Shown one piece after another: positions 1-47,761 of a stretch of DNA of 47,761 nucleotides (within the stretch, counting starts at the first letter, position 1; the number at the start of each line of letters is the position of its first letter). The stretch comes from Lachnospiraceae bacterium (GTDB lineage Bacteria; Bacillota; Clostridia; Lachnospirales; Lachnospiraceae). The stretch covers positions 1 through 47,761 of the forward strand of contig JAFWDM010000125.1 of assembly GCA_017513005.1 (NCBI GenBank), read 5' to 3'. Below the pieces are notes generated by a model. The model had not been told where the DNA came from, searched no databases, and worked only from the letters and a program-made list of their open reading frames with translations. The position numbers were made by a program, and so were the translations under genes.

Positions 1-809
1 AGATGTTCCGCCAGGACGATGACCACACCTTCGTCATGGAGAGCCAGATCGAAGACGAGATCAAGGACGTCCTCGCGATCGCGGATGAGATCTACCAGAC
101 CTTCGGTCTGTCCTACCGCGCAGAGCTCTCCACCCGCCCCGAGGACTTCATGGGCGACATCGAGCTCTGGAACGAAGCGGAGGCCTCTCTGAAAAAGATC
201 CTCGACGGCATGTACGGCGAGGGCAATTATGAGATCAACGAGGGCGACGGCGCTTTCTACGGCCCCAAGATCGACCTGCAGATCAAGGATGCCCTGGGCC
301 GCGAATGGCAGTGCGGGACCGTCCAGCTCGACTTCCAGCTGCCCCGCAATTTCGGCCTGACCTACACGGCCAGTGACGGCTCCGAGAGGACGCCTGTCGT
401 CATCCACCGCGCCCTGTTCGGTTCCCTCGAGCGCTTCATCGGGATCCTGATCGAGCACTTCAAGGGTGCCTTCCCCTTCTGGCTCTCTCCCTATCAGGTG
501 GGGATCGTTCCCATCCGCGTGGAGCACAACGAGTACGCGAAGAAGGTCGCCGGCAGGCTGGCCGCCAACCGCATCCGCTTTGAAGCGGACTACTCCGACA
601 AGAACATGAAGGAGAAGATCAAATACTACAAGAACTTCAAGACCCCCTATGTCCTCATCCTCGGCGACAAGGAGGCGGAGGAGGGCACGGTTTCCCTGAA
701 CCTGCGCGGCTCCAACCGTCAGCTCAACAACATCCCGCTGGATGATTTCATCGAGATGTGCCGGAAGATGAATACAGAGCATAGCCTGGACCTGATCGAT
801 ACGGTCTGA
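1..809 (+). CDS. thrS: Threonyl-tRNA synthetase, C-terminal part (5' end outside window)
   Basis: Charges tRNA-Thr with threonine in the cytoplasm. The frame is open at the window edge; the ATG at base 3 is internal, because the segment begins in the class II catalytic core at the motif 2 region (FRQDDDHTFV, compare FTQDDAHIF in the family). Motif 3 is visible as HRALFGSLERFIGILIEH, and the anticodon-binding domain follows from about VGIVPIRVEHNEYAKK to the end (FIEMCRKMNTEHSLDLIDTV). The usual N-terminal TGS and editing domains must lie upstream. The last codons (LIDTV-stop) are the first unit of a 45-bp tandem repeat, and a strong terminator follows at 982-1023. Family assignment is certain; the upstream leader, where a T-box would be expected, cannot be seen. 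Confidence 0.97.
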   Translation, partial: MFRQDDDHTFVMESQIEDEIKDVLAIADEIYQTFGLSYRAELSTRPEDFMGDIELWNEAEASLKKILDGMYGEGNYEINEGDGAFYGPKIDLQIKDALGREWQCGTVQLDFQLPRNFGLTYTASDGSERTPVVIHRALFGSLERFIGILIEHFKGAFPFWLSPYQVGIVPIRVEHNEYAKKVAGRLAANRIRFEADYSDKNMKEKIKYYKNFKTPYVLILGDKEAEEGTVSLNLRGSNRQLNNIPLDDFIEMCRKMNTEHSLDLIDTV

Positions 810-941
810 ACCGGTACGGCGTCAATCCATACAGCTCTGATCGATACGGTCTTAACCGGTACGGCGTCGATCCATACAGCTCTGATCGATACGGTGTGAG
901 CCGGTACAGCCCGTTTTCATACGGCTTGAGCCGGTACAGCC
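792..941. repeat. 45-bp tandem repeat that includes the thrS stop codon
   Basis: CTGATCGATACGGT occurs at 792, 837 and 882, a period of exactly 45 bases (15 codons), with a further degenerate copy of the ACGG-TTGAGCCGGTACAGCC part near 921. Unit 1 contains the thrS stop TGA, unit 2 has TTA (Leu) at that place, unit 3 has TGA again. The array therefore looks like an in-register amplification of the gene's 3' end. Confidence 0.85.
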
Positions 942-981
942 AGTCCCGAAGTGGTCCCGGGGGACGATGTCTGATCGTATT

Positions 982-1023
982 AAAAATGCTTTTGTGCGAA
1001 TATTCGCACAAAAGCATTTTTTT
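982..1023 (+). terminator. Intrinsic terminator of thrS
   Basis: Perfect 40-base palindrome: arm 982-1001 (AAAAATGCTTTTGTGCGAAT) is the exact reverse complement of 1002-1021, and it ends in a T run. The A/T run symmetry means it could act on either strand, but only thrS ends into it. Confidence 0.9.
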
Positions 1024-1047
1024 GTGGTACAGACAGAATTTATATCG

Positions 1048-1053
1048 TATACT
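1048..1053 (+). promoter_or_regulatory. Possible -10 box for the transketolase operon
   Basis: TATACT lies 42 bases upstream of the transketolase start, directly after the thrS terminator. No convincing -35 is seen at 17 bases (TTGTGG at 1022 is 20 bases away), so this is a weak call. Confidence 0.35.
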
Positions 1054-1094
1054 AAATTTGTATGCGCATTTATCCTATGGAGGACAATTTATTC

Positions 1095-1946
1095 ATGACA
1101 CCGGAGAGAATCAAAGAACTGAAACTGTTTGCGAATACCGGACGGAGACACATCATCGAAGAGACACATGCGGCAAAATCGGGGCATCCGGGCGGAAGCC
1201 TCGGCGCGATGGAATACATGACATATCTCTACAACGAAGAGATGCGGATCGACCCGAAAAACCCGCAGGATCCGGACCGTGACCGCTTCGTGCTGTCCAA
1301 GGGACACTGCGCGCCGGCGCTCTACTCTGTGCTGGCCCAGCTCGGCTATTTTCCGGTGGAGGACCTCGTCACGATCCGGAAAGTCGGCTCCTACCTGCAG
1401 GGACATCCGAACATGAATTCCACGCCCGGGGTCGATTTTTCCACGGGTTCCCTGGGACAGGGCTATTCAGCCGCCTGCGGCATGGCGAATGCCGCGAAGC
1501 TGATGAAAAAGGATCTCAATGTCTATGCGCTTCTGGGAGACGGGGAGATCGAGGAGGGCCTGGTCTGGGAAGCCTCCGAGTACGCGGCCCACTACCGTCT
1601 GGACAATCTCTGCATTGCCGTGGACGTGAACGGACTGCAGATCGACGGCGCCACGAAGGACGTCATGAACATGGAGCCCATCGATGAGAAATTCCTCGCG
1701 TTCGGTTTCCATGTCGTCAAGATCAACGGCAACGATTTCGGAGAGCTGGAAAAGGCCTTTGCCGCCTTCCATGCCGCAAAGGGCAGCGGAAAGCCCACGG
1801 TGATCCTGATGACGACGGTCAAGGGGCTGGGCGTCTCCTACATGGAAAACCAGGCCGGCTGGCACGGGAAGGGTCCCAACGACGAAGAGTGCGCACAGGC
1901 ACTCGCGGAGATCGCGGCTGCGCGCAAGAAGATCGAGGAGGAATGA
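1095..1946 (+). CDS. Transketolase, N-terminal (TPP-binding) subunit
   Basis: With the next gene it forms a two-subunit transketolase, which moves two-carbon ketol units between sugar phosphates in the non-oxidative pentose phosphate pathway and so makes ribose-5-phosphate and erythrose-4-phosphate. The thiamine-diphosphate motif is visible (LLGDGEIEEGLVWEA followed by VDVNGLQIDG), as are the conserved SGHPGGSLG and VLSKGHCAPALYS stretches. At 283 aa it matches split-transketolase N subunits rather than the roughly 660-aa fused enzyme. The frame is open to 1062, but GGAGG at 1079-1083 sits 11 bases before the ATG at 1095, which also starts the conserved protein (MTPERIKEL). The next gene follows after 4 bases, so the two are one operon. 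Confidence 0.95.
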   Translation: MTPERIKELKLFANTGRRHIIEETHAAKSGHPGGSLGAMEYMTYLYNEEMRIDPKNPQDPDRDRFVLSKGHCAPALYSVLAQLGYFPVEDLVTIRKVGSYLQGHPNMNSTPGVDFSTGSLGQGYSAACGMANAAKLMKKDLNVYALLGDGEIEEGLVWEASEYAAHYRLDNLCIAVDVNGLQIDGATKDVMNMEPIDEKFLAFGFHVVKINGNDFGELEKAFAAFHAAKGSGKPTVILMTTVKGLGVSYMENQAGWHGKGPNDEECAQALAEIAAARKKIEEE

Positions 1947-1950
1947 GGGC

Positions 1951-2895
1951 ATGGCAGAAGTGAAGAAGATCGCAACCAGAGAAAGCTACGGACAGGCCCT
2001 CGTGGAGCTCGGCGCTATGGACGAACGGGTCGTGGCCATTGATGCGGACCTGGCCGGATCCACCAAGACCGGCGTTTTCGGCAAGGCCTTCCCGGAACGG
2101 CATTTTAACTGCGGCATCGCCGAGTGCAACGTGATGGGCACGGCTGCCGGCATGGCGGCGATGGGCCTCATCCCCTTTGCCTCCAGCTTCGCGATGTTCG
2201 CGACCGGACGCGCCTGGGAGATCATCCGCAACTCCATCGGCTATACCAGGCTCAACGTCAAGATCTGCGCCTCCCACGGCGGGATCTCCGTCGGTGAGGA
2301 CGGCGCCTCCCACCAGTGCTGCGAGGACTTCGCCCTGATGCGCGCCATCCCCGGCATGCTTGTCATGTCTCCCGCGGATGACGTCGAGGCCCGCAAGATG
2401 GTCCGCGCCGCCTACGAGTACAACGGCCCGGTCTACATCCGGCTCGGCCGCGCGGCGATCCCCGTCTTCCATGACGAGGACTACGAGTTCTCCATAGGGA
2501 AGGGAGAGGTCCTGCACGAGGGTACGGATATAGCGATCATCTCCAACGGGGTCCTGACCTACGAAGCCCTCAAGGCGGCGGAGAGGCTGGAGACAGAGGG
2601 CATCCACGCCCGCGTCATCAATATGGGGACGATCAAGCCCATCGACGCCGACATCGTAGTCGCGGCAGCGAAGGAATGCGGCGGCAGGATCATCACCGCC
2701 GAAGAGCACAGCGTGGTCGGCGGCCTCGGCGAGGCGGTCGCTGCCGTTCTCGCGGAGAAGTATCCGGCACGTCTGCGCAGGATCGGCCTGCAGGATGTTT
2801 TCGGCTTCTCCGGCCCCATGGCAGAACTCATGGTGGCCTTCGGCCTCGATGCGGACAACATCGTGAAGACCGCGAAGGAATTTCTTTCGGAATAA
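1951..2895 (+). CDS. Transketolase, C-terminal (pyrimidine-binding) subunit
   Basis: Second half of the split transketolase, 314 aa. It holds the pyrimidine-binding domain with the activating Glu in NCGIAECNVMG and the HGGISVGEDGASHQ loop, then the C-terminal transketolase domain with VITAEEHSVVGGLGEAV type sequence near residues 247-265. The similar 1-deoxyxylulose-5-phosphate synthase is a single longer chain, so the split layout with the preceding N subunit favours transketolase. The ribosome site GAGGAGG lies at the end of the upstream gene, four bases of spacing separate the two, and expression is presumably coupled to keep the subunits in equal amounts. A terminator follows at 2973-3022. 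Confidence 0.95.
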   Translation: MAEVKKIATRESYGQALVELGAMDERVVAIDADLAGSTKTGVFGKAFPERHFNCGIAECNVMGTAAGMAAMGLIPFASSFAMFATGRAWEIIRNSIGYTRLNVKICASHGGISVGEDGASHQCCEDFALMRAIPGMLVMSPADDVEARKMVRAAYEYNGPVYIRLGRAAIPVFHDEDYEFSIGKGEVLHEGTDIAIISNGVLTYEALKAAERLETEGIHARVINMGTIKPIDADIVVAAAKECGGRIITAEEHSVVGGLGEAVAAVLAEKYPARLRRIGLQDVFGFSGPMAELMVAFGLDADNIVKTAKEFLSE

Positions 2896-2972
2896 AACGG
2901 TGCAGGGGGACATTCCGGTAAAGGGATTCCCGGCCCGGTCAGAAGAAAAACACCGAAAATAGAAGGCAATTG

Positions 2973-3022
2973 AAAAGCCATCTCTCAACCCTGAAAGACA
3001 GGGGGGAGAGATGGCTTTTTTT
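2973..3022 (+). terminator. Terminator of the transketolase operon
   Basis: Stem AAAAGCCATCTCTC (2973-2986) pairs with GAGAGATGGCTTTT (3006-3019) and runs into a T tract. The A tract on the left side lets it serve purC from the other strand too. Confidence 0.88.
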
Positions 3023-3030
3023 CGCTTTTC

Positions 3031-3119
3031 AGACTGCCTCGGAATCAGACCGCTTCAGGACCAGACTGCCTCGGAATCAGACTGCCTCGGAATCAGACAG
3101 GCTCGATATTCGAGGCAGT
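3031..3119. repeat. 16-bp tandem repeat between convergent genes
   Basis: AGACTGCCTCGGAATC at 3031, 3063 and 3079, with diverged units at 3047 and 3095: five units at period 16. Downstream, CGAGGCAGT (3111-3119) is an inverted copy of ACTGCCTCG (3081-3089), so the array can also fold back. It lies between the ends of the transketolase and purC genes and encodes nothing recognisable. Confidence 0.85.
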
Positions 3120-3185
3120 TCTGCGCGCTGTTCTGCGGAAAACCCCGGGGCTGAACCGCGGCCTGTGACGGAGAAAAAAGAACCC

Positions 3186-4055
3186 TTACAGCTTCAGGCC
3201 GGTGAGCAGGGTGTAGGCCTCTTCATACTTGGCGATGGTCTTGTCGATGACTTCCTGGGGAAGCTTGTAGCCGCTGTCGGGATTGGCTTTGAGCCAGTCG
3301 CGGACGAACTGCTTGTCGAAAGAAGGCTGGCCGTGGCCGGGCGCATAGCCCTCTGCGGGCCAGAAACGGCTGCTGTCGGGAGTGAGCATCTCGTCGCCCA
3401 GGACGACGTTGCCCTTTTCATCGAGGCCGAATTCAAACTTGGTGTCGGCGATGATGATGCCGCGGGTCCTGGCGTACTCGGCACACTTTTTATACAGGGC
3501 GATGGTGCAGTCGCGGATCTTCTCCGCGTACTCCTGCCCCTTGCCCGGGAAGGCTTTTTCCAGGACCTCGACGCTCTGTTCGAAGCTGATGTTCTCGTCG
3601 TGGTCGCCGATCTCGGCCTTGGTGCTGGGCGTATAGATGGGCTCGGGCAGCTGTGCGCACTCCTGCAGGCCCTCGGGGAGCTGAATGCCGCAGACAGTCC
3701 CGTTTTTCTGATAGCTCTCCCAGCCGCTGCCGGTGATGTAGCCGCGGACGATGCATTCGATCGGGAGCATGGTCAGCTTTTTGCACATCATGCTGTTTCC
3801 GTCAAACCGGTCCTGCCGGAAAAACTCGGGCATATCGCTGACATCCGTGCTGATCATGTGATTGGGCAGGATATCCTTCGTAAAGTTGAACCAGAAGCGG
3901 GACATCTGTGTCAGGACCGTCCCTTTCTTTGTGATCTTGTTTTTCAGGATCACATCGAAAGCGGAGATGCGGTCGGTCGCCACCATGATGAGACTGTCGC
4001 CGACGTCGTAGATCTCCCGGACCTTGCCCTCTTTAACGGGTGTATATGTTTTCAT
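3186..4055 (-). CDS. purC: SAICAR synthetase (phosphoribosylaminoimidazole-succinocarboxamide synthase)
   Basis: Joins CAIR and aspartate with ATP to give SAICAR in de novo purine synthesis. Family signatures are clear: KEGKVREIYDVGD at the N terminus, RISAFDVIL, IECIVRGYITGSGWESY and the DTKFEFG...LGDEMLTPDSSRFW block near the middle. At 289 aa it is in the size range of the longer SAICAR synthetases. The frame is open to 4076, but MKTYTPVKEGKVRE at 4055 is preceded by AAAGGAG at the right distance, so the extra seven residues are left out. It is transcribed alone from a promoter at 4193-4221. No other purine genes are visible, which is unusual since pur genes are often clustered. Confidence 0.96.
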   Translation of the reverse strand: MKTYTPVKEGKVREIYDVGDSLIMVATDRISAFDVILKNKITKKGTVLTQMSRFWFNFTKDILPNHMISTDVSDMPEFFRQDRFDGNSMMCKKLTMLPIECIVRGYITGSGWESYQKNGTVCGIQLPEGLQECAQLPEPIYTPSTKAEIGDHDENISFEQSVEVLEKAFPGKGQEYAEKIRDCTIALYKKCAEYARTRGIIIADTKFEFGLDEKGNVVLGDEMLTPDSSRFWPAEGYAPGHGQPSFDKQFVRDWLKANPDSGYKLPQEVIDKTIAKYEEAYTLLTGLKL

Positions 4056-4192
4056 CGTTTTTACTGCTCCTTTCAAAAAAGTGATCGCCGGCCGGCTGTG
4101 CGGAGTGAGCCGGATGCAGGATTGTGCACAGTATCATCGGGCCCTTCTCCCGAAGAACCGGGACAGAATGGTACTGTGAAAGAAATATAGCT

Positions 4193-4221
4193 ATTGTAGC
4201 ACACTCTGTATCCGATGAAAA
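4193..4221 (-). promoter_or_regulatory. purC promoter (sigma-A type)
   Basis: On the minus strand: -35 TTTTCA (4216-4221), 17-base spacer, -10 TACAAT (4193-4198). The leader to the purC start is about 130 bases. No purine riboswitch core was recognised in it. Confidence 0.6.
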
Positions 4222-4280
4222 GAAAGGGATTTTCGTCGAACGCTTTTGTTACAGTACAGGCCTGCCTGAAGCCTCTAGGT

Positions 4281-4307
4281 GTTTTTCGCGGCTTTTTCGC
4301 GAAAAAC
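4281..4307. other. Perfect hairpin between aroC and purC
   Basis: GTTTTTCGCG (4281-4290) and CGCGAAAAAC (4298-4307) form a 10-bp stem with a 7-base loop. It lacks a following T run in either direction, so it is not a standard terminator; it may close the aroC operon transcript. The rest of the 4056-4415 gap holds only the purC promoter. Confidence 0.5.
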
Positions 4308-4415
4308 CCGAGTGAAACAGCGCGAACACGCTTTTTACATGCAGCCCGGGTCTTCAGGTCGTCTGAGTCGCAGCTTCGAGCCGGCAGCAGATCCGGCCGC
4401 TGTGTCAGGGCTGAG

Positions 4416-5561
4416 TCAGCAGGACTGCGCCGGTTCCTTTTTCCTTCCGAGAAAGGCATCGTAGACGGCGATGGCGGCAGCGGCCTCGACACAGGGCACG
4501 GCGCGCGGCACGATGCAGGGATCGTGGCGGCCGGGGACGACGAGGGTAGTCTCCCTGCCGGTGACCAGGTCAACGCTCTGCTGCGGTTTTGCGATCGAGG
4601 GGGTGGGCTTGACGGCCACCCGGAAGACGAGGGGCATGCCGTTGGTGATGCCGCCCAGGATCCCGCCGCTGTTGTTGGTCATGGTGCGGACGCGGGAGAG
4701 GACCGCAGAAGCATCTGGAGAGCGGAGGGCATCTCCGCCGGCAGGGGCGGATGTTTCTTTGGCAGGGGCCAGAGAAAAGGCATCGTTGTTTTCACTGCCG
4801 GTCATCCGGGCGGCGGCAAAGCCGGCTCCGAATTCGATGCCCTTGACCGCGGGGATGCCGAAGGTGATCTGCGCGATGCGGTTTTCCATTCCGTCAAACA
4901 TGGGGTCGCCCAGTCCCGCGGGGAGGCCCGTGACGATGCATTCGATGACGCCGCCGACAGAATCGCCCTCTGCCTTTTTCTCTGCGATCAGCGCCCGCAT
5001 TTTTTCTCCCTGCGCGTCACTCACGACCGGAAAGAGCTTTTGTGCCGTGGGGGAGGTGAGAGGGCCGCGGTCCTCGATATTCCCGATCGAGAGGATGCGG
5101 GAGAGGATGCGGATCCCCTGCCGCTGCAGGAGCTGGGCGCAGATCCCGCCCGCGACGCACAGGGGCGCCGTCATGCGGCCGGAAAAATGTCCGCCGCCGG
5201 CATAGTCCTGGAAGCCGCCGTATTTGACCTCCGCGGTGAAGTCGGCGTGGCCCGGACGGGGAACTCTTTTGAGGGCGGCATAATCCTTTGAGCGGGTATC
5301 GGTGTTCGGGATCACGGCGGTGAGCGGCGTGCCGCAGGTGATATCGCCGCGAAGACCGGACAGAAAAGAGGGCAGGTCCGCCTCCCTGCGCGGCGTCGAC
5401 CAGTCATTTTGTCCCGGAGCCCTGCGGGCGAGAAAGGCGCGGAGGGCCTCCATGTCGATCGCTTCTCCCGCGGGGATCCCCTCCAGTGTCATGCCGATCG
5501 CGGGGGAATGGGACTGTCCGAAGATCGTCAGATGGATATTTTCACCGTAGCGGCTGCTCAT
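4416..5561 (-). CDS. aroC: Chorismate synthase
   Basis: Converts 5-enolpyruvylshikimate-3-phosphate to chorismate using reduced FMN, the last step of the common aromatic pathway. Signatures seen: GQSHSPAIGMTLEGIPAG near the start, RPGHADFTAEVKYG, the GGHFSGRMTAP motif, and GSENND...VRTMTNNSGGILGGITNG. The family core is interrupted at about residues 260-285 by an Ala/Pro/Ser-rich insert (APAKETSAPAGGDALRSPDA) not expected in typical members. Start chosen at MSSRYGE because AGGAGGTG lies just upstream and the ATG overlaps the aroB stop as ATGA (5558-5561), meaning translational coupling. 381 aa. Last gene of the aroF-tyrA-aroB-aroC operon. Confidence 0.96.
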   Translation of the reverse strand: MSSRYGENIHLTIFGQSHSPAIGMTLEGIPAGEAIDMEALRAFLARRAPGQNDWSTPRREADLPSFLSGLRGDITCGTPLTAVIPNTDTRSKDYAALKRVPRPGHADFTAEVKYGGFQDYAGGGHFSGRMTAPLCVAGGICAQLLQRQGIRILSRILSIGNIEDRGPLTSPTAQKLFPVVSDAQGEKMRALIAEKKAEGDSVGGVIECIVTGLPAGLGDPMFDGMENRIAQITFGIPAVKGIEFGAGFAAARMTGSENNDAFSLAPAKETSAPAGGDALRSPDASAVLSRVRTMTNNSGGILGGITNGMPLVFRVAVKPTPSIAKPQQSVDLVTGRETTLVVPGRHDPCIVPRAVPCVEAAAAIAVYDAFLGRKKEPAQSC

Positions 5562-6733
5562 AGTGCACCTCCTGCGCGTAGCCATTGTGTCAGATCCTCC
5601 CGACTGACTTTTTCGATCAGGCAGCGCCCGATCTCTGCCGGGACGATCAGGCGGATGGACCCGCCCTTCGCCTTTTTGTCCGAGAGCGCCGCGTCCGCCA
5701 GCGCCTGTGCCCTGTAAGGAAGCTCCGTCGGCAGACCGTATGCGTCCAGGATCTTTCCGACGGTCTCAGGGACATCGCCGGTGCAGAATCCGAAACGGCA
5801 GGCGGCCCTTGCGATGGACGCCATGCCGATGGCGACGGCCTGCCCGTGCGGGACGCTGTAGGCGCTGCAGGCCTCTACGGCATGCCCGAAGGTGTGGCCG
5901 AAGTTCAGCAGCATCCGGAGCCCCGTATCAAATTCATCCTGTTCGACGACGTCGCGTTTCATCGCCACACAGCGGGCGATGACATCCTCGTAGTGCTCCC
6001 GGACGGGACTTTTCAGAAGCGTAAAGAAAAAATCCCGGTCTCCGATCATCCCGTATTTGATGATCTCGGCGCAGCCGTTTTTGTACTCCTCCTCCGGGAG
6101 CGTATCCAGCGTATTCGTGTCGCACAGGACCAGGGAAGGCTGGTAGAAGCAGCCCGCCTGGTTTTTTCCCTCGGGCAGGTCCACAGCGGTCTTTCCGCCG
6201 ACCGAGGAGTCCACCGCCGCCAGGAGCGAAGTGGGGATCTGGACAAAACCGGTGCCCCTCTGGTAGGTCGCTGCGGCAAAGCCCGCCAGATCACCGGTCA
6301 CCCCTCCGCCGAGCGCGGCGACGACATCGGTCCGGGACATATGTCCCGCACACATCCGGCCCAGAAGGGCCCCGTAGGTCTGCAGGTTTTTGCTGGCCTC
6401 CCCGTGCGGGAAGACAAAATCCAGGACCCGGAAACCGGCATTTTCTAGGCTGGTCCGGACAGTCTCCCCATACAGGGCATAGACCCGGTCGTCCGAAACC
6501 AGCATGGCGGTCTTGCCCCGGGCGGGCTCCTGCAGCCCCGCGGCCTTCGGACCGGGTTTCCTGCCTTCCCCTTTAAGGTCAGCACCGGTACCCGGCCCCG
6601 CAGTCTCCGGAATCATGTCATCAGGCACCGCACAGCCGATCGCTGCGGCGATCCGCCGTCCCGCCTGCTGCAGGAGCCCCTGCCCGATCACAACATCATA
6701 CTGCCTGCTGGCGTGCACAGTTACTGTCTGCAT
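5558..6733 (-). CDS. aroB: 3-dehydroquinate synthase
   Basis: Second enzyme of the shikimate pathway: NAD- and metal-dependent cyclisation of DAHP to 3-dehydroquinate. Family features: ALGGGVTGDLAGFAAATYQRGTGFVQIPTSLLAAVDSSVGGKTAVD (NAD and substrate site), the metal-ligand region NFGHTFGHAVE and PHGQAVAIGM. Residues about 34-74 are an extra Gly/Pro/Lys-rich segment (PETAGPGTGADLKGEG...) inside the N-terminal domain, which explains the 391-aa length against about 350-360 usually. The frame opens at 6763, but AAGGAGAAGT sits directly before the ATG at 6733, which starts the conserved MQTVTVHASRQYDVVIG. It overlaps aroC by 4 bases and is separated from tyrA by a structured 112-base spacer. Confidence 0.96.
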   Translation of the reverse strand: MQTVTVHASRQYDVVIGQGLLQQAGRRIAAAIGCAVPDDMIPETAGPGTGADLKGEGRKPGPKAAGLQEPARGKTAMLVSDDRVYALYGETVRTSLENAGFRVLDFVFPHGEASKNLQTYGALLGRMCAGHMSRTDVVAALGGGVTGDLAGFAAATYQRGTGFVQIPTSLLAAVDSSVGGKTAVDLPEGKNQAGCFYQPSLVLCDTNTLDTLPEEEYKNGCAEIIKYGMIGDRDFFFTLLKSPVREHYEDVIARCVAMKRDVVEQDEFDTGLRMLLNFGHTFGHAVEACSAYSVPHGQAVAIGMASIARAACRFGFCTGDVPETVGKILDAYGLPTELPYRAQALADAALSDKKAKGGSIRLIVPAEIGRCLIEKVSREDLTQWLRAGGAL

Positions 6734-6754
6734 ACTTCTCCTTATTTCGTATCT

Positions 6755-6825
6755 GTTTAGCACCCCGCGCCTCTGTCAGCCCGGGATTGCAGGTGCATAG
6801 CACCTGCAATATGGGGGTGCTGAAC
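6755..6825. other. Nested inverted-repeat structure between tyrA and aroB
   Basis: Inner hairpin: ATTGCAGGTGC (6786-6796) and GCACCTGCAAT (6800-6810), 11 bp perfect, 3-base loop. Outer stem: GTTTAGCACCCC (6755-6766) pairs with GGGGTGCTGAAC (6814-6825), 11 of 12. No T run follows on the minus strand, so it is not a plain terminator. In the operon mRNA it sits 20 bases upstream of the aroB start. Confidence 0.6.
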
Positions 6826-6845
6826 AGTTATCTTATTTCATCTTA

Positions 6846-7814
6846 TTATTTCTTATTTTTTCCTGCGCCGTCGACTTCTTCCTTGATGTCCCTGCCCTCC
6901 GCCAGGAGGCGGATCAGTTCCCCGCGGTCGCCGCGGTCGATGGCTGCGCGGTACTGCTCCAGGTTCGCAATGATCGTATCCAGCTCCCGCAGCAGGTATT
7001 TTTTGTTGTCCAGGAACAGCTGTGTCCACATCTCCGGATTGAGCCAGGCGACGCGGGTCATGTCCTTGTAGCTGCCTGCGGACAGTCCGGTATGTCTGCG
7101 GGCTGTGGGACTCTTGATGTAGGCGTTCGAGACAACGTGGGCCAGCTGGGAGGTAAAGGCGATGACCTCATCGTGGATCTCCGCGTCCGAGACGGTGATG
7201 CTGCCGAATCCTGCGGGCATCAGCATGGCCTTGATGCCGGCCAGGAAGGCGGGATCATCGTAACGGGGAGGCACGATGACCATGGGAGCCCCCTGGTAGA
7301 GGTTCTCCCTGGCATATTTGTAGCCGGAATACTGGGTCCCGGCCATGGGATGGCCGCCCACATAGGTGAAGCCGTACCGGGCGCCGAGCTCGCGGCCCCG
7401 CTTTACCACGGCCCCCTTGGTGCCGCAGCAGTCCATGACCAGGGGATGGGGGCCGAAAAGCGGGCCTTTTTCCTCCATGTAGCGGATCGCGGCCTCCGGG
7501 TAGACGCAGATCAGGACCAGGTCGCACTGCGGGAGCAGGTCATCCGTGAGCTCGCGGGAGGCGCCGCCGTCCAGAAGGGCGAATTTGGTGACAGAAGGGT
7601 CCCTGTCATAAGCGGCGACCTCATGCCCTGCCTTCGTGTAGGCTTTTGCAAAGGAGCCGCCGATGAGCCCGAGCCCGACGATGCCGACCAGCATGTGGCC
7701 CTTTCCTTCTCTGCTGCCGGGCACGCGGTTCATTGGATCCGGGCCGGCAGACGCCCTGCTGCCGGCTTCCGCGCTGCCGGGCATGCGGTTTTCGGGATTT
7801 GTCCTGTTCAGCAT
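6846..7814 (-). CDS. tyrA: Prephenate dehydrogenase
   Basis: NAD-dependent oxidative decarboxylation of prephenate to 4-hydroxyphenylpyruvate, the committed step to tyrosine. The Rossmann motif VGIVGLGLIGGSFAKAY comes at residues 42-58, with the conserved GGHPMAGT near residue 150 and the all-helical dimerisation half after it. No C-terminal ACT domain is seen. Two starts are possible. The ATG at 7814 has a very good GGGAGG and overlaps the aroF stop by 7 bases, but it adds a 40-aa Pro/Gly/Ser-rich extension built from a 60-bp near-duplicate. The ATG at 7694 (MLVGIVGLGL) fits the usual family start and has a fair AAGGAAAGG. Family call is secure; the N terminus is open. Confidence 0.93.
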   Translation of the reverse strand: MLNRTNPENRMPGSAEAGSRASAGPDPMNRVPGSREGKGHMLVGIVGLGLIGGSFAKAYTKAGHEVAAYDRDPSVTKFALLDGGASRELTDDLLPQCDLVLICVYPEAAIRYMEEKGPLFGPHPLVMDCCGTKGAVVKRGRELGARYGFTYVGGHPMAGTQYSGYKYARENLYQGAPMVIVPPRYDDPAFLAGIKAMLMPAGFGSITVSDAEIHDEVIAFTSQLAHVVSNAYIKSPTARRHTGLSAGSYKDMTRVAWLNPEMWTQLFLDNKKYLLRELDTIIANLEQYRAAIDRGDRGELIRLLAEGRDIKEEVDGAGKNKK

Positions 7815-8812
7815 ACGGCCACCTCCCTGACTGCCCGGACTTTTGCGGCCAGTTTTTCATATTCCTCCGGGCGGATGGACTGGGCCCCGTCGCAGAGCGC
7901 GTGCGGCGGATCGTTATGGACCTCGATGAGAAGCCCGTCCGCGCCGGCAGCCGTCGCGGCGACTGCCATGGGCGCCACCATTCTGGCGATGCCGGTCGCA
8001 TGGCTGGGGTCGACGACGACCGGCAGATGGGAGAGCTCGTGCAGCATCGGGACCGCGGACAGGTCGAGCGTATTGCGGAAGTAGTCCCCGAAGGTCCGGA
8101 TGCCCCGCTCGCACAGGATCACATTTTCATTGCCGTTGGACATGATGTACTCCGCGCTCATGAGGAGTTCCCGGAGGGTGTTCGCCAGGCCCCGCTTGAG
8201 CAGGATGGGCTTTTTCGTGGTGCCCAGCTCCTTGAGCAGGTCAAAATTCTGCATATTCCTGGCCCCGACCTGGAGAACATCGATATCCTCAAAGAGGGGC
8301 AGGTCGGCGGCGTTCATGATCTCCGAAACGATCGGCAGGCCTGTTTCCTGCCTGGCGATCCGCAGCAGTTCGAGCCCGTCGGCCTTGAGACCCTGAAAAT
8401 CGTAGGGGGAGGTGCGGGGCTTGAAGGCGCCCCCGCGGAGCATATTGGCGCCGGCCGCCTTGACGGCTTTTGCGATCGCGACGATCTGGTCTTCGGATTC
8501 GACGGAGCAGGGACCGGCGATCATGCAGAAATGGCCGCTGCCGACCCGGACGTCGCCGACCTCCACGACGGTGTCCTCCGGATGAAACTTGCGGTTTGCC
8601 CGCTTGAAGGGCTCCGAGACCCTCTTTACGGTCTCCACGATATCCAGGCTGTCGATCAGGTCCATATCCACGCCGGCGGTATCGCCGATCAGGCCCAGGA
8701 CGGTCTGGTACTCACCGACAGAGGTGTGCACACCCACGCCCAGCGTCCCCAGCCAGTCGATCAGCTGCTCGCGCTTGTTCTGTTCCACATCCGGTTTTAA
8801 TACGATGATCAT
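7808..8812 (-). CDS. aroF: 3-deoxy-7-phosphoheptulonate (DAHP) synthase with N-terminal ferredoxin-like domain
   Basis: First step of aromatic biosynthesis: phosphoenolpyruvate plus erythrose-4-phosphate to DAHP. Residues 1-70 (MIIVLKPDVEQNKREQLIDW...) resemble the ferredoxin-like regulatory domain of the type I-beta enzymes, which in characterised members confers feedback inhibition by Tyr/Phe. The TIM-barrel follows: IAGPCSVES, LRGGAFKPRTSPYDFQG, QVGARNMQNFDLL, PILLKRG, LCERGIRTF, VVDPSHATG. Start at 8812 is set by the conserved MIIVLKP and an AAAGGAT site; the frame extends 21 codons further into the attenuator stem. It heads the operon, behind a Tyr-rich leader peptide (8952-9011) and a terminator (8851-8894), so control is probably at both transcription and enzyme level. 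Confidence 0.96.
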   Translation of the reverse strand: MIIVLKPDVEQNKREQLIDWLGTLGVGVHTSVGEYQTVLGLIGDTAGVDMDLIDSLDIVETVKRVSEPFKRANRKFHPEDTVVEVGDVRVGSGHFCMIAGPCSVESEDQIVAIAKAVKAAGANMLRGGAFKPRTSPYDFQGLKADGLELLRIARQETGLPIVSEIMNAADLPLFEDIDVLQVGARNMQNFDLLKELGTTKKPILLKRGLANTLRELLMSAEYIMSNGNENVILCERGIRTFGDYFRNTLDLSAVPMLHELSHLPVVVDPSHATGIARMVAPMAVAATAAGADGLLIEVHNDPPHALCDGAQSIRPEEYEKLAAKVRAVREVAVC

Positions 8813-8850
8813 AGTCTTTTGTATCCTTTCTGCTTTTTGCATCTGTGAAG

Positions 8851-8894
8851 GAGAAGAAAAAGAAAAATGCGGCACAGGTCAATCTGTGCCGCAT
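8851..8894 (-). terminator. Attenuator terminator between leader peptide and aroF
   Basis: On the minus strand ATGCGGCACAG (8894-8884) pairs with CTGTGCCGCAT (8877-8867) across a 6-base loop and is followed at once by TTTTTCTTTTTCTTC. It stands between a Tyr-rich leader ORF and the aroF start, which is the expected place for an attenuator. A competing antiterminator was not resolved by eye; ATGAAG (8914-8919) with CTTCAT (8893-8898) and TACCTTT in the leader ORF with AAAGGTA after its stop are candidate alternative pairings. Confidence 0.85.
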
Positions 8895-8951
8895 GAAGTC
8901 ATGAATCCGCTTCCTTCATAAATCACTGCATCGCAAACCAACCTTACCTTT

Positions 8952-9011
8952 TTATGGAGTAAAGTAAAGGTAGTAATAATAAAGGTCCGCGATGGTGAAC
9001 TGCTGTCTCAT
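8952..9011 (-). CDS. Tyr/Phe-rich leader peptide of the aromatic operon
   Basis: A 19-codon ORF on the minus strand reads MRQQFTIADLYYYYLYFTP and stops with TAA. Five Tyr and two Phe codons are packed together (TAT TAT TAC TAC CTT TAC TTT). A GAGGCAAG ribosome site stands just before the ATG, a sigma-A promoter lies about 50 bases upstream (9058-9086), and a strong intrinsic terminator lies about 60 bases downstream, ahead of aroF. This is the layout of a trp- or phe-type attenuator: stalled ribosomes at Tyr (and Phe) codons when charged tRNA is short should favour read-through into aroF-tyrA-aroB-aroC. The peptide itself probably has no function after synthesis. Direct reading of the ORF is certain; the mechanism is inference from known attenuators. 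Confidence 0.85.
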   Translation of the reverse strand: MRQQFTIADLYYYYLYFTP

Positions 9012-9057
9012 GGTACTTGCCTCTTTTTTGTCTTGGTTTAACTGTTCAACGTATTAA

Positions 9058-9086
9058 AGGATAGCATTTTGGAGGAGACAAGTCAA
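9058..9086 (-). promoter_or_regulatory. Promoter of the aromatic operon
   Basis: Minus strand: -35 TTGACT (9081-9086), exactly 17 bases, -10 TATCCT (9058-9063). Transcription would start near 9051, giving a leader of about 240 bases to aroF that contains the leader peptide and attenuator. Confidence 0.75.
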
Positions 9087-9181
9087 TACAGGAATGCATC
9101 CCGGTCACTAAGCGGTTTCTCACATAAGTTCGGTCTGCCGAGTGCAGCGCACCCGTGCAGTGGCAGCAGAGGGGGTGAGGG

Positions 9182-9190
9182 TGGTATAAT
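9182..9190 (+). promoter_or_regulatory. Extended -10 promoter for the GTPase-NYN gene
   Basis: TGGTATAAT is a TGn-extended consensus -10 box. The -35 is poor, as is common for extended -10 promoters. The leader to the start codon at 9388 is about 190 bases and holds a 17-bp tandem repeat. Confidence 0.6.
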
Positions 9191-9250
9191 AGCAGAGAAT
9201 CAGGGCAGACAGCAGGGCGAAGCCGGCTGGAATCAGCGCTGAGACAGAAT

Positions 9251-9318
9251 CAATTCATGCAAAGAATCGAATCATACAAAGAAGCAATTCATACAAAGAA
9301 GCAATTCATACAAAGAAT
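9251..9318. repeat. 17-bp tandem repeat in the GTPase-NYN leader
   Basis: Four units at period 17: starts at 9251, 9268, 9285 and 9302, consensus CAATTCATACAAAGAAG. It lies in the 5' untranslated region about 70 bases before the start codon. Confidence 0.88.
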
Positions 9319-9387
9319 CAACGAAGACACAGAATGCGCGCAGGCAGGGGATCGATCCTTCTGCGTGCCGGAAGGAAATAGGCTACT

Positions 9388-12300
9388 ATGGGATCTCAGT
9401 CCAACGATCATCAGAACCTGGAAAAAGAATATATGAGCATCGGGCTGCTCGCGCATGTGGACGCCGGCAAGACGACGCTCTCGGAGGCGGTCCTGCACCG
9501 GACAGGCGCGATCCGCAGTGCCGGGCGGGTGGACCACGGGGATGCTTTTCTGGATACGGATGCCATGGAGCGGGACCGCGGGATCACGATTTTTTCCAAG
9601 CAGGCTTCCTTTACCACATTTCCAGAGGGCCTTCGGGAACGGGTCTGGACCCTGGTCGATACGCCCGGGCACGCGGATTTTTCCACGGAGATGGAGCGGG
9701 TACTGCAGGTCCTGGACTGTGCGGTCCTGATCATCAGCGCGGCGGACGGCGTGACCGGGCAGGTGCGCACCCTGTGGCGGCTCCTGGACCATTATCAGGT
9801 CCCCTCCTTCCTCTTTGTGAACAAGATGGACCAGCCCGGCGCGGACCGGGCTGCCGTCTATGCGCAGATCCGGGAGGAGCTAGGGACTGCCTGTGTGGAC
9901 CTGCAGGGGGAGACAGCCTTCAAGGACTCCGGGACAGGCGGAAGCGGCGGCTCGCCCCGGGATGCCAAAAAAGACGGCCGGACCGGAGAAAAGGCGGGGA
10001 CGAACGGTGCAGGGAGCGATGCAGACAGCCCCCTGCGCGGAAGCTTTTCGCAGCAGATCCAGGAGGAGATCGCGGTCTGTGACGAAGACCTGATGGAGCG
10101 CTTTTTCGAGGGCGGTGAGATCAGGACGGCGGATGCCGCAGACCTTGTCATGCGGCGCAGGCTCTTTCCGGTCTGCTTCGGGTCGGCCCTCCGCGAAGAG
10201 GGGGTGGAGGATCTCCTGGCCATGCTGGATGCGCTGGCGCCCGTCCCGGTCCGGGGGGAGAACTTCGGGGCCCGGGTCTTTAAGATCACGCACGATGCAG
10301 GCGGGGCCCGGCTGACCTGGATGAAGATCACCGGCGGCAGGCTCCTGCCGCGGCAGCAGATCCCGGAGAGCCCGGATGAGAAGGGACTGCCGGAAAAGGC
10401 GTCGCAGCTCCGCTTTTACAAGGGCAGCCGGTTTGAGGCCCTGCAGGAGGCGCCCGCCGGCATCATCGTCGCGGTGCCGGGGCTCTCGGCGACCCGCGCC
10501 GGTATGGGACTGGGCGCGGAGGCCGGGCAGGAGGAGAAGGAGCAACTGCTGCAGCCGGTCATGCAGAGCCGGCTTCTGCTGCCGCCGGGCCAGGATCTCT
10601 ACGCAGCCTTCAGGATGCTCAGGACGCTGGAGGAAGAGGATCCCATGCTGCATCTCTCCTATGATGAGGAAAAAAGGGAGATCACCGTGCAGATCATGGG
10701 ACAGGTGCAGCGGGAGATCCTGCAGCGCCGGATCCTGGAGCGGTTCGGGATGAAGGTGTCGTTCGGGGAGCCCGGGATCGTGTACCGGGAGACCATCGCG
10801 GAGGCGGCGGAGGGCGTCGGACACTTCGAGCCGCTGCGCCACTACGCCGAGGTCCACCTGCTCCTGGAGCCGGGAGAACCCGGGTCCGGCCTGGTCTTTG
10901 AGAGCCGCTGCAGTGTCAATGATCTGGCTCTGAACTGGCAGCGCCTGATCCTGACCCACCTGGAGGAGCGCCGCCACCGCGGCGTCCTGACTGGCGCGGA
11001 GATCACGGATATGAAGATCAGTATCATCGGCGGCCGTGCCCACGCCAAACACACTGAGGGCGGGGATTTCCGCAAGGCGACTTACAGGGCTGTGCGCCAG
11101 GGTCTGATGATGGCAAAGTCCGTCCTTCTGGAGCCGGACTACGATTTCCGCCTGGAGGTCCCGCAGGAGAGCGTCGGGCGCGCGATGGCGGACCTGCAGC
11201 AGATGGGAGCCGGGTTCGGGCAGCCGGAGTTTCAGGAAAAGACCGGCATGGCAGTTCTGCGGGGCACGGTGACGGTCGCCGCCCTGGGCAGCTATGCGGA
11301 GGAAGTCGCCGCCTACACCCGCGGGGCGGGAACCCTGCAGTGTACGCTCCGGGGATATATCCCCTGCAAAAACGCGGAGGCGGTCATCGCCGCTTCCGGG
11401 TATGATCCGGAACTGGATCCGCGCAATCCCTCGTCCTCTGTTTTCTGTTCCCACGGGGCGGGCACGATCATTCCCTGGTATGAAGTGCGGAGCTTCATGC
11501 ATGTTGACACCGGATGGAGATTTCCCGGCGAAGCCGCTTCCATGACGCAGGACGAGGCGCTGGATCTGGCCGCGGAGCGCGCACGTCAGGCAGCGCTGGA
11601 ACGCGAAAAAAAGCGGCGGTTTCTGGAGGGAATGGAGGATGGACCGGGACAGGCCGGGACAGCTTTCGATCCAACAGACACAGGAAAAGAAGGAGGAATC
11701 GGAAGGAGACCGGCTTCGGGAGAAGGCGGTGCGGGACGGGGAGCCTTACCGGGACGCGGGAGCGCTCCGCGCGACGATGCCTTCAAGCGCCGACAGCAGG
11801 CGGTCTTTGCGCAGGAAAAGGAGCTCATGCAGATCTTCGAGCGCACCTACGGGCCCATGAAGCCCCGGGCCGGTGCCGGCGGGGGACTCTTTGAAGATCC
11901 TGCTTTTTCCGGTGCCTCCGGGAAGGCGGGGGAAAAGAAGGGGGCGGGCGGAAGCCATGCAGGCCCCGCAGAATCCGGAGGGACCGGACGGGGGAAAAAG
12001 CCTCAGGTTCCGTCGGACCACTACCTGCTGGTCGACGGCTACAATATCATTTTTGCATGGGAGGACCTGCGCAGCCTCGCCCTGCGCGACATCAAGGCGG
12101 CCCGCGACAGCCTTATGGACATTCTCTCCAATTTTGCAGGCTACAGACCGGAGAAGATCATCCTGGTCTTTGACGCCTACAAAGTGGCGGGAGGCCCCGG
12201 CGAAGTCCTGCGCTGGCACAATATCGACGTCGTCTTCACGAAAGAAGCCGAGACGGCGGACCTCTATATCGAAAAGACAGCCCACGTCCTTGCGAAAAAA

Positions 12301-12456
12301 TACAGGGTCACGGTCGCGACCTCCGATGCCGTGGAACAGATCATCATCTTCGGTTCGGGCGCCTACCGCATGTCCGCGCAGATGCTGCTCGAAGAGATCA
12401 TCTTTACACAGCGGGAGATGCGGGAGCGCTACGGGATCGGCAGCGATGAAGAATGA
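9388..12456 (+). CDS. Ribosomal-protection-type GTPase fused to a Rae1/YacP-like NYN ribonuclease domain
   Basis: Residues 1 to about 700 form an EF-G-like translation GTPase close to Tet(M)/Tet(O) types: P-loop AHVDAGKT (22-29), RDRGITI switch region (62-68), DTPGH (91-95), NKMD (145-148), then domains II to V. Known relatives act on the ribosomal A site. Residues about 877-1010 form a second domain matching Rae1/YacP, a ribosome-associated A-site mRNA endonuclease of the PIN/NYN fold: LVDGYNIIFAW (D883), VFDAY (D929), VFTKEAETAD (E955, D958), VATSD (D980), IIFGSGAYRMSAQ. A long Gly/Arg/Lys-rich linker (about 730-870) joins them, and another low-complexity insert occupies about 170-215. Start: ATG 9388 after GGAAGGAAAT. 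All GTPase and acidic nuclease signatures are intact, so both halves look active. Tetracycline resistance is not implied by sequence alone. Confidence 0.9.
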   Translation: MGSQSNDHQNLEKEYMSIGLLAHVDAGKTTLSEAVLHRTGAIRSAGRVDHGDAFLDTDAMERDRGITIFSKQASFTTFPEGLRERVWTLVDTPGHADFSTEMERVLQVLDCAVLIISAADGVTGQVRTLWRLLDHYQVPSFLFVNKMDQPGADRAAVYAQIREELGTACVDLQGETAFKDSGTGGSGGSPRDAKKDGRTGEKAGTNGAGSDADSPLRGSFSQQIQEEIAVCDEDLMERFFEGGEIRTADAADLVMRRRLFPVCFGSALREEGVEDLLAMLDALAPVPVRGENFGARVFKITHDAGGARLTWMKITGGRLLPRQQIPESPDEKGLPEKASQLRFYKGSRFEALQEAPAGIIVAVPGLSATRAGMGLGAEAGQEEKEQLLQPVMQSRLLLPPGQDLYAAFRMLRTLEEEDPMLHLSYDEEKREITVQIMGQVQREILQRRILERFGMKVSFGEPGIVYRETIAEAAEGVGHFEPLRHYAEVHLLLEPGEPGSGLVFESRCSVNDLALNWQRLILTHLEERRHRGVLTGAEITDMKISIIGGRAHAKHTEGGDFRKATYRAVRQGLMMAKSVLLEPDYDFRLEVPQESVGRAMADLQQMGAGFGQPEFQEKTGMAVLRGTVTVAALGSYAEEVAAYTRGAGTLQCTLRGYIPCKNAEAVIAASGYDPELDPRNPSSSVFCSHGAGTIIPWYEVRSFMHVDTGWRFPGEAASMTQDEALDLAAERARQAALEREKKRRFLEGMEDGPGQAGTAFDPTDTGKEGGIGRRPASGEGGAGRGALPGRGSAPRDDAFKRRQQAVFAQEKELMQIFERTYGPMKPRAGAGGGLFEDPAFSGASGKAGEKKGAGGSHAGPAESGGTGRGKKPQVPSDHYLLVDGYNIIFAWEDLRSLALRDIKAARDSLMDILSNFAGYRPEKIILVFDAYKVAGGPGEVLRWHNIDVVFTKEAETADLYIEKTAHVLAKKYRVTVATSDAVEQIIIFGSGAYRMSAQMLLEEIIFTQREMRERYGIGSDEE

Positions 12457-12514
12457 ACCAGCTTCCCCGGATCTTCACCGATATGCAAAATAAAGGCATG
12501 GGCCGGCCGGATGC

Positions 12515-12534
12515 CTCCGGTGCAGGAGTTTTTT
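12515..12534 (+). terminator. Possible weak terminator after the GTPase-NYN gene
   Basis: CTCC (12515-12518) and GGAG (12525-12528) precede TTTTTT; a second small stem GGCAT/ATGCC encloses the CCGGCCGG just before it. The stem is short, so termination would be partial. Confidence 0.35.
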
Positions 12535-12562
12535 ACATGTTTCAAAAACACCCTGTATGCGT

Positions 12563-12568
12563 TATAAT
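12563..12568 (+). promoter_or_regulatory. Probable -10 box for the superoxide reductase gene
   Basis: A perfect TATAAT about 240 bases before the start; the hexamer 17 bases upstream (TTTCAA) is a weak -35. The long leader (12570-12806) contains loosely repeated CGTTA-GGAT-like sequence but no riboswitch that I recognise. Confidence 0.5.
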
Positions 12569-12806
12569 GGTCATGAGCCGGTACTTTCAACAGCATCGTT
12601 ATGGATGAGCGTTACGGATACTCGTTATTGATGACGGCTGTAGGAAAACCGTAGTAAAAACCACCTTTATTCGTTTTTTCGCTGCGGAGAAAAGCTGCGG
12701 ACCGCAGGCGCCCGGAAACTGTAAAAAGGAGGCCTGCAGCATGCTTTTACGGGTCTTTCGAAAAAAGGGTGTGACCGCAGGTTCCGCCGGAAAGAAAGGA
12801 GTTATC

Positions 12807-13187
12807 ATGGCAACCCTGAAGGTTTTTAAATGTCAGAAGTGCGGCAGCATGGTCGTGAAGATCAACGAAGGCGGCTGCAGCCCCTCCTGCTGCGGAGAGC
12901 TCATGACCGAGCTGACTGCAAATACGACGGACGGCGCAAAGGAAAAGCATGTACCGGATGTGAAGATCGTCGACGGCGCGGTCCAGGTCCAGGTCGGATC
13001 TGTCGAGCATCCCATGGTGGAAAAACACTACATTCAGTTCATCGCCCTCGAGACGGAAAAAGGCGTCCAGGTCAAGTGGCTTAAACCCGATGATGCGCCG
13101 AAGGCTGTCTTTACCCTGATCGACGACAAGCCGGTCGCCGTCTACGAGTACTGCAACCTGCATGGACTCTGGAAGGCGGAGATCTGA
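12807..13187 (+). CDS. dfx: Desulfoferrodoxin (superoxide reductase)
   Basis: Reduces superoxide to hydrogen peroxide without making oxygen, a typical defence of anaerobes; cytoplasmic. Residues 1-36 are a desulforedoxin-type iron domain with C9, C12, C28 and C29. The C-terminal domain carries the Fe(His4Cys) catalytic centre: H48, H68, H74, C116 and H119 (EKHVP, EHPMVEKHYIQFI, YCNLHGLW). The lysine near the active site is visible in EKHVP. 126 aa, the usual two-domain size. The frame is open to 12741, but AAAGGAG just before ATG 12807 and the family start (MATLKVFKCQKCG) fix the start. Electrons probably come from rubredoxin or NADH systems encoded elsewhere. A good terminator follows at 13262. 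Confidence 0.96.
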   Translation: MATLKVFKCQKCGSMVVKINEGGCSPSCCGELMTELTANTTDGAKEKHVPDVKIVDGAVQVQVGSVEHPMVEKHYIQFIALETEKGVQVKWLKPDDAPKAVFTLIDDKPVAVYEYCNLHGLWKAEI

Positions 13188-13261
13188 GAGATTTTCAGAT
13201 CATAATGAAAGGGCCTGTCACTGCGTCATGAGGACAGTCCTGTGAAGCCGTTTCATTCAGG

Positions 13262-13296
13262 ACCGCCCGGAGAGATACTGTCTCCGGGCGGTTTTC
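13262..13296 (+). terminator. Terminator of the superoxide reductase gene
   Basis: ACCGCCCGGAGA (13262-13273) pairs perfectly with TCTCCGGGCGGT (13281-13292), 7-base loop, followed by TTTC. A smaller hairpin, GATCTGA/TCAGATC, covers the stop codon at 13181-13201. Confidence 0.85.
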
Positions 13297-13302
13297 AGAG
13301 TG

Positions 13303-13408
13303 TTCGGAGCAGTCCGACAGAGTGTTCAGGGCAGGCTGATGCGTATTCGGAGCAGTCCGACAGAGTGTCCGGAGAAAGCTTATAGGTGCGCAGGGCAGGC
13401 TGATACGT
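13303..13408. repeat. Composite tandem repeat upstream of the RNA methyltransferase gene
   Basis: A 23-base segment beginning TTCGGAGCAGTCCGACAG occurs at 13303 and 13346 (period 43). CAGGGCAGGCTGAT-CGT occurs at 13327 and 13391. The array lies between the dfx terminator and the methyltransferase start and accounts for the non-conserved upstream extension of that reading frame. Confidence 0.8.
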
Positions 13409-13494
13409 GTTCAGGGCGGGACACGGGACAACGTGGACGCCGGCAGTGGTCCGCCCGCAGCAAGGATAGTAAAGAAAAGAAAAGGGAAAAGATC

Positions 13495-14820
13495 GTGAAG
13501 AAGGGAAAATCGACCGGAAACAGAATAGTTTTTGACAAAAAGAATACATCCGGAAGCAGCGCTCCGCAGGGGGAAAGCGGGCAGGACGGCGGGAAGAAAA
13601 AAAAGAAGTCCCGCTGCCCGGTCTCGAAGCTCTGCGGCGGGTGCTCGATGATCGATATGCCCTATGAGGAACAGATCCGGGGCAAGATGGACATCCTGGA
13701 GGATCTGATCGGGGACTATGTCGTCCCGGAGCCCTTCATCCGCATGAAGGCTCCCGAGCACTACCGGCACAAGGTGACGCGTATCTTTGCGCCGGACAGG
13801 AAGGGAAAGCCCGCCAGCGGGATCTACCGCGAGGGGACCCACGAGGTGATCCCGGTGAAGTCCTGCCTGATCGAGCATATCCAGGCGGACCGGATCATAC
13901 AGACGATCTTTGACCTGCTGCCCTCCTTCCGGATCCATGTCTACGACGAGGATATGGATATCGGACTTTTGCGCTATGTGCAGGTGCGGGCGGCCCGCGT
14001 GACAAAGGAGATCATGGTCACCCTGGTCATGACGGATCCGATCCTCCCTTCGCGCAACACCTTCGTCCGGGAGCTGACGAAAAGGCACCCCGAGATCACG
14101 ACGATCGTCATCAATGTCAACGACCGCAATACGACCATGGTGCTCGGAAACAGGGAAAAGGTGATCTACGGGAAGGGGTATATCGAGGACGTCCTGTGCG
14201 GGAAGCGGTTCCGCATCTCCTCCCGGTCTTTTTACCAGGTCAATCCCCTGATGACCGAGAAGCTCTATAATATCGCGATCGACTGCGCCGCCCTCTCCGG
14301 AAAGGAAACCGTGCTGGACACCTACTGCGGCATCGGCACGATCGGGATCATAGCCGCCCCGCACGCCCGCCGCGTGGTCGGCGTCGAGCTCAATGCCGAG
14401 GCGGTCGCCGACGGCATGCACAATGTCCGTGCCAATCACCTGGACAACATCGAGATCGTCCAGGGGGATGCCACGGCGTTTATGGAGGAGATCGCGGAGC
14501 GCATGGCAGGCAGAGAGGGATCTGATCCTGCAGGGCAGGCCGGCCCTTTTACAGCTGGCAGAGGGGGAGACCCTGCCGAAAGCATAGACGTCATCTTTAT
14601 GGATCCGCCCCGCAGCGGCGCCACGGAGGCCTTCATGCAGGCGGCCTGTGCCGTGCGGCCGAAGAAGATCGTCTACATTTCCTGCAGCCCCTGGTCCCTG
14701 CAGCGTGACCTGGCCTTTTTTGCGCAGAACGGATATGCGGCGAAAAAGGCGATCCCCGTGGACATGTTCCCGTATACGGGCGGGATCGAGACGGTGTGTC
14801 TGCTGAAACCGGAGGGATGA
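13495..14820 (+). CDS. Iron-sulfur RNA (uracil-5-)-methyltransferase, RumA/TrmA family (probably 23S rRNA)
   Basis: SAM-dependent methylation of a uridine at C5, most likely in 23S rRNA as for RlmD/RlmCD. An FeS cluster site is formed by C41, C47, C50 and C124 (CPVSKLCGGC then VKSC), the same spacing pattern as RumA. The SAM site is LDTYCGIGTIGIIA, followed by FMDPPRSGATEAF and the catalytic Cys397 in YISCSPWSLQRDL. An insert rich in Gly/Ala/Pro (near residues 340-365) precedes the DPPRSG motif. Start is GTG 13495 after AAAAGGGAAAAG; the frame runs open to 13300, but that part is only tandem-repeat DNA. A Lys/Arg-rich head (residues 1-40) is plausible for RNA binding. It ends flush against the convergent hydrolase gene with no spacer. 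Confidence 0.92.
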   Translation: MKKGKSTGNRIVFDKKNTSGSSAPQGESGQDGGKKKKKSRCPVSKLCGGCSMIDMPYEEQIRGKMDILEDLIGDYVVPEPFIRMKAPEHYRHKVTRIFAPDRKGKPASGIYREGTHEVIPVKSCLIEHIQADRIIQTIFDLLPSFRIHVYDEDMDIGLLRYVQVRAARVTKEIMVTLVMTDPILPSRNTFVRELTKRHPEITTIVINVNDRNTTMVLGNREKVIYGKGYIEDVLCGKRFRISSRSFYQVNPLMTEKLYNIAIDCAALSGKETVLDTYCGIGTIGIIAAPHARRVVGVELNAEAVADGMHNVRANHLDNIEIVQGDATAFMEEIAERMAGREGSDPAGQAGPFTAGRGGDPAESIDVIFMDPPRSGATEAFMQAACAVRPKKIVYISCSPWSLQRDLAFFAQNGYAAKKAIPVDMFPYTGGIETVCLLKPEG

Positions 14821-15864
14821 TCAGAAAAACCGCCGGATCGACAGGATCGGCCGGTAGGCGGCATTGTTCCAGATGCAGATCCCGTACCGGTAATCCGCGG
14901 CGTGGACGATGCGCCCGCCTCCCATATAGATCGCGACGTGGCCGTCATAGCAGATGACGTCGCCCGGCTGCGCATTGGCAAGCCCGTTTACTGCCCGTCC
15001 GCACTTGCGGATCCAGGCGTCGTAGTGAGGGAGCTGCACGCCGAAATGCGCATAGACGGCCATGACAAAGCCGGAGCAGTCGGCGCCGTGGGTCAGGCTG
15101 CTGCCGCCCCATTTATAGGGGTTGCCCACGAACTGTACGGCGTAATCGACGACCTTCTGCCCCTTGCCGGAGCTGTATGTACCGAAGATTTTACTGCCGA
15201 TGGAGTAAATGGACCCGCCCGGGTTGAAGACGACATAGCGGCCGTTCACGTACTGGTCTGAGGTCTGCTGGACGCCTTTTGCGTTGAAATAGTACATTTT
15301 GCCGCCGATATACTGGAACCCGGTCAGTCTGTTCAGGGTTTTTACACTCAGGTAGTAGCGCTTGCCGCCGATCTTCTGCCAGCTGGTCAGAAGCCGCCCG
15401 TTTTTATTCACGCTGCCGTAGTACCATTTCTTTTTGTACCTGATCCATCCTTTGCAGAGGGCGCCCCTGCTGTTGAAAATATAGGAATGGTTGCCGATCT
15501 TCTGAAGGCCGGTCACCGCATAGCTCTTCCTGTTGAAGTAATAGGTTTTTCCTCCGGCTGTGATCCAGGTGCTCTTTGCGTAGGTCCCGTTCGAGCGGCG
15601 GTAGCGAAGCCTGCTGCCGGACCTGACGAGGGTGCCTTCGCGGACGGCTTCTGTGAGGACGCCGCAGGATGCGTCTGCGCTGCACAGCCCGGAAGTGGTG
15701 CGGGTCCCTTTGGCAGAAAAAGCGGCCTCAGAGAAAGAAGCTGCAGATCCGGCGGCTTCGGATACAGCAGTTCCGGATACAGCGGCAGAGGACGGGAGGG
15801 ACAGGGCCAGTACAAACAGGACTGCCAGGATGACCGACAGGGAACGGACAAACAGATTTCGCAT
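14821..15864 (-). CDS. Secreted NlpC/P60 peptidoglycan endopeptidase with wall-binding repeats
   Basis: Cleaves stem-peptide bonds in peptidoglycan; exported. Residues 1-28 are a signal peptide (basic MRNLFVR, long hydrophobic run, SSAA cleavage region). Residues about 90-235 carry six or so aromatic/Gly repeats of the glucan/choline-binding type (WITAGGKTYYFN, WIRYKKKWYYG, WQKIGGKRYYL, FQYIGGKMYYF). The C-terminal NlpC/P60 domain has the catalytic Cys263 (HGADCSGFV), His309 (DGHVAIYMG) and a third polar residue His321 (RIVHAADY). 347 aa. Start ATG 15864 after AGGGGGT; promoter at 15925-15953. Its stop codon abuts the stop of the convergent methyltransferase gene (14820/14821) with no terminator between, so the two transcripts must overlap. 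Confidence 0.93.
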   Translation of the reverse strand: MRNLFVRSLSVILAVLFVLALSLPSSAAVSGTAVSEAAGSAASFSEAAFSAKGTRTTSGLCSADASCGVLTEAVREGTLVRSGSRLRYRRSNGTYAKSTWITAGGKTYYFNRKSYAVTGLQKIGNHSYIFNSRGALCKGWIRYKKKWYYGSVNKNGRLLTSWQKIGGKRYYLSVKTLNRLTGFQYIGGKMYYFNAKGVQQTSDQYVNGRYVVFNPGGSIYSIGSKIFGTYSSGKGQKVVDYAVQFVGNPYKWGGSSLTHGADCSGFVMAVYAHFGVQLPHYDAWIRKCGRAVNGLANAQPGDVICYDGHVAIYMGGGRIVHAADYRYGICIWNNAAYRPILSIRRFF

Positions 15865-15924
15865 AGAACCCCCTTTTGGAAAGCAGGACAGTTGTGGTGT
15901 TTTCCGGAGGACCGGATGTCAATC

Positions 15925-15953
15925 AGTATACATGAAGTTTACCTAAATGTTAA
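15925..15953 (-). promoter_or_regulatory. Promoter of the NlpC/P60 gene
   Basis: Minus strand: TTAACA (15948-15953), 17 bases, TATACT (15925-15930), about 60 bases before the start. Confidence 0.7.
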
Positions 15954-16014
15954 GCATTTGTTACAAAATAGGCAACTTCGGCCTTTCGCGGGGCATGGCC
16001 CTGGCCAATGCAGA

Positions 16015-16053
16015 GTTACTGTACACGCCCTTTCGAAGGCGTGAACAGCCAAC
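16015..16053. repeat. Dispersed palindromic element, copy A
   Basis: GTTACTGT at the left, a perfect CACGCC (16024-16029)/GGCGTG (16038-16043) stem with a TTCGA-containing loop, and ACAGCCAAC at the right. It is related to copies at 17158-17245 and 30670-30709. It lies upstream of the PsiE-like gene, where the remaining 15865-16233 gap holds a second small hairpin (GCATGGCC/GGCCAATGC, from 15994) and a weak TTGCGG-N17-TAAACT promoter-like pair at 16095-16123. Confidence 0.6.
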
Positions 16054-16233
16054 CATTTATTCGCTGTAAAACCCTGCCGCGCGGTTTTTTAGTCTTGCGG
16101 GGGAGTAGACTGCCTGTTAAACTATAGGTGGGGGTCACAGTGAGGAACCGGTCGTGGACAAGCGCTTTCCCTGCGCAGTTTTTACAAAGCAGAGGCCGGA
16201 TCCTCGTGACAATGCAACTGAAAACGGGGATTT

Positions 16234-16746
16234 ATGAAAGGGTTCGGCATGATACACGATAGTAAAAAGATGCTGATGGAGATCGCGGAATTTCTGGAGA
16301 TCGTTCTGGCTGTCCTTATGATCATCATTCTTGTTTTGATCATTCTCAGGACTGCGATCACGCAGACACCGCTGATCTTCACGGAGGGGGCATCGATCCA
16401 CCATTATCTGGAGGAAGCCCTGATGCTGACGATCGCGATCGAGTTTGTGAAAATGCTCTGTATGCACACGCCCGGCACGATCATCGAAGTGCTCCTGTTT
16501 GCCATCGCAAGGCACATGATCGTGGAGTCGCTTCCGCCGGTCCAGAATCTGATCATCGTTCTGGCGATCGTTATCCTGTTTGCTGCACGCAAGTACCTGC
16601 TCACGGGTCATGACCAGAAGGGAATGACGGGGCATGAGGGTGAGGCCCACGAAAGAAAGCATGCAGCAGAGGAAGCAAAGGAAGCTAGGAACGAGCGCAG
16701 ACAGCTGGAAAGGGCTGCAAGAGCACTCCGCGCGAAAGGTGAATAA
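16234..16746 (+). CDS. PsiE-like small integral membrane protein
   Basis: 170 aa with four predicted membrane segments (about residues 20-42, 55-75, 85-100, 105-122). The third and fourth, with EFVKMLCM, IARHMIVE and a closing ARKYLL, resemble the phosphate-starvation-inducible PsiE family in order and polar positions. The cellular role of that family is not known, so none is assigned. The tail (about 123-170) is a charged, Glu/Lys/Arg/Ala-rich helix (ERKHAAEEAKEARNERRQLERAARA), likely cytosolic and possibly coiled-coil. Start: ATG 16234; ATG 16249 (MIHDSKK) after AAAGGG is an equally good choice. The last codons and the stop (GGTGAATAA) form the first unit of a 19-bp tandem repeat. Terminator at 16851. 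Moderately sure of the family, certain that it is a gene. Confidence 0.7.
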   Translation: MKGFGMIHDSKKMLMEIAEFLEIVLAVLMIIILVLIILRTAITQTPLIFTEGASIHHYLEEALMLTIAIEFVKMLCMHTPGTIIEVLLFAIARHMIVESLPPVQNLIIVLAIVILFAARKYLLTGHDQKGMTGHEGEAHERKHAAEEAKEARNERRQLERAARALRAKGE

Positions 16747-16797
16747 ATCATCGGAAGGTGAATAAACCATCGAAAGGTGAGTAAACCATCGAAAGAT
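16738..16797. repeat. 19-bp tandem repeat that copies the stop-codon region of the PsiE-like gene
   Basis: GGTGAATAAATCATCGGAA (16738), GGTGAATAAACCATCGAAA (16757) and GGTGAGTAAACCATCGAAA (16776) at period 19, then a decayed unit. The first unit holds the gene's last two codons and TAA. Confidence 0.85.
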
Positions 16798-16850
16798 GAA
16801 TACCTGAAACGATGAATACAGCACGGCTTTGTTCATCTGAAAATGAAAGA

Positions 16851-16892
16851 ACGGCGCTGCCGGTCAGACCTGACCTGCAGCGCCGTTTTTTT
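16851..16892 (+). terminator. Terminator of the PsiE-like gene
   Basis: ACGGCGCTGC (16851-16860) pairs with GCAGCGCCGT (16877-16886); inside it GGTCAG pairs with CTGACC. A run of seven T follows. Confidence 0.92.
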
Positions 16893-16912
16893 CGTGCGGG
16901 AAACAAGCGTAT

Positions 16913-16941
16913 TTGACAGAAATAACCGATGGTGATACTAT
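16913..16941 (+). promoter_or_regulatory. Promoter of the adhesin gene
   Basis: Perfect -35 TTGACA (16913-16918), 17 bases, -10 TACTAT (16936-16941). It gives a leader of about 340 bases before the TTG start at 17293, unusually long; the leader holds the palindromic element and 17-bp repeat described next and nothing else that I recognise. Confidence 0.6.
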
Positions 16942-17157
16942 ATTATTTAAACAGCAGGAAGAGTGACTGCTCCTGATCATTACATTCTGCATTATGTCCC
17001 GTTCGGACACACGCATACATACCGCAGAAGCACCGTCCGGTGCCGGCGGACAGCTGCGCAGTTCGTGCATTTTCATGTTTGTACGCAGAAGGCATGTTTA
17101 CTGCGACTGCCCGCAAAGCGTACTGACGATGCGCGGCCCTATTCTCGCGCGCGCAGC

Positions 17158-17245
17158 GTTACAGCAATGCGCAGCTTTGAGCAATGCGCAGCTTTGAGCA
17201 ATGCGCAGCTTTGCTGCCGCCCTTCGAGGGGGCGCGGACAGTAAC
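17158..17245. repeat. Dispersed palindromic element, copy B, expanded by a 17-bp tandem repeat
   Basis: Bounded by GTTAC (17158-17162) and GTAAC (17241-17245), with the core CCGCCCTTCGAGGGGGCG at 17217-17234. Between the left arm and core lie three units of GCAATGCGCAGCTTTGA (17164, 17181, 17198). The flank GCGCGCAGCGTTACA is identical to the flank of copy C at 30662. Confidence 0.7.
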
Positions 17246-17292
17246 AGGCTGCCCGCATCGGACGGGAATGCCTGCGGGTAAAGGAGAATGTT

Positions 17293-18369
17293 TTGAAAAA
17301 GAGAGATAGAGCGTCCGGAGGGAGACGTCCTTCGGTCAGAAGAAAAAAGATCCTGCTGACAGGGTGTCTGAGCATCCTGCTGATCCTTATGCCGGTACAG
17401 TCTGCGCTGGGCAGTTCTTTGCCGCGAAAGACCGCGGCCGCATGGTCCGGTTCGGTCCTCTCTGCCGCAGAGGTGTCACAGTTTGCGCCCGCTGGGCCCC
17501 GGGGGATAAAGAGTCCGGCTGGTCCGGCCTGTACAGGCCCGGATCTGGCGGCTGCAGATCCGGCGGATACCGGGCGGACAGACCCGGCGAAGGCGGAGCC
17601 GGGCCGGAAGGATTCCGGCGGTACGGATCCGGCTCTGAAAGCGGCGGGACAGAAGGAAGAAAGCCGGAAAGATTCCGTTCGAGAGGGCTCCGAGGGTTCC
17701 GATCAGGAGGATTCCCAACAGGAGGATTCCCATCAGAAGGGCTCCGGTCAGGAGGGCTCCGATTACAGGGATTCCAGTCAGGGGGGCTCCGGTCAGGAGG
17801 GTCCCGGTCAGAAGGAAACCGGGGAGACAGACCCCGAACAGCCGGACCCCGGACAGAAGGATCCCGGACAGACGGGTACCGGCCGGGAGGATCCCGGACA
17901 GGATGATCCCGGGCAGTCGGATCCCGCGCAGAAGGATCCTGCGCCGAAAGAGCCGGAGCAGGACACTTCCGGCCTGGAAAAAGAGGGAGAAGATGGCGGG
18001 AAAGCCGGTCACGGGGATACCGCAGAGAAGGAGACGGCCGAGCAGACGGCGCGGCCGGAGACGAGGAACCGGGGAACGAACTGCGCCCGGAAGACCGGGG
18101 CAGGGAGCCGGAGACCACTGCGGATCCCGCAGAAGAGAGAGAGGGAAGAAACGAAACTGCGGGCAGGGCGGCAGGTGATGAAACCGCCGCCTCCCGGGAA
18201 GGGAGCGGGCGCACAGAACAGGCGGATACGGCCCGGGACACCGCTGCTGACCCGGGACAGAAAGAGGAAAAGAGCGGGGAACCGGCAGCCGGACGATCCG
18301 GGGCGGCACCCGCGGAGGCGGCCGCAGAAGCGGAGGAAAACGCTTTCCCGGCGGAAGAGCCGTGGATGA
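17293..18369 (+). CDS. N-terminal part of a large surface adhesin (signal peptide and stalk), frameshifted from the rest
   Basis: Start TTG 17293 after AAGGAG. Residues 1-40 are a long export signal (basic head with RRKK, then LLTGCLSILLILMPVQSALG). Residues about 45-250 are low-complexity Pro/Gly/Asp/Gln/Ser repeats (GQEGS, DPGQKDPGQ), a wall-spanning stalk. Around base 18045-18062 the character changes at once from acidic to Arg/Lys-rich, which is what out-of-frame reading of an acid-rich gene gives. The frame one base back (codons starting 18063, 18066...) continues acidic (EEPGNELRPED...AEEPWMTVSEFNRAF) straight into the ORF at 18366. So residues after about 252 are probably not real, and 17293-22754 is one gene missing one base here: a true frameshift mutation, phase variation or a sequence error. 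Confidence 0.75.
   Translation: MKKRDRASGGRRPSVRRKKILLTGCLSILLILMPVQSALGSSLPRKTAAAWSGSVLSAAEVSQFAPAGPRGIKSPAGPACTGPDLAAADPADTGRTDPAKAEPGRKDSGGTDPALKAAGQKEESRKDSVREGSEGSDQEDSQQEDSHQKGSGQEGSDYRDSSQGGSGQEGPGQKETGETDPEQPDPGQKDPGQTGTGREDPGQDDPGQSDPAQKDPAPKEPEQDTSGLEKEGEDGGKAGHGDTAEKETAEQTARPETRNRGTNCARKTGAGSRRPLRIPQKREREETKLRAGRQVMKPPPPGKGAGAQNRRIRPGTPLLTRDRKRKRAGNRQPDDPGRHPRRRPQKRRKTLSRRKSRG
17695..17950 (+). repeat. Coding tandem repeats in the adhesin stalk
   Basis: Units of 15 bases, such as CAGGAGGATTCCCAA and GGTCAGGAGGGCTCC, encode Q-E-D-S / G-Q-E-G-S. They pass into DPGQ-type units from about 17835. The repeats stay in the frame of the signal peptide, so unit gain or loss would change stalk length without breaking the frame. 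Confidence 0.8.
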
Positions 18370-21300
18370 CGGTCTCCGAGTTCAACCGCGCCTTCGAGAG
18401 CGTGACGAGCGGGGCCGCGAACGCGGGGGCCTCCACCCTCTCGAACGCGAAGATCGTCAGCAAGGAGAGCGAGATCAACTACGAGGACCTCGGCATCGGG
18501 ACGCATGTCAGCGGACACCCGGGACATACGACGCCGATCAACGTGCGGGACGGAGACGGGAATGACTACACGGGGGTCTGTGTGGTGCCGGATGACCGGG
18601 GCTGGCCCAAGGGCACGGTCCTGCCCAACGTCACGAGGGTCACGGACGCCTCCATGATCAAGCTCTACTACTACACCATGCTGGACAGCTACGGCGAAGA
18701 CCTTGCTAAGTCAAAGGGCTTTGGAAGCGATTCGAAAAAGGTAGCAGTCGCGGCCTGCCACGAGGCGATGAGCATGCGCTATGCCCAGCTCGCAGGCATC
18801 GAATATGACCGGCCCAATGTGAAAAGCAACCTCAGTTCCCTCATCAGTGCCTACCGGACCGGCGTCTCCTCTAAACCGACACCGGACGCGGACAAAGTAT
18901 TTGTCTATATCAGCGCCCGCACCCAGAGCGGCGGCCACTGGATGCAGGCCTATGTATTCGGACGGGTCGAGGAGGATGAACCCTCCAGCATCGTCCTCAA
19001 AAAGGTGTCATCGGACCCGGATATGCGAAATGCCTACAGCCTCTATTACTGCCTCCATGAGACAGCCTCGGGCGGCACTGTGAATTTCCGCATGTACACG
19101 GACAAGGCCTGCACAAAGCGCGCCATTGTCTATACGGACGCCAATATGACGAAGGAGCTGGATCCGATCCCGGTGGGAATGAGCGGCAAGAGCGGTCTCT
19201 GGAACCAGGCAGTCTTCTACTGTGCGCCGGGGACCTACTACCTGAAGGAGCTGAATACCCCGCGGGGATACCAGCCCCACAGCGATCCCTTTGGTCCATA
19301 CACCCTGCAGGAAGGGAAGGGAAAGACGATCAAAGTGGAAAACAGCCCCGTGTATGCGAAGGCGGGAGTCCTGAAAAAAGACGCGAAAACAGGAAAGGGC
19401 CTGCCGGACGCAAAGTTCGGCCTCTACGCCGATCTGGAGGATGCCAGAAATGAGGCGGAACCCATGGGAGTCTTTACGACGGGCGGCGACGGCAGGTCCA
19501 ACCAGCTGGAGGTCCTGGCGGGCAGGACCTACTATGTCCGGGAGATCCAGGCTCCCCCGGGGTATAAGCTGATCAGCGGCGTGCGGGCTCTGAACGTGGC
19601 GAAAAGCTTCAGTGAAGTCGCCTGGACGGAGTTTACCAATGAACCGGATACGGGCACAGTGCAGGTCAGGAAAATATCTGCGGATCCGGCCGTCGACCTC
19701 CAGGCGGCAGGGTCGCCCTACAGCCTGGAAGGAGCGGAGTACACGCTCTATGATGCGAAGGGGGAGGTCGCCGGCACGATGACGACAGACGCCGCGGGCG
19801 TCTCCAATGTTCTGACTGTCCTGTGCGGGTCCTACACGGTAAAGGAGACGAAGCCGTCCCCCGGTTTTGATCCGGATCCCAATACCTATACAGTCACGGC
19901 GGAACCGGACGGGGAAGTGGTCGTGGAATCTGTGGAACCGGTACAGAAGACAAGGATCACCCTGCATAAATCCTCCTCCGAGGAAAAGGAGGAAAAGGCC
20001 CGGGACACGCTTCCGATCGCGGGTGCGGTCTACGGGATCTACGCATCCGAAGACGATGCCGGGGAGGAACAGGCAGCCCTGGGCACCTTCCTCGTCAAAG
20101 AGGATGGATCCGCGAATACCGTTGAAGTGCTGGCGGGGCGGACCTATTACGTAAAGGAGACGAAAACACCGGAGGGCTACCTTCCGGACGGGACGATCCA
20201 CAAGGTGGAGGCAAAATCCCTGAAAGAGACCGTCACAGTGGAGAGTGAGGACCGGCTGATCTTCGGCGGTGTCAAGGTCTGCAAGCTGGATCTGGAGACC
20301 AGCGCCGGCACGCCCCTGGGCACAGCCTCACTCGAGGGAGCGGTCCTGAAGATCTACAACGATGACGAGCGGTCTGTCTATGCGGACGGGAAAAAGATCC
20401 TGCCCGGCGCCGAGGCCATGACGCTCACGACGGATGCGGGCGGCATCGCGCAGACGGGATCCGGAGCCCTTTCCTACGGGCGGTACAGGATCGAGGAAGT
20501 GACCGCGCCCGAAGGATATACGAAGAAGGGGGCGAAGCCGGTCCGGTTTTCCATCAGAGAGGACGGCCGGGTCGTGGATCTCACCGGATCTGCAGAGACC
20601 TCTGTGCAGGACCAGGTGATCCGCGGTGATTTTTCCATCCGCAAGATCAACAGCTATACGCAGAAGCGTATGGCCGGGGTGACCTTTGAGGTCACGGCCC
20701 TGGACCGGGAGGGGAAAGAACTGGAGAAGCACCGCTTTACGACAGATAAAAACGGCTGTTTTGAGAGTACAGCAGCCTTTGCGGCGGGACAGGCCGGGCC
20801 GGGCGCTGCCGGAACCGCGCAGGCTGGCAATGCAGCGGAGCAGACAGACACAGCCGCCCCGCCTGAAACAGAGGGGCCGGCAGAGGCGGACGGTCAGGCA
20901 GAAACTGCAGCCGGCGGAAGGCTCTGGTTCGGAGCCGGGACGGAGCCTGCCGATTCTCTCGGCGCGCTTCCCTTCGGAGACTATCACATCGAGGAGATCG
21001 AGGGGGAGAACAACCGGGGCATGAAGATGTTTGCGGATGATTTTTCCATCTACGCGGACGGACAGGTCCTGGAACTGGGCAACATTGAGAACACACGCAG
21101 GCCTGTGCTGGAAACAGAGCTGCTGGATGAAGACGGCGACCACTTTGCAGACCAGAAGGGGATCGTCACCCTCACGGATACAGTGACCTATGCCGGCATG
21201 GAGGACTATATCGGAAAGGAGGTCACCTTCCATGGAGTGATCCATGTCAGGGAGACCGGACAGCCTCTCGTGATCGACGGCAGGACCGTGGAGTGTGTGA

Positions 21301-22754
21301 AGACAAAAAAGATCCTGTCCCACACATCGACCGTGCAGCTGCGGTTTACTTTTGACGCCTCCAAAGCGCAGGGAATGGCTCTGGTCTGTTACGAATATGC
21401 ATCGGAGGCAGTCAGGTCCGATCCGGACGGAGACGGCGGGACGGGGGATGCATCGGCCCCGGTTTCCGGTCCTGCCCCCGCGTATCGTGACAGCACGAAC
21501 GGCGGAACAGACATAGCCTCCCACACCGATCCCGAAGATGAAGCCCAGAGTATCCATCTCGTCTCCATTGAGACCGATGCCCGCGATCAGCTGACCGGCA
21601 TGCATGTCGGCGAGGCGCGGGACGGCGCGGTCACTGTGGACCATGTCACCTGCAGAGGCCTCACCCCCGGACAGAAGTATCTCGTGACCGGTATCCTGGT
21701 GGACAAATCCAACGGCAGGCCCCTGCAGACAGAGGAGGGAAAGCAGATCACGGCGAAGGCATCCTTTACGGCAGGATCCGCCACGGAGATCGTTGACCTG
21801 ACTTTTACCTATGACGCATCCCTTCTGGAGGGAACCACTGTCGTCGCATTTGAATATCTTTACCTGGACGGCCCGGATCTGCCGCAGACGCCTGGGGAGG
21901 ACGAACCGGGAGAAGGCGGCACACCGGGAGAGGACGGACCGAAACCCGGGGAACAGGGAGACCAGACACCCGGCGGCGGAGATCCTGATCCCGGAATCCC
22001 GGACAGAAACCCGCCCATCGCGGTGCACGAGGACCCCGACGACGAGGACCAGAGCATCCATTATCCCCTGATCCGGACCCATGCCACCGGCGCGGACGAT
22101 GTCAGCAGGACACTCACAGCCGACGGGACACTCATCGTCCATGACAGAGTCACCTGGGAAAACCTCCTGCCGGGCAGGACCTACCGCCTGCAGGGAATCC
22201 TGATGCTAAAAGACACCGGAGAAGCCTTTCAGCCGGACGGCGAAGCCGTGACGGCATCCGCCTCCTTCACGGCTGAAACCCGGAAGGGGGAGACGACGCT
22301 GGCATTTTCATTTGACGCGGATCCGGTCCGGTCATCCATGGAACAGGGGACCCTGTCCATTGTTGCATTTGAAGACCTGTATGCCGAGGCGTATCTGATC
22401 GCCTCCCATAAGAACCTCACCGATCCGGACCAGACTGTGTATCTTTGCCGGGAAGAGAAGCAGAAGGAGAAGGAGTCGGACATTCCCGGAAATCCTGACA
22501 CTCCGGAGAAACCGGATCAGCCTTCGGAACAGGGAAAGACTTCAGAACCGGAGAAACCTGATACGTCGGATCAGACGAAGGAAACAGAGAAGCGGAAAAA
22601 GACGACGACCCCGTCCTCTCCCGACACGATCCGGGAGGCAAAAAGCGCAAAGACCGGCGATTCAACAGACATTGTACTGTACCTGGTTCCGGCGCTGCTG
22701 GCAGCCGCAGGACTCGCAGTGGTTGTGATCATGAAATTTCAAAAAAAGAGATAA
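18366..22754 (+). CDS. Cell-wall-anchored adhesin: SpaA/Cna-B and VaFE repeats (main body)
   Basis: Surface protein of 1462 aa from the ATG at 18366; true coding continues upstream to about 18050 in this frame. Residues 1-210 form a head that may be a thioester-type domain (CVVPDDRGWP, later AACHEAMSMRYAQ; not a textbook Cys-Gln pair). Then come about six SpaA/Cna-B folds, each starting with a Lys-rich strand and ending with the isopeptide Glu motif: KELNTPRGY, REIQAPPGY, KETKPSPGF, KETKTPEGY, EEVTAPEGY, EEIEGEN. Three VaFE repeats follow (about 916-1060, 1063-1190, 1231-1390; VAFEYLYLDG, VAFEDLYAE). The C terminus has a Pro/Glu/Lys stretch, a sorting-like SAKTGDST in place of LPxTG, a membrane helix and KKR. 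Isopeptide bonds and sortase anchoring are inferred from the families; no sortase gene is in the window. Confidence 0.9.
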   Translation: MTVSEFNRAFESVTSGAANAGASTLSNAKIVSKESEINYEDLGIGTHVSGHPGHTTPINVRDGDGNDYTGVCVVPDDRGWPKGTVLPNVTRVTDASMIKLYYYTMLDSYGEDLAKSKGFGSDSKKVAVAACHEAMSMRYAQLAGIEYDRPNVKSNLSSLISAYRTGVSSKPTPDADKVFVYISARTQSGGHWMQAYVFGRVEEDEPSSIVLKKVSSDPDMRNAYSLYYCLHETASGGTVNFRMYTDKACTKRAIVYTDANMTKELDPIPVGMSGKSGLWNQAVFYCAPGTYYLKELNTPRGYQPHSDPFGPYTLQEGKGKTIKVENSPVYAKAGVLKKDAKTGKGLPDAKFGLYADLEDARNEAEPMGVFTTGGDGRSNQLEVLAGRTYYVREIQAPPGYKLISGVRALNVAKSFSEVAWTEFTNEPDTGTVQVRKISADPAVDLQAAGSPYSLEGAEYTLYDAKGEVAGTMTTDAAGVSNVLTVLCGSYTVKETKPSPGFDPDPNTYTVTAEPDGEVVVESVEPVQKTRITLHKSSSEEKEEKARDTLPIAGAVYGIYASEDDAGEEQAALGTFLVKEDGSANTVEVLAGRTYYVKETKTPEGYLPDGTIHKVEAKSLKETVTVESEDRLIFGGVKVCKLDLETSAGTPLGTASLEGAVLKIYNDDERSVYADGKKILPGAEAMTLTTDAGGIAQTGSGALSYGRYRIEEVTAPEGYTKKGAKPVRFSIREDGRVVDLTGSAETSVQDQVIRGDFSIRKINSYTQKRMAGVTFEVTALDREGKELEKHRFTTDKNGCFESTAAFAAGQAGPGAAGTAQAGNAAEQTDTAAPPETEGPAEADGQAETAAGGRLWFGAGTEPADSLGALPFGDYHIEEIEGENNRGMKMFADDFSIYADGQVLELGNIENTRRPVLETELLDEDGDHFADQKGIVTLTDTVTYAGMEDYIGKEVTFHGVIHVRETGQPLVIDGRTVECVKTKKILSHTSTVQLRFTFDASKAQGMALVCYEYASEAVRSDPDGDGGTGDASAPVSGPAPAYRDSTNGGTDIASHTDPEDEAQSIHLVSIETDARDQLTGMHVGEARDGAVTVDHVTCRGLTPGQKYLVTGILVDKSNGRPLQTEEGKQITAKASFTAGSATEIVDLTFTYDASLLEGTTVVAFEYLYLDGPDLPQTPGEDEPGEGGTPGEDGPKPGEQGDQTPGGGDPDPGIPDRNPPIAVHEDPDDEDQSIHYPLIRTHATGADDVSRTLTADGTLIVHDRVTWENLLPGRTYRLQGILMLKDTGEAFQPDGEAVTASASFTAETRKGETTLAFSFDADPVRSSMEQGTLSIVAFEDLYAEAYLIASHKNLTDPDQTVYLCREEKQKEKESDIPGNPDTPEKPDQPSEQGKTSEPEKPDTSDQTKETEKRKKTTTPSSPDTIREAKSAKTGDSTDIVLYLVPALLAAAGLAVVVIMKFQKKR

Positions 22755-22807
22755 GAAGGGTTGTTGTGAAAATGACAGTTCTGTGAGACGATTATCAGGA
22801 GAATTAA

Positions 22808-23029
22808 GTGAAACAGAGAGAACTGGTTAAACTTTTTGTGGATGCAAAAGCGATGGCAAGAGATTACATCAGTCTTGCGTGCTCTGAATTGGCGATCGAG
22901 AATATTCCCAGGGCAAGCAGACAGGATGAGGTCGATGTTCATAAAAGCGTTTTTGGAAATGACAATGACAGCCTCATCATAATGATTGAACTTGATCTGA
23001 ATGATTATGGCAAAAATTCAAAATGTTAA
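22808..23029 (+). CDS. Small protein of unknown function
   Basis: 73 aa, start GTG 22808 with a clean AGGAG six bases upstream (22797-22801). No membrane segment or signal; mixed charge, Asp-rich end (ELDLNDYGKNSKC). I do not recognise it. It is noticeably more AT-rich than its neighbours and lies 53 bases after the adhesin gene without a terminator between, so it is probably co-transcribed. The terminator at 23094 closes the unit. It could be a small regulator or partner of the adhesin, but nothing in the sequence shows that. Confidence 0.55.
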   Translation: MKQRELVKLFVDAKAMARDYISLACSELAIENIPRASRQDEVDVHKSVFGNDNDSLIIMIELDLNDYGKNSKC

Positions 23030-23093
23030 AGACAACAGAATGAGGGGAAAATGAGCGGCATCGCATTCGCGTGATGCCGGTACACTGGATGAG

Positions 23094-23124
23094 AGCAGGG
23101 GCAGTACAGAAGCCCCTGCTTTTT
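23094..23124 (+). terminator. Terminator of the adhesin transcription unit
   Basis: AGCAGGGGC (23094-23102) pairs with GCCCCTGCT (23112-23120), followed by TTTTATAA. A second hairpin, CGGCATC/GATGCCG, stands just before it (23056-23079). Confidence 0.85.
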
Positions 23125-23189
23125 ATAACCTTTGGATCCGGTTTGTGAGCAGCGCCTCACAATCTGTCTTTTCGAATAGCTGCAGGAAG

Positions 23190-23198
23190 TGGTATACT
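23190..23198 (+). promoter_or_regulatory. Extended -10 promoter of the lipoprotein gene
   Basis: TGGTATACT, about 80 bases before the start; the -35 region (TTTCGA) is weak. Confidence 0.5.
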
Positions 23199-23275
23199 GT
23201 TGTAACAGACGACTGCAGCCTGTCCGATGCGGCAGGCGGATGCAGCATTTTACGAAAAAAAGGAAATGAAATGAC

Positions 23276-24181
23276 ATGTACAGGAAAAGAATCATGCGTG
23301 CCTGCAGCCTGCTCGCAGCCTGTCTGCTGCTTTTGACGTCCTGCGGCAGGGGTCCGCAGCCCGGGACCATTTACGGGAGGGCGGATCAGGAAGAAAATCT
23401 GTATGTAGACCTCACTGCCATGGAGGAGGAAGAGGAGGAGCGCAAAGAGAGGGGACTGCCGGAAGTGGAGATCACAGACAGCGGCTATACGGTCACACAG
23501 ATCGATGAATCAGACGTCTATCCACCGAAAAAGACCGATGAGGACGGGAACCGTCTGCCTGCCTATCTGGTGGTCTTTGCCGTCCGGCTCTCGAACCGGG
23601 AAGGAGAAGCTGCGCTTGTGCGCCCCGAAGTGACGGCAGTGGCTGAGGACGCGTACGGGAACACCATTTCCAGCACTACAAAGACGGTATTGACCTATCT
23701 TCTTCCCGGGGATGAGATCGCCTTTGCCTCTGACTTTACCGTGCGGGGGGAGTACCCGGACCACATCACCTTTTCTGCGGAGGCGGAGGACCCGGAGGTG
23801 TTTTACCCGACAGAGGAGGAACTGCAGATGCCGCCTTCAGACAGCTATGAGGCCGGGGAGGTGAAAGTGCGCGTGCTCTCCGCCTTTGAGGAGAATCCGC
23901 CGTCTGCAGGCAGAAAAAATGCAAAGGGGCTTGCAAAAGGCTATTTCCGGCTCGGGGAGCTTCCGGAACTGTCGGGAGAGATCCGCTGTCATACCGGGGA
24001 GGAGCAGGAGGCCTACGTCACTGTCCTCTACAGAGATGACGACCGGATCCTCGGAGGGGAGACCGGAAGGGTCAGGATCCCGGCGGGGCAGACAGCCGGC
24101 TATGTTCTCACGGCGGCTGCGCCGATCCCCGAGGGAACGGACAGCTTCGATGTCTGTGCGTTTTCCATCGCAGAATATTAG
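23276..24181 (+). CDS. Membrane-anchored lipoprotein, function unknown
   Basis: 301 aa. Residues 1-22 are a lipoprotein signal peptide ending in the lipobox LLTSC with Cys23, so it should be lipid-anchored on the outer face of the membrane. The mature part begins with a Glu-rich stretch (MEEEEEERKE) and then two beta-rich, Ig-like halves: about 65-160 (YLVVFAVRLSNREGEAALVRPEVTAVAED...) and about 185-300 (VTVLYRDDDRILGGETGRVRIPAGQTAGYVL). The pattern of alternating strands with LSN and GET-G-V-IPAGQ recalls FxLYD/DUF5067-like domains of Clostridia, which have no known catalytic role. Start ATG 23276 after AAAGGAA; ATG 23294 is a possible alternative. It has its own promoter and terminator (24185). 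Confidence 0.8.
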   Translation: MYRKRIMRACSLLAACLLLLTSCGRGPQPGTIYGRADQEENLYVDLTAMEEEEEERKERGLPEVEITDSGYTVTQIDESDVYPPKKTDEDGNRLPAYLVVFAVRLSNREGEAALVRPEVTAVAEDAYGNTISSTTKTVLTYLLPGDEIAFASDFTVRGEYPDHITFSAEAEDPEVFYPTEEELQMPPSDSYEAGEVKVRVLSAFEENPPSAGRKNAKGLAKGYFRLGELPELSGEIRCHTGEEQEAYVTVLYRDDDRILGGETGRVRIPAGQTAGYVLTAAAPIPEGTDSFDVCAFSIAEY

Positions 24182-24184
24182 GAG

Positions 24185-24204
24185 AAACCGCCGCGCGGTT
24201 TTTC
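24185..24204 (+). terminator. Terminator of the lipoprotein gene
   Basis: AAACCGC (24185-24191), 3-base loop, GCGGTTT (24195-24201), then TT. It starts four bases after the stop codon. Confidence 0.75.
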
Positions 24205-24326
24205 TTCGGGATTATTTTTCTGCGGACATTTTTCTCTTCGGGAATTTTTTCTCCGGGAATTTTTCCCTTCGGATAATTTTCCCTTCGGATAATTATCTCT
24301 TCGGATATTTTTCTCTTCGGGTATTA
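24205..24326. repeat. T-rich 16-bp tandem repeat with CTTCGG in each unit
   Basis: About seven imperfect units, best at the 3' end: CTTCGGATAATTTTCC, CTTCGGATAATTATCT, CTTCGGATATTTTTCT, period 16. The array fills the space between the lipoprotein terminator and the ribosome site of the peptidase gene. In RNA each unit shows CUUCGG, the sequence of the stable UUCG tetraloop, but with weak flanking stems. Confidence 0.8.
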
Positions 24327-24339
24327 GAAAGGAGGAAAC

Positions 24340-26856
24340 ATGGATCGTGAAAGGCCTCGCGGCAGAGACAAAAATGTGACCGGGCAGGGAACCGGCCTGG
24401 GACGCCGGGGGAACGGCCTGGGGACAGGCCCCGTCGGCTCGAAGGACGGATACAGCGGCCGGGGGAGCGGTGCGGGCACCGGGGGCGGCAGACGCATCAC
24501 CCGCGGAGCAGGCCTCAGCCTTCCGGTGATCATCATAGCGATCATCGCCTACCTGTTCGGGGGCGGGAATCTCCTCGGCGGAGGCGGAGGGAGCACGGTC
24601 AGCTATGACTACGGCAGTGCCAACGAGACCTCCGGCGGAAGCTTCGGGGGCCTGCTCGGCGGATCATCCGGAACCTCCCAGACCAGTTCCTCCGGCGGCG
24701 GATCGGGCTCTTCCGGAAGTTCCTGGTCCGGCAGCGGGGCGGTCGGCACCCTGAATGAGCAGGTCGCCTCCGGGTCCAGGGAAAAGTACACGCAGATCCG
24801 GGGGGGCGGGAAAGACGTCGTCACGATCATGCTGTATATGTGCGGCACCGACCTTGAATCCCGCAGCAGGATGGCTACTTCAGACCTGCAGGAAATGGTC
24901 TCCGCGAACATCTCCGACAATGTCAACCTGATCGTTTACACCGGCGGCTGCAGCAAGTGGAACAACAATATCGTCAGCAGCAGGACGAACCAGATCTATC
25001 AGGTCAAAGAAGGGGGTCTCATCTCTCTCAATGACAATGTCGGGGCCCTGCCGATGACAGATCCCTCCACGCTGTCCTCCTTTATCAGGTTCTGCGCAAA
25101 GAATTTTCCCGCAGACCGCAACGAGCTGATCCTCTGGGACCACGGGTCCGGGTCGGTCAGCGGCTACGGGTATGATGAGAAGTTTAAAAACAGCGGATCC
25201 ATGACGCTTTCCGGGATCAGCCGGGCCCTGAAGGACGGCGGCGTGACCTTTGACTTCGTGGGATTTGACGCCTGTCTGATGGCGACGGCGGAGACCGGCC
25301 TCATGCTGGACGATCACGCGGATTACATGATCGCTTCGGAGGAGACGGAGCCCGGCATCGGCTGGTACTACACCAACTGGCTGACGGCGCTGAGCAAAAA
25401 TACGTCCATGTCCACGCTTGAGCTGGGGAAGCGCATCGTCGATGATTTTGTACAGACCTGTGAGAAACGAACGCCCGGCCAGGGAACGACCCTCTCTGTA
25501 GTCGACCTGGCGGAGCTCTCCTCGACGCTTCCGTCAAAGCTGGGCGCCTTTTCCAGAACGATCACAAAGAGTATTCAGGACAAGGACTTTAAGAAGATCT
25601 CTGCTGCCCGCAGCGGAACCCGTGAATTCGCGCGTTCCTCCCGGATCGACCAGGTGGACCTCGCCCACCTCGCCTACAATGTGGGCAATAAAGAGGGCGG
25701 AGACCTGGCAGAGACGATCCGCAGTGCGGTGAAATATAATCGCACGTCCAGAAATATGACAAATGCCTTTGGGCTGTCCATCTATTTCCCCTATCAGCGG
25801 GCCTCCTATGTGGACAAGGCGACGCAGGATTACGCGGAGATCGGCATGGATGCGGACTACGCGAAGGCGATCCGCGCCTTCGCCAGCATGGAGACCGGCG
25901 GTCAGGCGGTCATGGGCGGAAGCGCCGGCGCCTCTCCGATCTACTCCCTTTTCGGGGACATGCTCGGAGGCAGCTCCGGATACAGCGGCTCTTCCTACGG
26001 CAGCGGCTCCTCCTACGGCAGCGGCTCCTCCGCCTCCACGTACAGCGGCAGCAGCCCCTACGGGAGCAGCGACATCTCCGGAGAACTGATCGGACAGCTT
26101 CTCGGCTCCTTCCTCGGGGGTGAGTATGGTACGATCAGCGGCCTGACCGGCAGCAACACCGGGTTCCTCTCCGACCGCGCAATGACGGACGAGGACATGG
26201 TCCAGTACCTCACGGACAACCACATCGATACCAGTGCCCTCTACTGGACCCGAAATGATCAGGGGCAGGCTGTCCTGTCACTCCCGGAGCAGCAGTGGGA
26301 TCTGGTGCAGTCCCTCGACCTCAACCTCTTCTATGATGACGGCGAGGGCTATATCGACCTCGGGCTCGACAATATCTACAGTTTTGACAAGGATGGGAAC
26401 CTTGTGGCGGACGACGGCAGCACCTGGCTGGCGGTCAACGGGCAGATCGTCTCCTACTACCATCTCGACACGACGGAGGACGGCGACACCTGGTCCATCA
26501 CCGGCCGCATTCCCGCTTTCCTGAACGGCGAACGCGTAAATCTCATTGTCGTCTTTGACAATGAGACACCGACCGGCTATATCGCGGGCGCACAGACCGA
26601 CTATCAGGACGAGGCGATCGAAGTCGTCGCCAAAAACCTCACGGAGATCGGAGAGGGGGATACCCTGGACTTTATCTGTGATTTCTACGCCTACGACGGG
26701 ACCTATCAGGACAGCTATCTGATGGGAAAACAGATGAAGGTGGATGGGCCTCTCACGGTCAGCGATGTGACCCTTCCGGCCGGCGGCGTCAGGCTCACCT
26801 ACCGGCTCACGGATATTTATAACCAGGCATACTGGACGGAGAGCATCGGCCGATGA
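24340..26856 (+). CDS. Membrane-anchored clostripain-family (C11) cysteine peptidase
   Basis: 838 aa. An Arg/Gly-rich cytosolic head (1-58) leads to one membrane segment (LSLPVIIIAIIAYLF, about 60-75) and a Gly/Ser-rich linker (about 80-140), so the peptidase faces outward. The C11 domain runs from about 150 to 520: VTIMLYMCGTDLES, ELILWDHGSGS with catalytic His268, and FDFVGFDACLMATAE with catalytic Cys312. Family members cut after Arg or Lys and are often self-activated. A second Gly/Ser/Tyr repeat linker (about 535-575) precedes a C-terminal beta-rich domain (about 640-838) of unknown role. Start ATG 24340 after AAAGGAGG. The last four bases overlap the next gene (ATGA), so the two are translationally coupled. 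Confidence 0.92.
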   Translation: MDRERPRGRDKNVTGQGTGLGRRGNGLGTGPVGSKDGYSGRGSGAGTGGGRRITRGAGLSLPVIIIAIIAYLFGGGNLLGGGGGSTVSYDYGSANETSGGSFGGLLGGSSGTSQTSSSGGGSGSSGSSWSGSGAVGTLNEQVASGSREKYTQIRGGGKDVVTIMLYMCGTDLESRSRMATSDLQEMVSANISDNVNLIVYTGGCSKWNNNIVSSRTNQIYQVKEGGLISLNDNVGALPMTDPSTLSSFIRFCAKNFPADRNELILWDHGSGSVSGYGYDEKFKNSGSMTLSGISRALKDGGVTFDFVGFDACLMATAETGLMLDDHADYMIASEETEPGIGWYYTNWLTALSKNTSMSTLELGKRIVDDFVQTCEKRTPGQGTTLSVVDLAELSSTLPSKLGAFSRTITKSIQDKDFKKISAARSGTREFARSSRIDQVDLAHLAYNVGNKEGGDLAETIRSAVKYNRTSRNMTNAFGLSIYFPYQRASYVDKATQDYAEIGMDADYAKAIRAFASMETGGQAVMGGSAGASPIYSLFGDMLGGSSGYSGSSYGSGSSYGSGSSASTYSGSSPYGSSDISGELIGQLLGSFLGGEYGTISGLTGSNTGFLSDRAMTDEDMVQYLTDNHIDTSALYWTRNDQGQAVLSLPEQQWDLVQSLDLNLFYDDGEGYIDLGLDNIYSFDKDGNLVADDGSTWLAVNGQIVSYYHLDTTEDGDTWSITGRIPAFLNGERVNLIVVFDNETPTGYIAGAQTDYQDEAIEVVAKNLTEIGEGDTLDFICDFYAYDGTYQDSYLMGKQMKVDGPLTVSDVTLPAGGVRLTYRLTDIYNQAYWTESIGR

Positions 26857-27548
26857 TCAGAAAGACCATAGAGAAGGGCATAGAAAAGGGAAAACGCATC
26901 GGAAGGCATTCCGCGGTTTTTCATGCCGGAAAAGTGAATCAAAACAGGGGACAGGAGGGATCCGGAAGATGGATCCCTTTTGCCGCCTACTGTACGACCG
27001 GCCGGTTTATGAAGCTGGGATCCGGGTTCCGGAGACACTGCGGTCCGACGGCGGCTGTCAATCTCATCCTGACGCTGCGGCGGTATCATGAAAGCATAAA
27101 GCGCACAGCCGCCGGGGCGGAGAGAAAAGCGCCGCAGGGACATGAATCCCCCGAGGAGCTCTTCCTCCTGTGTACGGGGATCGGCAGACAGGCCCTTGCC
27201 TATTGGAATACGGATGTTCTGGGACGGTTCGGCGGTACATCGAATTTCCTGACGGGGATCTTTCTGCGCAGATGCCTGCGCGCGGCGGGGCTGGCAGGCG
27301 TTTCGGTGCGCTTCAACCCCTGGATCACCCCGGATGCCGTGGAAAAGGCCCTGGAAAGGGGCCAGATCGTCTATCTCGAAGTCTACCGGCACCCCAGATA
27401 CAAAAACCATCACATGCTCTGCTATGCCTGCCGCGTGGAGAATGGCACGCGCAGATTCCTTCTGGCCGACGGCTGGTCCCCGGCTCCGGTCTGGACGGAG
27501 GAGAAGGGCCTGGGGCACGGACATTTCCTGACCGTCTCCTGCAGGTGA
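26853..27548 (+). CDS. Papain-fold (C39-like) cysteine peptidase-type protein
   Basis: 231 aa. HCGPTAAVNLI at 62-72 matches the catalytic-Cys motif of C39-like peptidases (Cys63), HHMLCYAC supplies His187 and FLLADGW Asp206, giving a plausible Cys-His-Asp triad in the right order. No signal peptide or membrane helix is evident; the first 35 residues are basic. It starts inside the stop codon of the C11 peptidase gene (ATGA, 26853-26856), so it is very likely made together with it. It could process or be processed by that peptidase, or be an inactive-fold relative. The exact family is not recognised, and the activity is inferred from motifs only. Confidence 0.72.
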   Translation: MIRKTIEKGIEKGKRIGRHSAVFHAGKVNQNRGQEGSGRWIPFAAYCTTGRFMKLGSGFRRHCGPTAAVNLILTLRRYHESIKRTAAGAERKAPQGHESPEELFLLCTGIGRQALAYWNTDVLGRFGGTSNFLTGIFLRRCLRAAGLAGVSVRFNPWITPDAVEKALERGQIVYLEVYRHPRYKNHHMLCYACRVENGTRRFLLADGWSPAPVWTEEKGLGHGHFLTVSCR

Positions 27549-27707
27549 TGCCAGCATGTCCGGGGGCGGCAGCATCTTCCCCGGGGCGGCACAGGATCCC
27601 ATGCCTGCAGGAAGGCGGTGGACGCAGAGAAGTAATCTTTCCGGCCTGGCGCAGGACCAGATGCCGGGAGTCAACAGACAGGTCTGTGCGCGAAGGCTGC
27701 GGGATGC

Positions 27708-27737
27708 GCTCATAAAAATGCCGCTCATAAAAATGCA
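27708..27737. repeat. 15-bp tandem duplicate
   Basis: GCTCATAAAAATGCC at 27708 and GCTCATAAAAATGCA at 27723, next to the tRNA terminator. The rest of the 27549-27737 spacer shows no gene. Confidence 0.7.
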
Positions 27738-27770
27738 TAAAAAAACCGGAGATCTGAGACAGATCTCCGG
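27738..27770 (-). terminator. Terminator of the tRNA-Thr gene
   Basis: CCGGAGATCTG (27746-27756) pairs perfectly with CAGATCTCCGG (27760-27770). On the minus strand it is followed by a run of seven T. The poly-A on the plus side means it mainly serves the tRNA. Confidence 0.92.
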
Positions 27771-27779
27771 AAACAGAAG

Positions 27780-27852
27780 AGCTGGCAACGAGAATCGAAC
27801 TCGTGACCTCCGCACTACCAATGCGACGCACTACCGACTGTGCTATGCCAGC
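27780..27852 (-). tRNA. tRNA-Thr (anticodon GGT)
   Basis: Cloverleaf read on the minus strand: acceptor GCTGGCA/TGCCAGC, D arm GCAC...GTGC, anticodon stem TCGCA/TGCGG with loop TTGGTAG (anticodon GGT, reads ACC/ACU), T arm ACGAG-TTCGATT-CTCGT. The discriminator base is T and CCA is not encoded, so CCA must be added by nucleotidyltransferase. A sigma-A promoter (27889-27916) and an intrinsic terminator flank it as a single-gene unit. Confidence 0.95.
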
Positions 27853-27888
27853 ATGAATTTGCTGCGCTGTTTTCCGCAACGAACGTAT

Positions 27889-27916
27889 ATTATCACATCA
27901 GGCGGACTCTTGTCAA
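27889..27916 (-). promoter_or_regulatory. Promoter of the tRNA-Thr gene
   Basis: Minus strand: perfect TTGACA (27911-27916), 16 bases, GATAAT (27889-27894). It overlaps the leader of the divergent HD gene, whose own promoter is not clear. Confidence 0.75.
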
Positions 27917-27950
27917 TCGGATTTTTAAAAAAAGAAGGAGAAATCGAAGG

Positions 27951-28385
27951 ATGCTGTATACAGAGCTGACGAAAAGAGCGATGGTGATCTGTTTCGATGC
28001 ACATAAAAACCAGAGAGATAAAGGCGGAGTACCCTATGTCTTCCATCCTTTTCATGTGGCGGAGCAGATGGAGACGGAAGAGGAGATCTGTACCGCGCTC
28101 CTCCACGATGTCGTGGAGGACACGGCATTGACATTGGACCGGCTGGCGGCGGAAGGTTTCCCGCCTTCCGTGATCGAGGCGCTGTCCCTGCTGACCCATA
28201 AAGACGGCACGCCCTATCTGGAATATGTCGAGCGCCTCAAGGACAATCCGATCGCGGCGGTGGTCAAGCTCGCAGATCTGGAGCACAACAGCATGCCGGG
28301 AAGGCTTTCGGAAATAAAGGAGCGGGACCGGGAGCGCCTGGAGAAATACCGCAGGGCACGGGAGATCCTCACGAAGAGATCCTGA
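27951..28385 (+). CDS. Small HD-domain hydrolase (SpoT/MESH1-like)
   Basis: 144 aa made up almost only of an HD domain with RelA/SpoT-hydrolase spacing: HPFHVA (His35), LLHDVVEDT (His52, Asp53, Glu56, Asp57) and VKLADLEHN (Asp109, Asn113). In small alarmone hydrolases these residues hold Mn and remove pyrophosphate from (p)ppGpp; no synthetase, TGS or ACT domain is attached. The sequence cannot tell whether the substrate is (p)ppGpp or another nucleotide. Start ATG 27951 after AAGGAG; the frame opens earlier, but that part lies over the tRNA and its promoter. It stands alone between the tRNA and a transporter operon. Confidence 0.85.
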   Translation: MLYTELTKRAMVICFDAHKNQRDKGGVPYVFHPFHVAEQMETEEEICTALLHDVVEDTALTLDRLAAEGFPPSVIEALSLLTHKDGTPYLEYVERLKDNPIAAVVKLADLEHNSMPGRLSEIKERDRERLEKYRRAREILTKRS

Positions 28386-28990
28386 ATTATGTATTTTTTT
28401 TAGTTCTTTTGAAAAAAAAATATGTATTCCGTTGCGAATATCCAGTGAATGTGATACTTTTCACATGAGCATTATTCGACGGAAAATGCATCATTATTAT
28501 TCTGCAAAATGAAGGCGGCTGCCGCACCGGATATCCGGGCTGTTGTGAATCAGTACCTCCGGAGATCGGTATTTTCAATCAGTACTTTCTATCAGTACTT
28601 TCTATCAGCACTACGTGCTGCGGCAGGCACCGGCCAGTTCCGGCAAAAAGGCTTTGCCCATATACGACTTTGAAGGAGCGTGTAATGGGAAGATCTGCGG
28701 GGGCGGTGGACCGGCGCGAAAACGGCTGTTCTTTGCGGAGGGGTTTTTGCGGTCTTTTGCAGGAACCTGCCTATATTCTGATGAGGGGCGTTCGCCCTGC
28801 TTTTTCCAAAATGCTTACTACAATTTCATATTTGTTCCACCCATGCTTTTTTGCGCAGGGCGTTTTTGTGTTTTGCGGCTGCGAAGATCCGCAATGCCGG
28901 AAGAGCCTGTCGGCGCACGGCGCGAAAAGCAAACTGTCACGGCGGGATTTTTTTAAATCCTGCAATCACACATTCCAAAAAGGGAGAAAA
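28386..28990 (+). other. Long leader/intergenic region before the peptide transporter operon
   Basis: About 600 bases without a supportable gene. Seen in order: a T run/A run inverted repeat just after the HD gene (28392-28422), a CRP-like palindrome (28450-28465), CCGGATATCCGG palindrome near 28532, a 13-bp tandem repeat ATCAGTACTTTCT (28578, 28591, decayed 28604), a short GGGGC/GCCCT hairpin followed by T run (28785-28806), TTGCGG/CCGCAA hairpin (28873-28894). The transporter reading frame is open from 28670 but that extension is not conserved-looking and lacks a signal peptide. Confidence 0.5.
28450..28465. promoter_or_regulatory. CRP/FNR-type palindrome overlapping an extended -10
   Basis: TGTGA-TACTTT-TCACA is an exact match to the TGTGA-N6-TCACA pattern bound by CRP-family regulators. 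It overlaps TGTGATACT, an extended -10-like sequence, which would suit a repressor or a site-specific switch. It is 526 bases from the transporter start. Binding is not shown. Confidence 0.4.
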
Positions 28991-30643
28991 ATGATGAAAA
29001 AGAGATTGGCAGCATTGGTTATGGGGGCGGTGATGACTGCCTCATTGATCGCAGGCTGCGGCGGCTCCTCCTCCGGGACCAGCTCCGCGGCTTCTGATGC
29101 GACTGCTTCCGCAGGGACTGAAGCAGCAGGTGAAATACTTGAAGGCGGAGACTTTATCAAGGGTGTCTCCACAGAGCCTCCGGGATTTGATCCTTTCACT
29201 GTGCAGACGGCGGATGCCAGAAGTATTTTCTTTAATATTTATGAAGGCCTCATGGGCACGGAGACGGACGGCAGCTTCAAGCCCGCCATCGCGGAGTCCT
29301 ACGAGGTGGCTGATGACCTGCAGACCTATACTTTTACCCTTCGGGACGGCGTGAAGTTCCACAACGGAAACCTGCTCACCATGGACGATGTCCTGTATTC
29401 TGTGGAAAAGGCCATTGCCTCCTCCATCACCGGCTACGGCGAGATCGATGTCTACTATGCGGGCGGCAAGTCCTACACCCCTGTCTTCAAGACCGAAAAG
29501 GATGAGGAAGGCAATGACAAGCAGGTCTTTGACAAGGTCGATGTCGCTGATTCCGCGGATGCTCCTGCGGATGACAAGACCCTGGTTATCCATCTGAACA
29601 CACCGGACAGCGGCTTCCCCGCTGTTGTCACCCACCCCATCGTCCCTAAGGATGCGGAAGATCTGGCTACGAATCCGATCGGTACAGGTCCCTTCATGAT
29701 GTCCGAGTTCGTGGAGCAGGACTACACACTGCTCACAAAATTCGAGGATTACTGGGGCGAGCCGGCTCACCTGGATACAGTCACTCTCAAGTATTATGAA
29801 AATACGGCAGAGCTGGCGACCAACTATCTGGCCGGCGCGATCGACGGCTTCAACTCCAATGCGGGCGGCTGGAAAGAGCTCGAGGGCGTGGAGCATATCG
29901 AGAACACCCGCCACGCCAATGCAGTCCAGGTCCTGGCTCTCAACAATGAGTTCGGTCCCTTCCAGGATGTGCGTGTACGTCAAGCAGTGGCCTATGCGAT
30001 CGATACCCAGGAGGTCATTGACACCGTGAGCTACGGCAGGGGCACGAAGGCAGGCACACCTGTCACGCCCGGTCTGGAGAAATATTTTAACGATGAACTG
30101 ACCGACGTCTACGATGTCAATATCGACAAGGCGAAGGAGCTCCTCAAGGAAGCCGGTCAGGAGAACCTGAGCTTCACGATCCGCGTTCCCTCCAACTATC
30201 AGGTGCATGTGGACGCAGCCCAGAACATCCTCAACCAGCTCAAGAAGGCGGGCATCACGGTGGAGATCGAATCCGTTGACTGGCCCACCTGGCTGAACCG
30301 CGTCTACAAGGAGAGCGAGTATGAGGCAACGATCGTCTCGGTCGACGGCAACATCGCCTTCCCCACTGCTTTCCTGAGCAGATACGTTTCCACGGCTGAC
30401 AACAACTTCATCCGCTTCAAGTCCGAGGCTTTTGATGATGTCTACGAGAAGGCGACCCTGGCGACGGATGATGCCGAGCAGGTCAAGCTCTTCAAGGAAG
30501 CGCAGAAGGTCCTCAGCGACGAGTGCGCAAGTGTCTATATCCAGGACATCGACGCGATCGTCATCAACAATATGAACTTCGACGGTTTCCGCGCATATCC
30601 GCTGTATGTGGATGACTATTCCGCCATCTACCGGGTGAAATGA
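28991..30643 (+). CDS. Oligopeptide-type ABC transporter, substrate-binding lipoprotein
   Basis: 550 aa, family 5 extracellular solute-binding protein, which captures peptides (or, in some relatives, nickel or sugars) outside the membrane. Signal peptide MMKKRLAALVMGAVMTASLIAGC with lipobox Cys23, then a Ser/Ala/Thr spacer. Family signatures follow: GDFIKGVSTEPPGFDPF, FFNIYEGLM, YTFTLRDGVKFHNG, IGTGPFMMSEF, and VRQAVAYAIDTQEVI in the C-terminal lobe. An extra segment near residues 160-200 (TPVFKTEKDEEGNDKQVF...) lies before the IVPKD hinge region. Start: ATG 28991 (or 28994) after AGGGAG; the open frame back to 28670 lacks support. First gene of a five-gene operon; a stable hairpin after it may keep its mRNA more abundant than that of the permeases. 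Confidence 0.95.
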   Translation: MMKKRLAALVMGAVMTASLIAGCGGSSSGTSSAASDATASAGTEAAGEILEGGDFIKGVSTEPPGFDPFTVQTADARSIFFNIYEGLMGTETDGSFKPAIAESYEVADDLQTYTFTLRDGVKFHNGNLLTMDDVLYSVEKAIASSITGYGEIDVYYAGGKSYTPVFKTEKDEEGNDKQVFDKVDVADSADAPADDKTLVIHLNTPDSGFPAVVTHPIVPKDAEDLATNPIGTGPFMMSEFVEQDYTLLTKFEDYWGEPAHLDTVTLKYYENTAELATNYLAGAIDGFNSNAGGWKELEGVEHIENTRHANAVQVLALNNEFGPFQDVRVRQAVAYAIDTQEVIDTVSYGRGTKAGTPVTPGLEKYFNDELTDVYDVNIDKAKELLKEAGQENLSFTIRVPSNYQVHVDAAQNILNQLKKAGITVEIESVDWPTWLNRVYKESEYEATIVSVDGNIAFPTAFLSRYVSTADNNFIRFKSEAFDDVYEKATLATDDAEQVKLFKEAQKVLSDECASVYIQDIDAIVINNMNFDGFRAYPLYVDDYSAIYRVK

Positions 30644-30669
30644 TGCAGGACCGCCGGACAGGCGCGCAG

Positions 30670-30709
30670 CGTTACATGTCAACGCCCTTCGAGGGGGCAT
30701 GAAGTAACG
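30670..30709. repeat. Dispersed palindromic element, copy C
   Basis: CGTTAC (30670-30675) and GTAACG (30704-30709) enclose the core CGCCCTTCGAGGGGGC. It is the most compact copy and shares the flank GCGCGCAGCGTTACA with copy B. Confidence 0.7.
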
Positions 30710-30717
30710 TATATTCT

Positions 30718-30752
30718 TCTCTCCGGTCTGCAGAAAATGCGGGCCGGAGAGA
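30718..30752 (+). other. Intercistronic hairpin in the peptide transporter operon
   Basis: TCTCTCCGG (30718-30726) pairs with CCGGAGAGA (30744-30752); GC/GC pairs extend it inside. Only TTTG follows, so it is at most a partial terminator. Such stems after binding-protein genes usually protect the upstream message. Confidence 0.6.
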
Positions 30753-30767
30753 TTTGTGAGAGGCTGC

Positions 30768-30830
30768 GTCCTGTACACAGATACAGATGTCCTGTACACA
30801 GATACAGATGTCCTGTACACGGGCGTCTGT
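30768..30830. repeat. 21-bp tandem repeat
   Basis: GTCCTGTACACAGATACAGAT at 30768 and 30789, and a half-matching unit at 30810. It lies about 100 bases before the first permease gene. Confidence 0.85.
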
Positions 30831-30928
30831 GTCCTTACCCGGACAGTCTTCCGGAATAAGACAGACGTACGAAAACCCGCTTCCGGCCTGCTGCCGCAGG
30901 GCGGGGGCTGAAAAAAAGGGAGAAAGCC

Positions 30929-31873
30929 ATGCAGTATTTCGTCAGAAAAACCGGCATTCTGCTGCTGACGCTCTTTGTCATTTCTGTGGTGACCTTCTGG
31001 CTCTTTCACATAGTGCCGGGAGATCCTGCAGCCATGATGCTCGGGACGAGCGCATCTGAAAAACAGCTGAAAGACCTGCGGGAGGAGCTGGGACTCGACC
31101 GCCCCCTGACGGAACAGTATACGGACTGGATCGGGGGCGCCGTACACGGGGATCTCGGGACCTCCATCAATTATAAGAAACCGGTCGCGGAGCTTCTGAA
31201 AGGAAAGCTTTCCATCACCCTGATCCTCGGGGCCATGGCCCTGGCGCTCGTCATACTGATCGGAATCCCCCTGGGTGTTTTTACAGCCGGGCGAAGGCAT
31301 GTATACTCGGAACAGCTCCTGAATATCCTCAATATTTTCGGGATCTCCATACCGGGCTTTTTCCTGAGTATTCTGCTGATCTGGATATTCGGCCTGCTCC
31401 TGCACTTTTTCACGCCGGGGAGATTTATCACCTGGGAGAGGGACCCGGTCGGCTTTTTCCGGTCTATGATCTTTCCTGCGATCGCGATCGCGATCCCGCA
31501 GACCTGCATCCTCTGTAAATACATCAGGACCGCCGTGGTCGATGAGGTGCGTGCCGATTACGTCCGGACAGCCAGGAGCAAGGGAAGCACAAAAAACCGC
31601 ATCCTCTACGTGCATGTCCTGAAAAACGCGATTGTCTCGGTGGTTCCTCTGATCGGCATGATCGTGAGCGGAATCTTCTCCGGCTCGATCGTGATCGAGC
31701 AGGTTTTCGGCATCCCCGGGATCGGGCGCCTGCTCATTGCTTCCGTCACATCCAGAGACTACCCGACAGTCCAGACCCTTGTCATGTATATCGCGATCCT
31801 GATCCTGATCGTCAATTTTGTCGTGGATATTCTGATCCAGATCCTGGATCCCCGCATTCGCATCGCGAAATAA
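30929..31873 (+). CDS. Peptide ABC transporter permease (DppB/OppB type)
   Basis: 314 aa, six membrane segments, one of two channel subunits in the cytoplasmic membrane. The family head is FVRKTGILLLTLFVISVVTFWLFHIVPGDP, followed by LREELGLDRPLTEQYTDWI and GDLGTSINY. The EAA loop that docks to the ATPases is ADYVRTARSKGSTKNRILYVHVLKNA near residues 205-230, and IEQVFGIPGIGRL is typical. ATG 30929 follows AAAGGGAGAAAGCC. It is 285 bases downstream of the binding-protein gene, with a hairpin and repeats between, and 13 bases upstream of the second permease. Confidence 0.95.
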   Translation: MQYFVRKTGILLLTLFVISVVTFWLFHIVPGDPAAMMLGTSASEKQLKDLREELGLDRPLTEQYTDWIGGAVHGDLGTSINYKKPVAELLKGKLSITLILGAMALALVILIGIPLGVFTAGRRHVYSEQLLNILNIFGISIPGFFLSILLIWIFGLLLHFFTPGRFITWERDPVGFFRSMIFPAIAIAIPQTCILCKYIRTAVVDEVRADYVRTARSKGSTKNRILYVHVLKNAIVSVVPLIGMIVSGIFSGSIVIEQVFGIPGIGRLLIASVTSRDYPTVQTLVMYIAILILIVNFVVDILIQILDPRIRIAK

Positions 31874-31886
31874 AAAGAGGTGTATT

Positions 31887-32825
31887 ATGATGAATGCAGG
31901 CAATATGAACGCCGCGGAAGCGGGAGCCGCAGTCGGCGCCAAGACCGGTATTATAAAGAAAAAACCTTTCCGGATCAGCCGTAAAAAGGATAAGGGCGGA
32001 GCCCCCGTCTCTGTCGTGAGCGGCTGGACAACGGGAGATACGGAGCTGAAGGTCGGATTTGTACTGGTGGGCATCATCATCGCGCTCGGGATCCTGAGCA
32101 TCTTCTATACGCCCTTTGATGTCTACGAGATGAATACGGCGGTGCGCTCCCAGCCTCCCTCACTGACCCACTTTTTCGGGACAGACAACTTCGGCCGGGA
32201 TATCTTCAGCCGGGCCATGGTGGGCGCCCGTTTTACCCTTCTGGTATCCGGATCCACGGTAATTGCCGCCGCGGGCATCAGCATCGTTCTGGGCCTGGTC
32301 TGCGGCTACGCAGGAGGGCTGCTGGATGAGGTGGTCATGCGGGTCATCGACGCGATCAACTCTTTTCCGAGTATCCTGATCGCACTTGTCATGGTCAGCG
32401 TGCTCAATTACGGAAAACTGACCATCATCCCCGCCCTGATCATCATGTTTATTCCCAGCTTCACGCGAATCGTCCGCACTGGGACCCTCCAGTACAAAAA
32501 CGCGGATTTTGTGCTCAGCAACAAGGTGTTCGGGGACTCGGACCTGCGCATTCTCTTTATCCATATCCTCCCGAATATCTATCCGCTGCTTCTGTCTTCG
32601 ATCGTCATCGGGCTTTCCAATGCGATCCTGGCGGAATCCAGTATGAGTTATCTGGGACTGGGCATCCAGCCGCCGATCCCCAGCTGGGGACGTATGCTCA
32701 AAGAGGCGCAGGATATCCTCTTTTCGACACCCTGGGCAGCGCTTGCGCCCGGTCTGATGATCGTCCTGACGATCGTCGGCCTCAACTGCATCGGCGAGGG
32801 GATCCGCAAAAAGTATCTGAGTTAA
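31887..32825 (+). CDS. Peptide ABC transporter permease (DppC/OppC type)
   Basis: 312 aa, second channel subunit. A cytosolic head of about 45 residues (MMNAGNMNAAEAGAAVGAKTG) precedes the first membrane segment; the usual GTDNFGRDIFSR motif lies at about 95-106 and the EAA loop NADFVLSNKVFGDSDLRILFIHILPN near 210-235. SSMSYLGLGIQPPIPSWGRML is the standard family end block. ATG 31887 after AGAGGTG. Spacing of 13 and 14 bases to its neighbours shows a tight operon. Confidence 0.95.
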   Translation: MMNAGNMNAAEAGAAVGAKTGIIKKKPFRISRKKDKGGAPVSVVSGWTTGDTELKVGFVLVGIIIALGILSIFYTPFDVYEMNTAVRSQPPSLTHFFGTDNFGRDIFSRAMVGARFTLLVSGSTVIAAAGISIVLGLVCGYAGGLLDEVVMRVIDAINSFPSILIALVMVSVLNYGKLTIIPALIIMFIPSFTRIVRTGTLQYKNADFVLSNKVFGDSDLRILFIHILPNIYPLLLSSIVIGLSNAILAESSMSYLGLGIQPPIPSWGRMLKEAQDILFSTPWAALAPGLMIVLTIVGLNCIGEGIRKKYLS

Positions 32826-32839
32826 AAAGGAAACAGGAT

Positions 32840-33802
32840 ATGTCTGAAAACATTCTGGAAGTACAGCACATGACGATTACCCTGTATGAGAACGGGACTT
32901 CCTACAAGATGGTCAACCGGATCAGCTTTACAGTGTGTAAGGGGGAGATCGTCGGGATCGTCGGGGAATCCGGGTGCGGTAAGAGCATGACGGCGCTCGC
33001 CCTCCAGGACCTGCTCAAAAACCATATCAAGGTGACAGAGGGCAGCATGATCTTCGACGGGAAGGACCTGCGCACGATCTCGGCGGCGGAGCGAAGGCAG
33101 ATCAACGGCAGTGATATGACGATGATCTTCCAGGAACCCATGACGAGCCTGAATCCCCTGCACCGGATCGGCGACCAGGTCGGCGAAGTCCTGCTGCTGC
33201 ACGGGCATCATTCGGAGGCGGAGATCAGGGAACGCACGCTGGAAGCCCTGCAGATGGTGGAACTGCCGGATCCCGAAAAGGCCATGCGCATGTACCCGCA
33301 CGAGCTTTCCGGAGGCATGCGGCAGCGCGTGATGATCGCGATGGGGATCATCGCCCGGCCGAAGCTTCTGATCGCGGACGAACCGACGACGGCACTGGAT
33401 GTCACGACCCAGGCGCATGTACTGGAGCTGCTGAAGAGGATCAATCAGCAGACCGGCACGGCGATCCTGCTGATCTCCCACGATCTGGGCGTCATCAACA
33501 AGATCTGCAGCCGTGTCCTGGTCATGTATGCGGGCAAGATCGTGGAACAGGGCCGTACCGAAGACATCCTGAAAAACCCTGTTCACCCCTATACGAAGGG
33601 TCTGATCGCCTCCATCCCCACCAGGCGGATGAAGGGGGCGCCGCTGGCCAGCATTCCGGGCCGCGTGCCGCCGGTCACGGAGGAAAAACCTCCCTGCCCC
33701 TTTGCCTCCCGCTGTGACAAGGGGACAAAGGAGTGTTTCACGGAATATCCTGCGCGCAGGACGATCTCGGGGGACCACATCCTCTGGTGCCATATGCCGT
33801 GA
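32840..33802 (+). CDS. Peptide ABC transporter ATPase (DppD/OppD type)
   Basis: 320 aa ATPase subunit. Walker A GESGCGKS at about 42-49, signature LSGGMRQR, Walker B LLIADEPTTALD, switch His in ISHDLG, then the oligopeptide-transporter C-terminal region with Cys-rich CPFASRCDKGTKEC. All catalytic residues are present. Start ATG 32840 after AAAAGGAAACAGG. It ends 114 bases before the partner ATPase gene; that gap holds no terminator. Confidence 0.95.
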   Translation: MSENILEVQHMTITLYENGTSYKMVNRISFTVCKGEIVGIVGESGCGKSMTALALQDLLKNHIKVTEGSMIFDGKDLRTISAAERRQINGSDMTMIFQEPMTSLNPLHRIGDQVGEVLLLHGHHSEAEIRERTLEALQMVELPDPEKAMRMYPHELSGGMRQRVMIAMGIIARPKLLIADEPTTALDVTTQAHVLELLKRINQQTGTAILLISHDLGVINKICSRVLVMYAGKIVEQGRTEDILKNPVHPYTKGLIASIPTRRMKGAPLASIPGRVPPVTEEKPPCPFASRCDKGTKECFTEYPARRTISGDHILWCHMP

Positions 33803-33916
33803 CGGGGGCAGTACCCGGCACCGCCTATGGAGAAGTTGTTTTCAGCAGTTGTTTTCACACAGAAGAAAAAAAGCACCTTCCGGGGCCTGGACAGGAGCAG
33901 GGGGACATAGGACAAG

Positions 33917-35002
33917 ATGGACAATAAAAAATGTGAAGAGATCCTGGAGATCTCCCACGTCACAAACCGCTACCGGGACAGCGGCGGCTTGTTTTCGAAA
34001 GCAAAGACGACCAGGGTACTCAATGATGTGAGCCTCACGATCCACCGCGACGAACTGTTCGGGCTGGTCGGGGAGAGCGGCTGCGGAAAGTCTACGCTGG
34101 GAAAGGCAGTCCTGGGCCTGATCCCCTATGAGGGAGAGATCCGCGTGGCGGGTCTGGAGCACGCCGGCAGCAGCCGCCGCGAGTTTACGAGCAATGTCCA
34201 GGCGGTTTTTCAGGATCCGCTGAGCTCGCTGAACCCGCGCAGGACCATCGCAAAGACCCTGGAGGAACCCCTGCTTGCGCACGGGATCGGGACAAAGGAG
34301 TCCCGCCGGCAGAAGGCGCTGGAAATGCTGGAGCTGGTCGGACTCGATGCCACCTATGCGGACCGGCTGCCCCGGGACCTGTCCGGCGGACAGCGCCAGC
34401 GTGTCTGTATCGGCGCGGCCCTGATGCTGGACCCGGATCTGGTGATCGCGGACGAGGCGACCTCCGCCCTGGACGTATCCGTAGGCGCGCAGATCCTGAA
34501 TCTCTTTCAGGAGATCCACGAGCGCAAGGATTTCGCCATGCTCTTTATCTCCCACAACCTGAATGTCGTCTACTATCTGTGCGACCGGATCGCTGTCATG
34601 TACCGGGGCAGCATCGTGGAACAGGGAGACGCGGAGAGCCTCTACAACAACCCCCGCCACCCCTATACGAGGATGCTCCTCTCCGCCATCCCGGAGATCG
34701 AGGAGTCGGATGAGCTCAGTCAGTACAGCTTTGAGCAGACCAGACGCGAGGCAGTGCCGGAGGGATGTGATTTCTATCACCGCTGTCCGTATGCGACAGA
34801 GGCCTGCAAGACCCGCCCCGGGCTGGAGGACTGCCTGGATGCCGATCCGGATCCGGCAAAAGAAGCGGCCGGACAGGGGACTGCAGCGGGGCGTCCGGAT
34901 GCCGGCAGGGACCCTGCAGCGGGCGGAAGCGGTCCGGAAACAACAGCTGCGGCACCTGTCGTCAGGGAACATCTCGTCCGCTGCTGGAACCCGGTAAAAT
35001 AA
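33917..35002 (+). CDS. Peptide ABC transporter ATPase (DppF/OppF type)
   Basis: 361 aa, partner ATPase. Walker [10 protein letters not shown] at about 53-61, LSGGQRQR signature, Walker [21 protein letters not shown] switch. The C-terminal Cys block ([15 protein letters not shown]) is followed by an Ala/Gly/Pro/Asp-rich insert of about 40 residues (near 315-350) before the final HLVRCWN, another example of low-complexity inserts in this genome. The N-terminal [21 protein letters not shown] is normal for the OppF type. Last gene of the operon; a strong terminator follows at 35028. Confidence 0.95.
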
Positions 35003-35027
35003 AATTGAATAAAGGAAATTGAAGAAT

Positions 35028-35060
35028 AAAAAAGCACCTGCGCAGACCGGGTGCTTTTTT
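35028..35060 (+). terminator. Bidirectional terminator between transporter operon and AraC regulator
   Basis: AAAAAAGCACC (35028-35038) pairs with GGGTGCTTTTTT (35049-35060), 10-base loop. A and T runs on both sides serve both convergent genes. Confidence 0.92.
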
Positions 35061-35122
35061 GTTCCGCAGACTGCAGCAGAAGCTGCTTGATGATCCGTAC
35101 GGAGTGGTTTGCTGCCGGGCGC

Positions 35123-35971
35123 TTACTGCAGCTGCGCAATGCGCCTTCGCAGCTCCCGCGGCGTCGTCCCGTAGATCTCCTTGAACATGCGGTTGAACAG
35201 CTTGTAATTGGAAAATCCGTGCCGGTCTGCGATCTCCATGATCGGAGTGTCAGAGGCGCACAGGTCGTGATAGATGTGGGAGAGCCGGACCTGGTTCAGG
35301 TGCTTTTTAAAGGGGATTCCGATCTTGCGGGTAAAAAACCTGCTGAAATACTCGCTGCTCAGACCGAACCGGGCGGAAATTTCGTCGAGAGAGATCGACT
35401 TGTCATAGTTCTCGGCGATATAGGTGACGATCTCCCTGATACGCCGCTGCTCCTTGGAAGGCTCGGGAAGGTCATCGCGGTACAGGGGGATGGAAAAATG
35501 CGAGATCAGTTCATACAGGATGCGGAGGACAAAGGACTCGCAGAGGATCCGGTATCCCTCCGGACGGGAGATCCAGTAGCGGGAAAGCTCCTCCAGAGAT
35601 GCGCAGATCGCCAGATAGAGGTCCACCCGGTCTTCCGTGAGCTCTGTGCGGTCACACAGGATCTGGAAGTTGCGGCGGTTGTCCATGTAGGAAGAGATAC
35701 AGGCATCATCGATATGGATGATGAGCTGGCGGAAATCGGAGGGACAGTGGTACTCATGGATCCGTCCCGTGTCAATGACAGCGAATTCCCCCTTGACCAT
35801 GGTGAGCGTCGAGCCCTCCACGGTGATATCCGCCTGTCCGTCCAGCAGATAGATGATTTCCAGAGCCGAGTGCCAGTGGGCGGGGATATAGGCCTCGGAG
35901 GTGCGGAATTCGATGGCGAGCGTATTGTTGAGCAGATCGTATTTCGGAATGTAGGTATTGCCGGCAGGCAT
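35123..35971 (-). CDS. AraC-family transcriptional regulator
   Basis: 282 aa DNA-binding protein. Residues 20-110 form a cupin-type sensor (AHWHSALEIIYLLDGQADITVEG...FAVIDTGRIHEYHC). The C-terminal 100 residues carry two helix-turn-helix motifs (SLDEISARFGLSSEYFSRFF and PIMEIADRHGFSNYKLFNRMFKE) with the typical PRELRRR end. The ligand is unknown; cupin AraC members often sense sugars. It is convergent to the peptide transporter and divergent from the LRR gene, so the target could be either. Start ATG 35971 (MPAGNTYIPK) after AAAGGGAG; the frame opens at 36007 but without a good ribosome site. Promoter at 36067-36095. Confidence 0.92.
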   Translation of the reverse strand: MPAGNTYIPKYDLLNNTLAIEFRTSEAYIPAHWHSALEIIYLLDGQADITVEGSTLTMVKGEFAVIDTGRIHEYHCPSDFRQLIIHIDDACISSYMDNRRNFQILCDRTELTEDRVDLYLAICASLEELSRYWISRPEGYRILCESFVLRILYELISHFSIPLYRDDLPEPSKEQRRIREIVTYIAENYDKSISLDEISARFGLSSEYFSRFFTRKIGIPFKKHLNQVRLSHIYHDLCASDTPIMEIADRHGFSNYKLFNRMFKEIYGTTPRELRRRIAQLQ

Positions 35972-36066
35972 AGATTCTTGTCTCCCTTTCTTTCCTGTTT
36001 GCCTCATCGCAGGGAACAGACAGCCCCGCTGTGCCTTTTGTCAGCCTGCGCAGCAGGCTTCGTGTC

Positions 36067-36095
36067 ATTATACTGGAACACAGCTTCTGCCGCAA
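36067..36095 (-). promoter_or_regulatory. Promoter of the AraC-family gene
   Basis: Minus strand: TTGCGG (36090-36095), 17 bases, perfect TATAAT (36067-36072). The leader contains AGCCTGC/GCAGGCT, a 7-bp hairpin at 36040-36056. Confidence 0.7.
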
Positions 36096-36158
36096 GCAGA
36101 AAGTCAAAAAAGACTAAATCTTTGTCAAAAAATTATCTATACGCTGTGCGGAAAGTAT

Positions 36159-36385
36159 GTTAATATATTAACAACACAGGAGAAATACAGATTTGAAGCA
36201 GCATGGAAGCAGGTCTGAAGCAGGTCTGAGGCAGTTAGGAAGCGGGTCCTGCAATCCGCACAGCTCCTGTTCAAAAGGATTAGCCGGAGTGCAATTTCGC
36301 ACTTTGCTAATATATTACCCCCCTAAGCATCTTGTAACATCCCTTGAGGAACACCCGGCAGTTTATCCCGCTGCCGGGTGTTTCT
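36159..36385 (+). ncRNA. Candidate small transcript or leader between AraC and LRR genes
   Basis: No ORF of note. In order: perfect palindrome GTTAATATATTAAC (36159-36172, operator- or -10-like), an 11-bp tandem repeat of GAAGCAGGTCT with five units (36195-36249), a two-part hairpin ATTAGC...AGTGC-AATTTC-GCACT...GCTAAT (about 36279-36311) and a strong terminator (36350-36385). The main promoter of the LRR gene lies after this terminator, so a separate short RNA would fit. No known riboswitch or RNA family was recognised. Confidence 0.35.
36350..36385 (+). terminator. Intrinsic terminator within the 35972-36607 gap
   Basis: AACACCCGGCAG (36350-36361) pairs with CTGCCGGGTGTT (36371-36382), 9-base loop, then TCTCG. 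No gene ends just before it on the plus strand, so what it terminates is open. Confidence 0.75.
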
Positions 36386-36516
36386 CGTTATGTCCGTTCC
36401 TCTGCAGACCCGCATGAAACCTCGGGGTATTTTTACGTTTTTGCGGTATTTTCCAGATATTCACACGACTTTTCACGAAAAAGGCCGGACGCAAGGGCGC
36501 ACTTCGCTATTACCAT

Positions 36517-36545
36517 TTGATATATATGCTTCAAAACGATATAAT
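36517..36545 (+). promoter_or_regulatory. Promoter of the zinc-ribbon/LRR gene
   Basis: TTGATA (36517-36522), exactly 17 bases, perfect TATAAT (36540-36545). The start codon follows about 55 bases after the expected transcription start. Confidence 0.85.
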
Positions 36546-36607
36546 GAAACGTGACGCTGATGAAAGCGGCAGTTACTGGACAAAAACGTGGAGGGGAGGA
36601 CAGAAGA

Positions 36608-38326
36608 ATGGCAGAGAACATCCGCTACTGTACATATTGCGGCGCAGAGCTGACGGATGATATTCCGGTCTGCCCCCGCTGCGGACGAGATAACAGTGTG
36701 CCCATGCTCGGCGGCAGAAAATGGGAAAATCCGGAGAGGCGCTCTTCCGGCAGCAGGCGAGCTGCACGTCCGGCTGATTCCGAACCGACGACGATCCCGC
36801 TCTCCGGGGAAGAAAGATATGGAGAGACTGTGGAGCTTAGGGAAGAGGAGGCCCGGAGGATGGAACCGGTTCCCCGGAGCAGGACTTCAGATACGGAGCA
36901 GGGTCCTGAGCGGGCAGAGTATGAAAAAAACGGCTTTGACAGAACGGATGTCGAAACAGGCGGCATGCCGGTGGAGGACCCGGAAGGATGGGAGGAACTC
37001 GATGAATCCTTTGAAGAGGAGGAGTATCCCCGGGAGCCCGTGAAAAAAAAGAAAGCAGGGAAGACAAAAAAGAGAAAGAACCGGGACTCTGACCGGGATT
37101 TTCAGGGAACCGGTGCGGACACCCGCAGAAGAAGGAAAAAGAAACAGGGCAGACTGATCGAGGACAGAGAGGAGAAGGAGAAAAAGCGTACCGGCCTTCT
37201 GCCGCTTCTGGCTCTGGCGGTGATCCCCGTCATTTTGCTCTGTATTCTGATCCCGCAGATCGTAAAGCGGATGCCGGATCCCTCTACAGGCAGTGGTTTT
37301 TCCTTCCTGCAGCCGAAAAAAGAGGATGAGAAACCGGATGCGGGGCAGGAAAATGGCAACGGGCCGGCCGGTCAGGACAAGCCGCAGGATGCAGCGTCCG
37401 TTCCGGAGCTTCAGGTCCCTGCATGGGAGAACGCCGCAGTGGAACAGGCAGTGCGCGCGGCCGCCGGAGTCCCGGAGGGAGAGCTGACCGCAAAGGATCT
37501 TGAGGCGGTCACGTACCTGGACCTTTCCAATGCCGGGTTGAAGGATCTTTCGGTCCTGTCTGCTTTCCCGTCTCTTTTGAGTGTGGACCTGACCGGAAAC
37601 GGGATCAGCGATCTGCGGCCTCTGCAGGGTCTGACCCGGCTGGAGGGCCTGTGTCTGGATGAAAACGAGATCACGGATATCCTGCCGCTTAGGAATATGA
37701 CCTCCCTGCAGCGCCTGTATCTGGAGGGAAACAGGATCCAGAACCTGACCCCTCTCACGACGCTGACAGGCCTGACCCAGCTGTATCTGGAGGACAATGA
37801 GATCACGGATATCACGCCGCTGCAGAATCTCAAAAGCCTGGGGATCCTCCATCTGGGGGGAAATCACCTGCAGGATATCACGCCGCTGTCCGGCCTGACA
37901 AACCTGGAAGTCCTCACCCTCTACAGCGATGACGTTTCCGACCTGTCGCCCCTGTCCGGTCTGGTCCACATGCGCCAGCTCAATCTGTGGGACAATGAGG
38001 TCGGAGACATCAGTGTGCTCGCCGGTATGCGGGACCTGAACCTGCTGATGCTGGGCAGCAACCGGGTGAAGGACCTGACTCCGCTGAAGGACCTGACGGC
38101 CCTGGAGAATCTGCATCTCTCCGACAACCTCATTCAGGACATCACACCGCTGAAAAATCTGACTCTTCTGAACGCGCTGGAGCTGCAGAACAATGAGATC
38201 ACGGAGATCACGGCACTCTCCGGCCTGACTTCCCTGAAGTATCTGGATCTGCGGGGAAATCCCATCGGCAGCTACAAGCCGCTGGAGGGTCTGTCCGTGG
38301 AATCCCTGTACAGGGATGAGGAATAG
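36608..38326 (+). CDS. Zinc-ribbon, single-pass membrane protein with internalin-type leucine-rich repeats
   Basis: 572 aa. A zinc ribbon at the very N terminus (C8, C11, C22, C25: YCTYCGAEL...VCPRCG), then about 170 charged, low-complexity residues with Lys/Arg clusters (KKKKAGKTKKRKNRD), one membrane helix (about 196-220, LLPLLALAVIPVILLCILIP), and after a Pro/Gly linker about 11 internalin-like 22-residue leucine-rich repeats from about 303 to 560 (typical unit LxxLxLxxNxIxDITPLxxLTx). With the ribbon inside and repeats outside, it could pass an external contact to the cytoplasm; that is inference. No LPxTG. Start ATG 36608 after GGAGGGGAGG; own promoter. Zinc-ribbon-headed membrane proteins are common in Clostridia with no set function. 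Confidence 0.85.
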   Translation: MAENIRYCTYCGAELTDDIPVCPRCGRDNSVPMLGGRKWENPERRSSGSRRAARPADSEPTTIPLSGEERYGETVELREEEARRMEPVPRSRTSDTEQGPERAEYEKNGFDRTDVETGGMPVEDPEGWEELDESFEEEEYPREPVKKKKAGKTKKRKNRDSDRDFQGTGADTRRRRKKKQGRLIEDREEKEKKRTGLLPLLALAVIPVILLCILIPQIVKRMPDPSTGSGFSFLQPKKEDEKPDAGQENGNGPAGQDKPQDAASVPELQVPAWENAAVEQAVRAAAGVPEGELTAKDLEAVTYLDLSNAGLKDLSVLSAFPSLLSVDLTGNGISDLRPLQGLTRLEGLCLDENEITDILPLRNMTSLQRLYLEGNRIQNLTPLTTLTGLTQLYLEDNEITDITPLQNLKSLGILHLGGNHLQDITPLSGLTNLEVLTLYSDDVSDLSPLSGLVHMRQLNLWDNEVGDISVLAGMRDLNLLMLGSNRVKDLTPLKDLTALENLHLSDNLIQDITPLKNLTLLNALELQNNEITEITALSGLTSLKYLDLRGNPIGSYKPLEGLSVESLYRDEE

Positions 38327-38423
38327 GCGCGGCTGTGACAGACAGGGCTGCACGACCGACGCGGGCAGGCTCGTGAGCGACTGTTGCGCTGCGATTTGAG
38401 ATATGACAGAAAGCATGTATTGA

Positions 38424-38469
38424 CAGCTGCCGTCTGATCAGGAACGGGTATCGGCAGCTGCCGTCTGAT
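38424..38469. repeat. Direct repeat upstream of the ABC exporter genes
   Basis: CAGCTGCCGTCTGAT at 38424 and 38455, period 31; the first copy follows a TTGACA at 38420, but no matching -10 is present. GCAGCTGC is itself palindromic. Confidence 0.65.
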
Positions 38470-38485
38470 ATAGAGCAGGTAGTAT

Positions 38486-40234
38486 ATGATCAGAACTTTG
38501 TTGGCACAAGTGAAGGAATTTAAGAAGGTCGCCATCCTTACGCCGGTCTGTATGCTCGGCGAGGTAGTCTGCGAGATGATCATTCCGATCCTGATGGGAC
38601 GGATCGTCGACAATGGTGTTATGGCGGGCGATGTCTCCTACATTATCCGGACGGGCGGAGTCATGGTCGTTGTAGCCCTTCTGGGCCTTACGGCAGGTAT
38701 CCTGGGAGGCTTTTTTGCGGCGCGCGCGGGCGCGGGGCTTGCCAGAAACCTCCGCAAGGCGATGCATGACAATATCCAGACATTTTCCTTTTCAAATATC
38801 GACCATTTCTCGACTTCCAGCCTGGTGACCAGGCTGACGACGGACGTCACTAATATCCAGAACGCGTTTATGATGATCCTGCGCAGGGCCATGCGCGCCC
38901 CTTCGACGATGATCGTGGCGATGGTCATGTCCTTTATCATCAGTCCCCGCCTGGCGAGCATCTATCTTGCGGCGGTCGCCGTGCTGGCAGTCTTCATGGT
39001 CTTCATGATGTCCACGACGACGCGGTATTTCAAGCGTGTCTTTGAAAAATACGACGAGATGAATGAGAGCGTCCAGGAAAATGTCTCCGCGATCCGGGTG
39101 GTAAAAGCCTATGTGCGTGAGGACTACGAGAACAGCAAGTTCCGGAAGGCGGCGGAAAACATCTACGAGATGTTTATCCGCGCGGAACTCCGGGTCGTGA
39201 GTATCGCTCCCTTTATGATGATGATCGTCTACGCCTGCATCCTCCTGATCAGCTGGTTCGGCGCCCACATGATCGTCTCGGATACGCTGACGACCGGAAA
39301 CCTCATGAGCCTTCTGACCTACTGCATGAACATCCTGATGAGCCTCATGATGCTCTCGATGATCTTCATCATGATCACCATGTCCGAGGCGAGCGCGCGC
39401 CGGATCGCGGAGGTCATCAATGAAAAGAGTTCTCTGACCAATCCCGAAAACCCGATCATGGAGGTGCCGGACGGCAGCATTCGGTTTGAGGATGTGGATT
39501 TTTCCTACCATCCGGGGAGCGCGGAGCCCGTCCTGAAGGATGTGAACCTGGATATCCGCTCCGGGGAGAGCATCGGGATCATCGGCGGTACCGGAAGTGC
39601 CAAGTCCAGTCTGGTCAATCTGGTCAGCCGGCTCTACGACGTCACGCAGGGGCGGATCCTGGTCGGCGGACACGACGTCCGTGCCTACGACATGGATGTC
39701 CTGCGCGGACAGGTGGCGGTCGTCCTGCAGAAAAATGTGCTCTTTTCCGGAACGATCTACGAAAATCTCCGCTGGGGGGACGAGAATGCCACGGACGAGG
39801 AATGCCGCCGCGCATGCAGGCTCGCCTGCGCGGACGAATTTATAGAAAAAATGCCCGAGGGCTACGATACCTATATTGAGCAGGGAGGGACGAACGTCTC
39901 CGGCGGCCAGAAACAGCGCCTGTGTATCGCGCGGGCCCTGCTCAAAAAGCCGAAGATCCTGATCCTGGACGACAGCACCAGTGCCGTGGATACCGCGACG
40001 GATGCAAAGATCCGACGCGCCTTTGCGGAGGAGATCCCCGACACGACCCGTCTCATCATCGCCCAGCGGGTATCCAGCGTACAGAACTGTGACAGGATCA
40101 TTGTCATGGACAACGGCCGTATCGATGGGTTCGGGACCCACGAGGAGCTCCTCGCCGGCAACCGGATCTATCGCGAAGTATATGAATCCCAGACCGGCGC
40201 CGGCGCGGATGCGGATTTCGACAAGCCCGCATGA
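38486..40234 (+). CDS. Heterodimeric ABC exporter, degenerate-site half (MdlA/BmrC type)
   Basis: 582 aa: six membrane helices (about 15-290) and an ATPase domain. Walker A is IIGGTGSAKSS at about 365-375, the signature is NVSGGQKQR, and Walker B ends ILILDDSTSAVD, with Asp where the catalytic Glu normally stands. That substitution is the known mark of the non-hydrolysing site in heterodimeric exporters such as TM287/288 and BmrCD. It should pair with the next gene product to export drugs, lipids or peptides; the substrate is not predictable. The switch His is Gln (IIAQRVSS), again as in degenerate partners. Start ATG 38486, ribosome site weak (AGCAGGTAG). A 200-base spacer leads to the partner gene. 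Confidence 0.93.
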   Translation: MIRTLLAQVKEFKKVAILTPVCMLGEVVCEMIIPILMGRIVDNGVMAGDVSYIIRTGGVMVVVALLGLTAGILGGFFAARAGAGLARNLRKAMHDNIQTFSFSNIDHFSTSSLVTRLTTDVTNIQNAFMMILRRAMRAPSTMIVAMVMSFIISPRLASIYLAAVAVLAVFMVFMMSTTTRYFKRVFEKYDEMNESVQENVSAIRVVKAYVREDYENSKFRKAAENIYEMFIRAELRVVSIAPFMMMIVYACILLISWFGAHMIVSDTLTTGNLMSLLTYCMNILMSLMMLSMIFIMITMSEASARRIAEVINEKSSLTNPENPIMEVPDGSIRFEDVDFSYHPGSAEPVLKDVNLDIRSGESIGIIGGTGSAKSSLVNLVSRLYDVTQGRILVGGHDVRAYDMDVLRGQVAVVLQKNVLFSGTIYENLRWGDENATDEECRRACRLACADEFIEKMPEGYDTYIEQGGTNVSGGQKQRLCIARALLKKPKILILDDSTSAVDTATDAKIRRAFAEEIPDTTRLIIAQRVSSVQNCDRIIVMDNGRIDGFGTHEELLAGNRIYREVYESQTGAGADADFDKPA

Positions 40235-40434
40235 TATCTGCCCTTTGGCACGCGTTTTGCAGCGACCGGGCCGGCAGACGGGGGACACGGGGCCCCGTGG
40301 AATCCGAATGCCAGGAGGCTTGCGGGAGCGCACAGCGAGAGACGGGGGTTACATGACCACCTTTTGACCTTAGCATCATTGTTGAAAAGAAGAAAAAGGA
40401 TGCGCAAAAACGCACCTGTTACAGAGGATAGAGC

Positions 40435-42390
40435 ATGGCAGCAAAGGAAAATGTCAAGGAAGTCGGCGGCGGGCCGAGGGGGATGCGGGGCAGACCGCGC
40501 CCGAAGGTGGAGAATCCGGGGAAGATCCTGCGGAGGATCCTGTCCTATATCTTTCGCTTTTACGGACTGCACCTGGTCCTGGTGGCAGTCTGCATCGTGG
40601 TCTCCGTTCTGGCCAATGTCCAGGGGACGATGTTCACGCGTACACTGATCGACGCCTACATCACGCCGATGGTGGACCAGGTGAAACAGGGGCAGGCGAA
40701 CCCTGATTTTACCCCGCTGATGCAGGCGATGCTGCGCGTCGCATGCTTCTATGCGGTCGGGATCGCCGCCGCCTATACACAGGCGCGCACGATGGCTTTT
40801 GTCACCCAGGGGACGATGCGGCGCCTGCGTACGGAGCTCTTTGAACACATGGAGAGCCTGCCGATCAAGTATTTCGACACCCATGCACACGGGGATATCA
40901 TGTCCGTCTACACGAACGATATCGATACCCTGCGTCAGATGGTGAGTCAGAGTCTGCCGCAGCTTCTGAACAGCCTGATCACGGTCACCAGTATCCTGGC
41001 CATGATGCTGGTACTCAGTGTTCCCCTGACCATCGTCTCTCTCGTCATGGTCGGGATCATGCTGTTCGTTTCGGGAAGGGTGACCGCCGTATCCGGAAGG
41101 AATTTCGTGGCACAGCAGCAGAACCTCGGAAAGCTGAACGGCTTCATCGAGGAGACGATGACCGGAGAAAAGGTCGTCAAGGTTTTCTGCCATGAAAAGC
41201 AGGCGATCCGGGACTTTGACCGGCTCAATGAGGAGCTGTTCCAGAGCGCGTCAAGGGCGAACGCATTCGCAAATATCATCGCGCCTGTCAACGGCCAGCT
41301 CGGAAATGCGAACTATGTCATCTGCGCGATCGTGGGCGGCATCCTGGCGATCAATGCCTACGCCGGTTTCACGGTCGGCTCCCTCGCAAGCTTCCTGTCC
41401 TTCAACCGGGGCTTTTCCATGCCGATCAACCAGGTCAGCATGCAGTTCAACAGCATCATCATGGCACTGGCGGGCGCAGACCGCATTTTCCGGCTCATGG
41501 ACGCGGAACCGGAGGCGGACGACGGCTATGTCATGCTGGTCAACTGTGAAAGGGATCAGAATGGGGAGATCGTAGAGACACAAAAACATACCGGGCAGTG
41601 GGCCTGGAAGCATTACCACAAGGCGAGTGATACGACGACCTATCAGGCACTGGAAGGGGATATCACCTTCAACGGCGTGGATTTCGGCTACAGGGACGAC
41701 AAGATGGTCCTGCACGATATCTGGATCCATGCAAAACCCGGCATGAAGATCGCCCTCGTCGGGTCCACCGGGGCCGGCAAGACGACGATCACAAACCTGA
41801 TCAACCGCTTCTATGACATTCAGGACGGTAAGATCCGCTACGACAACATCAATGTCAACAAGATCAAAAAAGGCGATCTGCGCAGGTCGCTCGGGATCGT
41901 CCTGCAGGATACGCACCTGTTTTCCGACACTGTCCGGGAGAATATCCGGTACGGAAAGCTCGACGCCACGGATGAAGAAGTGGTGCGTACAGCAGAGCTC
42001 GCCAATGCGGACGGCTTTATCCGGCGCCTTCCGCAGGGATATGATACCATGCTGACCGGCGACGGGGCCAACCTCTCCCAGGGCCAGCGTCAGCTCCTCG
42101 CCATCGCGCGCGCCGCGATCGCAGATCCGCCGGCGCTCATTCTTGACGAGGCGACCAGCTCCATCGATACCAGGACGGAGAAGATCGTCCAGGCGGGTAT
42201 GGACCAGCTGATGAAGGGGAGGACGACCTTTGTGATCGCCCACCGCCTGTCCACCATCAGGGACAGTGACCTGATCATCGTCCTGGAGCAGGGACGCATC
42301 GTAGAGCAGGGCACACACGAGGAACTGCTCGAACAAAAGCAGCGCTACTATCAGCTGTATACAGGACTGAAGCCGGAACTGGTGGAATAG
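40435..42390 (+). CDS. Heterodimeric ABC exporter, catalytic half (MdlB/BmrD type)
   Basis: 651 aa. A basic 40-residue head, six membrane helices, then an ATPase domain with complete Walker A GSTGAGKTT (about 443-451), Walker B LILDEATSSID with catalytic Glu and switch His (IAHRLS). The signature is NLSQGQRQ, the altered LSGGQ form usual in the partner that supplies the second composite site. A segment of about 40 residues at 365-400 (VNCERDQNGEIVETQKHTGQWAWKHYHKASDTTTY) before the ATPase domain is longer than in many relatives. Start ATG 40435 after GAGGAT. Together with the preceding gene it forms one exporter, probably one operon. Confidence 0.94.
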   Translation: MAAKENVKEVGGGPRGMRGRPRPKVENPGKILRRILSYIFRFYGLHLVLVAVCIVVSVLANVQGTMFTRTLIDAYITPMVDQVKQGQANPDFTPLMQAMLRVACFYAVGIAAAYTQARTMAFVTQGTMRRLRTELFEHMESLPIKYFDTHAHGDIMSVYTNDIDTLRQMVSQSLPQLLNSLITVTSILAMMLVLSVPLTIVSLVMVGIMLFVSGRVTAVSGRNFVAQQQNLGKLNGFIEETMTGEKVVKVFCHEKQAIRDFDRLNEELFQSASRANAFANIIAPVNGQLGNANYVICAIVGGILAINAYAGFTVGSLASFLSFNRGFSMPINQVSMQFNSIIMALAGADRIFRLMDAEPEADDGYVMLVNCERDQNGEIVETQKHTGQWAWKHYHKASDTTTYQALEGDITFNGVDFGYRDDKMVLHDIWIHAKPGMKIALVGSTGAGKTTITNLINRFYDIQDGKIRYDNINVNKIKKGDLRRSLGIVLQDTHLFSDTVRENIRYGKLDATDEEVVRTAELANADGFIRRLPQGYDTMLTGDGANLSQGQRQLLAIARAAIADPPALILDEATSSIDTRTEKIVQAGMDQLMKGRTTFVIAHRLSTIRDSDLIIVLEQGRIVEQGTHEELLEQKQRYYQLYTGLKPELVE

Positions 42391-42443
42391 ACAGCGGAGG
42401 GTCCCTCCCTTTCCCCGCAGCGCGCTGTTTTGGTGTATACTGT

Positions 42444-42471
42444 TTGACAGCACTTTGGCCATTAATATCAT
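42444..42471 (+). promoter_or_regulatory. Promoter-like pair directly before the small orphan gene
   Basis: Perfect TTGACA (42444-42449), 16 bases, TATCAT (42466-42471). It places the transcription start at or just inside the ATG at 42475, so the message would be leaderless if this is the promoter. Confidence 0.45.
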
Positions 42472-42474
42472 ACT

Positions 42475-42786
42475 ATGAAAGATACTTATATCAGAAGAGA
42501 GGACCTTTTTCCTTTCGTCCACTATGAATACGGAGAAGCATATTACGGGAGCTGGAAAGACCTGCGCTTCCGCATTGCTAGGGAACCGCTCGAGAACGTT
42601 CACTTTACGCCGCCGGAAAAGCGCGGCGAGGCTTCTCTGCGCGTCGTGCTCTGGCCGGGACCCTTGGGCTATGCCGCCGCGGCGGAAGAAGATAAAACAG
42701 TGCAGGACTTCCCTTTTTCGGAGGAGGGGATGCAGCAGGCGGCAGCCTGGCTGGACCGGCAGATGAAGGAGAGAGAGACCCGTTGA
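42475..42786 (+). CDS. Small protein of unknown function
   Basis: 103 aa, soluble, no signal or membrane segment. Rich in aromatic and acidic residues (FPFVHYEYGEAYYGSWKDLRFRIAREP) with a VLWPGPLGYAAA stretch and a C-terminal helix (EEGMQQAAAWLDRQMKERE). It looks like a conserved compact domain, but I cannot name it. No ribosome site precedes the ATG, and a promoter-like pair ends four bases before it, so translation may be leaderless. It stands alone between the exporter genes and gdpP, 113 bases before the latter. Existence is supported by length and normal codon use only. Confidence 0.6.
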   Translation: MKDTYIRREDLFPFVHYEYGEAYYGSWKDLRFRIAREPLENVHFTPPEKRGEASLRVVLWPGPLGYAAAAEEDKTVQDFPFSEEGMQQAAAWLDRQMKERETR

Positions 42787-42899
42787 GAGGAATATCTGCG
42801 ACTCGCCCGCGAGTCCTGCGCTTTGAAGGATGAAGGCGTGCCGGGCGGACCGGGCCGTACAGGCCTTGGGACCGGGCGGCAGGCATAAGAAGGTAGGAT

Positions 42900-45023
42900 A
42901 TGGAAAAGAAACATACGGCAGAGCCGGTAGACCCATTTTCACCGGACACCGAAAATAATATATACGGAGAGGCACAGGGAACCGGAATGAGGCACAAAGG
43001 CCGTATTTTCGGTTATTTCTGGATCGCGCTGATCCTGGGGATCCTTCTGTGGGTGACAGACCTCCTCATCCTGTTCTTTGACTGGAGGTCTTTTGCGGCC
43101 CTCTCCCTGATCTGTGTGATCTATACGGTCGTCATGGCCCTCGCCTTTGTCAACAGCCGGGCAATCTACAGAAAGGAGCTGTCCTCCTATGCCAGAGAGT
43201 TTCATGAGCTGGAGGACATGCTGCTGGAGGAACTGGACCTGCCTTACGCGATCCTCGACGAAGGGGGACATTTTCTGTGGATGAATCCTGCTTTCGAACA
43301 GACGATCCACAAAGACCGGAGCTACAGCCGTCCTGTGTCGACAGTGATCAGTCCTCTGACAAGAGATGTTTTTCCCGCCGATGATAAACTTGTGAAGGTT
43401 CCCGTGGACCTGATCGGAAATCATTACTCCGCCCAGCTGCGCAGGATCGCGGCGGACCATCTGACCGGGAGCGAGGTCATGTTCGGGGACCAGGTGAGCG
43501 GCCACATTTTCTCTCTCTGCCTGGTCGATAATACGGCGGTGCAGCTCGCTGTGCAGGAGGTGGACGATCAGAGCCTTGCCGCAGGTCTTTTTTACATCGA
43601 CAATTATGATGAGGTCATCGACACGATCGACGAAGTCAAAAAGGCTCTTCTGGTCGCTCTGATCGATCGAAAGGTCAATCAATATATCAGCAGCATAGAC
43701 GGGATCTGCAGCAAGATCGAGAAGGACAAGTACCTGGTCATCCTCCGGAAAAAATCCCTGCATGAGCTGCAGGAGTCGCACTTTGACATCCTGGAGGATG
43801 TCAAGAAGGTCAATATCGGGAACGAGATGGCAGTGACGCTCAGTCTGGGATTCGGCCTGGACGGCCTCGCCTATACCCAGAATTATGAATTTGCCCGCAA
43901 TGCCGTGGACCTGGCCCTGGGGCGCGGAGGAGACCAGGCGGTCGTCAAGTCACCGGACAATGTCATCTATTACGGCGGCAAGACCCGGCAGATCGAAAAG
44001 AATACCCGTGTCAAGGCCCGTGTCAAGGCCCAGGCCCTCAAGGAGATTATCCGGGTCCGGGATGCGGTCTTCATCATGGGACATAAGCTGGGAGACCCGG
44101 ACAGCTTCGGGGCTGCGGTCGGGATCTACCGGATCGCAAAGACGATGGGAAAGAGTGCGCACATCGTTATCAATGAACGGACGATCTCCATCGTACAGAT
44201 CCTCCGTCTGTTTGAAAACAACCCGGAATATGGAAGCGATTTTATCATCACCAGCCAGCAGGCGGTGGAAATGGTCACCGATAATGCCTGTGTTGTGGTC
44301 GTGGATGTCAATATCCCTGCGAGGACGGAGTGCCCGGAACTGCTGACCAGGTGTAAGTCCATCGTTGTACTCGATCATCATCGCACGGGAAAGGATGTCA
44401 TAGAAGGGGCTACCCTGTCGTATGTGGAAGCCTATGCATCCTCCGCCTGTGAGATGGTGGCGGAGATCGTGCAGTATACCGGGGAAAATATCCGTCTTCG
44501 TCCCGAGGAGGCGGACGCGATGTACGGCGGGATCGTGGTGGATACGGACGGATTCGTCAATAAAGCCGGTGTCCGCACCTTTGAAGCCGCCGCCTTCCTG
44601 CGGCGGAGCGGCGCGGATGTCGTCCGCGTACGCAAACTCTTCCGGGAGGAGGCAGTGGAGTACAAGGCGAGAGCTGACGCAGTATCACAGGCGGAGATCT
44701 ACCGGGATGTCTTCGCATTTTCCGTGTGCCAGGGGGAGGGACTCAGAAGCCCTACCGTGGTGGGTGCACAGGCGGCGAATCAGCTGCTGAATATTGACGG
44801 GGTCAAGGCCAGCTTTGTCATGACCCGGTATAACGGGCAGATCTTTATCAGTGCGCGTTCGATCGATGAGGTAAACGTGCAGCTGATCATGGAACACATG
44901 GGCGGCGGGGGTCATATCAATATGGCCGGCTGCCAGATGTCGGATGCGACGCCGGACGAAGCGATCGCAAAGGTAAAAGAAGTTATCGAGCAGCTGATCG
45001 AGGAAGGTGAGATCGACGTATGA
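42900..45023 (+). CDS. gdpP: Cyclic-di-AMP phosphodiesterase GdpP
   Basis: 707 aa membrane enzyme that cuts cyclic-di-AMP to pApA and so tunes osmotic and wall homeostasis. Layout is canonical: two membrane helices (about 36-56 and 62-84), a degenerate PAS domain (about 95-200), a modified GGDEF domain (about 215-370), then DHH ([19 protein letters not shown] with His395, and LDHHRTG with Asp492-His493-His494) and DHHA1 with [10 protein letters not shown]. The metal-binding residues are present. In place of the common HKNPDMD there is HKLGDPD, still with both Asp. Start ATG 42900 after AAGGTAGG. It leads the conserved gdpP-rplI-dnaB cluster; rplI starts 58 bases on. Confidence 0.95.
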
Positions 45024-45081
45024 TGCCGCCTGCCGTCCGGCTGATCACATAAGACAGGAGATTCAACAGGAGGAACGAGTT

Positions 45082-45528
45082 ATGAAAGTGATACTTTTAC
45101 AGGATGTGAAGTCTCTCGGAAAAGAGGGCGATATCGTCAATGTCAACGACGGATATGCCCGCAATTTTGTCATCCCCAAAAAGCTGGGCGTTGAGGCCAA
45201 TGATAAAAATAAAAATGACCTGAAACTGAAGAAACAGCGGGAGGCGAAGGAGGCGGCGGCCCGCCTTGCGGAAGCGCAGAAGCTCGCGCAGGATCTGGAG
45301 AAGGTCACAGTCGTTGTGAAGATGAAAGCCGGCGAGGGCGGTCGTGTATTCGGTTCTGTGAGCGCCAAGGAGATCGCCCAGGAGGCGAAGAAGCAGCACG
45401 GCCTGGAGCTGGACAAGAAAAAGATCCAGCTGGCAGAACCGATCAAGTCCTTTGGAAGCTTTGAGATCCCGATCCGCCTGCACCCGCAGGTGACAGGAAA
45501 ATTCATGCTGAAGGTCACGGAGGCATAA
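45082..45528 (+). CDS. rplI: 50S ribosomal protein L9
   Basis: 148 aa protein of the large ribosomal subunit that binds 23S rRNA near the L1 stalk and helps hold the reading frame. The N-terminal domain [36 protein letters not shown] is nearly the family consensus, followed by the long connecting helix (about 40-78, Lys/Glu/Ala-rich) and the C-terminal rRNA-binding domain with [13 protein letters not shown]. Start ATG 45082 after AGGAGG; the frame opens at 45007 inside gdpP, which is not used. It is 15 bases upstream of dnaB. Confidence 0.97.
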
Positions 45529-45543
45529 TCGGAGGCGTAATCT

Positions 45544-46878
45544 ATGGCACAGGATGATGTGATCAGCAGGGTGATGCCCCACAGCCTGGAGGCGGAGCGT
45601 TCCGTGCTGGGATCCATGCTGATAGATCCGGAGGCGGTGGAGATCGCCGCCGAGATCATCAAAGAAGAGGATTTCTATGCCAGACAGAACGGCATCCTCT
45701 TTCAGACGATGCTCGAGATGCAGAGAAAGGGAACGGCGATCGACCCTGTGACCCTGCAGACAAAACTCCGGGAGAAGAATCTTCCTCCGGAGCTCTACGC
45801 GGATGAAATGATCCGCGAGCTGATCGCCATGGTCCCCTCCTCGGCAAACATAAAATCCTATGCAAATATTGTCGCGGAGAAATCCCTGCTGCGCAGCATG
45901 ATCCGGGCGAATGAAGAGATCGCGGGAAACTGTTATGCAGAGACCGAAGAGATGGAGACGCTCCTGGACAAGGCGGAGCGGCGTATTTTTGAGATCTCCC
46001 AGCGGCGGACTGCCTCCAATTTTGTCCCGATCGATCAGATCGTCATGAACGCCATGAACAAGATCGAGCAGGCCTCCAGGATCAAGGGAAGCGTGACCGG
46101 CCTGTCCACCGGCTTTACAGACCTGGACAACCGCACCGCCGGACTGCAGCCGGCGGACTTCATCCTGATCGCCGCCAGACCTTCCATGGGAAAGACCGCC
46201 CTGGTCCTCAATATTGCCGAATACCTGACAATGCGGGAAGAGAAATGCATCGCGATCTTCTCCCTGGAAATGTCCAAGGAACAGCTCGTCAACCGCATGT
46301 TTGCCATGCAGTCCCATGTGGATGCCCAGAAGATCCGGATCGGCGACCTGACGGAGACGGAATGGGCAGAAGTGATCGAGAGCGCGGAAAAGATCGGCGA
46401 GAGCCGACTGATCATCGACGACACCCCGGCGATCAGCGTCCCGGAACTCCGATCGAAATGCCGCAAGTACAAGCTGGAATTCGGCCTGGAGATGATCATC
46501 ATCGACTACCTCCAGCTGATGAGCGGATCCGGCAGAAGAGGAGACTCCAGACAACAGGAGATCTCCGACATTTCCCGGTCGCTGAAGGCCCTGGCCAGAG
46601 AACTCAACATACCCGTTGTTGCTCTCTCCCAGCTCTCCCGTGCCGTGGAATCCCGCCCCAACCACAGACCCATGCTGTCCGACCTGCGTGAATCCGGGGC
46701 CATCGAGCAGGACGCAGACCTGGTCATGTTCATCTACCGCGACGACTACTACAACGAAGACTCCGAAAAAAAGGGAATCGCCGAGATCATCATTGCCAAA
46801 CAGCGAAACGGCCCCATCGGCACCGTGGAACTGAGCTGGCAGCCCCAGCTCACAAAATTTGCAAACTTAGCGCGTTAG
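45544..46878 (+). CDS. dnaB: Replicative DNA helicase
   Basis: 444 aa hexameric 5'-3' helicase that unwinds DNA at the replication fork. Residues 1-110 are the DnaB N-terminal domain (MPHSLEAERSVLGSMLIDPEA), the RecA-like C-terminal domain has Walker A ARPSMGKTAL near 211-220, the conserved FSLEMSKEQL, Walker B IIIDYLQLM, LSQLSRAVESR and DLRESGAIEQDADLVMFIYRD, ending with KQRNGPIGT. No intein or insert. Start ATG 45544. Third gene of the gdpP-rplI-dnaB cluster, closed by a 15-bp terminator stem. Confidence 0.97.
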   Translation: MAQDDVISRVMPHSLEAERSVLGSMLIDPEAVEIAAEIIKEEDFYARQNGILFQTMLEMQRKGTAIDPVTLQTKLREKNLPPELYADEMIRELIAMVPSSANIKSYANIVAEKSLLRSMIRANEEIAGNCYAETEEMETLLDKAERRIFEISQRRTASNFVPIDQIVMNAMNKIEQASRIKGSVTGLSTGFTDLDNRTAGLQPADFILIAARPSMGKTALVLNIAEYLTMREEKCIAIFSLEMSKEQLVNRMFAMQSHVDAQKIRIGDLTETEWAEVIESAEKIGESRLIIDDTPAISVPELRSKCRKYKLEFGLEMIIIDYLQLMSGSGRRGDSRQQEISDISRSLKALARELNIPVVALSQLSRAVESRPNHRPMLSDLRESGAIEQDADLVMFIYRDDYYNEDSEKKGIAEIIIAKQRNGPIGTVELSWQPQLTKFANLAR

Positions 46879-46890
46879 CTCTACATATAT

Positions 46891-46925
46891 AAACAGGCGG
46901 AAAGCTGCTGCTTTCCGCCTGTTTT
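46891..46925. terminator. Bidirectional terminator between dnaB and ferredoxin genes
   Basis: AAACAGGCGGAAAGC (46891-46905) pairs perfectly with GCTTTCCGCCTGTTT (46910-46924), 4-base loop. T runs on both strands. Confidence 0.93.
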
Positions 46926-47022
46926 CATCCATTTAATCAATAAGCGGGGAGAAGAACTCCCCTTAGTCAGTCATGCAGCCACAGGGCTGTAATACTGACT
47001 GTCCGCAGATCAGTAAGACAGA

Positions 47023-47193
47023 TTATGCCTCAGAGATTGCGCCGGTAGGACATGTGCTCTCGCAAGCGCCGCAGTCGATGCAGGCGTCAGCGTCGATGAC
47101 GTACTGGGTGTCGCCCTGGGAAATAGCGTCGACGGGGCAGGACTCGATGCAGCTGCCGCAGCTGATGCAGGTATCATTAATAACACGTGCCAT
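47023..47193 (-). CDS. 2[4Fe-4S] ferredoxin
   Basis: 56-aa electron carrier. Two CxxCxxCxxxC motifs bind two 4Fe-4S clusters: C9/C12/C15/C19 (TCISCGSCIESCP) and C38/C41/C44/C48 (ACIDCGACESTCP). It starts MARVINDT after GAAAGGAGAAC and ends TGAISEA-TAA. The size and spacing are those of clostridial ferredoxin. The adjacent gene on the same strand is pyruvate:ferredoxin oxidoreductase, the main source of electrons for it, but a separate promoter (47313-47341) drives it. It is shorter than a typical ORF-length cut-off and easy to miss. Confidence 0.95.
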   Translation of the reverse strand: MARVINDTCISCGSCIESCPVDAISQGDTQYVIDADACIDCGACESTCPTGAISEA

Positions 47194-47270
47194 TTTGAAG
47201 TTCTCCTTTCAATAATAAGCTTAGAAATGTAAAGCCAGGTTAGTTAAAACTAAAAACCCCTATCCTGACA

Positions 47271-47304
47271 CAAGCCACAGGCTGTAGATACAGTCTGTGG
47301 CTTG
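47271..47304 (-). promoter_or_regulatory. 5' stem-loop of the ferredoxin mRNA
   Basis: CAAGCCACAG (47271-47280) pairs with CTGTGGCTTG (47295-47304), extended inside by CTGT/ACAG. It would be at the very 5' end of the ferredoxin transcript. Such stems often raise mRNA stability; GGGGTTTTTAG downstream is not preceded by the stem closely enough to be a clear terminator. Confidence 0.55.
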
Positions 47305-47312
47305 CAATGAAC

Positions 47313-47341
47313 ATAATAACGGTTTTCTTTGTGACCGTCAA
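47313..47341 (-). promoter_or_regulatory. Promoter of the ferredoxin gene
   Basis: Minus strand: TTGACG (47336-47341), exactly 17 bases, TATTAT (47313-47318). Leader of about 115 bases. Confidence 0.8.
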
Positions 47342-47421
47342 GACACAAAGTCGATTATTTATGCCGTTTTTGAGAATTCCGCCCTAATGGAGCATTTGAG
47401 CCGATCCCTTCCGGGTTCCCG

Positions 47422-47449
47422 GGAGCGAAGGGCCAAAGCCCTACGCTCC
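47422..47449. other. Hairpin after the nifJ gene
   Basis: GGAGCG (47422-47427) pairs with CGCTCC (47444-47449) and AGGGC (47429-47433) with GCCCT (47438-47442), one A-A mismatch. No T run follows on the minus strand. It probably marks the 3' end of the nifJ message or halts decay. Confidence 0.5.
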
Positions 47450-47474
47450 TGGTGAAACATGTCAGAATGAAGGA

Positions 47475-47761
47475 TTATGCTTCGTTGTACAGAGCACCGA
47501 GTTTGCTCAGGTACTCGAACTTCGCCTTTGCATTGGCCTCGTTCTCCGCATACATCTTCTCTGCGTTCGCCGGATTGGCTTTCTTCAGGGACATGTAACG
47601 GACCTCGCCCTTCAGGAACCCCTGATAGTCGCCTGTAGGAGCCTTGGAGTCAAGGCTGAACTTCTTGGCACCGCCTGCAGGGTTGAAGCGGAACAGGTTC
47701 CAGTAGCCGGTGGTCACGGCGAGTTTCTCCTCGTCCTGAACCTTGGCCATGCCCTTCTTGA
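47475..47761 (-). CDS. nifJ: Pyruvate:ferredoxin (flavodoxin) oxidoreductase, C-terminal end (5' part outside window)
   Basis: Only the last 95 codons lie inside. They match the C terminus of the single-chain pyruvate:ferredoxin oxidoreductase, which turns pyruvate and CoA into acetyl-CoA, CO2 and reduced ferredoxin: AVTTGYWNLFRFNPAGGAKKFSLDSKAP (compare GYW-L-RYNP...PF-LDSK), GEVRYMSLKKANPANAEKMY, then a closing helix (AKAKFEYLSKLGALYNEA). The stop is at 47475-47477. The catalytic TPP and FeS domains are beyond the window edge. The neighbouring ferredoxin is its natural acceptor. Confidence 0.93.
   Translation of the reverse strand, partial: KKGMAKVQDEEKLAVTTGYWNLFRFNPAGGAKKFSLDSKAPTGDYQGFLKGEVRYMSLKKANPANAEKMYAENEANAKAKFEYLSKLGALYNEA

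Follow-up and report, generated by a model that had tools for sequence, protein, structure and literature searches.

What might a protein do that carries an EF-G-type translational GTPase and a Rae1/YacP-type NYN nuclease in one chain? The question is raised by a gene in a 47,761-nucleotide stretch of Lachnospiraceae DNA (contig JAFWDM010000125.1; hereafter the window), whose host is a relative of common gut bacteria. The original prediction, made from the letters alone, described a Tet(M)-like ribosomal-protection GTPase that recognises a stalled or drug-bound ribosome, and a nuclease, swinging on a long basic linker, that then cleaves the message.

The fusion architecture is already published and is not new. 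In the available text of Atkinson 2015 (PMC4342817), ten 'Tet' proteins from clostridia are reported to carry a YacP-like NYN domain, and a role in antibiotic resistance is suggested for them. These Clostridiales proteins, to which ours is matched by architecture alone, are named Tet and tied there to resistance, whereas the window's fusion belongs to a non-Tet clade and replaces free-standing YacP. None of the literature matches listed is a functional study of the fusion, and the access of Rae1 to ribosomes is presented as a hypothesis in the portion of PMC6613710 at hand. Known Rae1 targets include S1025, named in PMC11780869, and the bmrCD cryptic ORF, which figures in the title of a cited reference.

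Architecture of the fusion and affinities of its GTPase

As predicted, GTPase and nuclease are encoded by a single open reading frame: EF-G-type domains I to V follow one another in the usual order, their GTPase motifs are intact, and the NYN domain comes last (Table 1; domain II is marginal). GGAAGG lies upstream of the ATG at 9370-9375, and translation might alternatively begin at an inner ATG, residue 16.

Table 1. Features of the fusion gene and its product, in window coordinates.
Feature	Position	Strand	Basis
Fusion gene, EF-G-type translational GTPase with C-terminal YacP/Rae1 NYN domain, 1022 aa	9388..12456	+	ORF, Pfam
G domain, aa 14-285; AHVDAGKT, GIT, DTPGH and NKMD motifs	9427..10242	+	Pfam GTP_EFTU, 4e-50
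EF-G domain II, aa 293-372	10264..10503	+	Pfam EF-G_D2, 25.9 bits, just below cut-off 27
EF-G domain III, aa 408-460	10609..10767	+	Pfam EFG_III
EF-G domain IV, aa 462-577	10771..11118	+	Pfam EFG_IV
Domain-IV tip AHAKHTEGGDFR, aa 551-562; SPVSTPADFR there in Tet proteins	11038..11073	+	Alignment
EF-G domain V, aa 579-663	11122..11376	+	Pfam EFG_C
C-terminal extension, aa 664-706, SVFC.HGAG..VPW..V..YMH type	11377..11505	+	Alignments
Linker of 171 aa (aa 707-877), net charge +2	11506..12018	+	
Conserved block within linker, aa 795-826, ...ELMQIFERTYGPMK...	11770..11865	+	Alignments
NYN_YacP (Rae1-type) nuclease domain, aa 880-1015; D883, D929, D958, D980	12025..12432	+	Pfam NYN_YacP

The fusion is not an assembly artefact, because it recurs in one frame across named loci. 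GTPase motifs and NYN domain share a frame in 75 of 80 such loci, a share that is no frequency since the loci were picked by similarity to the window's NYN domain; four others are cut by contig edges yet keep the GTPase tip and NYN domain in frame, and one (L096) is too short for a call. For residue conservation we used fused proteins found by motif (93 including the window's, less 3 identical, giving 90; three more that the motif missed, L067, L092 and L121, stand outside this set). All 90 retain A22, H23, D25, G27, K28, T29, T67, D91-H95, N145, K146 and D148 of the GTPase, and S266 of the last GTPase motif is kept in 82, with alanine in 8.

The nuclease motifs are intact as well. The domain's match to the NYN_YacP profile PF05991 scores 148 bits (cut-off 24.6; 2.9e-43), far beyond chance, and it aligns with solved YacP (PDB 5mq8/5mq9) across 135 residues (E 4e-26). 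The four aspartates stand where they had been placed, correspond in that alignment to D7, D53, D81 and D104 of YacP, and are kept in 90 of 90 fused proteins. Among the six closest relatives dN is 0.05-0.09 for the NYN domain versus 0.13-0.16 for the GTPase; because the nuclease evolves more slowly than its partner, we rejected decay of the domain.

Free-standing YacP continues into a C-terminal tail (profile positions 139-166) that the window's NYN domain lacks, the chain ending in RYGIGSDEE. By a pattern devised after inspection of the tails, a basic tail is present in 32 of 40 free-standing YacP versus 5 or 6 of 90 fused proteins. Bacillus subtilis rae1 R166P, which by numbering falls within this tail, is grouped among loss-of-function alleles in the part of PMC6613710 available. 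The lost tail may be a ribosome binder.

The linker is long, as claimed, but not basic, its net charge of +2 comparing with a family median of +0.5 in 90 proteins. Across these its length varies between 67 and 225 aa, and the greater part of the sequence is unconserved; because of the conserved block inside it, it is more than the swinging arm that had been proposed.

The resemblance to Tet(M) holds at the superfamily level only. The fusion shares with Tet(M), Tet(O) and other Tet ribosomal protection proteins the five-domain EF-G plan, the GTPase motifs and 27-31% identity, and tet_protect is its best NCBIfam profile, yet its 388.5 bits fall below the Tet cut-off of 775. In midpoint-rooted trees its GTPase forms a clade separate from Tet with support of 100/99 to 100/100, while a genuine Tet(M)-like gene from a genome of the same order (G057) is placed inside the Tet clade. 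Tet proteins also differ in their C-terminal end and lack a nuclease. A further distinction is at the tip of domain IV, whose loops, according to the excerpt of PMC4342817, reach the tRNA where the factor is EF-G and the drug where it is a Tet protein: all six aligned Tet proteins (OtrA not included) have SP(V/A)STPADFR, and all 90 fused proteins have KHTxGGDFR instead (K554, H555, T556, G558, G559, D560, F561 and R562 in the window). Since the GTPase falls outside the Tet clade and the Tet tip is absent, drug clearance in the manner of Tet(M) is unsupported. With elongation factor G the fusion has its domain order and catalytic motifs in common, at 29% identity to the EF-G of its own genome, but it lacks the SSEMAF tip of EF-G and adds the extension, linker and nuclease.

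This GTPase also has unfused relatives. Eleven proteins of about 643-672 aa form a sister group in the same clade, with an HT.GGD tip and an SxFC-type C-terminal extension but no NYN domain; the extension is missing in the six Tet proteins aligned. A 644-aa member with 41% identity lies on a Ligilactobacillus salivarius megaplasmid. By these comparisons the fusion GTPase is a distinct, non-Tet subfamily ('HTxGGDF' type) of translational GTPases. Genes of this clade annotated by similarity as 'TetM/TetW/TetO/TetS family', as the two closest plasmid-borne relatives are, are probably not tetracycline resistance genes.

Fused and free-standing YacP

The original prediction had proposed to survey the frequency of the fusion. 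Calling frames by length (fused, at least 780 aa; free-standing, 155-230 aa) in 393 genomes of the class, we found a fused-length frame in 128, about a third, a free-standing YacP in 113, and both in only one (G341); ten have a frame of another length, including a 342-aa frame in G343, and 143 have no match. One 789-aa frame counted as fused (G130) matches the NYN profile in part only. Mutual exclusion gives p 2e-23 in a test that treats genomes as unrelated, ignoring shared ancestry, and for this reason the argument for replacement rests on the counts and on the chromosomal slot described below. Four families (f1, f42, f43 and f47) contain both forms. In the window's own genome the fusion is the single PF05991 match; a separate Rae1 always accompanying a decaying fused domain, which would have spoken against the prediction, is the opposite of what we find. 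Weak second matches (21 bits) in G179 and G232 lie within a gene resembling AsnC/Lrp by eye and were rejected as a second YacP; that inspection covered these two genomes, and G266 has a further weak second match.

The GTPase and YacP do not require each other, as each occurs alone. Of the 11 genomes with an unfused HTxGGDF GTPase, seven (G267, G042, G046, G745, G623, G646 and G724) encode YacP as a separate gene and four (G085, G088, G750 and G793; 95-98% complete) have none, while ten genomes (G111, G153, G264, G108, G131, G154, G176, G052, G039 and G041) have YacP without such a GTPase.

In relatives the gene order is cysS-mrnC-rlmB-yacP-sigH, and the fusion gene sits outside this locus. The window's genome retains mrnC and rlmB there, with the rlmB and sigH matches ending 151 bp apart and no yacP between. 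Among 17 fused genomes examined at the slot, rlmB adjoins sigH without yacP in 8, a decayed yacP remains in 2 (G056 and G427) and an intact one in 1 (G341); the other 6 show no sigH directly adjoining rlmB within the stretch that was read, nor any yacP match. Six of eight free-standing yacP loci read lie in the (cysS)-mrnC-rlmB-yacP-sigH locus; that of G343 is behind rlmB with sigH not seen, and that of G267 is elsewhere, so this placement does not strictly define YacP. G267 belongs to the window's own family and its NYN domain groups, with weak support, among fused ones; its gene is possibly a split fusion or of second origin. Overall, the fusion appears to stand in place of free-standing YacP.

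Identities across 14 genomes correlate best between GTPase and NYN domain (r 0.88; GTPase-RlmB 0.57, NYN-RlmB 0.71), and the GTPase of the G056 fusion is 77-80% alike to those of G179, G232, G356 and G427, far exceeding its RlmB (54-58%). These values suggest that the fusion gene travels in one piece and displaces the native yacP. In an NYN tree of weak overall support the fused domains group together with 4 label changes, of which well-supported branches force at least two; L096, a row labelled free-standing in this tree, is cut by the edge of its contig.

A possible role at the ribosome

At the level of sequence, the analysis shows the architecture, the intact GTPase and nuclease motifs, the replacement of free-standing yacP, the linked evolution of the two parts and the loss of the basic tail. 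The reading we favour, with some confidence, is that the fusion is this lineage's Rae1, a ribosome-associated mRNA endonuclease acting in the A site, tethered to, and brought to the ribosome by, a non-Tet translational GTPase. We prefer it to resistance because of the clade and tip, the exclusion of fused and free forms, the empty slot and the slowly evolving, tailless NYN domain. The prediction of one factor that is directed to the ribosome and bears a Rae1-type nuclease gains comparative backing, from the one genome in 393 with both forms and from slots empty or decayed. Against a GTPase-delivered Rae1 count the separate occurrence of the parts, the variable and mostly unconserved linker, the want of a recurrent neighbour gene, the need to assume two steps and the free-standing yacP of G267 outside the rlmB-sigH slot.

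How such a factor would work can be sketched. In its GTP-bound form it would reach with domain IV into a paused ribosome's A site and leave on GTP hydrolysis; the NYN domain, held on the long linker, could then cut the exposed A-site mRNA, and the message would be left to a rescue system such as tmRNA and to decay. Two steps are assumed because the A site cannot accommodate domain IV and the NYN domain at once. The GTPase also seems to do work of its own, as its unfused form is found in genomes lacking YacP altogether. More tentatively, and with rather less conviction, we suggest a GTP-driven, two-step device in which a distinct GTPase subfamily probes or clears the stalled A site and then passes the exposed codon on to the nuclease tethered to it, and which, spreading between clostridial families as one gene and displacing free-standing Rae1, would have become the standard quality control of whole lineages.

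The two halves might instead be joined for co-production only, the GTPase doing an A-site job of its own and the NYN domain acting as an ordinary Rae1. The genomes with the GTPase but no YacP, the converse genomes and the variable linker fit this; we nevertheless think this unlikely, given that fused NYN domains lack the basic tail, the linker retains its conserved block and the two parts co-vary. A protection protein against tetracycline or another A-site drug, with the RNase adding to resistance as Atkinson proposed, is more doubtful still: the best-matching profile, the five-domain plan and the annotation of plasmid-borne relatives recommend it, but the sub-threshold score, the clade, the tip missing in every fused protein, a distribution across about a third of the class genomes in place of yacP and the genuine Tet(M)-like gene of G057 do not. 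On tip, clade and distribution we rejected resistance as the main explanation. Least probable is a GTPase-guided nuclease maturing rRNA or tRNA, a role for NYN domains proposed by Anantharaman and Aravind 2006, as cited in the available text of PMC4342817, and in keeping with a free-standing gene beside mrnC (rRNA maturation) and rlmB (rRNA methylation); later papers, in the parts at hand, describe B. subtilis Rae1 as an mRNA-cutting A-site endonuclease (PMC6613710, PMC12320835), and mrnC and rlmB stay at the old locus in the window's genome.

By exchanging a basic tail for a ribosome-binding GTPase, and by supplanting the free enzyme in many genomes, this natural fusion points to delivery of Rae1 by a translation factor and offers a direct route to testing it.

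Neighbouring genes and phage records

No conserved operon was found around the fusion: across 43 fused loci no neighbour gene recurs more than 7 times, in a survey whose simple ORF caller also picked antisense frames. An RlmD-like methyltransferase is among the most frequent neighbours, in 7 of 43 (the window, L055-L058, L075 and L076).

Two 'UNVERIFIED' faecal phage records, MT835563 and MT835514, contain a fusion about 48% identical. Five of eight ORFs scanned in MT835563 have Pfam matches (NAD(P)H-hydrate dehydratase, DAP epimerase, an aminotransferase, MgtE and a transporter), every one an ordinary bacterial gene, and on the neighbours in this one record we rejected a phage-borne fusion; judged by these genes, MT835563 is probably bacterial DNA.

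Architecture of the fusion

The gene at 9388-12456 on the + strand encodes a single open chain of 1022 residues in which, as had been proposed from the sequence, a GTPase is joined to a NYN nuclease domain; Pfam places the EF-G domains in order, followed by NYN_YacP (table). The NYN part is alignable over 135 residues with solved YacP (5mq8/5mq9), and the four Rae1 signature acids listed in the original prediction (D883, D929, D958, D980) are all present; these four and the G1-G4 motif residues checked are invariant in 90/90 fused proteins. The linker, described earlier as long and basic, is indeed long (171 residues), but with its net charge of just +2 and the conserved block within it (795-826) it is not a simple basic arm. 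The fusion is real and conserved.

Features of the fusion protein (residues, aa) and its neighbourhood in the window (nucleotides)
Feature	Position	Strand	Basis
G domain	aa 14-285	+	Pfam
EF-G domain II	aa 293-372	+	Pfam
EF-G domain III	aa 408-460	+	Pfam
EF-G domain IV	aa 462-577	+	Pfam
EF-G domain V	aa 579-663	+	Pfam
NYN_YacP	aa 880-1015	+	Pfam
Gene run resembling purC, aroC, aroB, tyrA, DAHP synthase	3186-8875	-	translations judged by eye
17-bp tandem repeat, 4.5 copies (AGAATCAATTCATACAA), 66 bp upstream of fusion start codon	9246-9321
Desulfoferrodoxin and RlmD-like uracil-5 methyltransferase genes, after the fusion	12741-14820	+
1462-aa adhesin-like surface protein, SpaA and T-Q ester-bond domains	18366-22754

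GTPase-NYN fusions are already in print: Atkinson 2015 (PMC4342817) describes a YacP-like NYN domain on ten 'Tet' proteins of clostridia and links them to resistance. The fusion itself is therefore known; the window protein belongs to this published type, which in our reading was mislabelled there. No functional study of the fusion was found in the literature searched, which did not extend to key Rae1 papers. Neither the replacement of free-standing YacP nor the non-Tet nature of the GTPase was found in that literature.

Relationship of the GTPase to Tet proteins

The fusion GTPase scores 388.5 bits against the NCBIfam Tet profile, for which the cut-off is 775. In two midpoint-rooted trees (49 and 57 sequences, the second with a long-branch warning on the EF-G2-like row of the host genome) it lies, with support of 100/99 to 100/100, in a clade separate from Tet proteins (M), (O/W/32/O), (S), (Q), (36) and B(P). 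A genuine Tet(M)-like gene from a genome of the same order (G057), a useful control, falls among the Tet proteins. The domain-IV tip reads SP(V/A)STPADFR in 6/6 aligned Tet proteins, whereas that of the fused family is KHTxGGDFR, with K554, H555, T556, G558, G559, D560, F561 and R562 present in 90/90. Judged on these sequence features, the fusion GTPase is not a Tet protein. Another Tet-like group in Bacillota genomes (L215-L218), with an HTHPxDF tip, is sister to the Tet clade.

The sister group of the fused clade comprises eleven unfused GTPases (support 96/89), which share its HT.GGD tip and have a C-terminal extension of SxFC type. An unfused GTPase from a Ligilactobacillus salivarius megaplasmid groups with the fused proteins (100/100); with support of only 69/73 for its position outside all fused rows in the best tree, the protein could be either an unfused cousin or a former fusion whose nuclease was shed. 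Its gene (L161, 3983-5917) adjoins rpsN, is of HTxGGDF type and is annotated as TetM/TetW/TetO/TetS family. A single fusion event is the simplest reading; several are possible.

In G267 (from the window's own family), G042, G046, G745, G623, G646 and G724, the close GTPase and YacP are encoded by separate genes of the same genome; other genomes have the GTPase with no YacP match (G085, G088, G750, G793) or YacP without this GTPase (G111, G153, G264, G108, G131, G154, G176, G052, G039, G041). These occurrences count against the GTPase serving the nuclease only, and suggest that each part can work alone, the fusion linking two parts that also coexist apart. The G267 pair could stem from a fusion that split or represent an unfused forerunner; its yacP (L222, 4787-5308) stands free outside the rlmB-sigH slot, with the GTPase on another contig.

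Replacement of free-standing YacP

A separate yacP elsewhere in the host genome, a possibility raised with the original prediction, was not found: the genome (97% complete) has one YacP match, the fusion. The closest named relatives are Lachnospiraceae, and NYN identity to the four nearest loci, Sarcina sp. DSM 11001 among them, is 91-93%. YacP is matched in 28/37 genomes of the genus, in a fused-length frame in 26, a shorter frame in two (G006, G011) and a free-standing one in none; eight of the nine genomes lacking a match are less than 90% complete. Across the class, 250 of 393 genomes have a match, of which 128 have fused-length frames (780 aa or more), 113 free-standing (155-230 aa) and 10 other frames. 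The GTPase was checked directly for the 90 aligned proteins plus a few others, and elsewhere fusion is read from frame length. Only G341 has both forms, its second copy being counted among the 113. Among 398 genomes of the phylum, the GTPase clade has a member of fused length in 28 and a close unfused one in six, with seven further, more distant matches (one a second copy). One Candidatus Blautia stercoripullorum MAG has two differing fused genes on two contigs (L126, L134), reflecting either a second copy or a mixed assembly.

Free-standing yacP lies between rlmB and sigH at 6/8 loci read, with several gene names assigned by eye (G341, G111, G153, G042, G623, G745); in G343 it follows rlmB with no sigH seen, and in G267 it is elsewhere. 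In the host genome the slot contains no yacP, and 151 bp separate the ends of the rlmB and sigH matches. Among 17 fused genomes examined, rlmB stands beside sigH without yacP in eight, the slot holds a decayed yacP in two (the first 29 codons in G056, two pieces in G427) and an intact one in G341, and six have no yacP match and, within the sequence read, no sigH immediately adjoining rlmB. The fusion thus appears to replace free-standing YacP. Pairwise identities across 14 genomes correlate most strongly for GTPase-NYN (r 0.88), then NYN-RlmB (0.71) and GTPase-RlmB (0.57); the GTPase part of G056 is 77-80% identical to those of G179, G232, G356 and G427, with RlmB only 54-58%, and four families (f1, f42, f43, f47) each hold both fused and free-standing forms. 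A pattern of this kind would fit whole-gene transfer with displacement of the native yacP.

Constraint and predicted mechanism

For the six closest relatives (dS about 0.7-1.5), dN is 0.05-0.09 for NYN and 0.13-0.16 for the GTPase, and the nuclease is therefore the more constrained part. Free-standing YacP has a basic C-terminal tail, and a sequence pattern describing it, devised after inspecting tails, matches 32/40 free-standing proteins (those retrieved, not a random sample) versus 5 or 6/90 fused ones; median tail charges are +2 and -1, respectively. By numbering, R166 of B. subtilis Rae1 falls in this region, and PMC6613710 groups rae1 R166P with loss-of-function alleles. In our reading, a docking role that we infer for the YacP tail would have passed to the GTPase.

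Architecture, intact motifs, replacement, linked evolution and constraint are seen at the sequence level. Rae1 is described in PMC6613710 and PMC12320835 as an A-site endonuclease. In the mechanism predicted here, the GTPase would bind a paused ribosome at its A site, hydrolysis of GTP would vacate that site, and the tethered nuclease would then cut the A-site mRNA, with rescue and decay following cleavage; the two steps would be sequential because both domains cannot fill the A site simultaneously.

The cluster of the neighbouring RlmD-like methyltransferase is represented at 7/43 fused loci.
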